A stretch of DNA of 64,000 nucleotides from Conexibacter arvalis (GCF_014199525.1 NZ_JACHNU010000001.1:1466182-1530181); one strand, 5' to 3'; counted from the stretch's first letter, positions 1-64,000 are shown. Notes: generated from the sequence alone by a model not told the origin. Numbers and translations are program-made.

Positions 1-1482
1 CACCTGGCCTCGCCGGCGATGGGCGACGCCGTCGTCGAGGCGCTGGCGACCTCCGACCCGCTGATCGGGGACGCGCTGCGGACGCTCGTCGAGCGCGGCG
101 ACTTCGTGCCGTCGCTGCCAGACGAGGATCCCGTGAACGTCCCGCCGCGCGAGGCGCCGGCCCCGGTCCCGACCGATCCGGCGATCGTCACCGAGCTGAT
201 CGAGCACGGCGAGGCGTCCAACGCCGCCTTGGCACGCGAGATCCGGTCGAAGTCCGGATCGGCGCTGCTCGACTTCATCGTCGAGGACGTCCACGAGCTG
301 AAGCGGATCCTCTTCGATCCGCGCAGCTACCAGGTGTATGCGGGAGCGATGGATGCCGCGAGCTGGCTCAACGACCAGCTGCGCGAGTGGTTGGGCGAGA
401 AGAACGTCGCCGACACGCTCACGCAGTCGGTCCCGCACAACGTCACGTCGGAGATGGGGCTGGCGCTCCTGGACGTCGCCGACGCGGTCCGCCCGCATCC
501 CGAGGTGGTGGCCTTCCTGGAGGAAACCGAGGACGACGGCTTCCTCGACGAGTTGCCCGGCCTCGCGGGCGGGGTGGAAGCGCGGGCGGCGATCGTCGCC
601 TTCCTCGATCGGTACGGCATGCGCTGCGTCGGCGAGATCGACATCACGCGGCCCCGCTGGAGCGAGCGCCCCAGCACGCTCCTGCCGATGATCCTCGGCA
701 ACGTCAGGAACTTCGAGCCGGGCGAGGCCGAGCGGCGCTTCGAGCGGGGGCGGCGGGAGGCGCTGCAGAAGGAGCAGGAGCTCCTCGAGCGCTTGCGGGC
801 ACTGCCGGACGGGGAGCGGAAGGCCGAGGAGACCAAGCGCAAGATCGACCGCGTGCGGACCTTCATCGGCTACCGGGAGTATCCGAAGTACTTCATGGTC
901 AGCCGCTACTTCATCTACAAGCAGGCTCTGCTCGAAGAGGCCGAGCGGCTCCTGCGCGCCCGGGTGCTGCGCGAGCGCGACGACATCTTCCACCTCTCCT
1001 TCCAGGAGCTCGACGAGGCCGTCCGCGGCGGCAACGTCGACGACGAGCTGATCGCGCGGCGCAAGGAGGCGTTCAGGTCGTACCAGGCGCTCATGCCGCC
1101 GCGGGTGATCACCTCCGACGGCGAGGTCGTCGTCGGCGAGTACCGGCGCGACGACGCGCCGCCCGGCGCGTTGCTCGGTCTGGCCGTCTCCGGCGGGACC
1201 GTCGAGGGGCGGGCCCGCGTCATCCTCGACCCGGCGAAGGCCGAGCTCGAACCGGGCGACATCCTCGTCACCGCCTGCACCGATCCGAGCTGGTCCCCGC
1301 TGTTCCTCGCGATTGGCGGCCTCGTGACGGAGGCGGGCGGCCTGATGACCCACGGCGCCGTGATCGCGCGGGAGTACGGCCTGCCGGCCGTCGTGGGGGT
1401 GGAGCGCGCGACCACGCTGATCCGCGACGGCCAGCGGATCCGCGTGCACGGGACCGACGGGTACGTCGAGATCCTCTCCTAG
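1..1482 (+). CDS. rph: Rifamycin-inactivating phosphotransferase, C-terminal part (5' end outside window)
   Basis: The reading frame is open from base 1, so the N-terminal ATP-grasp domain lies outside the window. What remains is about 490 residues: the long helical rifamycin-binding region followed by the swivelling PEP-utilizer His domain. The phospho-carrier histidine is in the motif GGLMTHGAVIAREYGLPAVV, His codon at 1351-1353. Family knowledge: these enzymes phosphorylate rifamycins using ATP, giving AMP and Pi, through a phospho-His intermediate. The stretch with MRCVGEIDITRPRWSERP and the block ending in VHGTDGYVEIL at the C-terminus match rifampin phosphotransferase better than PEP synthase or PPDK. 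The gene ends convergently on the MFS gene, with 4 bases of overlap. Likely resistance to ansamycins; the assignment rests on recall of family sequence, not on a search. Confidence 0.88.
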   Translation, partial: HLASPAMGDAVVEALATSDPLIGDALRTLVERGDFVPSLPDEDPVNVPPREAPAPVPTDPAIVTELIEHGEASNAALAREIRSKSGSALLDFIVEDVHELKRILFDPRSYQVYAGAMDAASWLNDQLREWLGEKNVADTLTQSVPHNVTSEMGLALLDVADAVRPHPEVVAFLEETEDDGFLDELPGLAGGVEARAAIVAFLDRYGMRCVGEIDITRPRWSERPSTLLPMILGNVRNFEPGEAERRFERGRREALQKEQELLERLRALPDGERKAEETKRKIDRVRTFIGYREYPKYFMVSRYFIYKQALLEEAERLLRARVLRERDDIFHLSFQELDEAVRGGNVDDELIARRKEAFRSYQALMPPRVITSDGEVVVGEYRRDDAPPGALLGLAVSGGTVEGRARVILDPAKAELEPGDILVTACTDPSWSPLFLAIGGLVTEAGGLMTHGAVIAREYGLPAVVGVERATTLIRDGQRIRVHGTDGYVEILS

Positions 1483-2885
1483 CGCTCGCGCCGGCGACGA
1501 CCCGGGAGCAGCGGCGCGCTCAGCACGCCCAGCGCGGCGACGACGCCGACGGCGGCGAACGCCGTGCCGTGACGAGGTGCGGCGTTCGCGTCGTCGCCCA
1601 GCAGGACGGTGGCGACCGCGATGCCGACGGCGCCGCCGATCTGGGAGCTCATGAACGTGACGGCGCTCGCGCGCGCCGCGCTCCGCGGCGGCACCGTCCC
1701 GTAGACGGCGCCGAGCACGGAGCCGCCCGACACGCCGAAGCCGAGGCCGGCGACCGCGAGTGCGATGGAGAGCGGGACGTGCGCCGTCGTCGCGTCCGCG
1801 AGCGCGAACGGGACGAGCGCGACCGCGTACACGGACAGCCCGATCGCGACCAGGCGACGCACCCCGTGCGCGGCGACGAGCCGGCCGCCGAGGTTGAAGC
1901 CGGCGGCCGCCCCGAGCGCCTCCGGGACGAGCAGCGCGCCCGCCTCCAGAGGCCCCGTGCCGTGCGCCTGCTGGAAGAACAGCGGCACGAGGAACAGGAG
2001 CGGGTAGAGGACCGTGCCGTGCAGCAGGTTGGCCCCGGTCAGCGCGAGGAAGCCGCCGTGGCGGAAGAGGCCGAGGTCGACGACGGCGCGGGATCCGCGC
2101 CGGCGCGCCCAGCGCAGGTAGGCGAACGCCAGCGCGAGCGCGCCGCCGAGGCTCGACACCACGGCGGCCGTGCCGAACCCGTGCTCGGCGGCCTGCGAGA
2201 AGCCGAGCACGAGGGCGGCGGCGGCGCCGGTCAGCAGCGCGATCCCGAACGCGTCGATCGGCGCCGGCGCGCCCTCGCTCCCGCGATCGTCGGGGACGAC
2301 GCGCAGCGCGCAGACGATCAGCGCGAGCCCGAGCGGGACGTTGACGAGGAACATCCACTGCCAGGCGAGGCGTTCGAGGATCACGCCGCCGACCAGCGGT
2401 CCCAGCGCCGGTCCGAGCATCAGCGGCACCCCGACCAGGCCGACCATGCGGCCGGCGCGCTCGCGGCCCACGGCACGTGCCAGCACGGTGAACATCGTCG
2501 GCTCGAGCGCACCGCCGCCGAGACCCTGCAGCGCGCGGAACGCGATCAGCGACTCGGCCGACCAGGCGAGCGCGCACAGCGCCGAGCCGGCGACGAACAG
2601 CATCAGCGCGCCGACGAAGACGGTGCGGCCGCCGAAGCGGTCGGTCAACCAGGCGGCGGTCGGCATCGCCACCACGAGCGCGAGCAGGTACGCGGTCGTC
2701 GCCCACTGCATCGTCGCCAGCTGCGCGTCCAGCTCGCGCGAGAGCCGGTCGATCCCGACGTTGACGATCGACGCGTCGAGCAGGGCCAGGATCGGGCCGA
2801 CGACCATCACCGTCAGCAGCGACAGCGTGCGAGCGTCGAAGCGATCGCCCGGCGCGCGGCCGGGCGTCAGGGCGGAGGGAGCCAT
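1479..2885 (-). CDS. MFS drug efflux transporter, DHA2 (EmrB/QacA) family
   Basis: 468 residues with about 14 hydrophobic segments. The first helix carries LLDASIVNVGI, the usual DHA2 motif (LDxTIVNVALP type), and the second loop carries WLTDRFGGRTVF (motif A). Proton-driven drug efflux in the cytoplasmic membrane is the family role; the substrate cannot be read from sequence. I chose the ATG at 2885, with GAGGTG eight bases upstream, over an in-frame start at 2960 that adds an Arg-rich leader unlike the family. The convergent rifamycin phosphotransferase next door raises the possibility of an antibiotic-resistance pair, but no shared promoter exists, so this is only context. Confidence 0.88.
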   Translation of the reverse strand: MAPSALTPGRAPGDRFDARTLSLLTVMVVGPILALLDASIVNVGIDRLSRELDAQLATMQWATTAYLLALVVAMPTAAWLTDRFGGRTVFVGALMLFVAGSALCALAWSAESLIAFRALQGLGGGALEPTMFTVLARAVGRERAGRMVGLVGVPLMLGPALGPLVGGVILERLAWQWMFLVNVPLGLALIVCALRVVPDDRGSEGAPAPIDAFGIALLTGAAAALVLGFSQAAEHGFGTAAVVSSLGGALALAFAYLRWARRRGSRAVVDLGLFRHGGFLALTGANLLHGTVLYPLLFLVPLFFQQAHGTGPLEAGALLVPEALGAAAGFNLGGRLVAAHGVRRLVAIGLSVYAVALVPFALADATTAHVPLSIALAVAGLGFGVSGGSVLGAVYGTVPPRSAARASAVTFMSSQIGGAVGIAVATVLLGDDANAAPRHGTAFAAVGVVAALGVLSAPLLPGRRRRER

Positions 2886-3068
2886 CTTGGAGCACCTCAA
2901 TGTCTGAGGGCGTCCTTGACCTGTCTCCGAGGCCGAGCGTCGCGGATGCCTCCGCTGCAACGCCCCTCGACCCCGGCAAGCCGCCGTGGCGGCCCGCCGA
3001 TGTGACGCGCGTTCCTCGACGCGCCGACGCCTTATATCAAGCCTGCGGGCGCCGCGGCGGTCCCTCGC

Positions 3069-4310
3069 TCACGCCTTCGGGCAGCTGCCGCGGTCGGCGC
3101 GCTGGGGGCCGTCGGCCGACGGGTGGATGTCGAAGTCGAAGATCGCGGTCGGGAGGTAGACGGTCGCGCAGGAGTTGGGAATGTCGACGACGCCGCTGAA
3201 GCGGCCCTCGATCGGAGCGGCGCCAAGGATGAGGTACGCCTGCTCGGGCGCGTAGCCGAACTTCGTCAGGTACGCGATCGCGTTCAGGCAGGCGCGGCGG
3301 TACGCGAGCTGGGAGTCCAGGTGGTGCTGTCTGCCCTCCTCGTCGACCGAGAAGCCGACGAAGGTGAGGAACTCGCTGTAGCGTGGCTCGACGCGGCCGG
3401 GGAAGAAGACCGGGTTGGTCGTGACGCCGTAAGTCTCCATCCCGCCCTTGATCAGGTCGACGCCGAGGTCGAGGAAGCCGCCCATCTCGATCGCGCCGCA
3501 GAAGGTGATCTCGCCGTCGCCCTGGCTGAAGTGCAGGTCGCCGGCCGACAGCTTGCCGCCTTCGACGAAGACGGGCAGGAAGATCCGCGCGCCGCGGGTG
3601 AGGTTCTTGATGTCCTGGTTGCCGCCGTTCTCGCGCGGCGGGGCGGTGCGCGCCGCCTCGCGCGCGGCCGCCTCCGCCTGCTCGCCCTCCAACGCGCCGA
3701 GCAGCGCGTTCTCCGGGTTGGGCGGCAGCGCCAGCGGCGGGACGGCGTCGGGGTCGGTCGCGATCAGCTCCGCCTCGCGGCTGTTCCACGTGCCCAGCAG
3801 GTCGTGCGAGGGGGCGGTGCCGATCAGCCCCGGGTGGGTGATCCCGGTGAAGCGGACGCCCGGCAGGTGCCGTGAGGTCGCCTCCTGGCCGTGGAAGTCC
3901 CACACCGCCTTGTAGGCGTCCGGGAAGTGGTCGGTCAGGAAGCCGCCGCCGTTGACCTTCGCGAAGATGCCCGTGTACCCCCATCCCTGGCCGGCGACCG
4001 GGCCCTCCTCCTGCGGCACCGGTCCGACGTCGAGGATGTCGACGACGAGCAGGTCGCCGGGCTCGGCGCCCTCGACCGCGATCGGCCCGCTGAGCTGGTG
4101 GACGATCGAGAGGTCGACGCCGCGGACGTCCTCCGCCGAGTCGTCGTTGCGGATGTCGCCGTCGAACCACTCGCGGCACTCGAGCCGGAACTCGCTGCCC
4201 GGTCTCACCGTCGCGACCGGCGGGATGTCCGGATGCCAGCGGTTGTGCCCCAGTCTCGCCTGCTCGCGGAAGCGCTTGGACTGGTCGACGCTGAAGAGCA
4301 CCTCGGGCAT
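3069..4310 (-). CDS. fmdA: Formamidase / acetamidase (FmdA/AmdA family)
   Basis: 413 residues, the usual length for FmdA. It begins MPEVLFSVDQSKRF and contains the family blocks HNRWHPDIP, GGQ-less GPVAGQGWGYTGIF, HPGLIGTAPSH and GDLHFSQGDGEITFCGAIEM. The family hydrolyses formamide (and poorly acetamide) to ammonia and formate in the cytoplasm. A strong ribosome binding site (AAGGAGAGG) lies five bases before the ATG. It follows fmdB by 33 bases on the same strand, the classic fmdB-fmdA order. The purpose is probably nitrogen scavenging, or handling formamide released by N-heterocycle breakdown; no GTATAC box was seen here, so a link to the catabolic island downstream is not supported. Confidence 0.93.
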   Translation of the reverse strand: MPEVLFSVDQSKRFREQARLGHNRWHPDIPPVATVRPGSEFRLECREWFDGDIRNDDSAEDVRGVDLSIVHQLSGPIAVEGAEPGDLLVVDILDVGPVPQEEGPVAGQGWGYTGIFAKVNGGGFLTDHFPDAYKAVWDFHGQEATSRHLPGVRFTGITHPGLIGTAPSHDLLGTWNSREAELIATDPDAVPPLALPPNPENALLGALEGEQAEAAAREAARTAPPRENGGNQDIKNLTRGARIFLPVFVEGGKLSAGDLHFSQGDGEITFCGAIEMGGFLDLGVDLIKGGMETYGVTTNPVFFPGRVEPRYSEFLTFVGFSVDEEGRQHHLDSQLAYRRACLNAIAYLTKFGYAPEQAYLILGAAPIEGRFSGVVDIPNSCATVYLPTAIFDFDIHPSADGPQRADRGSCPKA

Positions 4311-4343
4311 CGTTCCTCTCCTTGAACCGGGTTGGCCGGACGG

Positions 4344-4622
4344 TCACGGCCGCGGCAGACGCGCATGCCGCGGATCGCGGCTGCGCGGCCCCGCGGGCCG
4401 CGGCGGCAGGTGCTTCACGACCGTCGGCTCGTGCGCGCTGCGGTCGGCCGCCTCCTGCGCGCGCCGCCGCAGACCGCTCGGGGCGGTCAGCGCCGGCGCC
4501 GCGAACCTCCGTGCTGCCTCGGCACCGCACGACGGGCAGGCGATCGACGGCGGCGCCGTCCCGATCGGCCGCGCCAACTCGACCACCCCGCACGCCCCGC
4601 ACTCGTAGTCGTAGAGCGCCAT
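4344..4622 (-). CDS. fmdB: FmdB-family zinc ribbon protein
   Basis: 92 residues. The N-terminus MALYDYECGACG...CPSCG is the FmdB-type zinc ribbon with two CxxC knuckles (residues about 8-11 and 28-31), followed by a basic, Pro/Arg-rich tail. FmdB proteins are small putative regulators first noted beside formamidase, and this copy sits directly upstream of fmdA. I use the ATG at 4622 because the homologous part begins there; the frame stays open upstream to 4802 but that extension is Arg-rich shadow sequence. No good ribosome binding site is visible before 4622, so the start is likely by homology only. Confidence 0.8.
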   Translation of the reverse strand: MALYDYECGACGVVELARPIGTAPPSIACPSCGAEAARRFAAPALTAPSGLRRRAQEAADRSAHEPTVVKHLPPRPAGPRSRDPRHARLPRP

Positions 4623-4792
4623 GGGCGGCTTGTGCCCAGCCGGCGGCGCGATGAACCTTCGCCGCCGCCGGGAGCGCTCGCGCGCTCGGGTTCGCTGGCG
4701 CGCAGGCGATCGTCGAAGATGCGATGAGTTCTCGGGACGCCGCCGGTCTGAGCTGGCGAATGGATGCCCGGCAACAACCAGAGGAGCAAGCG

Positions 4793-5359
4793 ATGCGCAC
4801 ACTGATCGTCACCGCGTTCGTGTCACTCGACGGCGTGATGGAGGCGCCCGGCGGGGAGCCCGGCTACCGCAACAGCGGGTGGACCTTCAAGGACGTGGAG
4901 TTCGACGAGGCGGCCTACGAGCTCAAGGGCCGCGAGCAGGAGGAGGCGGCCGCGCTGCTGCTCGGGCGCCGCAGCTACGAGGCGTTCGCGCCGGTCTGGC
5001 CGAGAATGACGGACGAGTTCCCGCGCTACAACGCGATGCCGCGCTACGTCGTCTCGACCACGCTCGACGGCGACGACCCGCGCTGGCCGGCGACGGTGCT
5101 GCGCTCGCTCGACGACGTCGCCGCGCTGAAGCAGACCGACGGCGGGCCGATCATCGTCCACGGCAGCGCCACGCTCGGCCACGGCCTCGCCGACGCCGGC
5201 CTCGTCGACCGCTACAACCTGCTCGTCTTCCCGCTCCTGCTCGGCGCCGGCAAGCGGCTGTTCAGCGACGCCGACAAGGACACGACGAGACTGAAGCTGG
5301 TCGAGCACGAGGCGTACGCCAACGGCATCCAGAAGCAGGTCTTCGACGTCGCGCGCTGA
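4793..5359 (+). CDS. Dihydrofolate reductase family protein (RibD C-terminal domain)
   Basis: 188 residues. The pattern is MRTLIVTAFVSLDGVMEAPGG at the start, LLLGRRSYEAF at about residue 60, IIVHGSATLGHGL near residue 125 and a C-terminal LLLGAGKRLF, typical of the small stand-alone RibD_C/DHFR-like reductases. These bind NADPH; most have no known substrate. The ATG at 4793 is preceded by GAGGAG at eight bases and matches the family start, so the longer frame from 4724 is not used. It stands alone, diverging from fmdB and convergent with the histidine phosphatase 30 bases downstream. It is probably not a true DHFR or riboflavin enzyme. Confidence 0.85.
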   Translation: MRTLIVTAFVSLDGVMEAPGGEPGYRNSGWTFKDVEFDEAAYELKGREQEEAAALLLGRRSYEAFAPVWPRMTDEFPRYNAMPRYVVSTTLDGDDPRWPATVLRSLDDVAALKQTDGGPIIVHGSATLGHGLADAGLVDRYNLLVFPLLLGAGKRLFSDADKDTTRLKLVEHEAYANGIQKQVFDVAR

Positions 5360-5388
5360 ACGCCGCCCGCTCCCGCGGCGCACGCCGC

Positions 5389-6033
5389 TCAGCGCCGTGG
5401 CGCCGCCGTCTCCAGATGGTCGGTGCCGGCGCGCGTGACGACGCTGCGGTTGCGCCAGTACGGGTCGTGCCGCAGGTGGGTGATCGCGCCGGGCACGGTC
5501 GCGAACGAGGCGAAGCCGGCCGCCTCGGCGGGGATCCGCAGCCAGGTCGTGATGACGAACGTCTGCGCGAAGCCGTGCGTCACGACGACGTGGTCGTGCT
5601 CGCGGTCGGCCATCAGCTCGTCCACGCAGGCGCCGACCCGGACCGCGACCTCGCGGCGGGTCTCGGCGCCGGCGACGGGGCCGCGATGGTCGAGCCGGTC
5701 GTCGTCGGGGGCGGGCACCTGGCGCTCGGCGAGCCAGGCGTTCGGCCGGCCCTCGGCCTCGCCGAAGCTGATCTCGCGCAGCCGACGATCGCGCGTGACC
5801 GGAGCGCCGAGAGCGGTCGCGACGATCTCCGCCGTCTCGGCGCAGCGGGCGAGGTCGGAGGTGGTGACGCGCACCGGCCGGCTCGCGTCGCGGCGGCGCC
5901 GCTCCAGCGCCGTCGCGACGCGGCCGGCGTCGCGCCGTCCGTTCGCGGTCAGGCGCGAGTCGTGCCAGCCGCCGACGAGGTCGCGCTCGGTGTGCTCGGC
6001 GTGCGGGTGGGTGACGACGTAGAGGTCATGCAT
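5389..6033 (-). CDS. Histidine phosphatase family protein (variant RHG motif)
   Basis: 214 residues of the phosphoglycerate-mutase fold. The N-terminal catalytic motif is THP in place of the usual RHG (LYVVTHPHAEHTE), so the phospho-accepting histidine is kept while the preceding arginine is lost. Further landmarks are DSRLTANGRRDA, a conserved TSDLARCAETAEI arginine segment, LREISFGEAEGRP with the acid, and the second catalytic histidine in VVVTHGFAQTF. The start at 6033 overlaps the end of the upstream cupin frame (6026), suggesting co-transcription on the minus strand. The substrate is unknown. The Thr-His-Pro variant appears in a subgroup of this family from memory; I cannot confirm activity. 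Confidence 0.8.
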   Translation of the reverse strand: MHDLYVVTHPHAEHTERDLVGGWHDSRLTANGRRDAGRVATALERRRRDASRPVRVTTSDLARCAETAEIVATALGAPVTRDRRLREISFGEAEGRPNAWLAERQVPAPDDDRLDHRGPVAGAETRREVAVRVGACVDELMADREHDHVVVTHGFAQTFVITTWLRIPAEAAGFASFATVPGAITHLRHDPYWRNRSVVTRAGTDHLETAAPRR

Positions 6034-6391
6034 CGGCGCCCTCCGGATCGCGTCGGCGCAGCGGGTCGAAGGTCGCGAGCAGCCCGACCGGCTCGTCGAC
6101 GACGCCCGACCAGTGCGGCAGCCAGGTGCTGAACTCGATTTGCTCGCCGGGCGCGAGGAGGTGCTCGCGGTCGCCGAGCACGAGCCGCAGTCGGCCGCTG
6201 AGGACGTGGAGCCGCTCGCGGCCCTCGTGCGTTCTCGGCGCGTCGCGGAGGCGGCGCAGGCGGGCGCGCACGCGCGACCCGACCTCGTCGGCGGACGGGG
6301 CGACGGCGGTTGCCGATGCGGCAAACGGGCTTGTCCGACGCGAGCGCTCGACCACACTGGTGAGCGTAGTGACCTCGAAAGGACGCGACAT
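6026..6391 (-). CDS. Cupin-domain protein or 5'-truncated cupin remnant
   Basis: The last ~75 residues look like a small cupin barrel: THEGRERLHVLSGRLRLVLGD, then LLAPGEQIEF and a proline-histidine turn. The first half of cupin motif 1 is weak, and the ~35 residues before it (rich in Ala/Ser/Arg) look like translated intergenic DNA. Such cupins often form the C-terminal half of XRE-type regulators, so this may be a remnant. The only ATG upstream (6391) shares the CATG at 6389-6392 with the start codon of the facing hydrolase gene. It overlaps the histidine phosphatase start by 8 bases. A real but shorter protein starting internally is possible. Confidence 0.45.
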   Translation of the reverse strand: MSRPFEVTTLTSVVERSRRTSPFAASATAVAPSADEVGSRVRARLRRLRDAPRTHEGRERLHVLSGRLRLVLGDREHLLAPGEQIEFSTWLPHWSGVVDEPVGLLATFDPLRRRDPEGADA

Positions 6392-7283
6392 GACCGACAC
6401 CCGCTCCGCCGCCGCTGCCGCCGACTTGCCGCCGCGCCGGCTGGTCGAGCTGCCCGCCGTCGCGATCGACCTGCGCGGCTGCGGCCGCTCGGCGCGGCCG
6501 GCCGCCGTCGAGCAGTGCCGCATGCTGGCCCACGTCGCCGACAACGTCGCGCTCGTGCGCGCGCTCGGCGAGGAGCGCGCGGTCGTGATCGGCCACGACG
6601 TCGGCGCGACGATCGCGGCCGACTCGGCGCTGCTGCGACCCGACCTGTTCACGGCGGTCGCGATGCTCGGCGTCCCGTACGCGCCGCGCGGCGGTGCCCG
6701 CCCGACCGAGCTGTTCGCGCGGCTCGGCGGCGAGGAGGAGTTCTACGTCAGCTACTTCCAGCAGCCCGGTCGGGCCGAGGCCGAGATCGAGCGAGATGTG
6801 CGCGGCTGGCTGGCCGGCTTCTACGCCGCGCTCTCCGCCGACACGATGGGAGAGGCCGCGGGCGCCCACGCCTTCATCGCACCCGGCGGCGAGATGCGAG
6901 ACCGCTTCCCGGACGGCGCGCGGCCGCGCTGGCTGTCGGAGGAGGAGCTCGACCGCGACGCCGCCGAGCTCGAGCGCGGCGGCCTCGCCGGACCGCTCGC
7001 CCGCTACCGCAACATCGACCGCGACTGGGAGGACCTGGCGCCGTGGGACGGCGCGCCGATCCGGCAGCCGTCGCTGTTCGTCGGCGGCGCGCTCGACCCT
7101 TCGACGACGTGGATGGCCGACGCGATCGCCGCCTTCCCGGCGACGCTGCCGGGCCTCGTCGCCTCGCACCTGCTCGACGGCTGCGGCCACTGGCTCCAGC
7201 GAGAGCGGCCCGAGCAGTTCAACGAGATCCTCGTCGACTGGCTCGCGCGGCTGCCGGCGGCCGGCTGCGGGCGGTCTCGCTAG
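6390..7283 (+). pseudogene. Alpha/beta hydrolase (epoxide hydrolase-like) with N-terminal deletion
   Basis: 297 residues resembling epoxide hydrolases: VAIDLRGCGRSARP, the nucleophile elbow VVIGHDVGATIA (Asp nucleophile), a cap domain, the acid region FVGGALDPST and the histidine in DGCGHWLQRERP. What is missing is the first ~35 residues of the core, including the strand and oxyanion-hole motif HGFP that should lie between the start and the DLRG block; only about 30 residues of low-complexity Ala/Pro/Arg sequence stand there. A good ribosome binding site (GAAAGGA) and a normal MTDTR start are present, so translation may still occur. I therefore call it a deletion derivative, probably inactive. 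It faces the cupin remnant head to head. Confidence 0.65.
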
Positions 7284-7313
7284 CGGGCCCGCGCGACGCG
7301 GCCGGCGCCGGGA

Positions 7314-8216
7314 TCAGCGCCGCGCGTCCGTGCCGTCGAGCCGCTTCTCGAACCAGTGGTCGGCGAACGGCTCGTCGTTGAAGGCGGCGACCTCGCGATA
7401 GCCGGAGGAGCGGTAGAGCGAGATCGCCTCGGCCAGCGCGCGGTTCGTCTCCAGCCGCGCGACGCGGGCGCCGCGGGCGACCGCCCACGCCTCCAGCTCG
7501 CCGAGCAGGCGGCGGCCGACGCCGAGCCCTCGCGCCGCCTCGGCGACCCACATCCGTCTGATCTCGGCCGGGCCGTCGCCGTGGAGACGGACGGCCCCGC
7601 AGCCGATCGGCTCCGCGCGCAGGCGCGCGAGGAGCAGCACGCCGGCCGGCGGTCGCAGCTCGCGCGGGTCGAGCTGGATGCCGGCGGCTGGATCGAAGCC
7701 GCTCTCCGAGCGGCGGTCGAGCTCGTCGAAGTAGGAGCGGATGCAGAAGCGGGCGTCGGGCTCGGCCGGGTCGGCCGGGCCGAGCTCGACCAGCGCGGCG
7801 GTCAGCAGCCGCTCGACCTCGCCCATCGCCCCGACGAGCCGCTCGCGCTGGCGGGCGCTCAGCGGCGCCAGGAACGCGCGCGCCAGCTCGTCGCTGCGCT
7901 CGTCGAGCAGCGCCCGCTCGGCGCGGCCGGCGGTCGTCAGCCGCGCCGTCCGGACGCGTCCGTCGCGCGCGCCGGCGACGACCTCCACCAGCCCGTCGCG
8001 CTCGAGCGCCCGCAGCAGGCGGCTGGCATGGCCGGAGTCGAGGCCGAGGCGGGTCCGCAGCGCGCGCACCTCGCAGCCGCCAGGGCCGATCTCCCACAGC
8101 AGCCGCGCCTCGCCGAGCGGGCGGTCGCGGGCGAGGTAGCGGTCGTCGAGCGCGCCGACCCGCTGCGTGACGCTGCGGTTGAAGCGGCGGACCTGCTGCA
8201 CCGACGCGTCGTCCAT
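7314..8216 (-). CDS. MarR-type regulator fused to GNAT acetyltransferase
   Basis: 300 residues with two domains. Residues ~1-145 form a MarR winged helix (LLWEIGPGGCEVRALRTRL, SGHASRLLRALERDGLVE, then a dimerisation helix). Residues ~150-300 form a GNAT domain with the acetyl-CoA loop in EAARGLGVGRRLLGELEAWA, a LETN strand, and the typical SLYRSSGYREV end. MarR-GNAT fusions are a known architecture, combining DNA binding and N-acetylation, with unknown small-molecule substrates. An 11-bp inverted repeat spans its start codon (8215-8238), so autoregulation is likely. Convergent with the hydrolase upstream in the window, divergent from the DUF488 gene. Confidence 0.87.
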   Translation of the reverse strand: MDDASVQQVRRFNRSVTQRVGALDDRYLARDRPLGEARLLWEIGPGGCEVRALRTRLGLDSGHASRLLRALERDGLVEVVAGARDGRVRTARLTTAGRAERALLDERSDELARAFLAPLSARQRERLVGAMGEVERLLTAALVELGPADPAEPDARFCIRSYFDELDRRSESGFDPAAGIQLDPRELRPPAGVLLLARLRAEPIGCGAVRLHGDGPAEIRRMWVAEAARGLGVGRRLLGELEAWAVARGARVARLETNRALAEAISLYRSSGYREVAAFNDEPFADHWFEKRLDGTDARR

Positions 8217-8238
8217 TCTCTGACTCTAGTCAGAGAAT
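8215..8238. promoter_or_regulatory. Perfect 11-bp inverted repeat over the MarR-GNAT start codon
   Basis: The arms ATTCTCTGACT and AGTCAGAGAAT are separated by two bases. The repeat includes two bases of the ATG of the MarR-GNAT gene and extends into the 47 bases before its divergent neighbour's leader. Size and symmetry fit a MarR-family operator; autorepression, perhaps with control of the divergent DUF488 gene, is my inference. Confidence 0.7.
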
Positions 8239-8315
8239 CGCTCGGCGGTCCAGGGGAGAGGTCATCGTGGCGCGCCGGTGTTTCGCCGCGCCGTCGTCGA
8301 GGAAATCGGTCGGAG

Positions 8316-8669
8316 ATGGGGCTCGACGTCCATCTCGCGCGCGTGTACGACCCGCCCGCGCCCGGCGACGGCTACCGCGTGCTGGTCGATCGGCTGTGGC
8401 CGCGCGGGATCTCCCGCGAGCGGGCGAGACTCGACGAATGGGCGAGAGAGCTGGCGCCCAGCGACGGGCTGCGGCGGTGGTTCGGCCACGATCCGGCCCG
8501 GTTCGACGCCTTCCGCGACCGCTACCGCGCCGAGCTGGTGGAACGGCGCGAGCAGGTCGAGGCGCTGCGCCGGCGCGCGTCGAGCGGCCGGGTGACGCTC
8601 GTCTACGGCGCGCGCGACCGCGAGCACAACGACGCCGTCGTACTCGCCGAGCTGCTGCGCGAGGGGTGA
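8316..8669 (+). CDS. DUF488 family protein
   Basis: 117 residues, with the whole-family signature VLVDRLWPRGISRERARLDEWARELAPSDGLRRWFGHDP and a C-terminal VTLVYGARDREHNDAVVLAELL. These residues are quoted in pieces: RLWPRG and WFGHDP are the most conserved. The family is widespread, cytoplasmic and of unknown biochemical role. The ATG at 8316 follows GGAG closely and gives the usual length; the open frame further upstream has no homology. It is divergent from MarR-GNAT, whose operator lies 78 bases upstream, so it may respond to the same signal. No terminator with a T-run follows it, but two hairpins occur at 8816-8850. Confidence 0.82.
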   Translation: MGLDVHLARVYDPPAPGDGYRVLVDRLWPRGISRERARLDEWARELAPSDGLRRWFGHDPARFDAFRDRYRAELVERREQVEALRRRASSGRVTLVYGARDREHNDAVVLAELLREG

Positions 8670-8890
8670 GCGCGCTCGCCCGGGGCGGGCGGGCCGGAGC
8701 GATGTGGCGAGGCCGCCGCGACCGCGGCGCGATCGGGGCATACGGAAGGGCCGCCCTCGTTGTCTTCACTAGGAAGATTCGATTGACGACCCTTCTGACA
8801 GAGCAGTGTCGTCTCATGCGCCGCCGGGCGCATCCGTAGAAAGTACGGATCGTTACAAGGGTGGCGCGTCGGCGGGGTGGCTGGTGAGGT

Positions 8891-9000
8891 GCGCGCGCGG
8901 TTGGCGAGGCGGGCGCGGAGGTGGGGGTGTGGTCTGGCGGGGCGGGCGCGGAGGTGGGGCGAGGTGTGTGCGCGGTTTGGCGAGGCGGGCGCGCGCGAGG
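8891..9000 (+). repeat. G-rich imperfect tandem repeat
   Basis: Three diverged copies of a ~22-base unit beginning GGCGAGGCGGGCGCGGAGG start at 8903, 8936 and 8979 (33 and 43 bases apart). The plus strand has many GGG and GGGG runs, so G-quadruplex formation is conceivable. It contains no supported gene. Confidence 0.6.
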
Positions 9001-9200
9001 GTCGCGGGTCGGCTCGCGGGGCGCGCTCCGGGAGGTGTGCGGCGGTCGTCGGCGGCGCGCTCGGATCGCGTGCCGATCGTCACGATCCGGAAAAAAGAGC
9101 GATCTGCGGGTAGAGGCAGTCCGCGTGCGCACGCGGGCGCCATACCGATCCCCAGACCCCCCAAATGTACTAGTTGACGGGAGGGATGCAAGTTGAGAAG

Positions 9201-9212
9201 ACTGTAGACAGT
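9201..9212. promoter_or_regulatory. GTATAC-type palindrome, variant (ACTGTAGACAGT), before ubiD
   Basis: Same outer sequence as the other boxes of the island (ACT...AGT) but with core GTAGAC. It lies 21 bases before the ubiD ATG, with the ribosome binding site between. Probably the operator of this transcription unit. Confidence 0.55.
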
Positions 9213-9233
9213 AACCCGCATACAGGAGTGAGA

Positions 9234-10622
9234 ATGCCCAAGGATCTTCGGACGTTCATCAAGCAGGTGGAGGAGGCCTACCCCTCCTCGTACCTCAAGA
9301 CCTCGAAGGAGGTCGACCCCCATCTCGAGCTGACCGGGGTCCTGCGCAAGTTCCAGGACGACGGCCAGTTCCCGATGGTCCTGTTCGAGAACGTCAAGGG
9401 CTGCGACGTCCCCGTCCTCGGCAACGCGCTCGGCCACCGCGACCGCCTCGGCCTGCTGTTCGACACCGACAGCGCCGGCCTCGCGCACGCCTATGACGAT
9501 CGCCAGGGCACGCTCATCCCGCCGGAGCGCGTCGAGACCGGCCCGGTCAAGGAGGTCATCCAGACCGGCGACGACGTCGACGTCACGAAGATCGCCAACA
9601 TCTTCCACTGCGGCGAGGACGGTGGCGAGTACATCTCCTCCGGCGTCACCGTCGCGCAGGACCCCGACAACGGCGCCTACAACGCCGGCATCTACCGCAT
9701 CCAGGTGATCGGCCCCAAGGAGCTGCGGCTCGACCCGGGCGCCTACTCGCACATCTGGCACATGCACCACAAGCAGGAGCAGCGCGATCAGCCGCTCGAG
9801 GTCGCGATCGTCATCGGTCACTACCCGACGATCTACATGGCCTCGCAGTACCGCGGCCCGCTCGAGGTCGACGAGATCGAGGTCGCCGGCGGCCTCGCCG
9901 GCGAGGCGGTCCGCATGTGCCCGTCGGAGACGCTCGGGATCGACGTCCCGGCCGACGCCGAGATCGTGATCGAGGGCAAGCTGCTGCCGCACGAGCGCAA
10001 GTGGGAGGGCCCGTTCGGCGAGTTCTCCTGGTACCTCGGCCCGGCGCACGACACGCTCGTCGTCGAGGTGACGGCGATCACCCGCCGCAGAGACGCGATC
10101 TACCAGGACGTCTTCAACGCCCACCCGGAGCACAACCTGATCGGCATGGTCGGCCGCGAGGCCAACCTGCTGAGCAAGGTGCGCGCGGTCGTGCCGTCGG
10201 TCAGAGCGGTCTCGATGCCGTTCTCGGCCTGCTGCCGCTTCGCCTGCTACGTCTCGATCGGCAAGGAGTACGACGGCCAGGCGCGCAACGCGGCGCTGAC
10301 CGCGCTCGGCGCCGACCCGTTCGTGAAGCTCTGCGTCGTGGTCGACGACGACATCGACCCGTACGACGAGATGAGAGTGATGTGGGCGGTCGCGACGCGC
10401 GTGCGCGCCGACAAGGACGTCATCGTCATCCCCGAGGCGTACACCTGCGAGCTCGACCCGACCGCGTACAGCATCGAGGACGACACGAGAAACGGCGCCC
10501 TCAACGCGAAGTGGATCATCGACGCGACGAAGCCGGTCGGGCTGCCGTTCCAGCAGGTCGCCGACGTCCCGGAGGAGGTCTGGAAGAACGTCAGACTCGA
10601 GGAGTTCTTCCCGGTCGGCTAG
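9234..10622 (+). CDS. UbiD family (prenyl-FMN dependent) decarboxylase
   Basis: 462 residues. UbiD enzymes reversibly decarboxylate aromatic, heteroaromatic or alpha,beta-unsaturated acids using prenylated FMN. The catalytic Arg-Glu-Glu triad seems intact: Arg155 in AGIYRIQVIG, Glu258 and Glu263 in WEGPFGEFSWY, with the same 5-residue spacing as in fungal Fdc1. AGGAG is placed seven bases before the ATG at 9234, and homology starts there, so the frame's earlier ATG at 9174 is rejected. It is a one-gene unit led by a box variant at 9201-9212, and its cofactor enzyme UbiX is encoded 27 kb downstream in the same island. The substrate (an aromatic acid) is inferred from context, not from sequence. 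Confidence 0.93.
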   Translation: MPKDLRTFIKQVEEAYPSSYLKTSKEVDPHLELTGVLRKFQDDGQFPMVLFENVKGCDVPVLGNALGHRDRLGLLFDTDSAGLAHAYDDRQGTLIPPERVETGPVKEVIQTGDDVDVTKIANIFHCGEDGGEYISSGVTVAQDPDNGAYNAGIYRIQVIGPKELRLDPGAYSHIWHMHHKQEQRDQPLEVAIVIGHYPTIYMASQYRGPLEVDEIEVAGGLAGEAVRMCPSETLGIDVPADAEIVIEGKLLPHERKWEGPFGEFSWYLGPAHDTLVVEVTAITRRRDAIYQDVFNAHPEHNLIGMVGREANLLSKVRAVVPSVRAVSMPFSACCRFACYVSIGKEYDGQARNAALTALGADPFVKLCVVVDDDIDPYDEMRVMWAVATRVRADKDVIVIPEAYTCELDPTAYSIEDDTRNGALNAKWIIDATKPVGLPFQQVADVPEEVWKNVRLEEFFPVG

Positions 10623-10693
10623 CGCCCTCCGGCGTGCGCGGCCCGCGTCGCCGTTTGGCGGCGCGGCCGCGCCTGGAGCGGGGCGGCAGACGG

Positions 10694-10718
10694 GCGGGGC
10701 GGCCGGTGGCCGCCTCGC
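10694..10718. terminator. GC-rich hairpin between convergent genes
   Basis: An 11-bp stem (one G-T pair) with loop GGT sits between the ubiD stop and the stop of the minus-strand GntR gene. No T-run is present, as usual in GC-rich actinobacteria; a bidirectional terminator role is inferred. Confidence 0.5.
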
Positions 10719-10730
10719 CTCGGGGGAGCT

Positions 10731-11432
10731 CTATCTGCTGCCGTCGCCGTTGCCGGCGGCGGCGCGGTGGAGCTTGAGGACCGCGTCGCGGGTGTGCTCG
10801 ATGTGAGCGACGATCGCGTCGCGCGCGCCGGCGGCGTCGCCTCTTCTGACGCAGCGGACGATCGCGGTGTGCTCCTTGGCGACCTGGGAGGTGCGCTCCA
10901 GCCCGCGGCCGCCGCTCCACATCTGGACGTAGCGCTCGCCCCGCTGGCGCAGCGAGTCGACCAGCTCCAGCGCGGTCGGCCGCCCGGCCGGCGCGTAGAG
11001 CGTCTCGTGGAAGGCGGCGTTCAGCTCCAGCCAGCGGGCGTGGTCTCTCTCCTCGCGCAGCTGTCTGTTCAGCTCGTTCAGCCGCTCGACGTCGGCTCTG
11101 TCGAAGTTGGGGACGGCCTGCTCGGTCAGGTGGCCCTCCAGCAGCGCGCGCAGCTCGTAGACCTCGGCGATCCTGTCGAGGCTGAGGCCGCGCACGACGG
11201 CGCGGCGGTGGGCGGCGGCCTCGACCAGACCCTCGGCCTCCAGGCGGCGGATCGCCTCCCGCACCGGGACGCGCGAGACGCCGAAGTGCTCGGCGAGCTC
11301 GACCTGGTTGAGGACGGCGCCGTCCTCGAGCTGGCCGCCGTTGATCGCGTCGCGCAGTGCGTCGGCGATGTAGTCGGAGCTGGTGCGGCGATGTCGCAGC
11401 TCCGGCGCTTCCCCTATCTGCAAGTTCTGCAC
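10731..11432 (-). CDS. GntR family regulator, FadR/FCD type (paralogue 1)
   Basis: 233 residues. Winged helix at residues ~20-85 (SDYIADALRDAINGGQL, then VELAEHFGVSRVPVREAIRRLEAEGL) followed by an all-helical FCD ligand/metal domain with histidines in AAFHETLY, EHTAIVRC and HIEHTRD. FCD regulators are usually repressors released by a pathway acid. I start it at the GTG at 11432; no clear ribosome binding site is visible, so the N-terminus is uncertain. It is divergent from the molybdenum-hydroxylase operon, with the palindrome at 11487-11498 in between. It closely resembles paralogue 2 (19718-20419), the same length. I propose that one or both bind the GTATAC boxes throughout the island. Confidence 0.88.
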   Translation of the reverse strand: MQNLQIGEAPELRHRRTSSDYIADALRDAINGGQLEDGAVLNQVELAEHFGVSRVPVREAIRRLEAEGLVEAAAHRRAVVRGLSLDRIAEVYELRALLEGHLTEQAVPNFDRADVERLNELNRQLREERDHARWLELNAAFHETLYAPAGRPTALELVDSLRQRGERYVQMWSGGRGLERTSQVAKEHTAIVRCVRRGDAAGARDAIVAHIEHTRDAVLKLHRAAAGNGDGSR

Positions 11433-11486
11433 ATACCGCAGGATACGCCTCGATGCGGTCGGATGGCGCTTGCAGGCAACTGGATG

Positions 11487-11498
11487 AATGTATACAGT
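11487..11498. promoter_or_regulatory. GTATAC box between GntR-1 and the molybdenum hydroxylase operon
   Basis: AATGTATACAGT, one mismatch from the perfect palindrome ACTGTATACAGT. It lies 28 bases upstream of coxM-like ATG and 54 bases from the GntR-1 start, so it can control both. A TTGC motif stands 21 bases before TATACA, as also in the box at 20578. Confidence 0.7.
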
Positions 11499-11526
11499 AG
11501 TCCCGCTTTCGGCTCCCCGAGATGAG

Positions 11527-12408
11527 ATGAAGCCAGCCTCCTTCGAATACCGCGCTCCCGAGCAGCTCGACGAGCTGTTGGAGCTGCTCGCCGACGACTT
11601 CACCGACGTGCGCGTGATCGCCGGCGGACAGTCGCTCGTGCCGATGATGAACTTCCGCCTCTCGACGCCCGAGCTGCTGCTCGACCTGCGCCGCGTCGAC
11701 GAGCTGGGCGCGCTGGAGCACCGGCCCGACGGCGCGCTGTCGGTCGGCGCGACCGTCACGCAGGCGCGGCTGCTGCGCCAGCTCGAGCAGCAGGGCGGCT
11801 GGCCCGTGCTGGCGGAGGGGATCCGCCACATCGGCCACCCGCAGATCCGCAGCCGCGGCACCGTCTGCGGCTCGCTGGCCCACCACGACCCGACCGCCGA
11901 GCTGCCCGCGCTCGCCGTCGCGCTCGACGCGCGCATGACGGTCGCCGGGCCGCAGGGGCGGCGGACGGTCGCCGCCGCCGACTTCTTCACGACCTACTAC
12001 GAGACCGTTCTCGAGCCGGGCGAGCTGCTGGCCGAGGTCGTCTTCCCGGCGTGGCCGGCCGCGCGCGGCTGGGGCTTCCGCGAGCTGGCGCGCCGGCGCG
12101 GCGACTTCGCGCTCGTCGGCGCCGTCGCGACCGTCGACCGCGACGCGGCCGGCGCGACGGCGGAGGCGGTCGCGCTCGTGCTGTTCGGCGTCGGCGAGCG
12201 GCCGGTGCGGCTCGGCGGCGTCGAGCAGGCGCTCGCCGGCAAGCCGCTCGACGCGGCGGCGCTCGCCTCCGTCGAGCCGCTCGTCGCCGAGGCGATCGAT
12301 CCGGTCGACGACCTCCACGCCAGCGCCGACTACCGGCGCGAGATCGCCGTCCAGCTGTCCGTCGGCGCGCTCGCCGACGCCTGGGAGAGGAGCAGCGCCC
12401 GTGTCTGA
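11527..12408 (+). CDS. Molybdenum hydroxylase FAD subunit (CoxM/XdhB-like)
   Basis: 293 residues. FAD-binding PCMH-type domain: IAGGQSLVPMMNFR (pyrophosphate loop) and GHPQIRSRGTVCGSLAHHDPTAELP (the second flavin motif), then a CO-dehydrogenase flavoprotein C-terminal domain. In the family this subunit passes electrons from the 2Fe-2S subunit to FAD and then to an acceptor. The ATG at 11527 is preceded by CGAGATGAG; the frame opens at 11488 but the family N-terminus is MKPASFEYRAP. It is the first gene of an M-S-L-reductase operon (overlap of 8 bases with the next gene), governed by the box at 11487-11498. Confidence 0.92.
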   Translation: MKPASFEYRAPEQLDELLELLADDFTDVRVIAGGQSLVPMMNFRLSTPELLLDLRRVDELGALEHRPDGALSVGATVTQARLLRQLEQQGGWPVLAEGIRHIGHPQIRSRGTVCGSLAHHDPTAELPALAVALDARMTVAGPQGRRTVAAADFFTTYYETVLEPGELLAEVVFPAWPAARGWGFRELARRRGDFALVGAVATVDRDAAGATAEAVALVLFGVGERPVRLGGVEQALAGKPLDAAALASVEPLVAEAIDPVDDLHASADYRREIAVQLSVGALADAWERSSARV

Positions 12409-12904
12409 GCACGCCGTCCAGCAGGTGCCGATCCGCGTCACCGTCAACGGGCGCGAGCTGGCCGCCGAGGTCGAGCCGCGCCTGCTGCTGAGCGACTTCA
12501 TCCGCCACCACGCCGGCCTGACCGGGACCCACGTCGGCTGCGAGCACGGCGTCTGCGGCGCCTGCACCGTGCTGGTCGACGGGGCGCCGCAGCGCTCCTG
12601 CCTCGTCTTCGCCGCCCAGGCCGACGGCGCCGAGATCCGCACCGTCGAGGGGCTGGCCGAGCCCGGCGCGCCGCTCCACCCGGTCCAGCAGGCCTTCCAC
12701 GAGGAGCACGGGATGCAGTGCGGCTTCTGCACCTCCGGCTTCCTGATGACGACCGTCGCGCTGCTGGAGGAGACGCCGCACCCGAGCGACGAGCAGCTCG
12801 TCGACGCGCTCAGCGGCAACCTCTGCCGCTGCACCGGCTACCGCAACATCGTCGCGGCCGCCCGCTCGGCCGAGCGCAAGCTGGCGGAGGCCGGCGATGA
12901 GTGA
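12401..12904 (+). CDS. Molybdenum hydroxylase 2Fe-2S subunit (CoxS-like)
   Basis: 167 residues from a GTG start inside the end of coxM. Plant-type ferredoxin cluster: GCEHGVCGACTVLVDG and a further Cys in RSC (residues ~47-68). Second helical cluster domain: CGFCTSGF and CRCTGYRNI (residues ~107-147). These four-cysteine pairs are complete, so both 2Fe-2S clusters should form. It links the molybdopterin and FAD subunits. Overlaps both neighbours by 8 bases, implying translational coupling. Confidence 0.94.
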   Translation: MSEHAVQQVPIRVTVNGRELAAEVEPRLLLSDFIRHHAGLTGTHVGCEHGVCGACTVLVDGAPQRSCLVFAAQADGAEIRTVEGLAEPGAPLHPVQQAFHEEHGMQCGFCTSGFLMTTVALLEETPHPSDEQLVDALSGNLCRCTGYRNIVAAARSAERKLAEAGDE

Positions 12905-15275
12905 GCTGATCGGCCGCTCGGTCCCGCGCGTCGAGGACGAGCGCCTGCTGCGCGGCGAGGGCGCCTACGTCGACGACCTCCACCCGTCAGGCTGCAGCGA
13001 GGCCGCCTTCCTGCGCAGCCCGCAGGCGCACGCCCGGATCGTCTCGATCGACGTCGAGGAGGCGCGCTCGGCGCCCGGCGTGATCGCCGTCCTGACCGGC
13101 GCCGACCTCGCCGGCGAGCTGGAGCCGATGGTCTTCCAGATCGCGCGGGTCGTGCCCGAGACGGTCAGAGCGTCGACCGGCGCCGTCTCGCGGGTCCACC
13201 CGATGCCGGCGATCCCGGCCGACCGCGCCACCTACGTCGGCCAGCCGCTCGCGGTCGTCGTCGCGGAGTCGCGCTACCTCGCAGAGGACGCGCTCGAGCT
13301 GATCGAGCTGGAGCTGGAGCCGCTGCCGGCCGTCGTCGACCCGGAGGCGGCGCTGGAGCCCGGCGCGCCGCTGGTCGAGCCGGAGTGGGAGGACAATCTC
13401 GCGCTCGAGTACCGCTACAGAAGAGGCGACGTCGACGCCGCCTTCGAGCAGGCCGCGGTCGTCGTCGAGGAGGTCTTCCACTCGCACCGCCACGTCGCCT
13501 CGCCGATCGAGACGCGCGGCGTCGTCGCGACCGTCGACCCGCTCGACGGCACGCTGGCGGTCTCGGCCTCGACGCAGACGCCCCACCAGCTGCGCGACTT
13601 CCTCGCCGGCGCGCTGAGACGCGCCCCCGAGACGCTGCGGGTCCGCGCCCCCGACGTCGGCGGCGGCTTCGGCCCCAAGGGCGCGATCTACCCCGAGGAC
13701 CTCGTGATCCCGTACCTGGCGACGCGCGTCGGCCGCCCGGTCAAGTGGATCGAGGACCGCTCCGAGCACTTCGCCGCGACGACCCACGGGCGCGAGCAGG
13801 TCCATCGCATCGCGCTGGCCGCCGACGCCGACGGGCGGATCCTCGCCGTGCGCGACAGCATCGTCCACAACTGCGGCGCGTACCACACGCTCGGGCTGGT
13901 CGTCCCGTACAACACGCTCACGCACCTGATCGGCCCCTACGACGTGCCGGCCGTCGACGTGCGCCTGCGCGCGGCGATCACGAACACCGGCGTCGTCGCG
14001 CCGTACCGCGGCGCCGGCCGTCCCGAGGCCGTCTTCGCGATGGAGCGCGCCGTCACGCGGCTGGCGCGCGCGGTCGGGATCGACGCCGCCGAGCTGCGCG
14101 CGCGCAACCTGATCGCGCCCGAGGCGATGCCGTACGCGACCGGGATGATCTACCGCGACGGGACCGAGCAGGTCTACGACTCGGGCGACTATCCGAAGCT
14201 GCTCGCACGGGCGCGGGCGCTGGTCGAGGAGGAGCCGTGGGCCGAGCGCGCCGCCGGGCGCCGCGTCGGTGTCGGCTACGCCGCCTACGTCGAGGGGACC
14301 GGCGTCGGCCCGTTCGAGAGCGCGGCGCTGACCGTCCTCGGCGGCGGGCGCGTGCGCGTCGCGACCGGCGCCTCCTCGCAGGGCCAGAGCCACCGCACGA
14401 CGCTCGCGCAGATCGCAGCCGACGCGCTCGGCGTCCCGTTCGAGCGGATCGAGGTCGTCGGCGGCGACACGGCCGCGATCGCGGCCGGCTTCGGCACGAT
14501 CGCCAGCCGCAGCCTCGTCGTCGCCGGCAACGCGGTCGCGAAGGCGGCCGCCGAGCTGCGCGCCGCCGTGCTCGACGCCGCCGGCAGCCTGCTCGGCGCG
14601 CCGCCGGAGTCGTTGACGCTCGCCGACGGGACGATCCGCCCGCTCGACGGCGACGGTCCCGAGCTGCCGCTCGCCGACCTCGCCGGAGCGCTGTCGCCGT
14701 TCAACCCGCGGCGGCCGGCCGGCGCGCCGACCGAGCTGCACGCCAAGGCGATCTTCAACCCGGGACCGGTCACCTACGCCGCCGGCGTCCACGCCGCCGT
14801 CGTCGCGGTCGACCCGGCGACCGGCGCCGTCGAGATCCTCCGCTATGCCGTCTCACACGACTGCGGCCGACCCGTCAACCCCGCGATCGCCGAGGGCCAG
14901 GTGCTCGGCGGCGTGATGCAGGGGATCGGCGGCGCGCTCTACGAAGAGCTCGTCTACGACCCCGACGGGCAGCTGCGCACCGGGAGCTTCATGGACTACC
15001 TCCTGCCGACCGCGGGCGAGATGCCCGAGATCAGACTCGTGCACGTCGACTGCCCGACGCCGCTCAACCCGCTCGGGGTCAAGGGCCTCGGCGAGGGCGG
15101 CGCGATCGGGCCGCCGGCCGCGATCGCGAACGCCGTCGAGGACGCGCTCGCCGATCTCGGCGTCGTCGTCCGCGCCTGCCCGCTGACGCCCGACCGCGTG
15201 CGCGCGCTGATCCGCGCCGGCGGCGGCGACGGGGGCGCGACGGCCGGTGCCGGCGCCACCGAGGTGGCGGCATGA
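12897..15275 (+). CDS. Molybdopterin-binding subunit of xanthine dehydrogenase family (CoxL-like hydroxylase)
   Basis: 792 residues. N-terminal Ald_Xan_dh_C-type domain (RSVPRVEDERLLRGEGAYVDD), then the cofactor blocks DVGGGFGPKG, VAPYRGAGRPEA, QGQSHRTTLAQIAADAL and the C-terminal catalytic glutamate in KGLGEGGAIGPP. It lacks the AYxCSFR loop of true form I CO dehydrogenase, so it is a form II type hydroxylase. The family adds water-derived OH to an electron-poor carbon, typically of an N-heteroaromatic ring or an aldehyde. With Rieske and UbiD enzymes nearby, a heteroaromatic acid is a reasonable substrate class, not proven. The ATGA overlaps connect it with coxS-like and the reductase. Confidence 0.93.
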   Translation: MSELIGRSVPRVEDERLLRGEGAYVDDLHPSGCSEAAFLRSPQAHARIVSIDVEEARSAPGVIAVLTGADLAGELEPMVFQIARVVPETVRASTGAVSRVHPMPAIPADRATYVGQPLAVVVAESRYLAEDALELIELELEPLPAVVDPEAALEPGAPLVEPEWEDNLALEYRYRRGDVDAAFEQAAVVVEEVFHSHRHVASPIETRGVVATVDPLDGTLAVSASTQTPHQLRDFLAGALRRAPETLRVRAPDVGGGFGPKGAIYPEDLVIPYLATRVGRPVKWIEDRSEHFAATTHGREQVHRIALAADADGRILAVRDSIVHNCGAYHTLGLVVPYNTLTHLIGPYDVPAVDVRLRAAITNTGVVAPYRGAGRPEAVFAMERAVTRLARAVGIDAAELRARNLIAPEAMPYATGMIYRDGTEQVYDSGDYPKLLARARALVEEEPWAERAAGRRVGVGYAAYVEGTGVGPFESAALTVLGGGRVRVATGASSQGQSHRTTLAQIAADALGVPFERIEVVGGDTAAIAAGFGTIASRSLVVAGNAVAKAAAELRAAVLDAAGSLLGAPPESLTLADGTIRPLDGDGPELPLADLAGALSPFNPRRPAGAPTELHAKAIFNPGPVTYAAGVHAAVVAVDPATGAVEILRYAVSHDCGRPVNPAIAEGQVLGGVMQGIGGALYEELVYDPDGQLRTGSFMDYLLPTAGEMPEIRLVHVDCPTPLNPLGVKGLGEGGAIGPPAAIANAVEDALADLGVVVRACPLTPDRVRALIRAGGGDGGATAGAGATEVAA

Positions 15276-16474
15276 GCGCGCTCGACCGGATCCTCGTCGT
15301 CGGCGCCTCGCTCGCCGGCCTGCGCGCCGCCGAACGGCTGCGGGCCGACGGCTTCGAGGGGACGCTGACCGTCCTCGGCGACGAGCCGCACGCCCCCTAC
15401 GACCGCCCGCCGCTCTCCAAGGAGCTGCTGGCCGGCACGAGAACGGCCGCCGACGTCGCCTTCCCGGTCGCGCCCGAGCTGGGCGTCGAGTGGGTCCTCG
15501 GCGACGCCGCCGTCGGGCTCGACCTCGACCGTCGCGTCGTCGCGACCGCCGCGGGCGAGCAGCTCGCCTTCGACGGGCTCGTGATCGCGACCGGCAGCGG
15601 GCCGCGCCGGCTGCCCGCCTTCGACCTGGAGCTGCCGAACGTCTTCGAGCTGCGCACGCTCGACGACGCCGCCGGCCTGCGCGCCGCGCTGACCGCGAAC
15701 GCCAGACCGCATCTGCTGATCGTCGGCAGCGGCTTCATCGGCGTCGAGGTCGCGGCGACCGCGCGCGAGCTCGGCGCCGAGGTGACGATCGTCAGCCTCG
15801 ACCCGCCGCTGAAGGTCGCCGGCGAGCTCGTCTCCTCCGTCTGCGCCGAGATGCTCGCCGACCACGGCGTGCGCACGATCGTCGGCCACGGCGTCGCCTC
15901 GACCGTCGAGAGCGACGGGCGGCTGGCGGCGGTCGTGCTCGACGACGGCCGGCGGATCGAGGCCGACCTCTGCGTCGTCGCCGCCGGCGCGGTGCCGGCG
16001 ACCGGCTGGCTGGAGGGCTCGGGCCTGACGCTCGACAACGGCGTGTTGTGCGACGCCTCGCTCGCCGCCGTCGGCGCGGAGCGGGTCGTCGCCGCGGGCG
16101 ACGTCGCGCGCTGGCCCAATCCGCTGCTCGAGGGCATGCCGATGCGGATCGAGCACTGGACCAACGCCGTCGAGGGCGGCGCCGCGGCGGCGCGGACGCT
16201 GCTGCAGGGTCCTGGCGCCGAGACGGAGTACGGCACCGTGCCGGGCTTCTGGTCCGATCACTTCGGCATCCGGCTGCAGTCGGTCGGCCTGCCCGTGCTC
16301 GCCGACCGCTTCGAGGTCGTCGACGGCTCGGTCGCCGAGCGCAGATTCGCCGCCGCGGCCTACCGCGGCGACCTGCTGGTCGGCTGCATCTCCTACGCGA
16401 ACCCGCGCACGCTCGTCCAGTACCGCCTCCGCCTCGCCAGAGGCGGCTTCATGCAGCCGGCCCCGGTCGCCTGA
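15272..16474 (+). CDS. FAD-dependent NAD(P)H:ferredoxin reductase (rubredoxin reductase-like)
   Basis: 400 residues. FAD motif ILVVGASLAGLRAAERL at the N-terminus, PYDRPPLSKELLAG, the second Rossmann loop LIVGSGFIGVEVAATARELG (NAD), and the FAD-binding VVAAGDVARWPNPL near residue 280. A C-terminal reductase domain follows with FWSDHFGIRLQSVG. These enzymes transfer electrons from NAD(P)H to ferredoxins that feed Rieske dioxygenases or P450s. No other such reductase is in the island, so it probably serves both dioxygenases through the ferredoxin at 34194. It is co-translated (ATGA) at the end of the hydroxylase operon, so it could also reoxidise or reduce partners of that enzyme. Confidence 0.9.
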   Translation: MSALDRILVVGASLAGLRAAERLRADGFEGTLTVLGDEPHAPYDRPPLSKELLAGTRTAADVAFPVAPELGVEWVLGDAAVGLDLDRRVVATAAGEQLAFDGLVIATGSGPRRLPAFDLELPNVFELRTLDDAAGLRAALTANARPHLLIVGSGFIGVEVAATARELGAEVTIVSLDPPLKVAGELVSSVCAEMLADHGVRTIVGHGVASTVESDGRLAAVVLDDGRRIEADLCVVAAGAVPATGWLEGSGLTLDNGVLCDASLAAVGAERVVAAGDVARWPNPLLEGMPMRIEHWTNAVEGGAAAARTLLQGPGAETEYGTVPGFWSDHFGIRLQSVGLPVLADRFEVVDGSVAERRFAAAAYRGDLLVGCISYANPRTLVQYRLRLARGGFMQPAPVA

Positions 16475-16521
16475 GCGCCGCCGGCCGGCTCCCGGCGCGC
16501 CGCCGCCCGGCGCCGCGCCCG

Positions 16522-16572
16522 GGAGGAGTGGCGGTCTGGGGGTGATATGCGCCCCCAGACCGCCACTCCTCC
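16522..16572. repeat. Long perfect inverted repeat (21-bp arms), copy 1 of a hairpin family
   Basis: Arms 16522-16542 and 16552-16572 are exact complements with a 9-base loop (TGATATGCG). It lies between convergent operons, so it may be a bidirectional terminator. A related hairpin with the same GGAGGAGTGGCG start and GGGGGTG near the loop occurs at 43885-43939, which makes a repeat-element origin plausible. Confidence 0.8.
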
Positions 16573-16640
16573 GCGCGGCGGCGCTCACAAGCGGCGGCAC
16601 GGAGAGGAGTGCGGCGAGCGGGGGAGCCCCGAGGCGGCGC

Positions 16641-17414
16641 TCAGGGGCGGCGGCGGAGGAGGAGCGCGGCGAGCAGGAAGCCGAGGAACGTGCCGAGGAA
16701 GGCGCCGCCGAAGGCGCCGACGGCCGGTCCGCTCGGGAGCAGCGCGGCACCGGCGACGCGGCCGAGGTCGACCGGCTCGGCCTCGACGGGGGCGGCCGCC
16801 GGGGCGGCGCCGGGCGCTGCGTTCGCGCCGCTGGCCGCGCCCGTGGCGCCGGCCGCGTCGCCGGCGCCGGTCCCGGCGCCGGTCGCGCCGGCGGGCTGAG
16901 CGGCGCCGGCGGCCGGAGCAGCACCGGGCGCGGTCGCGTCGGCAGCGGGGCCCGCGGCGTCGGCGGCCGGCTCCTCTGCGAGCTGCGCCTCGAGTCTCTG
17001 CGCGAACTGTCTCAGCAGGCGGTCGGCGACCTCCTTCATCACGCCGCCGCCGAACTGCGCGACGCGGCCGGTGACGGCGAGGTCGGTGGTCAGCGCGACG
17101 GCGGTCTGCTCGCCGTCTGCGCGCAGTCTGGCGGTGACGGTCGCGGCGACCGTCCCCTGGCCGCGCGCCTCGCGGCCGCTCGCGCGCAGGACGGCGACGT
17201 GGGTCGCCTCGTCCTGGGAGACCAGCTCGACTCTGACTCTGTACGCGACCGAGATCGGGCCGACCTTCACCTTCATCGTCGCTCTGATCCCGTCAGGCTC
17301 GACCGCGGTGACGGTCGCGCCGGGCATCGCGGGCGCGACGCGGCCGAGATCGGTCAGGAGCGGCCACGCCGCGTCGAGGGGAACGCTGAGTGAAAACTCG
17401 TTCGCGATTTCCAT
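16641..17414 (-). CDS. CoxG/SRPBCC family protein with C-terminal membrane anchor
   Basis: 257 residues. Residues 1-150 are a START-like SRPBCC domain (MEIANEFSLSVPLDAAWPLLTDL, ATMKVKVGPISVAYRVRV, FGGGVMKEVADRLL), the CoxG family. An Ala/Gly/Pro-rich linker of about 70 residues follows and then a hydrophobic helix ending in Arg residues, a tail anchor in the membrane. CoxG proteins accompany CO dehydrogenase-type hydroxylases and help recruit or mature the enzyme at the membrane. Start codon 17414 has no ribosome binding site; the palindrome at 17419-17430 ends only four bases away, so a leaderless transcript is likely. It is divergent from the Rieske operon. Confidence 0.88.
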   Translation of the reverse strand: MEIANEFSLSVPLDAAWPLLTDLGRVAPAMPGATVTAVEPDGIRATMKVKVGPISVAYRVRVELVSQDEATHVAVLRASGREARGQGTVAATVTARLRADGEQTAVALTTDLAVTGRVAQFGGGVMKEVADRLLRQFAQRLEAQLAEEPAADAAGPAADATAPGAAPAAGAAQPAGATGAGTGAGDAAGATGAASGANAAPGAAPAAAPVEAEPVDLGRVAGAALLPSGPAVGAFGGAFLGTFLGFLLAALLLRRRP

Positions 17415-17418
17415 GGCA

Positions 17419-17430
17419 ACAGTATACACT
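17419..17430. promoter_or_regulatory. GTATAC box between coxG and the first Rieske operon
   Basis: Read towards coxG the site is AGTGTATACTGT, 4 bases before the ATG; towards the plus strand it lies 26 bases before the 127-residue gene. TATACT at this distance fits a -10 element for a leaderless coxG transcript. Confidence 0.7.
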
Positions 17431-17456
17431 CGCCACATGTGGTCGAAAGGCGAGGG

Positions 17457-17840
17457 ATGAGCGCGGATCGGGCTGATCGAGACGACGCGCTCGACCGGGC
17501 CGGCGCCGCCGGCGGCAGCGATGCCGCCCGCGCCGGCGACGCGGCTGGCGATGGCGGTCGGACCGGCGCCGCCGACGCCCTGCCCGCGAGCGCGAACGGC
17601 GGGCCGTCCGACGGGCGGGCGCGGCTGCGACTCGCGAACGAGTTCGGCACGGTCGCCGTCGAGGTCGACGAGCGGGCCAACGGGCCGCGGTTGCGGATCG
17701 AGGATCTGCGCAGCGGTCGCGTCATCCACCTCGACCCGCTCGAGCTGGCGAGCCTCACGTGGCTCACGCACGAGCGGCTCGGGCCGTTCCTCGACCCGAG
17801 CCAGACCGGTTGGCGCAGCGACGAAGGAGCATGGGAGTGA
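17457..17840 (+). CDS. Small protein of unknown function in front of the dioxygenase
   Basis: 127 residues that I do not recognise. Residues 1-50 are Ala/Asp/Gly-rich, probably disordered. Residues ~55-127 look like one small folded domain: RLRLANEFGTVAVEVDERANGP, then LRIEDLRSGRVIHLDP and LASLTWLTHERLGPFLDPSQ. Its stop codon overlaps the GTG of the dioxygenase alpha subunit (GTGA), so the two are made in step. The ATG at 17457 is preceded by AAAGGCGAGG; the ATG at 17439 is an alternative. The context suggests an accessory or stabilising partner of the dioxygenase; that is inference only. Confidence 0.65.
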   Translation: MSADRADRDDALDRAGAAGGSDAARAGDAAGDGGRTGAADALPASANGGPSDGRARLRLANEFGTVAVEVDERANGPRLRIEDLRSGRVIHLDPLELASLTWLTHERLGPFLDPSQTGWRSDEGAWE

Positions 17841-19030
17841 GCACGACGACGGACCCCGCCGGCCTCATCACCGAGGACTGGCGCATTCACGGAAGCATCT
17901 ACACGTCGCAGGCGATCTTCGAGGAGGAGCAGCGCAAGCTGTTCCACGGCCCGTGGCTGTACGTCGCGCACGAGAGCGAGCTGCGCGAGCCGGGCGACTA
18001 CAAGACGACGCACGCCGGCATCCAGCCCGTGATCGTCACCCGCGGCGCCGACGACGGCGAGCTGCACGTGATGCTCAACCGCTGCCGCCACCGCGGTGCG
18101 ACCGTCTGCCAGGCGACCCGCGGCAACGCGAACTTCTTCCGCTGCGCGTACCACGGCTGGACGTACAGAAACGACGGCCCGCTGCGCGGCATGACCTACG
18201 ACGACGCCTATCCGGAGCTCGACCGCTCCAAGCTCGGGCTCGTCAAGCTGCCGCGCGTCGACACCTTCGCCGGCTTCGTCTTCGCCAGCTTCGCCGAGGA
18301 GGGCCCGTCGCTCGAGGAGTACCTCGGCAACGCCAAGCCCTACCTGAAGATCATCTCCGAGCAGGGACCGGAGGGGATCCGCCTCTCGGCCGGCGCCCAC
18401 CAGCTCAGCTACGGCGGCAACTGGAAGCTGCAGGTCGAGAACACGATCGACAACTACCACTTCGGCTTCGTCCACCGCAGCTTCCTCGACGTGCTCGCCG
18501 ATCGCATCGGCCAGGCGCCGCCGATCATGCAGAGAATCATGTTCGACGAGAGCTACCGCACGATCGACCTCGGCAACGGCCACTCGGTCCACGAGTTCGG
18601 CGACCCGCGCACGGGCAACAACGGCGGGCAGCTCGGCGACCTGCCGTTCAACCTGATCGTCTTCCCCAACCTCTGCTTCGTCGGCGCGCAGCTGCGGCAC
18701 GTCCTGCCGAAGGCGGCCAACCGCACCGAGGTCCAGCTCTACCCGATGCTGCACGAGGGCGCCAGCGACGACTACAACGAGGCGATCCTGCGCACCCACG
18801 AGGGTTTCTACGGCCCGGCCGGGATGGGCGGCCCCGACGACGTCGAGATCGCCTTCGAGCGCGTCACCGACGGCATGCAGGCGACGGAGGAGGACTGGCT
18901 TGTGATGAGCCGCGGCATGCACCGCGAGAGAGAGGGCGAGAACGGGACCCTGATCGGCCACTCCGCCGACGAGGTGCCGCAGCGCGCCTTCTACCGGCAG
19001 TGGCGCCGGCTGATGGGGGCCGCGGCATGA
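17837..19030 (+). CDS. Rieske aromatic ring-hydroxylating dioxygenase, alpha subunit (system 1)
   Basis: 397 residues. Rieske centre: CRH at residues ~78-80 (NRCRHRGATVC) and CAYH about 20 residues later (FFRCAYHGWTY). The mononuclear iron site is in NTIDNYHFGFVHRSF (two His, D in the preceding bridge). It is like the benzoate/anthranilate-type group. It should dihydroxylate an aromatic acid with O2 and reduced ferredoxin. I start at GTG 17837, which has AAGGAG at seven bases and overlaps the previous stop, rather than at ATG 17831. Followed by its beta subunit with an ATGA overlap. Confidence 0.92.
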   Translation: MSTTTDPAGLITEDWRIHGSIYTSQAIFEEEQRKLFHGPWLYVAHESELREPGDYKTTHAGIQPVIVTRGADDGELHVMLNRCRHRGATVCQATRGNANFFRCAYHGWTYRNDGPLRGMTYDDAYPELDRSKLGLVKLPRVDTFAGFVFASFAEEGPSLEEYLGNAKPYLKIISEQGPEGIRLSAGAHQLSYGGNWKLQVENTIDNYHFGFVHRSFLDVLADRIGQAPPIMQRIMFDESYRTIDLGNGHSVHEFGDPRTGNNGGQLGDLPFNLIVFPNLCFVGAQLRHVLPKAANRTEVQLYPMLHEGASDDYNEAILRTHEGFYGPAGMGGPDDVEIAFERVTDGMQATEEDWLVMSRGMHREREGENGTLIGHSADEVPQRAFYRQWRRLMGAAA

Positions 19031-19551
19031 GCGCCTCCGAGACGGTCCGCCCCGTCGCGGGCTCCCAGGACCCGGCGCTGCTCGCGGACGTCGCCGCCTT
19101 CCTCTACCACGAGGCCGAGCTGCTCGACGCGCTGCGGCTCGAGGAGTGGCTCGAGCTGTACGCGGAGGACGCGGTCTACTGGATCCCGCAGGGGCCCGAC
19201 GCCGACCCGCGCGTCGACGTCCAGCTGCTGCTCGACGACCGCACGCGGCTGCGCGAGCGCGTGCTGCGGCTCAGCAGCGGCTTCGCCTACTCGCAGGATC
19301 CGGCGTCGCGCACGATCCACCTGATCGGCAACGTGCGGATCGCCGGCGACGGCGAGGTCGAGCCGCCGGCGCTCGACGTCCGCTCGGTCCAGCAGGTGAC
19401 CGAGGTCCGGCGCGGCCGCCAGCTCCAGTACGTCGGCCACTTCCGCCACGTGCTCTCCCCGAGCGGCGACGGCGGCTGGACGATCCGCCGCAAGGAGGTC
19501 CGGCTCGCCAACAGCGACCTCCCGCTCGGCAACGTCACCTTCCTGATCTGA
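19027..19551 (+). CDS. Ring-hydroxylating dioxygenase, beta subunit (system 1)
   Basis: 174 residues of the SnoaL/NTF2-like fold. Typical landmarks: FLYHEAELLDALRLEEWLELY, DAVYWIP, DRTRLRERVLRL and IRRKEVRLANSDLPL at the C-terminus. It stabilises the alpha3beta3 hexamer and has no metal of its own. It begins within the alpha stop codon. No electron-transfer genes follow, so it must use the reductase (15272) and ferredoxin (34194) encoded elsewhere in the island. Confidence 0.92.
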   Translation: MSASETVRPVAGSQDPALLADVAAFLYHEAELLDALRLEEWLELYAEDAVYWIPQGPDADPRVDVQLLLDDRTRLRERVLRLSSGFAYSQDPASRTIHLIGNVRIAGDGEVEPPALDVRSVQQVTEVRRGRQLQYVGHFRHVLSPSGDGGWTIRRKEVRLANSDLPLGNVTFLI

Positions 19552-19701
19552 GGAGGGGGCGACCGGTCGCGCCGGGGCCGGCGCGACCGGGCGGCATCGG
19601 CGCGCGGCCCGCGAGCGGCCGCGCGCCGGCCGGCGCCGCCGGTCTCCCGGGCCGGTGCCGGCCGCAGCCGCGCGAAAACTGCGCGGTCGCAATAAGTGGA
19701 A

Positions 19702-19713
19702 TCTGTATACTGT
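19702..19713. promoter_or_regulatory. GTATAC box directly before GntR-2
   Basis: TCTGTATACTGT, ending four bases before the GTG start. TATACT fits a -10 hexamer for a leaderless message. Position over the promoter suggests autoregulation. Confidence 0.7.
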
Positions 19714-19717
19714 CGCC

Positions 19718-20419
19718 GTGCGAGAGACGGATCTGAGCTCGATCAAGCCGCAGGCGCAGTTCAACGAGCGGCGCATCACGGCCGACTACGTCGCCGACGC
19801 GCTGCGCGACGCGATCCACCGCGGCGAGCTCGCCGACGGCGCGACGCTCAACCAGGCGGCGATCGCGACCCACTTCGGCGTCTCGCGCGTCCCCGTCCGC
19901 GAGGCGATGCGGCAGCTGCAGGCGGAAGGGCTGATCGACACGAGAGCCCACCGCCTCGCGGTCGTGCGCGCGCTCGACCTCGACCGCATCGTCGAGATCT
20001 ACGACCTGCGCGCGATGCTCGAGGGGTTCGTGATCGAGCGCGCGGTCCCGAATCTCTCCGCCGGCGACCTCGCCGCCGCGCACAGGCTCGCCCGGCGCAT
20101 GGAGGAGGAGGGCGACCACGTCCGCTGGCTGGAGCTGAACGCCTCCTTCCACGCGCTCCTCTACGCCCCCTCGGGCGCCGAGACGACGCTCGAGCTGATC
20201 GAGCAGCTGCGCGCCCGTGGCGAGCGCTACGTCCGCCTGTGGAGCCGCGGCTCCGGGATCCACCGGCCCGTCGAGGCCGGCGCCGAGCACGCCGAGATCC
20301 TGCGGCTGGTCGAGGCGGGGGAGGGCTCCGCGGCCCGGCTCGCCGTCGAGCGCCACATCGGCCACACCCGCGAGCGACTCGTCGCCCAGCGCGGCGCCGG
20401 CGAGCCCCAGGCCGTGTAG
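19718..20419 (+). CDS. GntR family regulator, FadR/FCD type (paralogue 2)
   Basis: 233 residues. Winged helix with TADYVADALRDAIHRGEL and IATHFGVSRVPVREAMRQLQAEGL, then an FCD domain with histidines in ASFHALLY, EHAEILRL and ERHIGHTRE. It is closely similar to paralogue 1 over the full length, with identical stretches such as FGVSRVPVREA. Its GTG start comes four bases after the box at 19702-19713 and has no ribosome binding site, so I infer leaderless translation and autoregulation. Two regulators with near-identical recognition helices imply overlapping binding to the same boxes, perhaps with different inducers. Confidence 0.9.
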   Translation: MRETDLSSIKPQAQFNERRITADYVADALRDAIHRGELADGATLNQAAIATHFGVSRVPVREAMRQLQAEGLIDTRAHRLAVVRALDLDRIVEIYDLRAMLEGFVIERAVPNLSAGDLAAAHRLARRMEEEGDHVRWLELNASFHALLYAPSGAETTLELIEQLRARGERYVRLWSRGSGIHRPVEAGAEHAEILRLVEAGEGSAARLAVERHIGHTRERLVAQRGAGEPQAV

Positions 20420-20577
20420 CGGCGCCCTCGCGGGGTCGCCCGCTGCGCGATCGCCTGCGCGCTCCGGTCGCGCCGCGACCAGGAGTCGCACCTGATGCCG
20501 GTGCGGGCGGGTCGTGAGGGTCGCACGGGCTGAATGGCGGCCGTTCTGCGCCGGGTGGCCTTGCGCGCTTCAGGAGT

Positions 20578-20589
20578 TGTGTATACAGT
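20578..20589. promoter_or_regulatory. GTATAC box before the DUF1185 operon
   Basis: TGTGTATACAGT, 73 bases before the DUF1185 ATG, followed by TGTCAG. A TTGCGC motif lies 15 bases before TATACA, the same spacing as at 11487. Confidence 0.68.
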
Positions 20590-20662
20590 TGTCAGTAGCT
20601 TCTATGCACCTGGCAGGGAGCGGTCTGTCGGCCGCTCAGGGAAACGGAGAAGAACCGTCACC

Positions 20663-21241
20663 ATGACTCCCCTCACCGTCCGCAAGTGGGTCACGTTCGC
20701 GGAGGAGATCTCCAGCGACGGCGGGCCCGCCGTGGAGGAGCCGCTCGTCAAGGCGGCGGTCGCCGCGGTGATCCGCAACCCGTACGCGGGCCGCTGGTCG
20801 GAGAACCTCGACGAGCTGATCGAGCCGAGCGTCCCGCTCGCCCGCGAGCTGGTCGCGCGCTGCCACGCCGCGCTCGGCGGCCGCCAGGCGGAGAGCTGCG
20901 GCAAGGGCGCGATCGTCGGCACGCTCGGCGACCAGGACCACGGCGTCGCGTGCATCACGACCCCCTTCGGCGACGCGATGCGGGCCGAGATCGACGGCAT
21001 CACCTGGGTCACCTCGACCTCGAAGGTCGCCGCCGCCGGCACCTCGATCGACATCCCGCTCGCCTACCGCCGCGCGCTCTTCGTGCGCGAGTTCTACGAC
21101 ACCGTCACGATCACCGTGCCGGACGGCCCGAGACCGGACGAGATCCTCGTGATCGCCGCGATGGCCTCGCGCGGCCGCGTCCACCACCGCGTCGGCGGAC
21201 TCGCCAAGGACGAGGTCAGCGTCGGGGACGGCCTGCGATGA
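20663..21241 (+). CDS. DUF1185 (amino acid synthesis family) protein
   Basis: 192 residues. Landmarks: RKWVTFAEEISSDGG, AAVAAVIRNPYAGRW, SCGKGAIVGTLGDQDHGVACITTPFGDAMR and STSKVAAAGTSIDIPLAY. This matches the DUF1185/AA_synth family, whose enzymatic role is unknown despite the name. The ATG at 20663 has GGAGAAG upstream and is the only start in keeping with the conserved N-terminus. It is the first gene of an operon with an EthD-like protein (ATGA overlap), a DHDPS-like aldolase and an ornithine-cyclodeaminase-like protein. Confidence 0.8.
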   Translation: MTPLTVRKWVTFAEEISSDGGPAVEEPLVKAAVAAVIRNPYAGRWSENLDELIEPSVPLARELVARCHAALGGRQAESCGKGAIVGTLGDQDHGVACITTPFGDAMRAEIDGITWVTSTSKVAAAGTSIDIPLAYRRALFVREFYDTVTITVPDGPRPDEILVIAAMASRGRVHHRVGGLAKDEVSVGDGLR

Positions 21242-21921
21242 GCGGCGGCCTGCTGTTCTCCCAGATGCAGCCGCCCGCCGGGGCGGAGGCCGACTTCCAC
21301 GACTGGTACGAGAGCGAGCACATCCCGGCGCGGATCGCGATCCCCGGCTTCGCCGAGGCGGTCCGCTACGAGCTGACCGGCAGCGAGGGCGGCCCCGACG
21401 CCGCCAGATGGCTCGCCTGCTACTTCCTCGACGACATGGCGGCGCTCGAGACGCCCGAGTACGTCGCGCTCAAGCGCGACCCGGGCGAGCGCACCGCGCG
21501 CATGCTCGGCTCCGTCGAGGGCTTCACGCGCTACATCGCCGACGAGATCTCCGACACCGGCGCGGTCGACGAGACGCCGCAGACGCTGCTGGCGATCGCC
21601 TTCGCCGTCCCCGACGAGGACGTCGCCGAGTTCGACGGCTGGTACGAGGAGGAGCACGTGCCGCTGCTGATGCGCGTGCCCGGCTGGCTGCGCGTCCGCC
21701 GCTACCGCGTCCGCCCCGGCTCCGACGGCCCGCCGTGGACCCACCTCGCGCTCCACGACCTGCGCGGCCCCGAGGCGCTCAGCGCCCCCGAGCGCGCGGC
21801 GGCGCGCGACACCCCGCGCCGCGACGCGCTCGCGCAGCGCGACTGGTTCTCCAGCGGCCGCTGGGTCTATCGACCGATCCATCGCGCGACCGCGAGCGCG
21901 ACCGCGAGCGCGACCGCCTGA
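21238..21921 (+). CDS. Tandem dimeric alpha-beta barrel protein (EthD-like)
   Basis: 227 residues built from two copies of a ~95-residue ferredoxin-like barrel. Each copy has the same signature: DFHDWYESEHIPARI (residues ~22-36) and EFDGWYEEEHVPLLM (residues ~130-144), and each has a hydrophobic start. Such proteins act in isomerisation, lactone or monooxygenase-type reactions of ring-cleavage pathways. The C-terminus is a short repeat, ATASATASATA, from the hexamer GCGACC/GCGAGC. Function not assignable beyond the fold. Overlaps DUF1185 by ATGA; the DHDPS-like gene follows after 43 bases. Confidence 0.7.
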   Translation: MSGGLLFSQMQPPAGAEADFHDWYESEHIPARIAIPGFAEAVRYELTGSEGGPDAARWLACYFLDDMAALETPEYVALKRDPGERTARMLGSVEGFTRYIADEISDTGAVDETPQTLLAIAFAVPDEDVAEFDGWYEEEHVPLLMRVPGWLRVRRYRVRPGSDGPPWTHLALHDLRGPEALSAPERAAARDTPRRDALAQRDWFSSGRWVYRPIHRATASATASATA

Positions 21922-21964
21922 CCTTCTTCCCCAGACCCGCGACACCGAGAGGACCCCGCGCCAG

Positions 21965-22978
21965 ATGGCACTTCCCTACACCCGCGCCGAGATCAAGGAG
22001 CGCGCCCGCGAGCAGTGGGCCGGCGCCTGCAACGTCACGCTGCCGTCGTTCACGGAGGACTTCAGAGGCCTCAACGAGGCTGGCATCGCCCACGACGTCA
22101 AGCTCGCCGCCGAGCACGGCTACTGGGGGACGCTCGTCGCGTCGGAGTCGGGCACGACCCTGGAGGAGTACAAGCGCTTCCTCGAGGTCGCCGCCGAGGC
22201 CGCCCCGGAGGGCTTCAAGCTCGTCGCCCACCTCAGCTTCTCGACCGTCGAGGAGTCGCTGGAGGCGGCGAAGGTCGCCGAGGGCGTCGGCGCCGAGGCG
22301 GCGCTGCTCTCCTACCCGCCGATCTTCCGGCCCAAGAGCGCGGCCGAGATCGTCGAGCACACCAAGTACGTCGCCGACAACACCGATCTGGCGCTGATCC
22401 TCTTCGGCGTCGGCACGTGGGGCTTCAAGCCGCTCCACCCGGCCGGCTTCCCGATCGACGCGCTCGTCGAGATGTCGCAGCTGGAGACGGCCGCGGCGCT
22501 CAAGTACGAGGGCGGCGGCGGCGCGCTCTTCTCCGCCTTCAACGAGGCCCACGAGCGCTGCAGCCCGTACCTGATCGTGCAGAACCCGATGGAGATGCAC
22601 ATCCCCGCGCTGGTCGCCAACTACGGCGTCAGATGGTTCGGGACCAGCGGCTACGAGTCGTACGGCCCGCGCGTGCCGCAGGTGCTCGCCGCCGCCTCCG
22701 CCGGCGACAACGCCCGCGCGATGGAGATCTTCTGGAGCTACCACCCGGCCCGCGAGGCGAAGGGGCAGTTCCACGCGACCTTCCCCGGCGCCGGTCTGAT
22801 CCACCGCACCGGCTGGAAGTACCTGAGCTGGCTGCACGGCTACAACGGCGGCCTCCTGCGGATGCCGCAGATGCGCCTGCAGCCGGGCCAGATGAGAGCG
22901 CTGCGCGGCGGCCTCGCCGCGTCGGGCTTCGAGCTGCCGGCCGACGACGCCGGCTTCTACGCGGGGCGGACGTCCTAG
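21965..22978 (+). CDS. Dihydrodipicolinate synthase/N-acetylneuraminate lyase superfamily aldolase
   Basis: 337 residues of the class I aldolase TIM barrel. The Schiff-base lysine is probably in AAALKYEGGGG (residue ~180), and the barrel tyrosine is in AALLSYPPIF. The N-terminus NVTLPSFTEDFRGLNEAGIAHDVKLAAEHG is that of the DapA family, but the substrate-specific residues differ. Family members cleave or form C-C bonds of 2-oxo acids such as pyruvate adducts. In a catabolic operon a lyase that releases pyruvate or an aldehyde is likely. Starts at ATG 21965, after a weak GAGAGG. Confidence 0.82.
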   Translation: MALPYTRAEIKERAREQWAGACNVTLPSFTEDFRGLNEAGIAHDVKLAAEHGYWGTLVASESGTTLEEYKRFLEVAAEAAPEGFKLVAHLSFSTVEESLEAAKVAEGVGAEAALLSYPPIFRPKSAAEIVEHTKYVADNTDLALILFGVGTWGFKPLHPAGFPIDALVEMSQLETAAALKYEGGGGALFSAFNEAHERCSPYLIVQNPMEMHIPALVANYGVRWFGTSGYESYGPRVPQVLAAASAGDNARAMEIFWSYHPAREAKGQFHATFPGAGLIHRTGWKYLSWLHGYNGGLLRMPQMRLQPGQMRALRGGLAASGFELPADDAGFYAGRTS

Positions 22979-23019
22979 ATGGATCGCTGCGGACGAGCGG
23001 TGAGGGAGGTGGAGAGCCG

Positions 23020-24048
23020 ATGACGCTGTTCCTGGATGGCGACGACGTGCGCGCGCTCGCGACGCACGACGTCACGATGGCGGCGGCGCAGGCCGCCGTC
23101 ACCGCCGAGCGGGCCGGTCGCACGGTCGTGCCGCCGCGGCTCGACGTCGACCTGGAGCGCGGCTTCCTGCGCGTCATGCCGGCGGCCTTCGACGACGTCA
23201 TGGGCCTGAAGGTGATGACGCTCGTGAGAGGGCTCGGTACGCGGTACCTGATCCTGCTCTACAGCCAGACCGACGGCTCGCTGCTGGGCATGCTCGACGC
23301 CGACGAGGTGACGCGCCTGCGCACGGCCGCGACGACCGCGGTCGCCGGCCAGCTGCTCGCGCCCGAGGGCACCGAGACGCTCGGCCTGATCGGCAGCGGC
23401 TTCGAGGCCGAGGGCCACCTGCGCGCCTTCGCGCGCCTGTGGCCGCTGCGGCGCGCGCTCGTCTACAGCCGCTCCCAGGACCGCCGCGAGGCGTTCGCGG
23501 CGCGCATGTCGCAGGAGCTGGAGCTGAGCGTCGAGGCGGTCGCCGAGCCGGCGGCCGCGCTCGGCGTCGCGCCGGTCTCGGTGCTGGCGACGAAGGCGAC
23601 CGAGCCGGTCGTCGACGGCGCCGACTTCCGTCCCGGCGCCGTCGTGCTGTCGATCGGCTCGACCCGGCCCGACCTGCGCGAGCTCGACCGCGCGACGCTG
23701 CGCCGCGCCGCGCTGCTGCTGGTCGACGACCCGCGCCAGGTGGCGCTCGAGTCCGGCGACGTGATCGACGGGCTCGGCAGCGGCGCGATCGACCGCGCCC
23801 GAATCGTCGGCATGGCCGACGAGCGGGCCGTGCCCGGCGGCTCCTGCCTGGCCCGCGACGGCGAGCGCGACCTGCTCGCGTTCAAGTCGGTCGGGACGGC
23901 GATCCAGGACCTCGCGCTGGCGACGACGCTGCTGGCGGCGGCGCGGGAGGCCGGGCGCGGACGCGAGATCGGCGAGCTGACGCGGCTGAAGCCGTTCGCG
24001 GCGCCGCCGCCGGACACGCTGACGGCGATCACGGGCGGCACGCAGTGA
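23020..24048 (+). CDS. Ornithine cyclodeaminase / mu-crystallin family protein
   Basis: 342 residues. NAD(P)-binding Rossmann loop LGLIGSGFEAEGHLRAFARL, upstream MGLKVMTLVRGLGTRYLILLYSQTDGSLLGMLDADEVTRLRTAATTAVA (family core, cited in parts) and ALLLVDDPRQVALESGD. The family includes ornithine cyclodeaminase, alanine dehydrogenase-like and imine reductase enzymes. Substrate unknown. GGAGAG directly upstream sets the ATG at 23020. Last gene of the DUF1185 operon; a non-coding gap of 136 bases with an AT-richer patch follows before the VOC gene. Confidence 0.85.
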   Translation: MTLFLDGDDVRALATHDVTMAAAQAAVTAERAGRTVVPPRLDVDLERGFLRVMPAAFDDVMGLKVMTLVRGLGTRYLILLYSQTDGSLLGMLDADEVTRLRTAATTAVAGQLLAPEGTETLGLIGSGFEAEGHLRAFARLWPLRRALVYSRSQDRREAFAARMSQELELSVEAVAEPAAALGVAPVSVLATKATEPVVDGADFRPGAVVLSIGSTRPDLRELDRATLRRAALLLVDDPRQVALESGDVIDGLGSGAIDRARIVGMADERAVPGGSCLARDGERDLLAFKSVGTAIQDLALATTLLAAAREAGRGREIGELTRLKPFAAPPPDTLTAITGGTQ

Positions 24049-24184
24049 GCGCCGCCGCCCTCGTCGGCCGGCGCGGGCCGAGCGCCGGTCCGGGCGCCGC
24101 GGCGCTGTCCATGGCGTCGAAGCGGACTCGACGAAATGCACAAAATTCTCCCGATCCCTCACCAAAGCTGAGAGGCTGCGCACG

Positions 24185-25075
24185 ATGAGCGGTGTCGGCA
24201 GTGCCTCCACGTTCTCGGCGGCACGCCTCGGTCGGCTCGCCGGCGTCACCGTGACGGTCCCCGACCCCGCCGCGACGGCGCGCTTCCTGACCGAGGGGAT
24301 CGGCTTCCCGCTCGCCGAGACCGTCGGCGACGCGATCGCGATCCGCTGCGCCGGCGACTACGGTCCGCACGGCCAGACGGCGATCACGCTGCTGGAGGGA
24401 GAGGCGCTGGCGCTGCGCGCGATCACGTGGGAGGTCGCCGACGACTACGACCTCGGCGCGCTCGCCGACCGCCTCGCCGCGCGCGGTACCGAGACGCGCG
24501 AGACGGCCGCCGGCGGGCTCGCGTTCGCCGACCCGGCCGGCAATCCGCTCGCGCTGGAGCGGACCGCGACGGTCACCGTCCCGACGCCGCCGCACGGCCC
24601 GGTCGGGCCGCGCCGCCTCGGCCACCTCAACGTCAAGAGCCCGGCGCCGCCGGAGACGGCGGCCTTCTACCGCGAGGCGCTCGGGATGCTGCTCTCCGAG
24701 CAGATCGGCGACGGCCTCTGGTTCCTGCGGATCGGCGCCGAGCACCACAACCTCGGCCTGCGGCCGGGGGCGCGGGGCGAGCTCCACCACCTTGGCCTCG
24801 AGGTCAACGGCTGGCACGCCTACGAGCCGATCCTCGACCGGCTCGCGGCGCAGGAGCTGAAGGTCGAGTACGGCCCCGGCCGCCACGGTCCGGGACGCAA
24901 CATTTTCACGTATGTCTGCGATCCCTCTTCCGGACTGCGAGTCGAGCTGTTCGCCGACATGGCGCAGATCCCGGACGAGACGACGTACGTGCCACCGCGA
25001 TGGGAGGCGGGCGACCGCATGACGAAGACGATCAACCGCTGGGGGCCGACGCCCCCCGAGAGCTTCCTCGCATGA
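24185..25075 (+). CDS. VOC-family extradiol dioxygenase-like protein
   Basis: 296 residues with two glyoxalase-like VOC modules (residues ~15-125 and ~140-260). The C-terminal module has possible metal ligands: His in RRLGHLNVKS, His in ELHHLGLEV and Glu in GLRVELFAD, the two-His-one-Glu set of type I extradiol dioxygenases. A conserved tyrosine/histidine lies in GPGRHGPGRNIFTYV. So it is plausibly a catechol-type ring-cleaving dioxygenase. It starts after GAGAGG, with an AT-richer segment (AATGCACAAAATTC) upstream that may hold its own promoter; no GTATAC box was seen. Overlaps the next SDR by ATGA. Confidence 0.83.
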   Translation: MSGVGSASTFSAARLGRLAGVTVTVPDPAATARFLTEGIGFPLAETVGDAIAIRCAGDYGPHGQTAITLLEGEALALRAITWEVADDYDLGALADRLAARGTETRETAAGGLAFADPAGNPLALERTATVTVPTPPHGPVGPRRLGHLNVKSPAPPETAAFYREALGMLLSEQIGDGLWFLRIGAEHHNLGLRPGARGELHHLGLEVNGWHAYEPILDRLAAQELKVEYGPGRHGPGRNIFTYVCDPSSGLRVELFADMAQIPDETTYVPPRWEAGDRMTKTINRWGPTPPESFLA

Positions 25076-25812
25076 GCGACCCGCACGGGAAGGTCCTGCT
25101 CGTCGTCGGCGGCGCCTCGGGGATCGGCCTCGCGGCCGCCCGGATCGCCGCCGCCGACGGCGCCCGCGTCGTGATCGCCGACGTCGACCCGGCCGGCGCC
25201 GAGATCGCGGCCGGCCTCGACGGCGACGTCGCCTTCGCCGCCTGCGACAGCACCGACCTCGGCTCGCTCCAGCGGGCGGTCGACCTCGCCGTCGACCGCC
25301 ACGGGCGGCTCGACCGGCTGTTCGCGACCGTCGGCGGCGCCGTCCTCGGCGAGATCGACGCGCTCGACCCGGAGACGTGGGAGCGCGAGCTGACCTTCAA
25401 CCTCACCTCGGCCTACCTCGCCGCGCGCGCCGCGCTGCCGGCGATCACCGCCAGACGCGGCGGGGCGATCTGCTTCACGAGCAGCGGCCAGGCCGTGATG
25501 GCCGCGACCGACCGCGCCGGCTACGCCGCCGCGAAGGCCGGCCTGATCTCCTACACCCGCTCGCTCGCCGCCGCGGTCGCGGCCTCCGGCACGCGCGTCA
25601 ACTGCATCGCGCCCGGCCCGACCGACACGCCCCGCTTCCGCGCGATGAACGGGGGCGACGAGGGCGTCGAGCGCGTGCGCGCGCAGATGCCGCTGGGAGA
25701 GATCCCCAGACCGGAGGACTGCGCCGAGGTCGCGCTCTTCCTGCTGTCCGACGCCGCCCGCCAGGTGACCGGACAGACCGTCCACGTCAACGGCGGGCTG
25801 CTGATGCCGTGA
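25072..25812 (+). CDS. Short-chain dehydrogenase/reductase (A)
   Basis: 246 residues. Rossmann loop LLVVGGASGIGLAAARIA, catalytic Ser region CFTSSGQAVMAATDRAGYAAAK with Tyr-x3-Lys, and the C-terminal HVNGGLLMP. Cofactor probably NAD, given the Asp after the second strand (VVIADVDP). Likely oxidises a diol or hydroxy acid. Start ATG overlaps the VOC stop. Confidence 0.9.
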   Translation: MSDPHGKVLLVVGGASGIGLAAARIAAADGARVVIADVDPAGAEIAAGLDGDVAFAACDSTDLGSLQRAVDLAVDRHGRLDRLFATVGGAVLGEIDALDPETWERELTFNLTSAYLAARAALPAITARRGGAICFTSSGQAVMAATDRAGYAAAKAGLISYTRSLAAAVAASGTRVNCIAPGPTDTPRFRAMNGGDEGVERVRAQMPLGEIPRPEDCAEVALFLLSDAARQVTGQTVHVNGGLLMP

Positions 25813-25838
25813 ACCAGTCGAGCGAGAGAGGAGCGGCG

Positions 25839-26789
25839 ATGAGCGCGACCGCCGGGAGAGCGGGCGGCGCCCGCGTCGGCCACGAGCCGAGAACGGGGCT
25901 GTACTGGGAGCTGCTCGGCCCGGACGAGCCGGGCTTCGACCCGCCGCTGCTGTTCATCCACGGCGGCGGCGCGACCGGCGCCTGCTGGCGCGCGACGCCC
26001 GACGGCCGCCGCGGCTGGGCCGACCTGCTCGCCGAGCGCGGCCATCGCGCCTGGGTCACCGACTGGCCCGGGACCGGCCGCTCCGGCAACCGCAACGGGC
26101 TGGAGATCGCCTACGCCGACGTCGTCGAGGGCTACCTGACGCTGCTGCGCGAGACGATCGGAGAGCCGGTCGTCGTCGTCTGCCACTCGATGGGCGGCGC
26201 CGTCACCTGGCAGCTGGTCGAGCACGCGCCGGAGCTGGTCGCCGGCGTGCTGTCGATCGCCGGCGCCTACCCGGCCAACGCGATGACGGGCAGATCGGAG
26301 GTCGTCTCCGACGACGGCCAGGTCGCGGTCGTCGACTTCGTCGACACCGGCGTGCGCAACAGCGTCGACCGCCGCGTGATGAACCTCTACGGCGACGGCT
26401 ACGTCTACAAGCAGGGGATCGCGACCAGCACCCGCTTCCCGATGGACCAGGTCGACGCGATGCGCGCCGGCTTCGTCGGGCTGCCGCCGCGGATGCTGCT
26501 GCAGCGGCTCGGCGTCGAGCCGGGGCTGCCGCGCGTGGAGGACGGCGCCGGCTTCGTCGGCAAGCCGATCCGCCTGCTGACCGGCGGCGAGGACCCGGCC
26601 CACACGCGCGAGATCGAGGAGCGGACCGTCGCGATGCTGCGCGGCTGGGGCGCCGACATCGAGCTGGTGTGGCTGCCCGACCGCGGCATCGACGGCAACG
26701 GCCACTTCATGTTCTTCGAGGAGAACAGCGACGAGCTGCTCGAGATCGTCGCCGAGCAGCTGACCGCGGTCGGCGTGGCGGCGCGATGA
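25839..26789 (+). CDS. Alpha/beta hydrolase
   Basis: 316 residues. HGGGATGACW near residue 50 (oxyanion loop), nucleophile elbow VVCHSMGGAVTW (Ser), and a C-terminal His in GIDGNGHFMFFE. The fold resembles hydrolases that open meta-cleavage products or lactones, and the gene follows a VOC dioxygenase and SDR, so a C-C hydrolase role is possible. The ATG at 25839 follows AGGAG at six bases. Overlaps the ThDP enzyme gene by four bases. Confidence 0.85.
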   Translation: MSATAGRAGGARVGHEPRTGLYWELLGPDEPGFDPPLLFIHGGGATGACWRATPDGRRGWADLLAERGHRAWVTDWPGTGRSGNRNGLEIAYADVVEGYLTLLRETIGEPVVVVCHSMGGAVTWQLVEHAPELVAGVLSIAGAYPANAMTGRSEVVSDDGQVAVVDFVDTGVRNSVDRRVMNLYGDGYVYKQGIATSTRFPMDQVDAMRAGFVGLPPRMLLQRLGVEPGLPRVEDGAGFVGKPIRLLTGGEDPAHTREIEERTVAMLRGWGADIELVWLPDRGIDGNGHFMFFEENSDELLEIVAEQLTAVGVAAR

Positions 26790-28519
26790 GCAGGTACGGC
26801 TCCGACGCGATCGTCGATCTGCTGACGCAGGCGGGGATCGAGCAGGTCGCCTTCAACCCGGGGGCGAGCTTCCGCGGGATCCACGACTCGCTCGTCCACA
26901 CCGACGGCGCGCCCGAGATCACGCTCTGCATGCACGAGATGGTCGCCGTCTCGATCGCGCAGGGCTACGCGAAGGCGGCCGGCAAGCCGATGGCGGCGCT
27001 GCTGCACAACGTCGTCGGCCTGCAGAACGCCTCGATGGCGATCTACAACGCGTGGTGCGACCGCGCGCCGATGCTGCTGCTCGGCGGCACCGGCCCGAAG
27101 GCCAAGCCCAACCGCCGTCCGTGGATCGACTGGATCCACACCGCCTCGGTGCAGGCGAACATCGTGCGCGACTTCGTCAAGTGGGACGACGAGCCGCACG
27201 ACCTGTGGAGCGTCGAGGAGTCGTTCGCGCGCGGCAACGCGGCGGCGCGCGCCCTTCCCGGCGGCCCGGTCTACCTCTGCTACGACGTCGACCTGCAGGA
27301 GGATCCGCTGCCGGAGGGCTTCGCCGTCGGCGACCTCTCCCGCTACCCGATCCCGAGCGCTCCGGCGCCCGCTCCGGCCGACGTCGCCTGGCTGGCCGAG
27401 CGGCTGCGCGCGGCGCGGCGGCCGGCGATCCTCGCCGGCTACGTCGGCGAGGCGCCCGAGCAGTTCGCCGCGCTCGTCGCGCTTGCCGAGGCGCTCGGCG
27501 CGCCCGTGATCGACACGGGCGTCCGCCACGCCTTCCCGACGACCCACCCGCTCGCCGGCGCCGGCGTCGACGGCCTGCTCGACGAGGCCGACGTCGTGCT
27601 CGCGCTCGACGTCGAGGACCTGCACGCGCCGCTCGGCGCCCGCCTCGGCACCGCGCAGGCCGGACCGCCGGCGGCCGCCGGCGCCGCGCCGCTGGAGCTG
27701 CTGAACGTGACGCTCTCGACGCTGAAGCTGCGCGCCTGGGCCCACGACTACCAGCCGATGGCGCCCGGCGCCCGGCAGGTGACGGCCAGCGCCGACCTCG
27801 TCGTCGCGGCGCTGCTCGACGCGCTGCGGGCCGAGCCGCTCGATCCCGAGACGGTCTCCGCGCGCACGCGCGAGGTGAGCGAGCGGGTCCGCGCCGCGCG
27901 CGCCGGCTGGCAGGCGAGCGCCGCCGCGGCGAGCGCCGACGGCGTCGTCCCGCTGGAGCGGATGCTGCACGAGCTGGCGCAGGCGCTCGACGGCGAGCGT
28001 TACGTGCTCGGCGGGGGCACCAACGGGCGCCTCGAGCACCGTCATCTGGCGCTCGACCGGCCGCGCCAGTACGCCGGCTGGGCCGCCGGCGGCGGCCTCG
28101 GCTACGGCGTCGGCGGCGCGCTCGGCGTCGCGCTGGCGCAGCAGCCCGGCGACGGCACGATCACCGTCGACGTCCAGGCCGACGGCGACCTGCTGTTCCT
28201 GCCCTCCGCGCTGTGGACGGCCGCCCACAAGCAGCTGCCGGTGCTGATCGTCGTCAACGACAACCGCCAGTACGGCAACACGGTCGAGCACGCCGGCAAG
28301 ATCGGCCGCCACCGCGGCCACGGCGACGCGCGCCGCTACGCCGGCGCCGGCCTCGCCGATCCGCCGGTCGACCTCGCCGCGATGGCGCGCAGCTTCGGCG
28401 TCTGGGCCGAGGGCCCGATCGGCGATCCGGAGCAGCTCGCCGAGCGCCTCGCCGAGGCGGTCGCGGTTGTGCGCTCCGGCCGCCCCGCGCTGCTCGACGT
28501 GCTCACGCCGGGCTTCTGA
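26786..28519 (+). CDS. Thiamine diphosphate-binding enzyme (acetolactate synthase/benzoylformate decarboxylase superfamily)
   Basis: 577 residues with the three-domain layout. The activating glutamate is in LCMHEMVAVSIAQGYA (residue ~50) and the Mg-ThDP motif is ADGDLLFLPSALWTAAHKQLPV...NDN (residues ~470-500). The middle domain is the FAD/DHS-like fold. Members decarboxylate 2-oxo acids or make and break C-C bonds between aldehydes. Exact reaction unknown. Next to an aldehyde dehydrogenase, decarboxylation of a 2-oxo acid to an aldehyde fits well. Confidence 0.88.
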   Translation: MSRYGSDAIVDLLTQAGIEQVAFNPGASFRGIHDSLVHTDGAPEITLCMHEMVAVSIAQGYAKAAGKPMAALLHNVVGLQNASMAIYNAWCDRAPMLLLGGTGPKAKPNRRPWIDWIHTASVQANIVRDFVKWDDEPHDLWSVEESFARGNAAARALPGGPVYLCYDVDLQEDPLPEGFAVGDLSRYPIPSAPAPAPADVAWLAERLRAARRPAILAGYVGEAPEQFAALVALAEALGAPVIDTGVRHAFPTTHPLAGAGVDGLLDEADVVLALDVEDLHAPLGARLGTAQAGPPAAAGAAPLELLNVTLSTLKLRAWAHDYQPMAPGARQVTASADLVVAALLDALRAEPLDPETVSARTREVSERVRAARAGWQASAAAASADGVVPLERMLHELAQALDGERYVLGGGTNGRLEHRHLALDRPRQYAGWAAGGGLGYGVGGALGVALAQQPGDGTITVDVQADGDLLFLPSALWTAAHKQLPVLIVVNDNRQYGNTVEHAGKIGRHRGHGDARRYAGAGLADPPVDLAAMARSFGVWAEGPIGDPEQLAERLAEAVAVVRSGRPALLDVLTPGF

Positions 28520-28544
28520 GAGTGAAGAGAGAGAGGACACGACG

Positions 28545-30065
28545 ATGACCGAGACGCTCGTGCAGGACCCGATCGCGACGTACGTCGGCGGGCGCGAGTT
28601 CAAGATGCTGATCGGCGGCGAGTTCGTCGACGCGGCCGACGGTGCCGAGATCGAGGTCTTCGACCCGTCGACCGGCGCGGCGCTGACGCGCGTGCCGTCG
28701 GCCGGCGCCGCCGACGTCGAGCGTGCGGTCGCCGCCGCGCAGGCCGCCCAGCCGGCGTGGGAGGCGCTCGGCGTCGCCGGGCGCAGCGCCTGCTTCGCCC
28801 GCTTCGACGAGCTGCTGACCGAGCATCGCGAGCGGCTCGCGATGCTCGACGCGATCGACTGCGGCAACCCGGTCAAGGCGATGCGGATCGACGTCGACAT
28901 CTGCCACGCCTACGTGCGCGGCTGGCCGTCGCTGGCGGCGGCGATGACCGGCGACGTGATCCCGGCCAGCCCCGGCAACCTCCACTACACGGCGCACAGA
29001 CCGTACGGCGTCGTCGGCCGCATCACCGCGTTCAACCACCCGCTGATGTTCGCGGCGACCCGCCCGCTGCCGTCGCTGATCACCGGCAACACGCTCGTGA
29101 TGAAGCCCTCGCCCGACACCTCGCTGTCGACGCTGGCGCTCGCCGAGCTGTTCCACGAGGCCTTCCCGCCCGGCGTCGTCAACATCGTCAGCGGCGGCGG
29201 CGACGCGGGCGACGCGCTCGTCACCCATCCCGTCGTCAAGCGGATCGCCTTCACCGGCTCGGTCCCGACCGGCCTGCTGATCCAGCGACGCGCCGCCGAG
29301 TCGGGCCACGTCAAGCAGCTCTCGCTCGAGCTCGGCGGCAAGAACGCGATGGTCGTCTTCCCCGACGTCGACCTCGACGAGGTCGTCGAGGGCGCGATCT
29401 ACGGGATGAACCTCGACGTCTGCCAGGGCCAGTCGTGCGGCTCCAACTCGCGCGTGCTCGTCCACCGGCGGATCTACGACCAGTTCGTCGCGAAGATGGC
29501 CGACCGCCTCGGTGAGTACCGCGTCGGCGTCGCCTACGAGGAGTCGACCGACGTCGGCCCGCTCGTCTCCAGAGCGCACTACGACCGCGTCGCCGGCTTC
29601 GTCGAGTCGGGCGTCGCGGAGGGCGCGACGCTCGTGCGCGGCGGCGACCGCCCCGGCGACGCGCCGGAGGGCGGCAACTTCATCGTCCCGGCGCTGTTCG
29701 CCGACGTGCGTCCGGAGATGAAGATCGGCCGCGAGGAGATCTTCGGCCCGGTCGTCTCGGTCTTCCCGTGGGACGACTACGACGCGATGATCGAGCAGGC
29801 CAACGGCCTCGACCTGGGGCTGACGGCGAGCGTCTGGACCCACGACCTCGACGTCGCGCACAAGACGGCCGACCGCCTCGACGCCGGCTACGTCTGGGTC
29901 AACGACTCGACGCGCCACTACTTCGGCACGCCCTTCGGCGGCTCGAAGAACAGCGGCACCGGCCGCGAGGAGTCGCCCGACGAGCTGCTCAGCTACCTCG
30001 AGCAGAAGGTCGTCCACACGCGGCTGCGCGACCCGCAGGCCGCGCTGGCGCGGATGCTCGGCTGA
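28545..30065 (+). CDS. Aldehyde dehydrogenase (A)
   Basis: 506 residues. Catalytic Cys in CQGQSCGSNSR (residue ~297), general base Glu in LSLELGGKN, NAD loop FTGSVPTG, and the C-terminal GGSKNSGTGREES. ATG 28545 is preceded by GAGAGAGGACACG. It lies directly downstream of the ThDP enzyme, which could supply its aldehyde. No upstream box, so probably part of the 24185-32312 unit. Confidence 0.92.
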   Translation: MTETLVQDPIATYVGGREFKMLIGGEFVDAADGAEIEVFDPSTGAALTRVPSAGAADVERAVAAAQAAQPAWEALGVAGRSACFARFDELLTEHRERLAMLDAIDCGNPVKAMRIDVDICHAYVRGWPSLAAAMTGDVIPASPGNLHYTAHRPYGVVGRITAFNHPLMFAATRPLPSLITGNTLVMKPSPDTSLSTLALAELFHEAFPPGVVNIVSGGGDAGDALVTHPVVKRIAFTGSVPTGLLIQRRAAESGHVKQLSLELGGKNAMVVFPDVDLDEVVEGAIYGMNLDVCQGQSCGSNSRVLVHRRIYDQFVAKMADRLGEYRVGVAYEESTDVGPLVSRAHYDRVAGFVESGVAEGATLVRGGDRPGDAPEGGNFIVPALFADVRPEMKIGREEIFGPVVSVFPWDDYDAMIEQANGLDLGLTASVWTHDLDVAHKTADRLDAGYVWVNDSTRHYFGTPFGGSKNSGTGREESPDELLSYLEQKVVHTRLRDPQAALARMLG

Positions 30066-30088
30066 ACCCACCGACCAAGGAGCGGACC

Positions 30089-30976
30089 ATGGATCACCAG
30101 CTGTTCGACCACTCGCCGATCATCCGCCGGCCGCGCGTGGAGCTGCCCGACGGCAAGCGGCTCGCCGTCTGGGTCGGGGTCAACGTCGAGCACTACCGCT
30201 TCGGCCAGCAGGCGCTCAGCCTCGCGCCGTTCACCGCGCAGCTCGTGCCCGACCCGCTCAACCACGGCTGGCGCGACTACGGCGCCCGCGTCGGCCTGTG
30301 GCGGCTGGCCGACCTGCTGGCGCGCCACGGCTTCCCGCTCAGCGCGATCACGAACGCGGCCGTCTTCGAGCACTACCCGGAGATCGCCGAGGAGGGCCGC
30401 GCGCGCGGCTGGGCGTGGGTCGGCCACGGCGTCGACAACTCGTCGTGGTGGGTCGGCATGGGCCCCGACGACGAGCGCGCCGCGCTGCAGGGAATCGTCT
30501 CCTCCTTCCGCGACGCGACCGGCGCCGCGCCGAGAGGCTGGCTCGGCCCGGCGCTGACGTCGACCGAGAACACGACCGCGCTGCTCGCCGAGCTGGGCTT
30601 CACGTACAGCCTCGACTGGGCCAACGACGACCAGCCCTACCCGCTCAACGTCCCGAGCGGCCGGCTGCTGGCGCTGCCGTACGCGAGCGAGGTCAACGAC
30701 ATCCCCGCGTTCGTGCTCCACCACCACACCGGCGAGCAGTTCGCGCAGTCGGTGATCGACCAGTTCGACCAGCTCTACGAGGAGGGCGCCGACAGCCTGC
30801 GCGTGATGGGGATCGGGCTGCACCCGTTCCTCGTCGGCCAGCCCTTCCGGGCGCGGCCGTTCGCGCGGGCGCTGGCGCACATCGCCAGCCACGACGACGT
30901 CTGGCTGGCGACCAGCGACGAGATCGCCGACTGGGCGCTCGGCGCGCTCCCCGCGCCGGAGGCGACGACGGCATGA
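30089..30976 (+). CDS. Polysaccharide deacetylase-like (CE4/PuuE-type) hydrolase
   Basis: 295 residues. Central NodB-type fold: AVFEHYPEIAEEGRARGWAWVGHGVDNSSWW, GWLGPALTSTENTTALLAELGFTYSLDW and a C-terminal LGLHP-like IGLHPFLVGQPFRARPF. This is the CE4 subfamily that includes allantoinase PuuE and similar amidohydrolases of cyclic or acyl amides. Metal ligands are not all identified with certainty. It may hydrolyse an amide or ring amide of the pathway. AAGGAGCGG lies six bases before the ATG; overlaps the next gene. Confidence 0.8.
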   Translation: MDHQLFDHSPIIRRPRVELPDGKRLAVWVGVNVEHYRFGQQALSLAPFTAQLVPDPLNHGWRDYGARVGLWRLADLLARHGFPLSAITNAAVFEHYPEIAEEGRARGWAWVGHGVDNSSWWVGMGPDDERAALQGIVSSFRDATGAAPRGWLGPALTSTENTTALLAELGFTYSLDWANDDQPYPLNVPSGRLLALPYASEVNDIPAFVLHHHTGEQFAQSVIDQFDQLYEEGADSLRVMGIGLHPFLVGQPFRARPFARALAHIASHDDVWLATSDEIADWALGALPAPEATTA

Positions 30977-31449
30977 GCGCCTCGCCCACCGTCGCCGCCG
31001 TCCGCGCGCACCTCGCGGCCGAGGACGCCGGCGACGCCGGGCGGGCGCTGGAGCAGTTCGCCGACGACTGCTGGTACGCGATCCCGGCGCAGGGCGTCGA
31101 GCTGCGGGGGAAGGCGGCGGTGCGCGACCACCACGAGCGCCTGCTGCGCGCCTTCCCCGACCTGCGCAACGTCGTGCTCGGCTGCCACGACGCCGGCGAC
31201 CGCGTCTTCGCGCGGCTGCGCGTCGAGCGGACCCACCGCGGCGCGTGGGGCGGCGTGGCGGCGACCGGCCGCAGGCTGGCGACCGCCGCGCTGGCCGAGT
31301 TCGTGATCGCGCCCGACGGGCGGCTGGAGGCCGAGGTCGTCCACGCCAACCCGCTGGAGGCGCTCCACCAGCTCGGCGCCGTCCCGACGACGAACGCCTT
31401 CGAGCTGGCCGCCGCCTGGCGCGAGCTGGCGGGGGAGGGGGCGCGATGA
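30973..31449 (+). CDS. SnoaL/NTF2-like (nuclear transport factor 2) family protein
   Basis: 158 residues. Ester cyclase-like NTF2 fold: RALEQFADDCWYAIPAQGVELRGKAAVRDHH, then RLLRAFPDLRNVVLGCHDAGDRVFARL. The family includes polyketide cyclases and steroid isomerase-like proteins. The conserved acid/His pair is likely but the substrate is unknown. Start overlaps the previous stop (ATGA), and the next SDR does the same. Confidence 0.78.
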   Translation: MSASPTVAAVRAHLAAEDAGDAGRALEQFADDCWYAIPAQGVELRGKAAVRDHHERLLRAFPDLRNVVLGCHDAGDRVFARLRVERTHRGAWGGVAATGRRLATAALAEFVIAPDGRLEAEVVHANPLEALHQLGAVPTTNAFELAAAWRELAGEGAR

Positions 31450-32312
31450 GCGGCGCGGCCGGGGCGGGCGCGAGCGGCGCGGCGCCGGCGGGCGAGAGCG
31501 GCGCGGCGCGGGCCGGCGGGAGCGCGAGCGCCTGCGCGGCGCCGCGCGGGCACGGCCTGCTCGCCGGGCGGCGGGCGATCGTCACCGGCGGCTCGCGCGG
31601 GATCGGCGCGGGGATCGCGGAGACGCTCGCGCGCGAGGGCGCCGCGGTCGGCCTGATCGGCCGCGACGCGGCGGCGCTGACGCAGGTCGCCGGCAGGCTG
31701 CGCGTGCGCGCGGGCGCCGAGGTCGAGATCCGCGCCGCCGACCTCGCCGGCGGCGACGAGGTCGCCGCCGCGGTCGACGAGCTGGCGGGCGCGCTCGGCG
31801 GGGTCGACCTGCTCGTCAACAACGCCGGCACGACCGTCCGCGAGGACGCGCTCGCGCTGTCGGCCGACGACTGGGACCGCGTGCTCGCGGTCAACCTGCG
31901 GGCGGCCTTCGTCGCCTCGCAGGCGGCGGCGCGGGCGATGGTCGCCGGCGGGACGGGCGGCGCGATCGTCAACATCGCCTCGCTCAGCGCCCATTTCGGG
32001 ATCCGCCGCGCGCCGGCCTACGCCGCCTCCAAGGGCGGCATCGTCCAGCTGACGAAGGCGCTCGCGCTCGAATGGGGCGTCCACGGGATCCGCGTCAACG
32101 CCGTCGCGCCGGGCTACGTCGCGACCGAGCTGACGCGGCCGCTGACCGACGACGCCGAGCGGCGCGAGGCGATCTCGCGGCGGATCCCGCTCGGCCGCTG
32201 GGGCTCGCCGGAGGACGTCGGCGGCGCCGTCGCGCTGCTCTGCTCGCCGCTGGCCGGCTACGTCACCGGCCAGGTCCTGTACGCGGACGGCGGCTATGCA
32301 ACCGATGGCTGA
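31446..32312 (+). CDS. Short-chain dehydrogenase/reductase (B)
   Basis: 288 residues. About 38 N-terminal residues are Ala/Gly-rich with no homology, then the Rossmann loop IVTGGSRGIGAGIAETLA, LVNNAGTTV, catalytic IASLSAHFGIRRAPAYAASKG (Ser, Tyr-x3-Lys) and a C-terminal LYADGGYATDG. A later start is possible, because homology begins near LLAGRRAIVTGG. Stop at 32312 is two bases before the box of the next operon. Confidence 0.88.
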   Translation: MSGAAGAGASGAAPAGESGAARAGGSASACAAPRGHGLLAGRRAIVTGGSRGIGAGIAETLAREGAAVGLIGRDAAALTQVAGRLRVRAGAEVEIRAADLAGGDEVAAAVDELAGALGGVDLLVNNAGTTVREDALALSADDWDRVLAVNLRAAFVASQAAARAMVAGGTGGAIVNIASLSAHFGIRRAPAYAASKGGIVQLTKALALEWGVHGIRVNAVAPGYVATELTRPLTDDAERREAISRRIPLGRWGSPEDVGGAVALLCSPLAGYVTGQVLYADGGYATDG

Positions 32313-32314
32313 CG

Positions 32315-32326
32315 ACTGTATACTGT
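32315..32326. promoter_or_regulatory. GTATAC box before the second Rieske operon
   Basis: ACTGTATACTGT lies directly after the SDR stop, 30 bases before the TTG start of the next alpha subunit. It marks an internal promoter between otherwise tightly linked genes. Confidence 0.7.
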
Positions 32327-32356
32327 TGCCTTGCCGGTCTCGATTGGAGGGATGAG

Positions 32357-33661
32357 TTGACGCACGTCGCGATCAATGTCGAGGAGCGCTTGCGGGCGAC
32401 CGTGCGCCCGGAGACGGGAGAGATCCCGCTCTTCACCTACGCCGACCCCGAGGTCTACAAGCTCGAGCTCGAGCGCATCTTCGGACGCGTCTGGCTGTTC
32501 GTCGCGCACGAGTCCGAGCTGGAGGAGGAAGGCGCCTTCGTCGTGCGGCAGATGGGCGAGCAGTCGGTCATCGTCGCCCGCGGCGACGACGGCGAGATCC
32601 GCGTCTTCCTCAACGCCTGCCGCCACCGCGGGATGAAGCTGACCTGCGAGGACCGCGGCGTCACGTCGTACTGGCGCTGCCCGTACCACGGCTTCACGTT
32701 CGCCAACCACGGCAACTTCATGGGCACGCCGTTCGAGCGCGCCGCCTACCCGCCCGACGGGCTCGACCGCGAGCGCCTCAGACTGATCGAGGCCCGCTGC
32801 GACAGCTACGCCGGGCTGATCTTCGCCACCTGGACCAGAGAGGGCGAGGGCCCGTCGCTGCCCGACTTCCTCGGCGACATGCGCTGGTACCTCGACATCT
32901 TCGCCGGCCGCGCGCGGATGGAGCTGCTCGGCGAGGCGCAGCGGTGGGTCGTGCCGTCGTCGTGGCGGCTGCCGTCGGAGAACTTCGCCTCCGACGCCTA
33001 CCACACCGCCACCGCCCACGCCTTCCTCTCCAGACTGGGACTGGTCAGAAGCGTCGACTTCGGCAAGGACGGCTACCACGTCGACGCCGGCGGCCACGGC
33101 CTCGGGATGGGCGTCCACGACGACGACCCGGGCTCGTACTTCCCCGACGAGCTGGAGGCGGAGTACCGCTCGCGGCTCGACGACGACCAGCTGGCGCTGC
33201 TGCACCGGATCAAGAACTTCCACGGCAACGTCTTCCCGAACCTGTCGTTCCTGATCCCGAACTTCATCCCGGTCGACGGCAGACTGGTCACCGGCATGAT
33301 GCTGCGCGTCTGGCAGCCGATGGGGCCCGACAGGATGCAGGCCTGGTCGTGGTTCCTGGTCGAGAAGGACGCGCCCGAGTGGTGGAAGACGCTCGGCCGC
33401 AGAATGTACGTCCAGACCTTCAGCTCCGGCGGCATGTTCGACCAGGACGACACGGAGGTGTGGGAGGCGCAGACGGCCGTCGCCGTCGCCGCGCGCTCGC
33501 GCTCCGACGAGGTCATGCTCGATTACACGATGGGCCTGGACGCGGAGCCGCTGACCGACTTCCCCGGCCCCGGCACCGTCTACGCCGGCAAGTTCAGCGA
33601 GGCCGCCGGCCGCAGCTACTACCGCAGATGGCTCGACCTGCTGCTGGAGGAGGGGAGATGA
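32357..33661 (+). CDS. Rieske aromatic ring-hydroxylating dioxygenase, alpha subunit (system 2)
   Basis: 434 residues. Rieske centre: CRH in LNACRHRGMKLTC and CPYH in WRCPYHGFTF. The mononuclear iron motif is SENFASDAYHTATAHAF (Asp-x2-His-x4-His), as in the biphenyl/naphthalene/phthalate 3,4-type group, so this differs from system 1. I start at TTG 32357 because GGAGG stands six bases upstream; the ATG at 32352 is out of frame and stops at once. Beta subunit, ferredoxin and an SDR (34393) follow in the same operon, a full dioxygenase-dihydrodiol dehydrogenase set apart from the reductase. Confidence 0.92.
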   Translation: MTHVAINVEERLRATVRPETGEIPLFTYADPEVYKLELERIFGRVWLFVAHESELEEEGAFVVRQMGEQSVIVARGDDGEIRVFLNACRHRGMKLTCEDRGVTSYWRCPYHGFTFANHGNFMGTPFERAAYPPDGLDRERLRLIEARCDSYAGLIFATWTREGEGPSLPDFLGDMRWYLDIFAGRARMELLGEAQRWVVPSSWRLPSENFASDAYHTATAHAFLSRLGLVRSVDFGKDGYHVDAGGHGLGMGVHDDDPGSYFPDELEAEYRSRLDDDQLALLHRIKNFHGNVFPNLSFLIPNFIPVDGRLVTGMMLRVWQPMGPDRMQAWSWFLVEKDAPEWWKTLGRRMYVQTFSSGGMFDQDDTEVWEAQTAVAVAARSRSDEVMLDYTMGLDAEPLTDFPGPGTVYAGKFSEAAGRSYYRRWLDLLLEEGR

Positions 33662-34197
33662 GCGCCGGTTCGATCTGGGTGCTGCCCGCGGAGGCCGTCT
33701 CGCCGGCGGCCCGCCTGGCGGCCGAGGACTTCCTGATCGCAGAGGCGGCGATGCTCGACGAGCGCCGCTTCGACGAGTGGATCGAGCTGTTCACCGACGA
33801 CGTCGAGTACATCGTGCCGGTGCGCACGATCCGCCGCGTCGGCAACGGCTCCGACATCGACTGGGAGAGCCGCCACTACGACGACAACAAGGCGTCGCTG
33901 AGCCTGCGCGTGCGCCGGCTGTCGACCGACGTCGCGTGGTCGGAGGATCCGCCGTCGTTCACCCGCCGCGTGCTCGGCAACTTCCGCTACACGCCCGGCC
34001 CGGCGGCGACCGAGCTGACCGTCAAGACCAACCTCCTGCTGTTCCGCAGCCGCGGCACGACCGGCGATCACGACCTGATCGCCGGCGAGCGCACCGACGT
34101 GCTGCGGCTGGTCGAGGGGGAGCTGAAGATCGCCAAGCGCCACGTCGTCCTCGACCAGGCGATGCTCGGCACGAAGAACCTGGGAGTGTTCCTGTGA
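33658..34197 (+). CDS. Ring-hydroxylating dioxygenase, beta subunit (system 2)
   Basis: 179 residues of the NTF2-like fold: FLIAEAAMLDERRFDEWIELFTDDVEYIVPV, ASLSLRVRRLSTDVAWSEDPP and RRLSTDVAWSEDP in the middle, KRHVVLDQAML at the end. Pairs with the upstream alpha subunit, ATGA overlap. The next gene starts inside its stop (GTGA). Confidence 0.92.
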   Translation: MSAGSIWVLPAEAVSPAARLAAEDFLIAEAAMLDERRFDEWIELFTDDVEYIVPVRTIRRVGNGSDIDWESRHYDDNKASLSLRVRRLSTDVAWSEDPPSFTRRVLGNFRYTPGPAATELTVKTNLLLFRSRGTTGDHDLIAGERTDVLRLVEGELKIAKRHVVLDQAMLGTKNLGVFL

Positions 34198-34388
34198 GAG
34201 TCACCGTCGACCTGACGAAGTGCAACGCCTACGCGAACTGCCTGATGGAGGCGCCCGAGGTGTTCGACCTCGACGGCGCCAGCGGCCTCGCCGTCGTCAC
34301 GCAGGAGCAGCCGCCTGAGGAGCTGCGCGCGAGAGTCGAGGCGGCCGCGCGCGTCTGCCCCGTCCAGGCGATCACGGTCGAGGACTGA
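34194..34388 (+). CDS. Ferredoxin, single [3Fe-4S] or [4Fe-4S] type
   Basis: 64 residues from a GTG start. The cluster ligands fit C-x5-C (KCNAYANCLMEAPEVFDL) with a third Cys in VCPVQAI at the C-terminus. This is the small ferredoxin type common beside actinobacterial P450s and Rieske dioxygenases. It takes electrons from the FAD-dependent reductase (15272-16474) and passes them to the dioxygenases; it is the only ferredoxin in the island. Confidence 0.9.
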   Translation: MRVTVDLTKCNAYANCLMEAPEVFDLDGASGLAVVTQEQPPEELRARVEAAARVCPVQAITVED

Positions 34389-34392
34389 GCCG

Positions 34393-35136
34393 ATGTCCGG
34401 CGACGCCGTCGACCGCCCCGATCCGCTCGCGGCGCTGCGCGGCGCGCCGGTCGTCGTCTCCGGCGGCGCCGGCGGCATCGGCGTCGCGCTGCTCGGCGCG
34501 CTCGAGCGGGCCGGTCTGCGGACCGCCTCGATCGACCTGCGCGCCAGCGGCGCCGCGACGCTCGACCTCGTCGCCGACGTCGCCGATCCGGCCGCCGTCG
34601 AGCAGGCGGTGGCGCAGGTCGCGGAGGAGCTGGGCGCGCCGGGCGCGCTCGTCTCCGCCGCCGGCGTCGTCTCCGAGCACCCGCTCGGCGAGCTGGCGCC
34701 CGAGGAGTGGCGCCGGGTCGTCGACGCCTCGCTGACGAGCGGCTTCCTGCTCGCGCGCGCCGTCGCGCCCCACCTCGTCGCACGCGGCGGCGGACCGATC
34801 GCGATGGTCTCGACCGGCTACGCGACGAAGGGGATGCTCCACGGCCCCCACTACGCCGCCGCGAAGGCCGGCGTCGAGGCGCTCGTGAAGTCGCTCGCGC
34901 TCGAGCTCGGGCCGAGCGGCGTGCGCGTCAACGCGGTCGCGCTCGGGCCGGTCCGCACGCCGATGCTCGACGCCAAGCCCGGCTTCGACGAGGCGGCGGT
35001 CGCCGCGACGCTGCCGCTGCGGCGGGTCGGCACGGTCGCCGACGCCGTCGACCCGCTGCTGTTCCTGCTGGGCGAGGGGAGCGGGTGGGTGACCGGCCAG
35101 GTGCTGCACGTCAACGGCGGGATGCTGATGCCATGA
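34393..35136 (+). CDS. Short-chain dehydrogenase/reductase (C), possible cis-dihydrodiol dehydrogenase
   Basis: 247 residues. Rossmann loop VVVSGGAGGIGVALLGAL, ALVSAAGVV, catalytic MVSTGYATKGMLHGPHYAAAKAG with Tyr-x3-Lys and a C-terminal VLHVNGGMLMP. Position after alpha, beta and ferredoxin fits a dihydrodiol dehydrogenase that rearomatises the diol, though sequence alone does not prove it. Ends in an ATGA overlap with the isomerase. Confidence 0.88.
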   Translation: MSGDAVDRPDPLAALRGAPVVVSGGAGGIGVALLGALERAGLRTASIDLRASGAATLDLVADVADPAAVEQAVAQVAEELGAPGALVSAAGVVSEHPLGELAPEEWRRVVDASLTSGFLLARAVAPHLVARGGGPIAMVSTGYATKGMLHGPHYAAAKAGVEALVKSLALELGPSGVRVNAVALGPVRTPMLDAKPGFDEAAVAATLPLRRVGTVADAVDPLLFLLGEGSGWVTGQVLHVNGGMLMP

Positions 35137-36278
35137 GCGCCGCCGCGGGCACGACCCAGGGGGCGACGCTGCGCGCCCGCAAGGAGGAGCATCAGCGGCT
35201 GGCCGCGACCGACGCGGTCCAGACGCGGACCCCGCCCGGGTGGGGCGACATCCACCTCGTCCACGAGGCGCTGCCCGAGGTCGACCTCGACGCCGTCTCG
35301 CTGGAGACCGAGCTGCTCGGCAGGACGCTGCGCGCTCCGCTGGTGATCGCCGGCATGACCGGCGGCCATGACGGCGCGACCGCGGTCAACGCGGCGCTGG
35401 CGCGCGCCGCCGAGCGCCACGGCCTCGCGATCGGCCTCGGCAGCCAGCGGGCCGCGCTCGTCGACCCGACGCTGGAGCCGACCTATGCGGTCGTGCGCGA
35501 GCACGCGCCGAGCGCGTTCGTGATCGGCAACGTCGGCGCCGCGCAGCTGGTCGAGCAGGGGGGCAAGGGCCCGCTGACCTTGGCGCAGCTGCGGCGGACG
35601 GTCGAGATGATCGACGCCGACGCGCTCGCGATCCACCTCAACGTGCTGGAGGAGAGCGTCCAGCCGGAGGGCGACCGCCGCGCCCGCGGCGTCGCCGACG
35701 CGATCGCCGAGCTGGTCGGGACGCTCGGCGTGCCGGTGATCGTCAAGGAGACCGGCGCCGGGATCGCGCGCACGACCGCCGAGCGCCTCGCCGCCCTGGG
35801 GGTCGGCGCGCTCGACGTCGGCGGCCTCGGCGGCACCAGCTTCGCGCTCGTCGAGCGGCTGCGCGCGCAGCTCCAGCACGACCAGCGCGGGATCGAGCTC
35901 GGCGAGGACCTCGCCGAGTGGGGGATCCCGACCGCCGTCTCGCTTGCCGGGGCGCGCACCGCCGGGCTGCCGCTGATCGCGACCGGGGGGATTCGCTCCG
36001 GCCTCGACGCGGCGAAGGCGCTGGCGCTCGGCGCGACCGCCGTCGGCGTCGCACGGCCGCTGCTGCTGGCCGCGCTCGACGGCGACGCGGCGCTCGACGC
36101 CTGGATCGGCCGCTTCCTGGAGACGTTGCGGACGGTGCTGCAGCTGACCGGCTGCACGACCGCCGCGCAGCTGCGCGAGCGCCCGCTGGTCGTCGGCGGC
36201 GAGACGCGCGCCTGGATCGACGACCTTGGCTACGGCCCGCTGCGGCCGGCACCCGCGGCCTCGGAGCCCGGCCGATGA
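35133..36278 (+). CDS. fni: Type 2 isopentenyl-diphosphate delta-isomerase
   Basis: 381 residues. Family motifs complete: RKEEHQRLA at the N-terminus, GMTGGHDGATAVNAAL, GLGSQRAAL, GNVGAAQLVEQ, QPEGDRRARG, VIVKETGAGI, DVGGLGGTSFALVE and IATGGIRSGLDAAKALALGATAVGVARPLL (cited in parts). It is an FMN enzyme converting IPP to DMAPP. It is unusual in a catabolic operon. It is coupled by ATGA overlaps to the SDR before and the PPOX gene after, and UbiX is next but one. I infer it supplies dimethylallyl groups for prenyl-FMN. Confidence 0.85.
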   Translation: MSAAAGTTQGATLRARKEEHQRLAATDAVQTRTPPGWGDIHLVHEALPEVDLDAVSLETELLGRTLRAPLVIAGMTGGHDGATAVNAALARAAERHGLAIGLGSQRAALVDPTLEPTYAVVREHAPSAFVIGNVGAAQLVEQGGKGPLTLAQLRRTVEMIDADALAIHLNVLEESVQPEGDRRARGVADAIAELVGTLGVPVIVKETGAGIARTTAERLAALGVGALDVGGLGGTSFALVERLRAQLQHDQRGIELGEDLAEWGIPTAVSLAGARTAGLPLIATGGIRSGLDAAKALALGATAVGVARPLLLAALDGDAALDAWIGRFLETLRTVLQLTGCTTAAQLRERPLVVGGETRAWIDDLGYGPLRPAPAASEPGR

Positions 36279-36748
36279 GCCGCGCGCTCGACCCGGTCGT
36301 TCCGCCGCCGCTGCGCGCGCTGCTCGACGCCGACCCGGGCGCCGAGGCGGCCGACGGCTTCACGCTGCTGCTGCTGACGACGCGCGCCGACGGCTGGCCC
36401 CACCAGGCGATGCTGAGCGTCGGCGAGGTCGCCTGCGCCGGCGACGATCGGCTGGCGCTCGCGGTCTGGCCGTCGTCGAGCTCGACCGCCAACCTGCGCG
36501 AGCGCGGCCGCGCGACGCTCACCGCCGTCGTCGACGGCGTCAGCTACCTGCTGCGGCTCGACGTGCGGGAGGCCGGCGAGCTGGCGACCCCGCTGGGCGG
36601 CACGCTCGCGCGCTTCGACGCGCGCGTCGTCGCCGCCGTCGCCGACGAGGCGCCGTACGCGCGCCTGGAGGACGGCGTCCGCTTCACGCTCAACGACCGC
36701 GACGCGACGCTGACGCGCTGGCGCGAGGTGAAGGAGGCGCTGCGCTGA
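36275..36748 (+). CDS. Pyridoxamine 5'-phosphate oxidase-like flavoprotein
   Basis: 157 residues of the split-barrel FMN-binding fold (PPOX): FTLLLLTTRADGWPHQAMLSVGEV, LALAVWPSSSSTANLRERGRATLTAV, and LDVREAGEL. It probably binds FMN or F420; the role may be reduction of FMN or of a pathway metabolite. Co-translated with the isomerase (ATGA). The 87-base gap to ubiX holds two hairpins. Confidence 0.75.
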   Translation: MSRALDPVVPPPLRALLDADPGAEAADGFTLLLLTTRADGWPHQAMLSVGEVACAGDDRLALAVWPSSSSTANLRERGRATLTAVVDGVSYLLRLDVREAGELATPLGGTLARFDARVVAAVADEAPYARLEDGVRFTLNDRDATLTRWREVKEALR

Positions 36749-36754
36749 TGAGCG

Positions 36755-36816
36755 CGCAATCGCTCGGCCTGAGGCCTCGGATTGCGTCGGAAGAACTCGC
36801 CGGAGGCTCGTTCTTC
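36755..36816 (+). promoter_or_regulatory. Two consecutive hairpins in the PPOX-ubiX gap
   Basis: First hairpin: arms CGCAATC and GATTGCG (36755-36786) with an imperfect GC inner stem. Second: arms GAAGAAC and GTTCTTC (36790-36816) with an inner GCC/GGC. They could attenuate transcription or reset translation before ubiX; no T-run follows. Confidence 0.4.
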
Positions 36817-36835
36817 CCGGCTGGAAGGTCGCCGA

Positions 36836-37435
36836 ATGAGCGCCTCTGAGCGTCCGAGGCGCCTGATCGTCGGGATCAGCGGCGCGAGCGGCCCGCAGCT
36901 CGGGGTGCGGATCGTCGAGGTGCTGCGCGAGCGGACCGACGTCGAGATCCACCTGATCCTCAGCAGAGGGGCGCGCGCGACGATCGCCTACGAGACCGAC
37001 CGCGACCCCGACGAGGTCGTCTCGCTCGCGCACGTCGTCCACGACGAGCGCAACCTCGCGGCGTCGATCGCCAGCGGCACGTTCGTCACCGACGGGATGG
37101 TGATGGCGCCGTGCAGCATCAAGACGCTCAGCGCGGTCGCCAACAGCTTCAACGACAACCTGCTCGTGCGCGCCGCCGACGTCTGCCTGAAGGAGCGGCG
37201 GCCGCTCGTGCTGCTCGTGCGCGAGACGCCGCTCCACGCCGGCCACCTGCGCCTGATGGCGCAGGCGACCGAGCAGGGCGCGGTCGTGCTGCCGCCGGTG
37301 ATGGCCTTCTATCACCGGCCGGCGACGGTGCAGGAGCTGATCGACCACACGGTCGTCAAGACGCTGGACCAGTTCGGGATCCATCTCGACCTCGTCCGGC
37401 GATGGGAGGGGCCGCAAGGCCAGCAGGGGGCGTAG
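36836..37435 (+). CDS. ubiX: Flavin prenyltransferase UbiX
   Basis: 199 residues. FMN-binding GISGASGPQLGVRIVEVL at the N-terminus, VMAPCSIKTLSAVANSFNDNLLVRAADVCLKE (core, quoted here in part) and VLLVRETPLHAGHLRLM, all typical of UbiX/Pad1. It attaches a dimethylallyl unit to FMN to form prenyl-FMN for UbiD. GGAAGGT stands before the ATG at 36836, and the frame's upstream ATG (36782) adds non-homologous sequence. It ends the second Rieske operon and is presumably there to activate the UbiD at 9234. Confidence 0.93.
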   Translation: MSASERPRRLIVGISGASGPQLGVRIVEVLRERTDVEIHLILSRGARATIAYETDRDPDEVVSLAHVVHDERNLAASIASGTFVTDGMVMAPCSIKTLSAVANSFNDNLLVRAADVCLKERRPLVLLVRETPLHAGHLRLMAQATEQGAVVLPPVMAFYHRPATVQELIDHTVVKTLDQFGIHLDLVRRWEGPQGQQGA

Positions 37436-37505
37436 GGGCCGCGCGCGGGCTCGTCCCACCGGACGGGCGCGCGGATTTCTCTCGCACGGGAGGGCGGGAG
37501 CCGGC

Positions 37506-37549
37506 TTGACAGGGCGGCAGTACGCTGCCTATCGTAATCTGTATACAGT
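37506..37549 (+). promoter_or_regulatory. Promoter-like segment with GTATAC box before ABC operon 1
   Basis: TTGACA at 37506-37511, 18 bases, then TATCGT (a -10 candidate), followed by the palindrome TCTGTATACAGT at 37538-37549, which would cover the start site. This is the clearest case for the box acting as an operator over the transcription start. Confidence 0.6.
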
Positions 37550-37593
37550 CGTCAGGACCCGCGAGACAGTGGGAGACGGTGAGGAGAGAAGAG

Positions 37594-38418
37594 ATGACTG
37601 AGGCCGCGACGGCCCCACATGACCACGGCCCGGTGCAGGCGCGACCGACCGCCGTCGCCGTGCGCGGGGTCAGCAAGACGTTCGGCAACGGCGCCTCGGC
37701 GGTCACCGCCCTCGACGACGTCTCCTTCGACGTCCCGCAGGGCAGCTTCCTCTCGGTGCTCGGCCCCTCCGGCTGCGGCAAGTCGACGCTGATGCGGCTG
37801 GTCGCCGGCCTCCAGCCGGCCAGCACCGGCACGATCGAGGTCGCCGGCGGGACGCCGGACGAGATGCGCCGCGCGCGCGAGTTCGGGATCGTCTTCCAGC
37901 AGCCGGTGCTGTTCGACTGGCGCACCGTCGAGCAGAACGTCGGCCTGCCGCTGCAGATCATGGGCAGACCGAAGGGCGAGGCGCGCGAGCGGGTCGAGCA
38001 CATGCTCGAGCTGGTCGGCCTCTCGGACTTCCGCAAGCACCGCCCGTGGCAGCTCTCCGGCGGCATGCAGCAGCGCGTCTCGATCGCCCGCGCGCTCACC
38101 TTCGCGCCGCCGTTCCTGCTGATGGACGAGCCGTTCGGCGCGCTCGACATGATGACGCGCGAGAGAATGCAGACCGAGCTGCTGTCGATCTGGGCCAGCA
38201 ACCCCGGGACGACGGTGATCTTCATCACCCACTCGATCTCCGAGGCGGTGCTGCTGTCGGATCGGATCGTCGTGATGAGCGCCCGCCCCGGCCGCGTCCT
38301 GAAGGTGATCGACGTCGACCTGCCGCGCCCGCGCACCGACGAGACGCGCGACTCCAAGGAGTTCGTCGACGTCGAGGCCGAGATCCGCCAGCTGATCTTC
38401 TCGCAGGAGGGCAGATGA
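37594..38418 (+). CDS. ABC importer ATP-binding protein, NitT/TauT type (system 1)
   Basis: 274 residues. Walker A LGPSGCGKSTL (residue ~60), Q-loop FGIVFQQPVLF, signature LSGGMQQRVS, Walker B PFLLMDEPFGAL and H-loop FITHS. Like SsuB/TauB/NrtD, it drives import through the two permeases that follow. ATG 37594 is placed after GAGGAGAG, beginning a compact ATPase-permease-permease-binding protein operon. Confidence 0.92.
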   Translation: MTEAATAPHDHGPVQARPTAVAVRGVSKTFGNGASAVTALDDVSFDVPQGSFLSVLGPSGCGKSTLMRLVAGLQPASTGTIEVAGGTPDEMRRAREFGIVFQQPVLFDWRTVEQNVGLPLQIMGRPKGEARERVEHMLELVGLSDFRKHRPWQLSGGMQQRVSIARALTFAPPFLLMDEPFGALDMMTRERMQTELLSIWASNPGTTVIFITHSISEAVLLSDRIVVMSARPGRVLKVIDVDLPRPRTDETRDSKEFVDVEAEIRQLIFSQEGR

Positions 38419-39218
38419 GCCTCGCACCCGGCACGAAAGGGCGCGAGCGCCTGATCACCGCGGCGGTCGTCGTCGGGGTGCTGGCGCTGTGGTACGTCGC
38501 CGCCCTGCTGGTGCAGTCGGGCGACGACCCGCTCGCCGCCTCGAAGCTGCCCTACCCGCACGGCGTGATCGAGCAGATCGTCGACAACCGCTCGGTGCTC
38601 GCCGAGGCCGGCTGGACGACGCTCAAGCAGGCGCTGATCGGCTTCGCCGTCGGCGCGGTCGTCGGCATCTTCTCCAGCGTCGTGATGGCGCAGGCGGCGT
38701 GGCTGGAGGCGGGCGTGATCCCGTTCATCCTCGCCGCGCAGATGATCCCGATGATCGCGCTCGTCCCGATCGCGCAGAACATCTTCAAGAACGACGACGT
38801 GACGCGCATCTTCATCGCCGCGTTCATCACCTTCTTCTCGGTCTCGATCGCGGTCCTGCGGGGGCTCAAGTCGGCGCCGCCGCCGGCGTACGAGCTGATG
38901 TCCTCCTACAACGCCGGGCGCGCGAAGACGCTGCGCTACCTGCGGCTCCCGGCGGCCGTGCCGATGATGTTCACCGGCCTGCGGATCGCGGCGCCGCTCA
39001 GCCTCGTCGGCTCGGTGCTGGTCGACCTCTCCGGCGCCCAGTCGGGCCTCGGCTACCTGATGCTCGCCGCGATCACCTTCGGCTCCGAGGGGGCCGCCGT
39101 CCTGTGGGGCGCGATGATCGTGCTGCTGGCGCTCGGCTTCCTGATGACGCAGGCGGTCGTGCTGGTCGAGCGGATCGTCGCCCCCTGGCAGCCCGACCTC
39201 CGTCACGGGAAGGCCTGA
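38415..39218 (+). CDS. ABC importer permease, NitT/TauT type (system 1, first)
   Basis: 267 residues with about six membrane helices. N-terminal anchor LITAAVVVGVLALWYVAALLV and the family EAA-like loop ELMSSYNAGRAKTLRYLRLPAAVPMMFTGLRI, which contacts the ATPase. Overlaps the ATPase gene by ATGA; the second permease starts one base after its stop. Confidence 0.92.
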   Translation: MSLAPGTKGRERLITAAVVVGVLALWYVAALLVQSGDDPLAASKLPYPHGVIEQIVDNRSVLAEAGWTTLKQALIGFAVGAVVGIFSSVVMAQAAWLEAGVIPFILAAQMIPMIALVPIAQNIFKNDDVTRIFIAAFITFFSVSIAVLRGLKSAPPPAYELMSSYNAGRAKTLRYLRLPAAVPMMFTGLRIAAPLSLVGSVLVDLSGAQSGLGYLMLAAITFGSEGAAVLWGAMIVLLALGFLMTQAVVLVERIVAPWQPDLRHGKA

Positions 39219-39219
39219 G

Positions 39220-39999
39220 ATGAGCACCGCAACCGCCACGCGCGTGCGCAACGTCGTCGCGCCGCTCGTCATCTTCGTCGTCTTCGTCTCGCTCTGGCAG
39301 GCGCAGGTCTTCAACGACCTGTTCGGCCTCGAGACGTTCGCGATCCCGCTGCCCGACCAGATCGTCGAGGCGGCCGGCGACAACACCGCCGAGCTGTGGA
39401 GAGCGTTCGGCCAGACCTTCACCGCGGTCCTGCTCGGCTACTCGCTCGGCAACGGCCTCGGCTTCGTGCTCGCGCTGCTGCTGCTGGCGCTGCCGCACGG
39501 CGCCGCCCGCCGCGCCGGCGCCGCCTTCACCGCATTCCAGGCGCTGCCGATCATCGCGATCGCGCCGCTGGTCGCGCTGTGGGTCCCCGACAGCCTCTGG
39601 TTCAAGGCCTGCGTCGTGACGATCATGGTCTTCCCGTCGATGCTCGTCTACGCCTGGCGCGGGATGAGCGGCGTGCCGCCGGAGTCGCTGGAGCTGATGG
39701 CCTCCTACCGCGCCTCGACGCGGCAGATCCTGACCGGCCTGCGGATCCCCGCCGCGGTCCCGCAGATCTTCACCGCGCTCAAGTACACGACCGTGCTCGC
39801 GCTGATCGGCGTCGTCGTCTGCGAGATCCTCAAGTCCCACGACGGCCTCGGCTACGAGATCCACGACGCGCTGCAGCTGTTCAGCACGCCGCTGGCGTGG
39901 GCCGCCGTCGGGATCCTCGCGCTCGTCGGCATAGCGACGTACACGGTGCTCGTCGTGCTCGAGCGCGCGCTCTTCCCCTGGGCGGCCCGGCGTGGTTGA
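39220..39999 (+). CDS. ABC importer permease, NitT/TauT type (system 1, second)
   Basis: 259 residues, about six helices, with EAA loop LELMASYRASTRQILTGLRIPAAVPQIFTALKY. Two distinct permeases in one NitT/TauT operon imply a heterodimer. The Rieske/UbiD context suggests an aromatic or heteroaromatic carboxylate as cargo; this is inference. Confidence 0.92.
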   Translation: MSTATATRVRNVVAPLVIFVVFVSLWQAQVFNDLFGLETFAIPLPDQIVEAAGDNTAELWRAFGQTFTAVLLGYSLGNGLGFVLALLLLALPHGAARRAGAAFTAFQALPIIAIAPLVALWVPDSLWFKACVVTIMVFPSMLVYAWRGMSGVPPESLELMASYRASTRQILTGLRIPAAVPQIFTALKYTTVLALIGVVVCEILKSHDGLGYEIHDALQLFSTPLAWAAVGILALVGIATYTVLVVLERALFPWAARRG

Positions 40000-40050
40000 G
40001 GGCCGCGCCGGCTCGCTTGTCGCACTCCGTACATCCACAAGGAGGGTGCT

Positions 40051-41139
40051 GTGAGATCTATCCACTGGCTGCTGGCCGGCGCCGCGGCGCTGGCGGTCGC
40101 CGTCGGCGGCTGCGGGAGCAGCGACGACGACGGCGGCGGCAGCGCGACGGCGGCCGCCACGTCGGCGTCGACGACGGCCACCGCGACGGCCGAGAGATGC
40201 GAGAACGTCAAGGCGACGTACCAGCTGAGCTTCTTCCCGAACGCGCAGTACGTCGGTGCGCTGGTCGCCTTCGACAGGGACTACTTCGCCGAGGAGGGCC
40301 TCGACGTCGAGATGAAGCCGGGCGGTCCGACCGTCAACCCGGCGCTCCAGCTCGCGCAGGGCAACGTCGACTTCGCCTCGATGCCGCTCAGCGACGCCTA
40401 CAACGCCGCCGCCAACGGCGGCAGAATCGTCCAGATCGGCCAGGCGACGCAGCAGAACCCGCTGCGCTACATCTCCTTCAAGGACGAGGTCAGACTGGAG
40501 TCCCCGGCTGACCTGAAGGGCAAGTCGGTCGGCGCTCAGCAGGCCGGCAACCTCTCGCCGGAGCTGAAGGGCATGCTCGACGAGGCCGGGCTGTCGGACT
40601 CCGACATAACGATCAGACAGATCTCCTTCAACGTCGACGACTTCGTCGCCAGACGGGTCGAGGTCTTCCCGGCGCGCGTCTACGCCCACTTCTCGATGCT
40701 CGAGGCGAAGGGCTTCAGATACCCCGACGACTTCGACACGCTCGACCCGAACGAGTACGGCGCCGGCGTCGCCGACGAGGGCGAGTACGTCAACGCCGGC
40801 TTCCACGCCGAGCACCCGGAGGCGGCCGCCTGCTTCCTGAGAGCGGTCAAGAGAGGCTGGGCGACGGCGCTCGCGGACGAGGCGGCGGCGGTCGCGGCCG
40901 TCACGAGATACTCGCCGAGAGGCGCGTTCACCGCGCGCGACATCGAGGTCGGCGTCAGAGAGATGCTGAAGCTCGGGTCGACGACCGCCGACGGCGAGAG
41001 AGCGGAGCCGCTCCATCTCGACGTCGACTACATCACCGAGTCGGTGAGACTCCTGCACGACGCGGGCGTCGTCAAGGGCGATGTCGACCTCGACACGTTC
41101 ATCGACGTCGGCCCGCAGGAGGCGGTCGAGGGCAACTGA
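40051..41139 (+). CDS. ABC importer substrate-binding lipoprotein, NMT1/THI5-like (system 1)
   Basis: 362 residues from a GTG start with AAGGAGGG at six bases. Signal sequence residues 1-20 with lipobox VGGC, Cys21, then a Ser/Asp/Gly-rich linker. The mature part carries the NMT1-like pattern (YQLSFFPNAQYVGALVAFDRDYFAEEGLDVEMKPGG; DLKGKSVGAQQAGNL). This family binds thiamine pyrimidine-like or aromatic anions in some species. Arginines are almost all AGA, unlike the CGC/CGG habit of typical genes here. MFS gene follows after 14 bases. Confidence 0.88.
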   Translation: MRSIHWLLAGAAALAVAVGGCGSSDDDGGGSATAAATSASTTATATAERCENVKATYQLSFFPNAQYVGALVAFDRDYFAEEGLDVEMKPGGPTVNPALQLAQGNVDFASMPLSDAYNAAANGGRIVQIGQATQQNPLRYISFKDEVRLESPADLKGKSVGAQQAGNLSPELKGMLDEAGLSDSDITIRQISFNVDDFVARRVEVFPARVYAHFSMLEAKGFRYPDDFDTLDPNEYGAGVADEGEYVNAGFHAEHPEAAACFLRAVKRGWATALADEAAAVAAVTRYSPRGAFTARDIEVGVREMLKLGSTTADGERAEPLHLDVDYITESVRLLHDAGVVKGDVDLDTFIDVGPQEAVEGN

Positions 41140-41153
41140 GCCCGCACCGTCGG

Positions 41154-42389
41154 ATGACGCGCCGGCGCAGCTCGCGCCGGCGCGTCGAAGCGCGGCCGCG
41201 GCGGGTCGTCGCCAGCCTCACGCTGGCGGCGCTCGCCTACTCCGTGATGCAGATGATGGTCGTGCCGGCGCTCCCGGCGATCCAGCGCGACCTCGACGCC
41301 AGCGCCGACGCCGTCGCCTGGCTGATCTCGGCCTTCCTGCTCAGCACGGCGATCTCGACGCCGCTGCTCGGCCGCCTCGGCGACCGCTTCGGCAAGGGCC
41401 GCATGCTGATCGCGGCGCTCGTGATCTTCACGCTCGGCTCGCTGCTGGGCGCGCTGGCCCCTTCGCTGGAGGCGCTGATCGTCGCGCGCGTCCTGCAGGG
41501 CTGCGGCGGCGCCGTCTTCCCGCTCGCCTACGGGCTGGCGCGCGACACGCTGCCGCCGGAGCGGGTCGCGGTCGCGATCGGCACGGTCTCGGGCAGCTTC
41601 GGGATCGGCGGCAGCGCCGGCCTGGTGCTGAGCGGGCCGCTGGTCGACCACGTCTCGTGGCATGCGATCTTCTGGGTCGGGATCGCGATGTCGGTGGTGG
41701 CGATCCCGCTGGTCGCCGCGACCCTGCCGCTCGGCGGCCGTCGTCCGCCGTCGCCGATCCTCGACCTGAGGCTGCTGGTGCTGCCGGCGGTCTGGCCGGC
41801 CAACGCGATCGGCGTGCTGGCCGGCTTCGGCATGTACGCGACGGGCTACCTCGTGCCGCAGCTGGTCCAGGCCGATCCCGCCCACGGCGACGTCGGCTTC
41901 GGCGCCGGCGTGACGGCGACCAGCCTCTTCCTGCTGCCGGCGCTGCTGAGCGGGCTCGCCGCCGGCATATGGGCCGGGGCGCTGACCCGCCGCTTCGGGC
42001 CGCGCATGCCGCTGATGCTCGGCGCGATTGGGATGGTCGCCGGCTACGCGCTGCTGGCCTTCGCCCACGACATCCGCTGGCCGGTCTACGTCGGCACGCT
42101 GCTGGCGCACGGGATCGGCCTCAACCTGCTGCTGGCCGCGATGGCCAACGCCGTCGTCGCGGCGGTGCCGGCGACGCGGACGGGGGAGGCGGCCGGCGTC
42201 AACACGATGCTGCGGACGGTCGGCGGCGCGCTCGGCGGCCAGGTCGTCGCCGCGGTCGCGCTGGTCGGCGCCGGCGCCGCCGGGCTGCCGACCAGCCGCG
42301 GCTTCATGCTCGCGTTCGGGCTGTGCGCGGCGCTGCTTGCGCTCGCGGTCGTCCTCGCCGCGCTGATCCCCGCGCAGAGACGACTGTAA
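41154..42389 (+). CDS. MFS transporter
   Basis: 411 residues, about 12 hydrophobic segments. Motif A-type loop GRLGDRFGKGRMLI and RVLQGCGGAVFPLAYGLARD (motif C-like). The N-terminus (first ~20 residues) is Arg-rich. Could export or import a pathway compound; the direction is not predictable. Its stop codon lies within the box variant at 42383-42394, so the ALDH gene downstream has its own control. Confidence 0.85.
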   Translation: MTRRRSSRRRVEARPRRVVASLTLAALAYSVMQMMVVPALPAIQRDLDASADAVAWLISAFLLSTAISTPLLGRLGDRFGKGRMLIAALVIFTLGSLLGALAPSLEALIVARVLQGCGGAVFPLAYGLARDTLPPERVAVAIGTVSGSFGIGGSAGLVLSGPLVDHVSWHAIFWVGIAMSVVAIPLVAATLPLGGRRPPSPILDLRLLVLPAVWPANAIGVLAGFGMYATGYLVPQLVQADPAHGDVGFGAGVTATSLFLLPALLSGLAAGIWAGALTRRFGPRMPLMLGAIGMVAGYALLAFAHDIRWPVYVGTLLAHGIGLNLLLAAMANAVVAAVPATRTGEAAGVNTMLRTVGGALGGQVVAAVALVGAGAAGLPTSRGFMLAFGLCAALLALAVVLAALIPAQRRL

Positions 42390-42394
42390 ACTGG
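42383..42394. promoter_or_regulatory. GTATAC-type box, variant core GTAAAC, before aldehyde dehydrogenase B
   Basis: ACTGTAAACTGG overlaps the MFS stop codon; it is followed by CGAC as in other boxes (GTCG/GTTG). Weaker match than the others. Confidence 0.45.
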
Positions 42395-42417
42395 CGACAC
42401 TTCTTCCGCCGCGACGA

Positions 42418-42456
42418 CCGCGGATCGCCGCCCCTCGGGGACGGCGAGATCCGCGG
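42418..42456 (+). promoter_or_regulatory. Long hairpin in the aldehyde dehydrogenase B leader
   Basis: Arms CCGCGGATC and GATCCGCGG with an inner stem GCCG-CCCC/GGGG-CGGC. It lies between the MFS stop and the ALDH ribosome binding site, so it may end MFS transcription or modulate the ALDH leader. Confidence 0.5.
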
Positions 42457-42497
42457 TGGTCGGCGGCGCGCCACCCACACCACCGGAGGACGCACCG

Positions 42498-43871
42498 ATG
42501 ACCGACCGCCACGCGACCAGCGTCGACCCCGCCACCGGCGCGCTGCTGGAGCGCTACCCGCTGCACGACGACGCCGCGGTCGACGCGGCGCTGGGGCGGG
42601 CGCGCGCCGCGCAGCTGCGCTGGTGGGACGCCGGCTTCGAGCACCGCGCCGAGGTGCTGCGCGCGATCGCGCGCGAGCTGCGGGCCGAGCAGGAGCCGCT
42701 CGCGCAGCTGATCTGCGCGGAGATGGGCAAGACGCTGCGAGAGGCGCGCGCCGAGGTCGAGAAGAGCGCCTGGGTCTGCGAGTACTACGCCGACAACGGC
42801 GCCGACCAGCTCGCCCGCGAGCCGATCGCGACCGAGTGGAGCGAGACCTACGTGCAGTTCCCGCCGCTCGGCGTCGTGCTCGCCGTGATGCCGTGGAACT
42901 ACCCGGTCTGGCAGGTGATGCGGGCGGCGGCGCCGGCGCTGATGGCCGGCAACACGTTCGTCCTCAAGCACGCCTCCAACGTCACCGGCTGCGCGCTGGC
43001 GCTCGGCGAGCTGATCGCGAGAGTCGAGGCGTCGCTGATGGAGGTCGTCGTGATCGGCGGCCGCGACGTCGCGCGCGTGATCGCCGACGACCGCATCGCC
43101 GCGGTCACGCTGACCGGCTCGGAGGGCGCCGGCGTCGCCGTCGCGACCGCCTGCGCGCAGGCGCTGAAGCCGTCGGTGCTCGAGCTGGGCGGCTCGGATC
43201 CGTTCGTCGTGCTCCACGACGCCGACATCGACGCCGCCGCCGACATGGGCGTCAGAGCGCGCTTCTCCAACACCGGCCAGAGCTGCGTCGCGGCGAAGCG
43301 GTTCATCGTCGTCGAGCAGGTCGCCGACGCCTTCGAGGAGGCGTTCGCCGCGCGCGCGGCCGCGCTCGTGATGGGCGACCCGCGCGAGGAGGTCGACCTC
43401 GGCCCGATGGCGCGCGTCGACCTGCGCGACGAGCTCGCCGACCAGGTCGCGCGCGGGGTCGCCGCCGGCGGCCGGGTGCTCGCCGGCGGCGAGGTCCCCG
43501 ACGGGCCGGGCGCCTACTACGCGCCGACGGTCGTCGGCGGCGTCGCGCCCGACAGCCCGCTCGCGCGCGAGGAGACGTTCGGGCCGGCCGCCGCGGTGCT
43601 GCGCGTGCCCGACGAGGAGGCGGCGATCGCGCTCGCGAACGCCTCACCCTACGGCCTCAGCTCGAGCGTCTGGTCGCGCGACGTCGAGCGCGTGAAGACG
43701 CTCGCGCGCAGAGTCGAGGCCGGCGCCGTCTTCGTCAACACGATGACGGCCTCGGACCCGCGCGTGCCGTTCGGCGGCGTCAAGCGCTCCGGCTGGGGCC
43801 GCGAGCTCGGCGCCTTCGGCATCCGCGAGTTCGTCAACGTCCAGGCGATCACGGTCGCGCCCAGACGCTGA
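42498..43871 (+). CDS. Aldehyde dehydrogenase (B), succinate-semialdehyde dehydrogenase-like
   Basis: 457 residues, shorter than ALDH-A. VMPWNYPVWQVMRAAAPALMAGNTFVLKHA, TLTGSEGAG (NAD), catalytic Glu in VLELGGSDPF and Cys in TGQSCVAAKR, and FGGVKRSGWGRELG near the end. The short length and GabD-like blocks suggest a semialdehyde such as succinate semialdehyde. The ATG at 42498 has CGGAGGA eight bases upstream. Ends convergent with the chemoreceptor; a long hairpin separates them. Confidence 0.92.
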   Translation: MTDRHATSVDPATGALLERYPLHDDAAVDAALGRARAAQLRWWDAGFEHRAEVLRAIARELRAEQEPLAQLICAEMGKTLREARAEVEKSAWVCEYYADNGADQLAREPIATEWSETYVQFPPLGVVLAVMPWNYPVWQVMRAAAPALMAGNTFVLKHASNVTGCALALGELIARVEASLMEVVVIGGRDVARVIADDRIAAVTLTGSEGAGVAVATACAQALKPSVLELGGSDPFVVLHDADIDAAADMGVRARFSNTGQSCVAAKRFIVVEQVADAFEEAFAARAAALVMGDPREEVDLGPMARVDLRDELADQVARGVAAGGRVLAGGEVPDGPGAYYAPTVVGGVAPDSPLAREETFGPAAAVLRVPDEEAAIALANASPYGLSSSVWSRDVERVKTLARRVEAGAVFVNTMTASDPRVPFGGVKRSGWGRELGAFGIREFVNVQAITVAPRR

Positions 43872-43884
43872 CCCGCCCCGCAGG

Positions 43885-43939
43885 CCGGAGGAGTGGCGCT
43901 CCGGGGGTGCATATCACCCCCGGAACGCCGCTCCTCCGG
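43885..43939. repeat. Long inverted repeat (25-bp arms, two non-Watson-Crick positions), copy 2 of a hairpin family
   Basis: Arms 43885-43909 and 43915-43939 flank the 5-base loop CATAT, with one G-T and one C-A position. The core GGAGGAGTGGCG and the GGGGGTG next to the loop are shared with the hairpin at 16522-16572. Both sit between convergent genes. Confidence 0.8.
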
Positions 43940-43946
43940 GTGCGGG

Positions 43947-46139
43947 CTAGGCGTTGAGGATCTCGACGTCGATGCGGAAGCCGGAGACGAGCCGCTCCAG
44001 CTCGTCGGCGGTGCGCGCCAGCTCCTGCGCGGCGGCGGCGACCTCCTGCGTCGAGGCGGAGGTCTGCTGGGTCGAGGCCGAGACCTGCTCGGTCGAGCTC
44101 GACGACTGCTCGGCGACGGCGATCACGTCGGCCATGCTCGCCTGCATCCGCGTCGCGCGGGTCGAGATCTCGCCGACCGCGTTCGCTATCTCGCCGACGC
44201 GCGTCGTCATGTTGTCGACCGCCGAGGCGATCTCGAGGAACGAGCCGCGCGCCTCCTCGACCGTCGCCGCGCCCTCCTCGGTCTGGCGCGAGCCGGTCTC
44301 GACGACCTCGACGGCGCGGCCGGTCTCCTCCTGGATCTGCTCGATCAGCCCGGCGATCGACGAGGCCGCCTGCTGGGACTCCTCGGCGAGCTTGCGGACC
44401 TCCTCGGCGACGACGGCGAAGCCGCGGCCCTGCTCGCCGGCGCGCGCCGCCTCGATCGCGGCGTTGAGCGCGAGCAGGTTGGTCTGCTCGGCGATCCCGG
44501 TGATCGTGTCGACGATCCCGCCGATCTCGCCCGACTTCTCGCCGAGCGTGCGGATCGTCGCCGTCACGTCGGCGGAGGAGGCGCGCACCGACGCCATCGC
44601 CTCGGTCGCCTGCGCGACGGTCGCGGCGCCGTGCTCGGCGACGGCGCGGGCCTGGTCGGCGACGCGCGAGGCCTCCTCGGCGCTCCCGGTCGAGCTGTCG
44701 GTCGCCGAGACGACGTCGGCGGTCAGGCGCCGGGCCTCGCCGACGGTGCGGACCTGCTGCTCGGCGCCGGCCGCGACCTCGCCGACGGCGCTCGCGATCT
44801 CGCCGATCGCGCGGCCGGTCTCCTCGGAGGTCGTCGCCATCTGCTGCGACGCGCTCGCGACCGCCTGCGACTCGCGCGAGATCTGGCGCAGGGTCGCCGA
44901 CATGCGGCCGCGCATCTCCTCGTAGCCGTCGACGGAGGTGCGCAGCTGGCCGAGCATCGTGTTGAAGATCTCGCCCAGGCGCCCGAGCCGCGCGTCCTCC
45001 TCGGCGGTCAGCGGCGCCGTCGTCGCGTGCGCGGCGACGGTCAGGTCGCCGGCCGCGACGGCCGCCAGCGCGCGGTCGAGCTCGGCCAGCTCCTCGCGGC
45101 TGAGCTGCTCCATCCGCGCGACCAGCGACTCGAGCGAGGAGCGGTCGCCGAGCGCCTCGCGCAGCTCGCGGCTCATGCCGGCGAAGGCGATCCCGAGCAC
45201 GTCCCTGTCGGACTTCGGCTCGACCTCGACCGACAGGTCGCCGGCCGCGATCGCCTGCGCGGCCGCGGCGGTCTCCTCGAGGTAGGCGATCATCTCGCGG
45301 AAGGCGGCGGCCATCTCGCCGATCTCGTCGCGCGAGCGCACCTCGACGCGCTGGCTGACGTCGCCGCGGGCGATCCCGCGGGCCGCGGAGAGCATCTGCC
45401 GCAGGCCGCCGGCGATCCCGCGCGACAGCCAGGCCGCGAGGCCGATCGCGATCAGCGCGAGCGCGCCCAGCAGCACGAGCACGATCGTGCGCGTCTCGGC
45501 GACGGCGTCGCTGTTGCGGGCGACCTCGGCGAGCGCGAGCGTCTTCTGGTGGTCGAGCACCGGCTGGGTGTTGGCGCGGACGGCGGCGGCCGCTCTGCTC
45601 GCCTCCGCTCCGGTGAGCGTCTCGCCGGCGCCGGCGAGGTCGCCGGCGCGGACCTGGCCGGCGAGCGGTCTGGTGACGGCGAGGTAGGCCTGGAAGGCGT
45701 CGTCGAGTCTGCCGGCGTTGGCCTTGTCTCTCTCGTCGCTGCCCTCGGTCCGGCCGGTGTGGAGGATGCCGGAGATCATCTTGGCGCTCTCCTCGATTCT
45801 TCTCTCCAGCGCGGCGCGGCGGTCGGGTGAGGAGGTCGCCAGCAGCGTCAGCTGGTCCTCGCGGAAGTCCTTCAGCATGCCGTCGAGCCCGTAGACGATC
45901 ACGAGCGAGTCGAGGCTCTCGTTGCCGAGATGGCGCGTGACGTCGTTGACGTCGTCCAGGCGCGTGATCGCGATCGCGCCGACGACGCCCATCAGCGCCA
46001 CGAGCGCCAGGAAGGCGCCCAGCAGCTTGGTCCTGACGTTGAGCTTCACTCCGGTCCCCTCTGTCTTTCCGTGTGGATCGACCAGGGTGATCGGCCGCTT
46101 CGCTCCAAGCTTCAGCGTGCCAGGAAATTCTGTAGCCAT
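43947..46139 (-). CDS. Methyl-accepting chemotaxis protein
   Basis: 730 residues. A ~30-residue leader, first membrane helix [20 protein letters not shown], a ~150-residue four-helix-type sensor, second helix [24 protein letters not shown] domain(s), then a long coiled coil with the conserved hairpin tip ([48 protein letters not shown], given in parts). It signals to CheA/CheW. The start at 46139 faces the second ABC operon across the box at 46147-46158, so sensing and uptake are probably co-controlled. Several AGA arginines lie in the sensor half. Confidence 0.95.
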
Positions 46140-46146
46140 TTGACCT

Positions 46147-46158
46147 TGTGTATACAGT
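46147..46158. promoter_or_regulatory. GTATAC box between the chemoreceptor and ABC operon 2
   Basis: TGTGTATACAGT, 7 bases from the chemoreceptor ATG on one side and 37 bases from the binding-protein ATG on the other. TATACA or its complement can serve as -10 in either direction. Confidence 0.7.
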
Positions 46159-46195
46159 AGGCTTCCCGTCGTAACCGCATCGAGAGAGGTCTTCC

Positions 46196-47218
46196 ATGGC
46201 AAGTCGGTCACTTCTGCGAGCCCGCGCGCGTCGCGCGGTCGCTCTTCTCGCGGCGCTGACCGCGACAGTCGCCGTCGCCGCCTGCGGCTCGTCCGACGAC
46301 GGCGGCTCCTCGACGTCGTCGAACACGAGCGCATCCGGCTCGGACGGCGGCGTCGCGACCGTCAAGATGGGCGTGGTTCCGGCGGCAACCTTCGCGCCGG
46401 TCTTCGTCGGCCTCGAGCAGGGGATCTTCGAAAGACACGGCATCGACCTTCAGATCGAGGTCGGCGGGCTCGCCCCGACCGTCTTCCCGCGCATCCTCAA
46501 GAACCAGATCCAGCTCGGCGCGAACACGTGGGGGACGCTCGTCACCGCGCGCGAGCAGAATCTGCCGCTGACCGGCATCGGCCCGGTCGACCGCGGCGGC
46601 GAGACGGCGGACGATGACTACCAGGGGATCATCGCCAAGCCCGGCGGCGTCAGATCGCTGGAGGAGCTGAACGGCAAGACCGTCGCCGTCCCGACGCTGA
46701 AGTCGTTCACCGACGCGCAGGTCCGCTCGGTGCTGAAGGAGGCCGGGGTCGACATAAGCTCGGTCAGATTCATCGCGATCCCGTTCCCGGACATCCCCGC
46801 CGCGCTGAAGGCCGGCCGCGTCGACGCCGCCGGCGTCGTCGAGCCGTTCTTCTCGCAGGCGAAGGCCGAGGGCAGCACGCCGCTGGCGTCGCTCTCGCGC
46901 GGGCAGCTGATGGGCTCGATCGTCGCTGCCGAGAAGTGGGTCGAGGACGAGCCCGACACCGTCCGCAGATTCCAGGAGGCGTGGGCCGAGACGCTGAGAT
47001 ACGCGACCGACAACCCCGACGCCGTCCGCGCCGCGCTGACGAGAGGGCTGAGAATCCCGGAGGCCGTCGCGAGCAGAATGACGCTGCCGATCTGGGTCGA
47101 CGAGATCGACGAGGCGAGAGTCCAGGAGATCTCGGACATGATGCTCGACGTCGACACGATCTCGGGTGAGATCGCGGCGAGCGACATGATCACGCCGTTC
47201 CCGCTGCCGGCGTCGTGA
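46196..47218 (+). CDS. ABC importer substrate-binding lipoprotein, NitT/TauT type (system 2)
   Basis: 340 residues. Signal sequence 1-29 with lipobox VAAC, Cys30, then a Ser/Gly-rich linker. Mature part: [47 protein letters not shown], and a later [24 protein letters not shown]. This is the NMT1/SsuA-like fold and only distantly like the binding protein of system 1, so the two importers likely bind different ligands. Arginines are mostly AGA. Two permeases and an ATPase follow. Confidence 0.88.
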
Positions 47219-48024
47219 CGATGGCCGCGCGGCTGAACGCTCTGCCGCGCACGCGCTCGGGCTCGCTGCTGCTCGGCGCGGTCGGGATCGCGCTGGCGCT
47301 GCTGCTGTGGCAGCTGGCGCCGGCGCTCGGCCTCGTCGACAGCGACAACCTGCCCGGCGCGAGCGCCGTGCTGTCGGAGCTGGCCTCGCTGGCCGGCACC
47401 GACGCCTTCTGGAGCGCGGTCGGCAGCACCCTGGCCGGCGCCGGCCTCGGCCTCGCGATCGCGGTCGTCGCCGGCGTCGCGCTCGGCGTCCTGATGGGCT
47501 CCAGCACGATCGCCTGGCACGCGCTGCGGCCGACGGTCGAGTTCCTGCGCCCGGTGCCCGGCGTGGCGCTGATCCCCGTGGCGATCCTCGTCTTCGGCCC
47601 GAGCATGCAGAGCGACGTCTTCCTCGTCGCCTTCGGCTGCGTCTGGGTGATGTTGATCCAGACGCTCTACGGCGTCCGCGACGTCGACGAGGTCGCGCTG
47701 CAGACGGCGCGCTCCTACGGGCTCACCCATGCCCAGCGGATCCGCTGGGTCCAGCTGCCGAGCTCGCTGCCCTACATCGCGACCGGCCTGCGGATCTCCT
47801 CGTCGATCGCGCTGATCGTCGCGGTCACCGCGGAGCTGGTCGCCGGCAACGCCGGCCTCGGCAAGTCGATCTCGCTGGCGCAGTCGGTCGGCCAGACGGA
47901 GGAGATGTACGCGCTGATCGTCGCCGCGGGCATCCTTGGCATCGCCGTCCACGTCGTCTTCGGCGGGCTGGAGCGGCGCTTCCTCCACTGGCACCAGTCG
48001 CAGCGGGCGGGAGGCGACCGATGA
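47215..48024 (+). CDS. ABC importer permease, NitT/TauT type (system 2, first)
   Basis: 269 residues with six likely helices. EAA loop ALQTARSYGLTHAQRIRWVQLPSSLPYIATGLRI and a long N-terminal hydrophobic region. Starts at GTG 47215 overlapping the previous stop; ATG 47221 is an alternative. Confidence 0.9.
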   Translation: MTMAARLNALPRTRSGSLLLGAVGIALALLLWQLAPALGLVDSDNLPGASAVLSELASLAGTDAFWSAVGSTLAGAGLGLAIAVVAGVALGVLMGSSTIAWHALRPTVEFLRPVPGVALIPVAILVFGPSMQSDVFLVAFGCVWVMLIQTLYGVRDVDEVALQTARSYGLTHAQRIRWVQLPSSLPYIATGLRISSSIALIVAVTAELVAGNAGLGKSISLAQSVGQTEEMYALIVAAGILGIAVHVVFGGLERRFLHWHQSQRAGGDR

Positions 48025-48791
48025 CGCGCTCACGACTCCGCTGGTTCTCCGTCGAGGTCGGCGCGACCGCCATCATCATCGCCCTGCTGTGGGCGTACAC
48101 CAGCTCGAACGAGAGCTACGCCGTCGCGCCGCTCGGCGACGTGCTGGAGGCCTTCCGCGCGACCTGGCTGTTCGAGCACGTCGGCAGCGACGTCGTGCCG
48201 AGCCTCGTGCGGATGACGCTCGGCTACGCCGCCGCGATCGCGATCGGCGTCGCCGGCGGCTTCCTGCTCGGCTCCTCCGCGGTCGTCAACGCGGTCGCCT
48301 CGCCGGTCGTCGGCTTCCTGCGCTCGATCCCGGCGGCGGCGCTGCTGCCGCCCGCGATCGTGCTGTTCGGGATCGGCGGCGGCACGAAGGTCGCCGTGAT
48401 CGCGTTCGTCTGCTGCTGGCCGATCATGCTCAACACCAGCGACGGCGTGCGCGAGCTCGACTCGACGATGCTGGCGACCGCCCGCGTCTACGGCATCCGC
48501 GGCCTGCAGCGCTTCCGGCTCGTGGTCCTGCCGGCGGTCTCGCCGCGGATCTTCGCCGGCATGCGCACGAGCCTCTCGATCGCGATCCTGCTGCTCGTCA
48601 CGAGCGAGATGATCGCGAGCACGAACGGGATCGGCTACTTCGTCTTCCAGGCGCAGCAGCAGTTCTCCGTCGACGACATGTGGGCCGGCGTCCTGCTGCT
48701 GGGGCTGCTCGGCTTCACCCTCAACCTCGCGTTCGGCGCCGTGGAGCGCCGCGTTCTCCACTGGAACGCGCGCGACGACCGCTCGAAGTGA
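48021..48791 (+). CDS. ABC importer permease, NitT/TauT type (system 2, second)
   Basis: 256 residues, six likely helices; EAA loop TMLATARVYGIRGLQRFRLVVLPAVSPRIFAGMRT. Overlaps both neighbours. As in system 1 the transporter has two different permeases. Confidence 0.9.
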   Translation: MTRSRLRWFSVEVGATAIIIALLWAYTSSNESYAVAPLGDVLEAFRATWLFEHVGSDVVPSLVRMTLGYAAAIAIGVAGGFLLGSSAVVNAVASPVVGFLRSIPAAALLPPAIVLFGIGGGTKVAVIAFVCCWPIMLNTSDGVRELDSTMLATARVYGIRGLQRFRLVVLPAVSPRIFAGMRTSLSIAILLLVTSEMIASTNGIGYFVFQAQQQFSVDDMWAGVLLLGLLGFTLNLAFGAVERRVLHWNARDDRSK

Positions 48792-48805
48792 AAGGAAGCA
48801 TCGAC

Positions 48806-49579
48806 GTGCTGGAAGTCGTCGGACTGTCGAAGAGCTACGGAACGGGGGCGAGCGCGACCCACGCGGTCCAGTGCCTCGAGTTCGCGGTCGAGGAGCTGGA
48901 GTTCGTCGGGATCGTCGGCCCCTCCGGGGCCGGCAAGACGACGCTGCTGAAGTGCATGGCCGGCCTGCTGGCGCCGACCAGCGGGCAGACGCTGCTGCGC
49001 GGCAAGCCGGTGACGGGGCCGCCGCCGGAGCTGGCGGTCGTCTTCCAGGACTATAGCCGCTCGCTGTTCGCCTGGATGACCGTGCGCCGCAACGTGCTGC
49101 TGCCGCTGACCAACAAGCCCGAGATCAGGGATCCGGCGCGGGTCGCCGACGAGGCGCTCGCCGCCGTCGGCCTCAAGGGCTTCGAGGAGCACTACCCGTG
49201 GCAGCTGTCGGGCGGCATGCAGCAGCGCGTCGCGATCGCGCGGGCGCTCGCCTACCAGCCGAAGGTGCTGCTGATGGACGAGCCGTTCGCCTCCGTCGAC
49301 GCGCAGACGCGCGCCGAGCTGGAGGACCTCGTGCTGCGCGTCCGCGAGCAGTTCGGCGTCACGATCGTGCTCGTCACGCACGACATCGACGAGGCCGTCT
49401 ACATGTCGGACCGCGTCGTGATCCTCAGCCGCCCGCCCTCGACCGTGCAGGAGATCCTGCCGATCGACCTGCCGCGTCCGCGCGACCAGGTCGATACGAA
49501 GGCGCTGCCCGAGTTCGCCTCGCTGCGCGCGCGCATCTACGAGGCGATCATGCAGCCGGCCGCGGCGGCGGGCGTGTGA
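48806..49579 (+). CDS. ABC importer ATP-binding protein, NitT/TauT type (system 2)
   Basis: 257 residues. Walker A VGPSGAGKTTLL, Q-loop VVFQDYSRSLF, signature LSGGMQQRVA, Walker B LLMDEPFASVDA and H-loop VTHD. I choose GTG 48806 because AAAGGAAG stands nine bases ahead and the family starts at this point; GTG 48788 (overlapping the permease stop) is an equally open choice. The gene order (binding protein first, ATPase last) is the reverse of system 1. Confidence 0.88.
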   Translation: MLEVVGLSKSYGTGASATHAVQCLEFAVEELEFVGIVGPSGAGKTTLLKCMAGLLAPTSGQTLLRGKPVTGPPPELAVVFQDYSRSLFAWMTVRRNVLLPLTNKPEIRDPARVADEALAAVGLKGFEEHYPWQLSGGMQQRVAIARALAYQPKVLLMDEPFASVDAQTRAELEDLVLRVREQFGVTIVLVTHDIDEAVYMSDRVVILSRPPSTVQEILPIDLPRPRDQVDTKALPEFASLRARIYEAIMQPAAAAGV

Positions 49580-50343
49580 GCGCGTTCGCGGAGTACCGCG
49601 CGGCGGTTCGCGGCGGCGCCTGGAGCGGGCCGACGCGCGACGCCGCGCCCGGCCACGTCCAGTGCAACCTGGTCGTGCTGCCGGGCGAGTGGGCCGAGGG
49701 GTTCGCCGCCTGGTGCGCGGCCAACCCCGCGGTCGCGCCGGTGCTGGCGCGCTCGGAGCCGGGCGACCCGCGGCTGCCGGCGCTCGGGGAGGGCGTCGAC
49801 GTCCGCACCGACCTGCCGCGCTACCGCCTCTTCCGCGACGGCCGACCCGACGGCGAGGTCGGCGACCTGCTCGACCTGTGGGCCGACGACCTGGTCGCGT
49901 TCGCCTTCGGCTGCTCCTTCTCGCTGGAGGAGGCGCTGCGGCGGGACGGGATCTCGCTCGGCTACGAGGCGCGCGGCTTCGGCGGCGCGATCTACCGCAC
50001 CGACCGCGAGACGGTCGCCGCGGGCGGCTTCGCCGCGCCGCTGGTCGTCTCGATGCGGCCGCTGGCGCCGGCCGAGGCGGAGCGCGCGGTGGAGGTCAGC
50101 CGGCGCTACCCGCAGCTGCACGGGGCGCCGGTCCACGTCGGCGACCCGGCGGAGCTCGGGATCGTGCTGGAGGAGCCGCTCGACGCGATCGGCGACGTCT
50201 CGGTCGCCGACGGCGAGGTGCCGGTCTTCTGGGCCTGCGGCGTGACCCCGCAGCTGTCGCTGGAGGCGGCTCGCCCGCCGCTGGCGATCACCCACCTGTC
50301 GGCGCACATGCTCGTCTCGGAGCTGCGGCTGGAGGAGCTGTGA
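49576..50343 (+). CDS. Putative hydro-lyase, DUF1445 (D-glutamate cyclase-like)
   Basis: 255 residues from a GTG start. DUF1445 pattern: HVQCNLVVLPGEWAEGFAAWC, DDLVAFAFGCSFSLEEALRRDGI, TLVVSMRPL-type APLVVSMRPLAPAEAERA, and VPVFWACGVTPQLSLEAARPP. These proteins are predicted lyases or cyclases of small acids, similar to mammalian D-glutamate cyclase. Here it is the fifth gene of the importer operon, so it probably acts on the imported compound or its product. Confidence 0.85.
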   Translation: MSAFAEYRAAVRGGAWSGPTRDAAPGHVQCNLVVLPGEWAEGFAAWCAANPAVAPVLARSEPGDPRLPALGEGVDVRTDLPRYRLFRDGRPDGEVGDLLDLWADDLVAFAFGCSFSLEEALRRDGISLGYEARGFGGAIYRTDRETVAAGGFAAPLVVSMRPLAPAEAERAVEVSRRYPQLHGAPVHVGDPAELGIVLEEPLDAIGDVSVADGEVPVFWACGVTPQLSLEAARPPLAITHLSAHMLVSELRLEEL

Positions 50344-51479
50344 CCGTGGCGTGCGGGTCACGGGCTCGCGCGCTGCTGGTCGAGGTCGAGGGGTCGGCGC
50401 CGTTCGCGGCGGGAGCGGCGATGCTGGTCGGCGCCGACGGCTCGGTCGAGGGCTCGATCACCGCCGGCTGTGTCGAGAGCGCGGTCGTGCAGGAGGCCGA
50501 GCGCGTGCTCGCCGGCGCGCCGCCGCAGCTGCTCACCTACGGCGTCTCGGACGAGCTGGCCGGGACCGCCGGGCTGATGTGCGGCGGAACCGTCCACGTC
50601 TTCGTCCACGCGCTCGACGCCCGCTCGGCGGCCGCGCTCGACGCCGCCGAGGCGGCCGTCCGCGACGGCCGGCCCGCGGTCGTCGCGACCGTCCTCGACG
50701 GCCCCTGCGCCGGCTCGGTCGTGGCGCTCGCCGGCGGGGAGCCGACGGGCGACGGAGCGGTCGCCGGGGGTGGCGATGCGGCCGGCGAGGGCACGTCGAT
50801 CGGCGACGCGCTCGTCGGCTCGCTCGGCGCCTCGACCGGGCTGGCGCGGGCGGTCGCGCGCGACGCCGCGGGGATGCTGGAGCAGGGCGCGAGCCGGATC
50901 CGCCGCTACGGCGACGACGGCGCGACGCTCGGCGCCGAGATCCGCGTCCACCTGCGCTCGTTCGCGACCGCGCCGACGATGCTGCTGTTCGGCGCCGTCG
51001 ACTTCTCGGCCGCCCTTGCGCCGCTCGCGCGCCAGCTCGGCTACGCGGTGACGATCAGCGATCCGCGCGCCCGCTTCGCCGCCGCGCCGCGCTTCTCGCG
51101 CCACGCCGAGGTCCACGTCGGCTGGCCCGACGAGGCGTTCGCCGGCCGTCCGCTCGGCCCGCGCGACGCGGTGCTCGTCTTCAGCCACGACCCGCGCCTC
51201 GACGTGCCCGCGCTGCGCGGCGCACTCGCGACCGACGCCGGCTACATCGGCGCGCTCGGCAGCCGCCGCACGACCGTCGAGCGGGAGGAGCGCCTGCGCG
51301 CCGCCGGCGTCGGCGACGCGCAGCTCGCGCGCATCCACGCGCCGGCCGGACTCGACATCGGCGGCGGCACGCCGGAGGAGACCGCCGTCTCGATCCTCGC
51401 CGAGGCGATCGCCGTCCGCTCCGGCCGCGCCGGCGGCCCCCTCCGCCGCGCCGCAGGCCACATCCGCCCGCGCGGCTGA
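50340..51479 (+). CDS. xdhC: XdhC/CoxI family molybdenum hydroxylase maturation protein
   Basis: 379 residues. N-terminal XdhC domain (EGSAPFAAGAAMLV, SITAGCVESAVVQEA) followed by a C-terminal Rossmann domain (DYIGALGSRRT-like GYIGALGSRRTTVERE, GLDIGGGTPEETAVSILAEAIAVRSG). It inserts the sulfurated Mo-cofactor into xanthine dehydrogenase-type enzymes; its client is presumably the CoxM/S/L-like hydroxylase 35 kb away. The first ~20 residues usual in the family (a conserved Trp-x-Gly region) seem missing, so the start may be internal or truncated. GTG start overlaps the preceding stop. Confidence 0.85.
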   Translation: MTVACGSRARALLVEVEGSAPFAAGAAMLVGADGSVEGSITAGCVESAVVQEAERVLAGAPPQLLTYGVSDELAGTAGLMCGGTVHVFVHALDARSAAALDAAEAAVRDGRPAVVATVLDGPCAGSVVALAGGEPTGDGAVAGGGDAAGEGTSIGDALVGSLGASTGLARAVARDAAGMLEQGASRIRRYGDDGATLGAEIRVHLRSFATAPTMLLFGAVDFSAALAPLARQLGYAVTISDPRARFAAAPRFSRHAEVHVGWPDEAFAGRPLGPRDAVLVFSHDPRLDVPALRGALATDAGYIGALGSRRTTVEREERLRAAGVGDAQLARIHAPAGLDIGGGTPEETAVSILAEAIAVRSGRAGGPLRRAAGHIRPRG

Positions 51480-51536
51480 CCCCGCGCGGGCGCGCCGCTC
51501 CCGCCCGGCCGCCGCAACGCTCCACGCCTGTCCGCG

Positions 51537-51589
51537 GGGACCTTTGTCATCCAGCTGCTGCTCAGCAACAGCTGGATGACAAAGGTCCC
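51537..51589. terminator. Perfect 21-bp stem hairpin between convergent genes
   Basis: Arms 51537-51557 and 51569-51589 are exact complements; the 11-base loop can itself pair as TGCT/AGCA. It separates xdhC from the TetR gene and is probably a bidirectional terminator. Confidence 0.7.
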
Positions 51590-51604
51590 TTCGCGGCGCG
51601 TCAC

Positions 51605-51680
51605 GGCGGGGCGCGGCGCGGCGCGGCGGCGCGGCGGCGCGGCGGCGCGGCGGCGCGGCGCGGCTCGGCGCGGCGCGGCC
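51605..51680. repeat. Low-complexity GCGGCGCGG tract
   Basis: A run built from GCGGCGCGG and GCGCGGC units in the xdhC-tetR gap. No gene is supported here. Confidence 0.65.
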
Positions 51681-51705
51681 GTGGGCGGCGGGGCGGGTGG
51701 GCGGC

Positions 51706-52578
51706 TCAGCGGGCGCGGAGGCCGGCGAGCGCGGTCTCGACGACCGCGTCGGCGAAGGCGGGGGTCAGCTCGGCCCGCTCCAGCCAGCGACGCATCAGCG
51801 GGCTCCACAGCAGGTCGACCGCGAGGTCGAGGTCGGCCTCCGACGGCAGCTGGCCGGCCTCCTGCGCGCTGCGCAGCCGCGCCCGCTTGAGCGCGCGCAT
51901 CGGCGCGTCGAGCCGCTGCTCGTACTCGGCCGCCAGCGCGGGGTCGTTGAGCATCGCGGCGGTCAGCGCGCGCATCGGCGCGTCGTAGCGCGGGTCGCTC
52001 AGCTCCGCGACCGTCGCGCGCAGGACCAGCTTCAGATCGGCCTCGAGGTCGCCGGTGTCCGGCAGCGCGGGGTCGCCCTGCGGATCCTCGGAGAGCGCGA
52101 GGAAGGCGTCGAACAGCACCGCCCCCTTCGACGGCCACCAGCGGTAGATCGTCTGCTTGCCGACGCCGGCCCGCGCCGCGATCCCCTCGATCGTCAGCTT
52201 CGCGTATCCGACCTCGCCGACCAGCTCGAAGGCGGCCAGCAGGATCGCTCTCCGCGACGCGTCGCTGCGCCGCACCGCCCTCCCGCCGCGCCCCGCGCCC
52301 GCGCTTGCGCCGTGCCCTGCGCCCGCGCTTGCGCCGCGCCCCGCGCCCGCGCTTGCGCCGCGCCCTGCGCCCGCGCCCGCGCCCGCGCCCGCGCTTGCGC
52401 CGCGCCCTGCGCCCGCGCTTGCGCCGCGCCCTGCGCCCGCGCTTGCGCCGCGCCCTGCGCCTGCGCCGCGCCCCGCGCCGGCCCTCCCGCCGCGCCCCGC
52501 GCCCGCGCTTGCGCCGCGCCCCGCGCCCTCTCGCGCCGCCGCGCCTCTTCTCATCCGCCCGTTCGCCACTTCCGCCAT
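51706..52578 (-). CDS. TetR family regulator with repetitive N-terminal extension
   Basis: 290 residues from the ATG at 52578. The first ~100 residues are a GAGRGASA repeat encoded by a 24-bp minisatellite (52295-52522). The TetR helix-turn-helix follows at residues ~105-155 ([48 protein letters not shown], in parts), then a helical ligand domain. A start at the ATG at 52554 is also possible. Normal TetR proteins are ~190 residues, so the extension is extra. It is divergent from the SDR at 52699, with two palindromic operators between them. Confidence 0.85.
52295..52522 (-). repeat. 24-bp minisatellite in the TetR gene
   Basis: Unit GCGCCCGCGCTTGCGCCGCG plus four further bases; near-identical copies at 52295, 52319, 52343, 52409, 52433 and 52499, with one copy expanded by 18 bases (52367-52408). 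It encodes 8-residue GAGRGASA units. Confidence 0.9.
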
Positions 52579-52606
52579 CTCCGCACCCTACCACCGAAGC
52601 GAGACG

Positions 52607-52619
52607 AGACGGTCCGTCT
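52607..52619. promoter_or_regulatory. TetR operator, site 1
   Basis: AGACGGTCCGTCT, an odd-length palindrome with central T. Nearer to the TetR start. Confidence 0.7.
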
Positions 52620-52656
52620 TGACAAGGAGCAGTGCGCGTGTCACGGTGCATGAGCG

Positions 52657-52669
52657 AGACGGTCCGTCT
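52657..52669. promoter_or_regulatory. TetR operator, site 2
   Basis: A second AGACGGTCCGTCT exactly 50 bases from site 1, flanked by CG on the left and CG on the right to give 8-bp arms. Two sites 50 bp apart in a divergent promoter fit TetR repression of both genes. Confidence 0.72.
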
Positions 52670-52698
52670 CGTCTCGTCAACCGAATGAATAGGACGCC

Positions 52699-53574
52699 AT
52701 GACCCGCACATCCGACGACACGCCCGGCCGCGTCTGGCTGATCACCGGCGCCAGCCGCGGGCTCGGCCGCGCCTTCGCCGAGGCGGCGCTCGCCGCCGGC
52801 GACCGCGTCGTCGCGATCGCCCGCAGCGCCGAGCAGCTCGACCGGCTCGCCGCCGAGCACTGCGCCGATCGCGTCCTGCCGCTGCCCGCCGACGTCACCG
52901 ACCGCGCCGCCGTCTTCGCCGCCGTCGAACGGGCGGTCGCGCGGTTCGGCCGGCTCGACGTCGTCGTCAACAACGCCGGCACGATGTGGCTCGGCGCCGT
53001 CGAGGAGTTCGGCGAGCAGGAGGCGCGCGCGGCGATGGAGGTCAACTTCTTCGGCGCGCTCTGGGTGACCCAGGCGGTCGCGCCGCACCTGCGGGCGCAG
53101 GGCGACGGGCGCCTGCTGCAGATCTCCAGCGTCGGCGGCGTCGCGAGCGGGCCGACCGCCGGCCTCTACAGCGCCGGCAAGTTCGCCCTCGAGGGGATGA
53201 GCGAGGCGCTCGCCCAGGAGCTGGCGCCGTTCGGCGTCCGCGTGACGATCGTCGAGCCGGGCGGCTACTGGACCGACCTCTACCGGAGCGGCCTCCGCTA
53301 CGCCCGGCCGCTCGACGCGTACGCCCCGCTGCGCGAAGCGCCCGCGGACGGCGTCCCCGAGTCGAAGGACAGCGAGCCCGAGGTCGCGGCGGAGGCGGTG
53401 ATGACGCTCGTCGACAGCGACGACCCGCCGCTCCGTCTCGTCCTCGGCAGCGCCGTGCTCGACGCGATGATCGACGTGACCCGCAGACGGATCGAGACGT
53501 GGGAGCGGTGGGAGGAGGTCAGCCGCGCAGCCGAGCGCGCGGTCCCGATGCCCGACGGCTACCTCGACGTCTGA
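52699..53574 (+). CDS. Short-chain dehydrogenase/reductase (D)
   Basis: 291 residues. [28 protein letters not shown], catalytic [23 protein letters not shown] (Ser, Tyr-x3-Lys) and SLSQELA-type [25 protein letters not shown]. Probably regulated by the divergent TetR. No ribosome binding site is conspicuous before 52699 (AATAGGACGCC). Confidence 0.9.
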
Positions 53575-53654
53575 GCGCGCCCGGCCGCCGCCGGATCGGC
53601 CGGATGGGGCCGCTCAGCCGCCCGCGCCCCGCTGAGCCGGTCGCCGCTGCCCGC

Positions 53655-54503
53655 TCAGCGGGCCGCCGCGGCGGCGTCCTGCTCGACCTGCGCCTTCCAG
53701 GCGGCCTTGTCCTCGCGCCACTCCTCGTCGGTGCGGGTCAGCTTCCAGTAGCCGGAGACGGACATCTGCTCGACCGGGACGCCGCGCTCGACGACGAGAT
53801 GTCTGCGCACGTTGCGCACCGCGCTCGCCTCGCCGTGGACGAAGGCGTGGAGGCGGCCGGCGGGGAAGTCGAGCGCGCGGACGGCGTCGACCAGCACGCG
53901 GTCGTCGTGGGTCGGGTCGTGCAGCCAGGTGAGCCGGAGGTCGCCGGGGGTGGAGAGCGGCTGCTCCTCCTTGGGGCCGTCGACCTGGACGAGCACGTGG
54001 ACGGGCACGCCGGCCGGGATCCGCTCCAGCGAGGCGGCGATCGCCGGCAGGACGCTCATGTCGCCGACCAGCAGGTGCCAGTCCGCCGTCGCGTCGGGCG
54101 CGTAGCCGCCGCCCGGGCCGAGCAGCTGGACGGGATCGCCCGGCCGCAGGCCCAGCGCCCATGGCCCCGCGATCCCCTCGTCGCCGTGGCAGACGAAGTC
54201 GAGCGTCAGCCGCCGCGCGGCCTCGTCCCACGCGCGCACGGTGTAGCTGCGCAGTCTCGGCCACTGCGCCCGCGGCAGCTCCGCCTTGACCGCCTCGGCG
54301 TCGAACGGGAGCGCGTACGGCGCGCCGGCCGGCGGCAGCTGGAGCTTGACGTAGTGGTCGGTGAACTCGCCCGCGCCGAAGCCTGCGAGCGCGTCGCCGC
54401 CGACGACGACCCGGATCATGCTCGGCGTGAGTCGTTCGACCGTCTCCACGTGCGCGAGCAGCGCGCGGCGGGCGGGGCGTGGGGCAGCGGGAGTGTCGGC
54501 CAT
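53655..54503 (-). CDS. Siderophore-interacting protein (ViuB-type ferric-siderophore reductase)
   Basis: 282 residues. FAD domain with LRSYTVRAWDEAARRLTLDFVCHGDEG (RxYTVR flavin motif), a NAD-type domain LLVGDMSVLPAIAASLE, and HAFVHGEASAVRNVRRHLVVERGV with the family GEA motif. It releases iron from ferri-siderophores in the cytoplasm using NAD(P)H. A DtxR/IdeR-like half-symmetrical box lies upstream, so iron control is expected. Confidence 0.92.
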   Translation of the reverse strand: MADTPAAPRPARRALLAHVETVERLTPSMIRVVVGGDALAGFGAGEFTDHYVKLQLPPAGAPYALPFDAEAVKAELPRAQWPRLRSYTVRAWDEAARRLTLDFVCHGDEGIAGPWALGLRPGDPVQLLGPGGGYAPDATADWHLLVGDMSVLPAIAASLERIPAGVPVHVLVQVDGPKEEQPLSTPGDLRLTWLHDPTHDDRVLVDAVRALDFPAGRLHAFVHGEASAVRNVRRHLVVERGVPVEQMSVSGYWKLTRTDEEWREDKAAWKAQVEQDAAAAAR

Positions 54504-54548
54504 GGAGATCCTTGGGCGGTCGGGGCGAAGCGGTGCCCGGTCAGGGAT

Positions 54549-54563
54549 ATCAGGTCACCCTAA
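54549..54563 (-). promoter_or_regulatory. DtxR/IdeR-like iron box
   Basis: On the minus strand the site reads TTAGGGTGACCTGAT, about 46 bases before the siderophore-interacting protein ATG. Compared with the IdeR consensus (TTAGGTTAGCCTAACC) about 10 of the first 14 positions agree. Confidence 0.5.
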
Positions 54564-54621
54564 CGTCCACTGCGCGGAGCCGGCCGGCGCCCGCGCGATA
54601 CCAGTTCATGCGAAACCCTGC

Positions 54622-54649
54622 TTGACCTGAGGTGTTCGCCTGCTAACGT
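54622..54649 (+). promoter_or_regulatory. Sigma-70 type promoter for the cold-shock gene
   Basis: TTGACC, 16-base spacer, TAACGT. It would give a leader of about 105 bases before the ATG, as expected for cold-shock mRNAs. Confidence 0.6.
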
Positions 54650-54662
54650 CCGAGCACTCGAT

Positions 54663-54678
54663 CGGGTCATGAGACCCG
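54663..54678 (+). promoter_or_regulatory. Leader hairpin of the cold-shock gene
   Basis: CGGGTC-ATGA-GACCCG, a 6-bp stem in the 5' leader. It may take part in temperature control of translation. Confidence 0.4.
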
Positions 54679-54762
54679 GTGAAAGCAGTGTCAGCGCTCG
54701 TAGTCGTTGCATCCCAGCACCTCCACGTTCGCAGCACACAACACCCCGTGGAGGACACGGAC

Positions 54763-54966
54763 ATGGCTACAGGAACCGTGAAGTGGTTCAGCGACGAGAA
54801 GGGCTTCGGCTTCATCACGCCCGATGACCAGTCGAAGGACCTCTTCGTCCATCACACCGGCATCGTCGCCGACGGCTACCGCTCGCTGGCGGAGGGCTCC
54901 AAGGTCGAGTACGAGTCGGAGCCCGGCCCGAAGGGCCCGAAGGCCGTCAACGTCCGGCAGATCTGA
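54763..54966 (+). CDS. Cold-shock protein
   Basis: 67 residues. RNP1 KGFGFI and RNP2 DLFVHHT are intact, start MATGTVKWF. Single-stranded RNA chaperone. GTGGAGGAC seven bases upstream fixes the ATG at 54763; the frame upstream is not homologous. Long 5' leader, own promoter and terminator, so a monocistronic unit. Confidence 0.97.
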
Positions 54967-54993
54967 GCGCCGACCGCGCTTCCAGGCTTGTCA

Positions 54994-55021
54994 CCGAGGC
55001 CCGCCGACCGGCGGGCCTCGG
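54994..55021 (+). terminator. Terminator hairpin after the cold-shock gene
   Basis: CCGAGGCCCGCC-GACC-GGCGGGCCTCGG, a perfect 12-bp stem with a 4-base loop, 27 bases after the stop. No T-run. Confidence 0.8.
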
Positions 55022-55102
55022 CCGTTCCAGGGGCGGTGAGCGGGCGCGCGATCCCGTCGCTGCGCATTTCTCACATCTCCCCGCGTGCGGCATCATGAGG
55101 GG

Positions 55103-55741
55103 ATGACCACTCCTCCGCCCACGCGCAGCGTCAAGTTCTCCGACGACGAACGAGGCGGATGGTCCTCCGACCGGCCCCGCAGAGAGGGGGCGCCGCGTCC
55201 CGTCGACGTCTCCGTCCGCGGTCGGGTCCTGAGCCCGACCGATCGCCTGCGCTACTCGCCCGGCAGCCTCGTGATGATCGTCTCGCCCGCGAAGGCCGAG
55301 CGCGACCGCTTCACGAGACGGACGCTGATCGAAGACCAGGCGGCCGTGCTGTCGCTCGACAAGGTCCGCGCGCTGCTGAGAGGCCGCGTCCCGGACGAGC
55401 AGGCGGAGGAGCGGGCCGCGCAGCTGCTCGACGCCGCCGCGACGAAGCGCTTCGAGGCCGGCGAGTCGGTCGTGATCGCCGCCGACGGGCTCGGGCCCAA
55501 TGAGCGCGACCACTGGGTCCGGCTCGCCCACCGCTTCCGCCGGCCGCGCCACCTGATCCTGATCGAGGTCGGCCGCGACCAGGTCGCCGACGACGACCGC
55601 GCGCCGCTGAACGAGCTCCGCAAGGCACTCGACGGCGGCGAGCTCGGAGAGGCTGGCTTCCACACGGCCCTGCGGCTCAGCGGCCCGACGGTCGCCGAGC
55701 TGAAGCGGATCGTCTTCCGCCAGGCGCCACGCGACGAGTAA
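55103..55741 (+). CDS. Kinase-like (polynucleotide kinase/AAA) protein without P-loop
   Basis: 212 residues. The order of elements resembles the AAA_33/PNKP-type kinases: SLVMIVSPAKAERDRF where the Walker A loop should be, VLSLDKVRALLRGRVPDEQAEERA (a D-x-x-R segment), AATKRFEAGESVVIAADGL and HLILIEVGRDQ. The Walker A glycine-lysine-serine is gone (SPAKAERD in place of GxxGxGKS), so nucleotide binding is doubtful. Perhaps a pseudo-kinase. I start at ATG 55103 with GAGGGG just before; GTG 55085 is possible. Not recognised as a named family. Confidence 0.6.
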   Translation: MTTPPPTRSVKFSDDERGGWSSDRPRREGAPRPVDVSVRGRVLSPTDRLRYSPGSLVMIVSPAKAERDRFTRRTLIEDQAAVLSLDKVRALLRGRVPDEQAEERAAQLLDAAATKRFEAGESVVIAADGLGPNERDHWVRLAHRFRRPRHLILIEVGRDQVADDDRAPLNELRKALDGGELGEAGFHTALRLSGPTVAELKRIVFRQAPRDE

Positions 55742-55866
55742 GCCCAGCGCAGGGCGCCGCCGCGGGCGGCGGTGGGGACGGGCGCGTGCGGCGCACGCTT
55801 CGGCCGGTGACGATGCGGCGCTGTCGGCGGTCGCCTGGGCTCGCGCGCCGGGAGCGGATTGCGCGC

Positions 55867-56718
55867 TCAGACGGAGCGGGCGCGGGCTTGGAGGGCGGCG
55901 ACGTGGGCTGTCGCCAGCTCGCGGCCGCGCGGCGTCAGCGACAGCCAGCGGCGGGGGCGCAGCCGGCCGCGGCGTTCGCGCTCGACGAGGCCGGCGCGGG
56001 TCAGCGCGGCGAGCCGGTCGGCGAGCACGACGCGGTCGAGCGGGATCGCGGCCGCGAGCATCTCCTCCCGCGCCGCGCGCGCCGGCAGCAGCAGCGCGGC
56101 GATCGAGAAGTCGGCCAGGTCGGCCAGCTGCGGCGCCGGCGACGGCGCGTCGACGGCGCGCAGCTCGGCGGCGGCGACCTCGCGCGCGGCGCGCTCCAGC
56201 GCGGCTTCCGAGGTGCGCCGCGCCCGCGCGGCCGCGAGGCGGGAGAGCAGCAGCACGAGGCAGTCGGCGATCCAGAGCATGCGGACGCCGCGGGCGCGGA
56301 GGCGGGCGATCGCGATCCGGCTGAGGGCGACGACCGCCAACAGCGCGCCGACCGACCCGCACGACGTGCGCATGAGGCCGAGCACCGGCGCCGCCTCGGC
56401 TCGCTTCCACGCCTGCTCGTCGCCGAAGGCCGCCGGGTCGCCGAGCCACAGGTCGGCGCCGGCGGCGCCGCTCCACGGCAGCCCCGCGACGACGCTCGCC
56501 CCGCCGATCGCGTACCGCAGCCGCCGCTGGTGGCGCCATCCGTCGAGGCTTCGCGCGCCGATGCTCGTGAGCGCGAGCGCCGTGCCGAGCGCGGTCGCCC
56601 AGCGCGGATCGCGCCGGCGCCGCTCGGCCAGCACCTGCGCCTGACGGAGGCGCAGCTCGCCGAGCGCGCGGCGCGCTTCGGCGGGGGAGGGAGCGGCGGA
56701 TGCGGTCTCTGGCGCCAT
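55867..56718 (-). CDS. Membrane protein with C-terminal winged helix
   Basis: 283 residues that I do not recognise as a named family. Residues ~35-165 have several hydrophobic stretches, e.g. YAIGGASVVAGLPWSG and SVGALLAVVALSRIAIARL, suggesting 3-4 membrane segments. Residues ~190-280 look like a PadR/MarR winged helix: AAIPLDRVVLADRLAALTRAGLVERERRGRLRPRRWLSLTPRGRELA (in parts). A membrane-tethered regulator is one reading. The start at 56718 has no clear ribosome binding site. Confidence 0.6.
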   Translation of the reverse strand: MAPETASAAPSPAEARRALGELRLRQAQVLAERRRRDPRWATALGTALALTSIGARSLDGWRHQRRLRYAIGGASVVAGLPWSGAAGADLWLGDPAAFGDEQAWKRAEAAPVLGLMRTSCGSVGALLAVVALSRIAIARLRARGVRMLWIADCLVLLLSRLAAARARRTSEAALERAAREVAAAELRAVDAPSPAPQLADLADFSIAALLLPARAAREEMLAAAIPLDRVVLADRLAALTRAGLVERERRGRLRPRRWLSLTPRGRELATAHVAALQARARSV

Positions 56719-56879
56719 CGCGCCAGTATGCCGACCGACGCGGGCCGCGCGGTGCGGCTGGCACGAGCATGGCGCGGCGAGGCGGCGCGCGCGGGCAGAG
56801 TGGGCGGGCGGCGGGGGCGAGCGGCGGCGCCGGCCCGCGCGGCACACGGGCGCCGGCGGCGCCGAGCGCGCGCGTTCGC

Positions 56880-57734
56880 TCAGAGCGCGTGGCGCTCGCG
56901 CAGGGCGCGGGCGCGGGCGAGCGTCTCGGCGTCGAGCGGGACCTCGGCGACGACGCCGCGGGCGGCCAGCTCGTCGCGCAGCGCGGCGGCGACGTCGGCG
57001 ACCTCGATCCCCGGGACGAGGTCGTCGAGCGCGCCGACGGTCGCCGGGTCGAGCGGCAGGCCGAGGTCGGCGTGGACGGCCTCCAGCACCCCGCGCGCGC
57101 GCCAGCCGTCGCGCACGATCAGCAGGCCCTCGGTCCAGGTCGCGTGGCGCTTGACGCGCTGGGAGAGCCCGGCCAGCTTCACGCCGCCGGCGTGCAGGCT
57201 CCAGTCGCCGGGGCAGTACTCGTCCGGCAGCTGGCCGCGCTCGGCGCGCACCCCGACGCGCGCGAAGGCGCCGAGCACCGCATCGGCCAGCGCCGCGAAC
57301 CGCTCGCCGGTCGTCGAGTCGTCGGCCGGCTGCGCGATCCCGATCGACAGCGCCCCCTCGTGGATCGCCGCGGCGCGGCCGCCGCCGACCCGCAGCGTCG
57401 GCGTGAAGCCGCGGGCCCGCGCCGTCTCGACCGCGGCGTCGAAGCCGGGCAGGATCCGGTCGAGGCGGCCGAAGGAGAGCGTCGGCGCGGGGCGGCCGAT
57501 GCGGAAGGCGGCGGGGGCGCCGTCGGCGACGCGGTCGAGCAGCGCCTCGCCGAGCGCGACGTCGAGGACCGGGTCGTCGGCGAGCGAGGCGGTGATCAGC
57601 CGCAACGGCTCGGCCGCGCCCGCTGCGATCGCGTCGCGGGGACGCGCGTCTGCCGCGGCCGCGCCCGCGATCGGCCGCGCGCCGGAACCGGTGGGCGCGT
57701 CGAGACGCGGGGCGCTCGGCTCAGGCGGCGCCAC
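56880..57734 (-). CDS. Lipoate-protein ligase A family protein
   Basis: 284 residues from a GTG. Biotin/lipoate ligase fold: RVGGGRAAAIHEGALSIGI and HAGGVKLAGLSQRVKRHATWTEG with the likely catalytic Lys. It would attach lipoate or octanoate to E2/H-protein lipoyl domains, or related transfer. The N-terminal ~40 residues are low-complexity. The start overlaps the end of DAHP synthase by 14 bases. Confidence 0.8.
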   Translation of the reverse strand: MAPPEPSAPRLDAPTGSGARPIAGAAAADARPRDAIAAGAAEPLRLITASLADDPVLDVALGEALLDRVADGAPAAFRIGRPAPTLSFGRLDRILPGFDAAVETARARGFTPTLRVGGGRAAAIHEGALSIGIAQPADDSTTGERFAALADAVLGAFARVGVRAERGQLPDEYCPGDWSLHAGGVKLAGLSQRVKRHATWTEGLLIVRDGWRARGVLEAVHADLGLPLDPATVGALDDLVPGIEVADVAAALRDELAARGVVAEVPLDAETLARARALRERHAL

Positions 57735-58797
57735 GCCGCGCGCGCACCGCGGCGGCGAAGCCGTCGAGGACGCCGACCGTCGTCTCCCAGTCCATGCACT
57801 TGTCCGTGATCGACTGGCCGTAGGTCAGGTTCGCGCCGTCGCCGAGGCTCTGGTTGCCGCCGACGAGGAACGACTCCAGCATCACGCCGACGATCGCGCG
57901 GTTGCCGGCGGCGACCTGGTCGGCGATCTCCTGCGAGACGACCGCCTGACGCTCGTGGTCCTTGGCGCTGTTGTCGTGGGAGGCGTCGACGATCACCCGC
58001 TCCTGCAGCCCGGCCTGCGCCATCTGCGCGAGCGCGGCGGCGACCTGCTCGGGACCGTGGTTCGGCATCCCGCGGCCGCCGCGGAGGATGATGTGACAGT
58101 CGGCGTTGCCGCGCGTGGTGAAGACGGCCGGCGTGCCCGACTCCTCGACGCCGGCGAAGGTGTGCGGCGCGGCGGCGGCGCGGACGGCGTCGACGGCGAC
58201 GCCGACGTCGCCGTCGGTGCGGTTCTTGAAGCCGATCGGCATCGACAGGCCGGAGGCGAGCTGACGGTGGGTCTGGCTCTCGGTCGTGCGCGCGCCGATC
58301 GCGCCCCAGGCGACGGTGTCGGCGATGTACTGCGGGATGATCGGGTCGAGGAACTCGCAGCCGACCGGCAGCCCCAGCTCCAGCACCTCCAGCAGCAGTC
58401 TGCGCGCCACCCGCAGGCCGCTGTTGACGTCGAACGAGCCGTCGAGGTGGGGGTCGTTGATCAGCCCCTTCCAGCCGGTCGTCGTGCGCGGCTTCTCGAA
58501 GTAGACGCGCATCACGACCTGCAGCTCCTGCGCGTGCTCGGCGGCGACGGCGGCGAGCCGTCTGGCGTAGTCGAGCGCCGCGTCGGGGTCGTGGACGCTG
58601 CACGGGCCGACGACGACGAGCAGCCGGTCGTCGGCGCGGTCGAGGATGCGGGCCGCCTCGGCGCGCCCCTTGAGGACGACCTCGGCCTGGGCGTCGCTGA
58701 GCGGCAGCTGGTGCAGCATCAGCGCGGGGGTGACCAGCGGGACGATGCGGCCGATGCGCTGGTCGCGCAGCTCTTCGAGATGTCGCGTGATGCTCAC
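57721..58797 (-). CDS. 3-deoxy-7-phosphoheptulonate synthase (DAHP synthase, type I)
   Basis: 358 residues of the AroFGH type. VVGPCSVHDPDAAL, KPRTTTGWKGLINDPHLDGSFDVN, GARTTESQTHRQLASGLSMPIGFKN, DASHDNSAKDHERQ and ESFLVGGNQ are all present. It condenses PEP and erythrose 4-phosphate at the start of the shikimate pathway. A feedback site cannot be read here. Confidence 0.96.
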   Translation of the reverse strand: MSITRHLEELRDQRIGRIVPLVTPALMLHQLPLSDAQAEVVLKGRAEAARILDRADDRLLVVVGPCSVHDPDAALDYARRLAAVAAEHAQELQVVMRVYFEKPRTTTGWKGLINDPHLDGSFDVNSGLRVARRLLLEVLELGLPVGCEFLDPIIPQYIADTVAWGAIGARTTESQTHRQLASGLSMPIGFKNRTDGDVGVAVDAVRAAAAPHTFAGVEESGTPAVFTTRGNADCHIILRGGRGMPNHGPEQVAAALAQMAQAGLQERVIVDASHDNSAKDHERQAVVSQEIADQVAAGNRAIVGVMLESFLVGGNQSLGDGANLTYGQSITDKCMDWETTVGVLDGFAAAVRARRGAA

Positions 58798-58843
58798 GGG
58801 AGCCAGAATAGCCGCAGCGTGCCGGCCGATGCCGGCAGAACCC

Positions 58844-59824
58844 CTACGTGGCCGCGTGCGTGCGCGCGGGCGGGCGCCGCTTGGAGTCGAGCCGGTCGGG
58901 GTCGACGCGCACCACGTCCCACGCCAGGCCCGCCTGCTCCAGCAGCGCGATCACGCCCGCCGAGATGTCGAGCTGCCAGCGGTCGACGCCATGACGGGCC
59001 GAGGTGGGGAAGGCGTGGTGGGCGTTGTGCCACGCCTCGCCGAGCGAGAAGGGCGCCAGCCACGCGAGGTTGCGCGACTGGTCGCCGGTCTCGAACGGGC
59101 GCCGGCCGAAGAAGTGGCAGAGCGAGTTGATCGAGTAGGTGACGTGGTGCAGCAGCAGGATCCGCACCAGCCCGCCCCACAGCAGCGCGGTCAGCGCCGC
59201 CTCCCACGACAGCCCGCCGAGCAGGAAGCCGAGCGCGCCCGCGAGCAGGAAGCCGCCGACCGCCCAGAAGATGAACGTGCGGTCGAACCACGCGACGACC
59301 GGATCTCTCATCAGGTCGGGCGCGTAGCGGGTCTTGCGGCCGCGGTGGGTGTGGACGAACAGCCAGCCGACGTGCGCGTGGGCAAGGCCGCGCAGCGCGC
59401 CTCTCCAGCCGTGCCCGTGCTCGACGTGCGGGCTGTGCGGGTCGCCGAAGCGGTCGGAGAAGGCGTGGTGCTTGCGATGGTCGGCGACCCACGAGATCAC
59501 CGGCCCCTCGATCGCGATCGACCCCCACGCCGCGAAGAAGGCGCGGACGGCCGGGGTCGTCTTGAAGGCGCGGTGGGTGAACAGCCGGTGGAAGCCGACG
59601 GTGATCCCGAGGCCGCTGAAGAAGTACATGATCGCCAGCACGGCGAGGTCGCTCCAGCCGAGCGCGACCGCCCACAACTGCCAGGCGACAAGGCCGAGCG
59701 CGAGCACCGGGACGATCGTCACCAGGCCGGTGATGATGCGGTCGCGCCGTTCGTTGGCGACCGGTTCGACGTCGTCCGGCGTCGGTCCGTCGGCCCGGCC
59801 CGTCCCGGCCTCGGTGCTGTCCAC
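58844..59824 (-). CDS. Fatty acid (acyl-CoA) desaturase
   Basis: 326 residues. Three histidine boxes: GFHRLFTHR, DHRKHHAFSD and EAWHNAHHAF, plus four membrane segments. It puts a cis double bond into acyl chains using O2 and a ferredoxin. GTG start at 59824 has AGGAGACC upstream. Monocistronic on the minus strand, with TAGGAT near position -60 as a -10 candidate. Confidence 0.93.
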   Translation of the reverse strand: MDSTEAGTGRADGPTPDDVEPVANERRDRIITGLVTIVPVLALGLVAWQLWAVALGWSDLAVLAIMYFFSGLGITVGFHRLFTHRAFKTTPAVRAFFAAWGSIAIEGPVISWVADHRKHHAFSDRFGDPHSPHVEHGHGWRGALRGLAHAHVGWLFVHTHRGRKTRYAPDLMRDPVVAWFDRTFIFWAVGGFLLAGALGFLLGGLSWEAALTALLWGGLVRILLLHHVTYSINSLCHFFGRRPFETGDQSRNLAWLAPFSLGEAWHNAHHAFPTSARHGVDRWQLDISAGVIALLEQAGLAWDVVRVDPDRLDSKRRPPARTHAAT

Positions 59825-59941
59825 GGCAAGGTCTCCTGCGGCGGTCGTTCGGCGGAAAAGTCACGGCATCCTAGCGATGGCGCGGGCATGCCACGCCGCT
59901 TTCCGTGCCGCTGCCGCGCCAGGCGGCGGTGCGGTGCGCGC

Positions 59942-60862
59942 TCAGCCGCCGCGAGCGTCGTCGAGCTCGCGGGCGCTGACGCTGCGTGCGAGCTCGACGA
60001 AGGCGTCGACGAGCGGCTCTGCCGTCTCGCTGCGGCGGCGGACCACCGCGAGCGTCGCCGGCTCGGCCTCGGCGAGCGGGACGAAGCGGATCCCCGGCCA
60101 CGGGTAGTAGCGGCTGATCAGCGTCGGCGCGGTGTCGATCCCCTTGCCCTGCGCGATCAGGTGGAGCCACTCCTCGAGCGTGTCGGCGGTGTGCGGGTGG
60201 ACGCGCGGGCGGCGGCCCAGCTCCTCGGTCAGCAGCCAGAAGTCGCGCCACTGCTGCGGGACGGCGGTCGAGTGGCTGATGAAGGTCTCCTCGGCGAGGT
60301 CGGCCGGCGTCAGCCGCGCGCGGGCGGCGAGCGGATGGGTGCTCGCGAGCAGCACGACGCGCGGCTCCTCGACCAGCGAGATCACCTCGACCTCGCCGCG
60401 CCCGTCCTCCTCGTAGGGGAGGTAGAGGAAGGCGACGTCGGCGCGCGCCTCGGTGAGGCTGTCCTGGATCTGGGCGAAGTCGAAGGCGTGGACCTCGACC
60501 TGCGCGGTCGGGCGCTCCTGCTTCAGCTCGCCGAGCACCGCCGACAGCAGCTCGCCCGGCACCGCGCCGAGGCAGCCGACCGCGAGCGTGTCGGCCTCGC
60601 GCTGCGCGTGGGCGCGCGCCTCCGCGAGCACGCGGTCGGCGGCGGCGAGCAGCTCGCGCGCCTGCGGCAGCAGCGCCGCCCCGACCGCCGTCAGCGCGAC
60701 GCGACGGTTGGAGCGGGTGAACAGCGGAGCGCCGATCTCGCGCTCGAGCGCGACGACCTGGGCGCTCAGAGCCGACTGCGCGAGATGCAGCCGCGACGCG
60801 GCGCGGGTGAAGTGCAGCTCCTCGGCGACGGCGACGAAATAGCGCAGCTGACGCAGATCCAT
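59942..60862 (-). CDS. LysR family transcriptional regulator
   Basis: 306 residues. Typical HTH MDLRQLRYFVAVAEELHFTRAASRLHLAQSALSAQV (first 60 residues) and a periplasmic-binding-like effector domain. It is divergent from the class II histone deacetylase-like gene; the T-N11-A dyad at 60874-60888 sits near its start, which suggests it controls that gene and itself. Confidence 0.93.
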   Translation of the reverse strand: MDLRQLRYFVAVAEELHFTRAASRLHLAQSALSAQVVALEREIGAPLFTRSNRRVALTAVGAALLPQARELLAAADRVLAEARAHAQREADTLAVGCLGAVPGELLSAVLGELKQERPTAQVEVHAFDFAQIQDSLTEARADVAFLYLPYEEDGRGEVEVISLVEEPRVVLLASTHPLAARARLTPADLAEETFISHSTAVPQQWRDFWLLTEELGRRPRVHPHTADTLEEWLHLIAQGKGIDTAPTLISRYYPWPGIRFVPLAEAEPATLAVVRRRSETAEPLVDAFVELARSVSARELDDARGG

Positions 60863-60873
60863 CGCGCGTGATC

Positions 60874-60888
60874 ATCGCATGAGGCGAT
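60874..60888. promoter_or_regulatory. LysR-type T-N11-A dyad
   Basis: ATCGC-ATGAG-GCGAT, with the T-N11-A frame at 60875-60887, in the divergent LysR/deacetylase intergenic region. Confidence 0.6.
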
Positions 60889-60998
60889 CAGTCGATCGCA
60901 AAACCCTGTTGCCCGGTCGCGCCGCGCCCCCGAGCATGGCGGCTGTCCCGAGCCGCGGAGGTTGAGGAGCGTCCGCGGCGCCGATCGAGGAGTGGTGG

Positions 60999-62126
60999 AT
61001 GCAGACCGGATTCGTGTGGCACGAGCGGTACATGTGGCACAACACCGGCCGCGCGAGCGGCCCGTTCCTGTCGGACGCCTCGGGCTGGCTGGAGCCCGAC
61101 TGGCGCCACACGGAGAACTCCGACACGAAGCGCCGGCTGCGCAACCTGCTCGACGTCAGCGGCCTGCTCGACCGGCTGGTGCGGATCGACCCGCGCCCGG
61201 CGACGGTCGAGGAGCTCTGCCGCTTCCATGCTCCGGAGTACGTCGAGCGGGTCCGCGAGCTGTCGGCCGGCGCCGGCGGCGAGGGGGTCGACGGCACGAC
61301 GGTGATCGGCAAGGGCTCCTACGAGGTCGCGCTGCTCGCGGCCGGCGGGGTGATCGCAGCCGTCGACGCCGTCCTCGACGGCACCGTCGACAACGCGTAC
61401 GCGCTCGTGCGCCCGGCCGGCCACCACGCCCTCGCCGACGCGGCGATGGGCTTCTGCCTGTTCGGCAACGTCGCCGTCGCCGCGCACCACGCCCGTGTCG
61501 CGCGCGGGCTGGAGCGGGTCGCGGTCGTCGACTGGGACGTCCATCACGGCAACGGCACGCAGGCCGCCTTCTACGACGACCCGAGCGTGCTGACGATCTC
61601 GCTCCACCAGGACAACTGCTTCCCGCCCGGCTCGGGGCTGGTCGAGGAGACCGGCGCGGGCGCCGGCGAGGGCTTCAACATCAACGTCCCGCTGCCGCCC
61701 GGCTCCGGCGACGGCGCCTACGAGGCGGCGTTCGAGCGGATCGTCGTGCCCGCGCTGGAGCGGTTCGAGCCGCAGCTGATCCTCGTCGCCTCGGGGCTGG
61801 ACGCGAGCGCGATGGACCCGCTCGGGCGGATGATGCTGTCGCCGAGGGGCTACGGGCGGATCGCCGAGCAGCTGCTCGACGCGGCCGCGCGCCTCTGCGA
61901 CGGTCGCGTCGCGATGGCGCACGAGGGCGGCTACTCCGCCGAGCTGGTGCCGTTCTGCGGCCTCGCGGTGATCGAGAGAATGGCCGGGGTCGAGACCAAG
62001 GTGCGCGGAACGATCCTGCAGGAGTTCCCCGCGGGGATGGGGCAGCAGCAGCTGCAGCCGCACGAGGCGGCGCTGATCGACCGCGTCGCCGAGGCGGCGG
62101 GGCTGGCGGAGCGGGCGGTCGGGTGA
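60999..62126 (+). CDS. Class II histone deacetylase / acetylpolyamine amidohydrolase
   Basis: 375 residues. HDAC-fold zinc site: PAGHHALADAAMGFCLFGNVA, VDWDVHHGNGTQ, SGLDASAMDPLG and HEGGYSAE. The family in bacteria removes acetyl groups from polyamines or acetylated small molecules; the residues that bind zinc (Asp, His, Asp) are present. GAGGAG at six bases fixes the ATG at 60999. Paired with the LysR gene. Confidence 0.93.
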   Translation: MQTGFVWHERYMWHNTGRASGPFLSDASGWLEPDWRHTENSDTKRRLRNLLDVSGLLDRLVRIDPRPATVEELCRFHAPEYVERVRELSAGAGGEGVDGTTVIGKGSYEVALLAAGGVIAAVDAVLDGTVDNAYALVRPAGHHALADAAMGFCLFGNVAVAAHHARVARGLERVAVVDWDVHHGNGTQAAFYDDPSVLTISLHQDNCFPPGSGLVEETGAGAGEGFNINVPLPPGSGDGAYEAAFERIVVPALERFEPQLILVASGLDASAMDPLGRMMLSPRGYGRIAEQLLDAAARLCDGRVAMAHEGGYSAELVPFCGLAVIERMAGVETKVRGTILQEFPAGMGQQQLQPHEAALIDRVAEAAGLAERAVG

Positions 62127-62167
62127 GGACGGGGGTGCGCGTGACGGCCGCCGCCGACCGGCGCGGC

Positions 62168-62995
62168 TCAGGCGTCGGCCTTGGCGGCCCAGTGGTCGAG
62201 GGCGCTGGCGACGTGCTCGCGCATCAGCTGCTCGGCGAGGTCGCCCTGGCCGCCGGCGATCGCGGCGGCGATCGCCTTGTGCTCGGCGATGTCTCTGCCC
62301 TGCCAGTCGGGTCTGGCGGTGCGGCGCGCGAGCAGCCGGCGGCCGATCTCGACGATCCACTGCGCGGCGAGCGTCGCGACGATGTCGGGGTTGCCGGTCG
62401 CGCGGGCGACGGCGAGGTGGAAGTCGCGGCTGGCGTCATGGGTCTCGGCGGCGTCGCGCGCCCGCTCCTCGCGGGCGATCGTCGCGTCGATGGCGGCGAG
62501 GTGGTCGGCGGTGGCGCGCTCGGCGGCGAGGCGGGCGACGCCCGGCTCCAGCAGCAGGCGGATCTCCAGCCGCCGCATCACCTCCTCGATGCCGATCTCG
62601 GCGACGCGGAAGCCGTGGTTGGTGCGCGCGGTCACGAGGCCCTCGCCGGCGAGCCGGCGCAGCGCCTCGCGCACCGGCGTGCGCGAGATGCCGAGCTGCT
62701 CGGCCAGCTCGACCTGCCCGAGCCGCTCGCCCGGCGCGATCGCGCCGGTCAGGATCAGCTCGCGGATCTGCTCGTAGGCGAGGCCGACGACCGAGGAGGA
62801 CTCGATCGGCCGCAGCGGTCTGGCGGCCGCGGCTCCCGCGAGCCCGGCCGGACGGCGCGTGGGCTTCGCGGCGGCGTCTGCGGGCGGATGGCCGCCGACG
62901 AGCCGGGGCGGGGTGATGTCGGAATCGCGTGCCACGGCGGGGAAGCGTACTCGTCGAAGGACTTGTGTCGGCAGTGGAACTTCGGATGTCGACAT
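62168..62995 (-). CDS. GntR family regulator, FCD type
   Basis: 275 residues if it starts at ATG 62995, which lies inside a palindrome and has no ribosome binding site; GTG 62935 is an alternative (255 residues). The first ~60 residues are low-complexity, then a winged helix (VGLAYEQIRELILTGAI, VELAEQLGISRTPVREALRRLAGEGLV) and an FCD domain with His in RDFHLAVARATGN, EHKAIAAAIAGG and MREHVASAL. Not closely like the two GntR paralogues of the island. Divergent from the fumarylacetoacetate hydrolase gene, its probable target. Confidence 0.88.
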   Translation of the reverse strand: MSTSEVPLPTQVLRRVRFPAVARDSDITPPRLVGGHPPADAAAKPTRRPAGLAGAAAARPLRPIESSSVVGLAYEQIRELILTGAIAPGERLGQVELAEQLGISRTPVREALRRLAGEGLVTARTNHGFRVAEIGIEEVMRRLEIRLLLEPGVARLAAERATADHLAAIDATIAREERARDAAETHDASRDFHLAVARATGNPDIVATLAAQWIVEIGRRLLARRTARPDWQGRDIAEHKAIAAAIAGGQGDLAEQLMREHVASALDHWAAKADA

Positions 62996-63014
62996 GCGCG
63001 ATTCGCATGTCGAC
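62988..63014. promoter_or_regulatory. 11-bp perfect inverted repeat, putative GntR operator
   Basis: GTCGACATGCG-CGATT-CGCATGTCGAC. It overlaps the candidate ATG of the GntR gene and the -35 of the divergent promoter, so autorepression plus control of the hydrolase gene fits. Confidence 0.72.
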
Positions 63015-63031
63015 TTACGAATGGATACAAT
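63002..63031 (+). promoter_or_regulatory. Promoter of the fumarylacetoacetate hydrolase gene
   Basis: TTCGCA, 18 bases, TACAAT. The -35 is inside the GntR palindrome. Leader of about 135 bases to the ATG at 63175. Confidence 0.5.
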
Positions 63032-63174
63032 ATGGCGAGACTGGAGAACGGCCGACGGTCGCGCGGGGCGCGGCGGCTCGGCCTGGAGGGCGTCGCCGCG
63101 CTGTCGGGCGAGGCGCGCTCGGCGTCGGTCGCTCGCGCGGTCGGCGCGACGAGATTCGAGAGGTGAGACGAGGC

Positions 63175-64000
63175 ATGGCAAGAGTCCGGATCGCCGTCGG
63201 CCCGCGGAGCGCGGAGGCGGCTGACGGCGCGGAGGCGCGCTGGGGGAGAGTCGAGGGCGACGTCGTCGTGCTCGACGACGGCACGCGGCTGCCCGAGGCG
63301 GAGGTCGCCTACCTGGCTCCGGTGGAGCCGTCGAAGATCATCGCGGTGCATCTCACCTATCGCAGCCGGATCGAGGAGTACCAGGCGCGCACGCCCGCCT
63401 ACCCCTCGTACTTCATGAAGCCGCCGACGGCGCTCAACGGCCATCGCGGCGTGCTGAGACGGCCGGCCGGCGCCCGCTTCCTCAACTACGAGGGCGAGCT
63501 GGCGGTCGTCGTCGGCAGACGGATGCACGGCGTCTCGGTCGACGACGCGCTCGCATACGTCGAGGGCTACGCCGTCGCCAACGACGTCGGGCTGCACGAC
63601 TTCCGCCACGCCGACCGCGGCTCGATGCTGCGCGTCAAGGGCCAGGACGGCTTCCTGCCGATCTCCCCGACCGTCGTGCCGGCGAGCGAGTTCGACCCGA
63701 CCAGCTACGAGCTGCGCACGCTGCTCAACGGCGAGGTCGTCCAGCGCGCGACGGCCGACGACCTGATCTGGGGCGTCGCGTACCAGCTCGCCGACCTCTC
63801 CCGCCTGATCACGCTGGAGCCGGGCGACGTGGTCCTCACCGGCACGCCCGCCAACTCCCGCCCGATGGAGGTCGGGGACGTCGTCGCCGTCGAGATCGAC
63901 GGCCTCGGCCGCGTCGAGAGCACCGTCGTCGACTGGGAGGTCGACCTCGGCGAGGCCGGCGACCAGCTCGCGGTCTCGCCCAACACCCTGCACGTCGCGC
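63175..64000 (+). CDS. Fumarylacetoacetate hydrolase family protein (3' end outside window)
   Basis: 275 residues in the window with no stop. FAH landmarks: IIAVHLTYRSRIEEY, FMKPPTALNGHRGVL, LNYEGELAVVVGRRM (metal-binding Glu), NDVGLHDFRHADRGSMLRVKGQDGF and VVLTGTPANSRPMEVGDVV. It cleaves a C-C bond in a beta-diketo acid or hydrates/isomerises a ring-fission acid. Starts at ATG 63175 after GAGGTGAGACGAGG. Regulated by the divergent GntR. Confidence 0.92.
   Translation, partial: MARVRIAVGPRSAEAADGAEARWGRVEGDVVVLDDGTRLPEAEVAYLAPVEPSKIIAVHLTYRSRIEEYQARTPAYPSYFMKPPTALNGHRGVLRRPAGARFLNYEGELAVVVGRRMHGVSVDDALAYVEGYAVANDVGLHDFRHADRGSMLRVKGQDGFLPISPTVVPASEFDPTSYELRTLLNGEVVQRATADDLIWGVAYQLADLSRLITLEPGDVVLTGTPANSRPMEVGDVVAVEIDGLGRVESTVVDWEVDLGEAGDQLAVSPNTLHVA

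Follow-up and report, generated by a model that had tools for sequence, protein, structure and literature searches.

The locus lies in a 64,000-nucleotide stretch of Conexibacter arvalis DNA, hereafter the window, which carries the following features:

9234-10622, + strand: UbiD-family decarboxylase, presumed user of prenyl-FMN (prFMN); start ATG at 9234 or TTG at 9174
11488-15275: molybdenum hydroxylase set
32327-34388, + strand: Rieske ring-hydroxylating oxygenase alpha and beta with ferredoxin, in the same gene run as the isomerase
34393-35136, + strand: SDR oxidoreductase; its stop codon and the isomerase start overlap
35133-36278, + strand: Glu-type type 2 IPP isomerase (IDI2), 381 aa, assigned by TIGR02151 and by alignment to 2zru, 1p0k and 1vcf
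36275-36748, + strand: PPOX-like flavoprotein, a PhdC-family candidate prFMN maturase by sequence and fold matches to PhdC
36836-37435, + strand: predicted UbiX flavin prenyltransferase (NF004685, TIGR00421), with the His171 codon at 37346-37348
37579-41139, + strand: ABC importer following UbiX, made up of an ATPase, two permeases and an NMT1/THI5-type binding protein

A probable prFMN gene set within a catabolic cluster

The IDI2, PPOX and UbiX genes follow one another on the plus strand, preceded by a Rieske dioxygenase set and then the SDR gene. ATGA overlaps occur at both the SDR-IDI2 and the IDI2-PPOX junctions (the IDI2 stop and PPOX start share positions 36275-36278), and 87 bases separate PPOX from UbiX. 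Because these genes overlap, the translational coupling within a dioxygenase operon that the initial annotation had described is present in the sequence, and its placement of fni next but one to ubiX agrees with the gene order we read. The UbiD it had located at 9234, which could also start at the TTG at 9174, holds up as well: the N-terminal, central and C-terminal UbiD Pfam domains and TIGR00148 all score over their cut-offs. This gene lies 24.5 kb from IDI2, and its best solved relative is 6h6v, which we take to be HmfF, a furandicarboxylate decarboxylase. The cluster also contains two ring-hydroxylating oxygenase systems, a glyoxalase/extradiol-type protein, hydrolases and the NMT1/THI5-type importer. 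Judging from these genes, the locus is probably an aromatic-degradation cluster that carries a cassette for supplying and maturing prenyl-FMN.

Protein families and active-site residues

The predicted isomerase is a full-length IDI2: its match to the NCBIfam equivalog TIGR02151 reaches 369.7 bits, above the cut-off of 281.3, and covers positions 2-336 of the 338 in the profile. Aligned with the enzymes of S. shibatae (2zru), B. subtilis (1p0k) and T. thermophilus (1vcf), it keeps the diphosphate, flavin and Mg residues, but the conserved active-site Gln160 is not kept. At that position of S. shibatae IDI2 (residue number taken from the 2zru alignment), the window protein has Glu173, encoded at 35649-35651. 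It also differs from these known enzymes in its linkage, which is to prFMN genes and not to isoprenoid genes. The same exchange, HxNxxQE to HxNxxEE, is found in 9/9 UbiX-linked IDI2 proteins of the class, while Gln is found in the unlinked ones other than two His-bearing proteins and one very degenerate sequence. In alignment A2, the columns for RKxxH, MTGG, GSQR, HxN, Glu161 and Lys193 (S. shibatae) are invariant or nearly so, and within the Glu types every residue that lines up with an IDI2 diphosphate, flavin or metal site is invariant apart from the Gln.

The invariance of the substrate-binding residues favors the same diphosphate substrate for the Glu types. In characterized IDI2, the N5 of the reduced flavin is the favored acid/base, and replacing conserved residues by alanine left most mutants with 1-35% of the catalytic efficiency (PMC3509576), suggesting that a Glu at this position is perhaps compatible with isomerase activity. 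Alternatively, it could shift the substrate or the chemistry, or lower the activity. Because Glu replaces an active-site Gln, IPP isomerase activity of the window protein is probable rather than shown; judging from its residues, the Glu-type IDI2 most likely still makes DMAPP for UbiX.

The small PPOX protein scores 21.1 against Pfam PNPOx_N, below the cut-off of 28.1. Its only sequence matches in the PDB are 9nk0-9nk4, 9o5m and 9srg/9srj, and a family profile improves the match to 5.8e-12. Entries 9SRG and 9SRJ represent PhdC, which serves as maturase in the phdABC operon (PMC13040415). Consistent with this, the AlphaFold model of the PPOX protein (pLDDT 91.5) has the PhdC fold, its eight best fold matches all being PhdC entries. 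Glu47 of PhdC, which lies near C1' of prFMN, aligns with the Glu of the SVGEV motif in the PPOX protein, and this residue is invariant in nine homologues. The sequence alignment with PhdC ends before the C-terminal ExW (Glu136, Trp138); the PPOX family has an invariant C-terminal Trp. PhdC turns the prFMN radical into the iminium form, and its co-expression lifted E. coli UbiD activity 10.4-fold in cells (PMC13040415). From its sequence and modeled fold, the window protein is a PhdC-like candidate maturase, a point absent from the initial annotation, as is the Glu of the IDI2.

The arrangement resembles the phdABC operon of Mycolicibacterium fortuitum (UbiD, UbiX, PhdC) in that both put UbiX beside a PhdC-family protein for UbiD (PMC13040415). 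That operon, however, is described as three genes without an IPP isomerase, whereas in the window a Glu-type IDI2 overlaps the maturase gene and UbiD is distant. At lpdB-lpdD of Lactobacillus plantarum, too, a small accessory gene is co-transcribed with UbiX and aids UbiD (PMC10865409), but LpdD is another kind of protein, a prFMNH2-binding chaperone, and an isomerase gene is not reported beside lpdB-lpdD.

The UbiX assignment rests on scores of 259.4 bits against NF004685 (cut-off 188) and 233.8 against TIGR00421 (cut-off 108.9), and the GASG and RETPL motifs are present. His171 occupies the position of PaUbiX residue 181, which selects between DMAP and DMAPP. In PaUbiX, F181 appears to block DMAPP, and the A. 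niger UbiX has Gln there; E. coli O157UbiX, with His at the selector, accepts both DMAP and DMAPP (PMC6541611). The window enzyme thus shares its selector His with the E. coli O157:H7 UbiX (1sbz, His164), for which a pairing with an IPP isomerase gene is not known, whereas the window UbiX stands in a cassette with IDI2. The selector is His in 11/11 UbiX proteins linked to Glu-type IDI2 (the window's counted) and Phe in 15 of 19 sampled lower-scoring, probably housekeeping UbiX proteins. Other high-scoring UbiX proteins have His or Gln, and since these include genes away from IDI2, use of DMAPP would not be special to the cassette. By its selector residue, the window UbiX likely accepts DMAPP. 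The initial annotation, seeing no phosphatase that would give DMAP, had assumed either a host enzyme or a DMAPP-using UbiX; His171 lends weight to the latter, and a phosphatase need not be assumed because this residue is the one found in DMAPP-accepting UbiX. NudJ is one of several E. coli Nudix enzymes able to form DMAP (PMC12359138).

Copy number and recurrence of the linkage

The genome (5.2 Mb, 99% complete) has a single IDI2 over the cut-off, a single UbiX, a single UbiD and a single IspH, and its sole UbiX, UbiD and IPP isomerase all fall inside the window. IDI1 was not found in the genome, so the IDI2 of the window is its only IPP isomerase. The initial annotation had reasoned that an isomerase without a second copy would be a housekeeping gene. 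The premise is true, with one IDI2 and no IDI1, but the conclusion does not follow. IspH, the MEP enzyme, yields IPP and DMAPP together, making an isomerase dispensable in MEP organisms. Moreover, IDI2 is present in only 26 of 399 genomes in a class-wide sample of Thermoleophilia (a class assigned through kinship to Conexibacter sp. CPCC 205762) and missing from 373, and 16 of the 17 sampled family genomes, the window genome counted, have no IDI1 over the cut-off (1/17 has one). Given IspH, the rarity of IDI2 in the class and the general absence of IDI1 in the family, the window IDI2 appears to be an accessory gene, and we rejected a housekeeping role because most relatives do without IDI2.

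We read the neighborhoods of the 26 IDI2 genes of the class. UbiX lies within about 0.6 kb of IDI2 in 9/26, the window genome counted. In seven of these nine genomes a PPOX gene is at most 70 bases from IDI2; the L052 copy is only ~34% identical, and at locus L045 the PPOX gene is 6.2 kb from IDI2. The order IDI2-PPOX-UbiX is kept in several genera, with IDI2 proteins 52-77% and UbiX proteins 64-82% identical, a recurrence far beyond chance. The nearest named relative (L006) has TPP enzyme, ALDH, deacetylase, Rieske alpha/beta, ferredoxin, IDI2, PPOX, UbiX and ABC importer in that order, these genes being 45-83% identical to those of the window. In three relatives (L044, L050 and L051), a UbiD 82-84% identical to that of the window sits 0.8-6.6 kb from the cassette, which ties the distant UbiD of the window to its cassette. 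In genome G324 (L069), a PPOX homologue (56%) adjoins UbiX without IDI2.

The association of Glu with linkage was then used as a prediction, and a DNA pattern for HxNxxEExxQPEG was scanned over 390 genomes of Chloroflexota, the phylum of L017. The pattern matched 9/390 genomes, and a reversed-pattern control matched 0. UbiD lies 0.1-2.6 kb from the Glu-type IDI2 in eight of these nine loci, with UbiX 6.4-7.2 kb away in two; the ninth locus sits where a 4.2 kb contig ends. At L118, for example, the immediate neighbor of the Glu-type IDI2 gene encodes a class III CoA-transferase, and the next genes encode UbiD and an NMT1-type binding protein. Within the pieces fetched, UbiD but not UbiX or PPOX was seen at most Chloroflexota loci; the classing relied on tblastn hits under E-value limits, by which a divergent Chloroflexota UbiX may have been missed. 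Taking both phyla together, 17/18 Glu-type IDI2 genes have a UbiX or UbiD gene no farther than 8 kb away. A control Gln pattern matched 89 of the same 390 genomes, and UbiX or UbiD was within 8 kb at 3 of the 40 Gln-type loci fetched; among other Gln- or His-type loci the count was 2/18, both His-type. The survey of fni beside ubiX in UbiD-bearing clusters that the initial annotation had proposed is therefore positive in two phyla, and the co-occurrence extends well beyond the window genome. An Actinomycetota-wide scan for the Glu motif matched 1/396, the window genome only, and a plasmid search gave 168 records, all below 60% identity, with mostly haloarchaeal entries in the top places.

Fisher's test of linkage against Glu state on raw counts gives p 1e-11; we do not rely on this value, which is inflated by the relatedness of the sequences. 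A 41-sequence tree had shown a single change and a single clade of Glu types, but Chloroflexota Gln neighbors split this clade and the AU test rejected it (p 0.0007). In a 40-row tree with the trait residue masked there are three Glu/Gln state changes, and because the state changed only about three times, raw statistics overstate independence. The tree offers just 2-3 independent pairs, not enough to support a sign test; in most of the random pairings linkage accompanied Glu, and in none was it the reverse. At L125 (Chloroflexota), a Glu-type IDI2 placed among unlinked Gln types is 81 bases from UbiD; at L191 and L192, a Gln-type IDI2 is in tandem with a PhdC-like gene and has two UbiDs nearby; and at L186, a Gln-type IDI2 is head to head with UbiX. 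IDI2 was thus recruited to prFMN loci more than once, with or without the Glu.

A proposed route of cofactor supply and its alternatives

The sequences show the order of the genes, their single copies and families, the recurrent linkage, the Glu and His residues and the PhdC fold. From these we infer a series of catalytic steps, the use of DMAPP as donor by UbiX, and regulation shared with UbiD. The Glu-type IDI2 would convert IPP to DMAPP, UbiX would use DMAPP to prenylate reduced FMN to prFMNH2, and the PhdC-like protein would oxidize the prFMN radical to the iminium form, with which UbiD would decarboxylate or carboxylate a catabolic intermediate. We hold this explanation as a whole with moderate confidence. 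Its least certain step is IPP to DMAPP, because of the Glu, and the need for an extra DMAPP supply is not obvious, since the MEP pathway already makes DMAPP. A cofactor role is favored because the catabolic genes vary between loci while the link to prFMN stays. The local feeding of the cofactor by the isomerase, as first suggested in the initial annotation, is thus supported by the genomic survey, with its linkage in two phyla, and by the PhdC match and His171.

The alternative we take most seriously, while considering it the less probable account, is that the Glu protein is a repurposed IDI2, no longer mainly an IPP isomerase, whose FMN barrel and C5 pocket act elsewhere in prFMN biology. It might convert IP to DMAP, make or guard the prenylated flavin, or take part in maturation, with the new Glu as acid/base. 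An active-site Gln/Glu difference that tracks prFMN linkage, even within a clade that contains unlinked Gln types, would be explained in this way, and in IDI2 a distance of 3-4 A separates the C5 substrate from the flavin N5, which forms adducts with substrate analogues (PMC3509576). Against this, the RKxxH, GSQR, HxN, E161 and K193 positions are retained, which suggests an unchanged diphosphate substrate; comparable loci (L186, L191 and L192) carry a Gln-type IDI2; and the cassette already has a maturase candidate. We can accordingly offer only tentatively the idea that the Glu types are an IDI2 subclass in which Gln160 repeatedly became Glu upon recruitment to UbiD/UbiX and which catalyzes a prFMN step beyond plain isomerization, such as direct DMAP supply or one involving the prenylated flavin.

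The remaining explanations place the isomerase outside cofactor supply. It may serve catabolism, for instance by recycling C5 units from a prenylated or terpenoid substrate, so that nearness to UbiX is a by-product of a shared pathway. The cassette does sit inside a catabolic cluster with dioxygenases and an importer, but the catabolic genes differ between loci (a Rieske set in the window, a CoA-transferase at L118) and the UbiX/UbiD link is constant, which leaves this explanation improbable. Still less probable is an ordinary isoprenoid IPP isomerase located here by happenstance. That this IDI2 is the only IPP isomerase in the genome fits such a role, but the presence of IspH, the lack of IDI2 in most genomes of the class and of IDI1 in most sampled family genomes, and adjacency to prFMN genes in two phyla had already made it a disfavored reading. 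Finally, UbiD itself could be an isoprenoid enzyme and IDI2 its neighbor for that reason: archaea have a mevalonate pathway in which the decarboxylation of anhydromevalonate phosphate falls to a UbiD relative, and two Bathyarchaeota loci (L012 and L013) have UbiD relatives 3.7 kb from IDI2. Here, however, the genome has IspH, and the window UbiD is closest to 6h6v and sits in a catabolic cluster; this reading, likewise already disfavored, we regard as very remote.

A full-text search of largely open-access literature found no paper tying IDI2 to prFMN supply. Operons of UbiD, UbiX and PhdC are known; a dedicated IDI2 relative in them would be a new element. Heterologous expression leaves many UbiD enzymes without activity, and the cassette is a ready gene set to try for UbiD activation. 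The natural Gln/Glu series in the active site would likewise be useful for probing the IDI2 mechanism. The source of the dimethylallyl donor of UbiX is poorly understood outside E. coli, and the recurrence of operons in which an IDI2 relative and a candidate maturase accompany a UbiX of the DMAPP type points to local supply and ripening of the cofactor in some bacteria.

Other features of the window gene cluster

The window also holds the following features:

7314-8216, (-) strand: fusion of a MarR-type regulator with a GNAT acetyltransferase domain, in the vicinity of UbiD
17521-19551: long open frame that ends in a second beta-subunit domain of a ring-hydroxylating dioxygenase
30906-30996, (-) strand: tRNA-Arg called by ARAGORN, antisense to the deacetylase/SnoaL junction

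Given the second beta-subunit domain, the cluster therefore has two ring-hydroxylating oxygenase systems. The tRNA-Arg call is probably a false positive within very GC-rich coding sequence.

Prenyl-FMN genes and IDI2 homologues in other genomes

In a same-family relative (L069:1501-2761), a PhdC-like gene comes after UbiX, and the locus lacks IDI2. In the IDI2 homologues L058:9038-10012 and L061:9065-9946, the catalytic-site Gln is replaced by His and the motif His by Tyr; in both loci a UbiD gene lies about 5 kb from the homologue, with UbiX and a second UbiD slightly more distant. At L186:7872-9599, UbiX and a Gln-type IDI2 are arranged head to head, 103 bases apart.

Tandem IDI2 and PhdC-like genes in Chloroflexota

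Two Chloroflexota genomes carry a PhdC-like gene and a Gln-type IDI2 in tandem (L191:8473-10020 and L192:7949-9492), each with two UbiD genes close by. Their PhdC-like genes share 30-32% identity with that of the window. This tandem is an independent pairing of IDI2 with a putative maturase.
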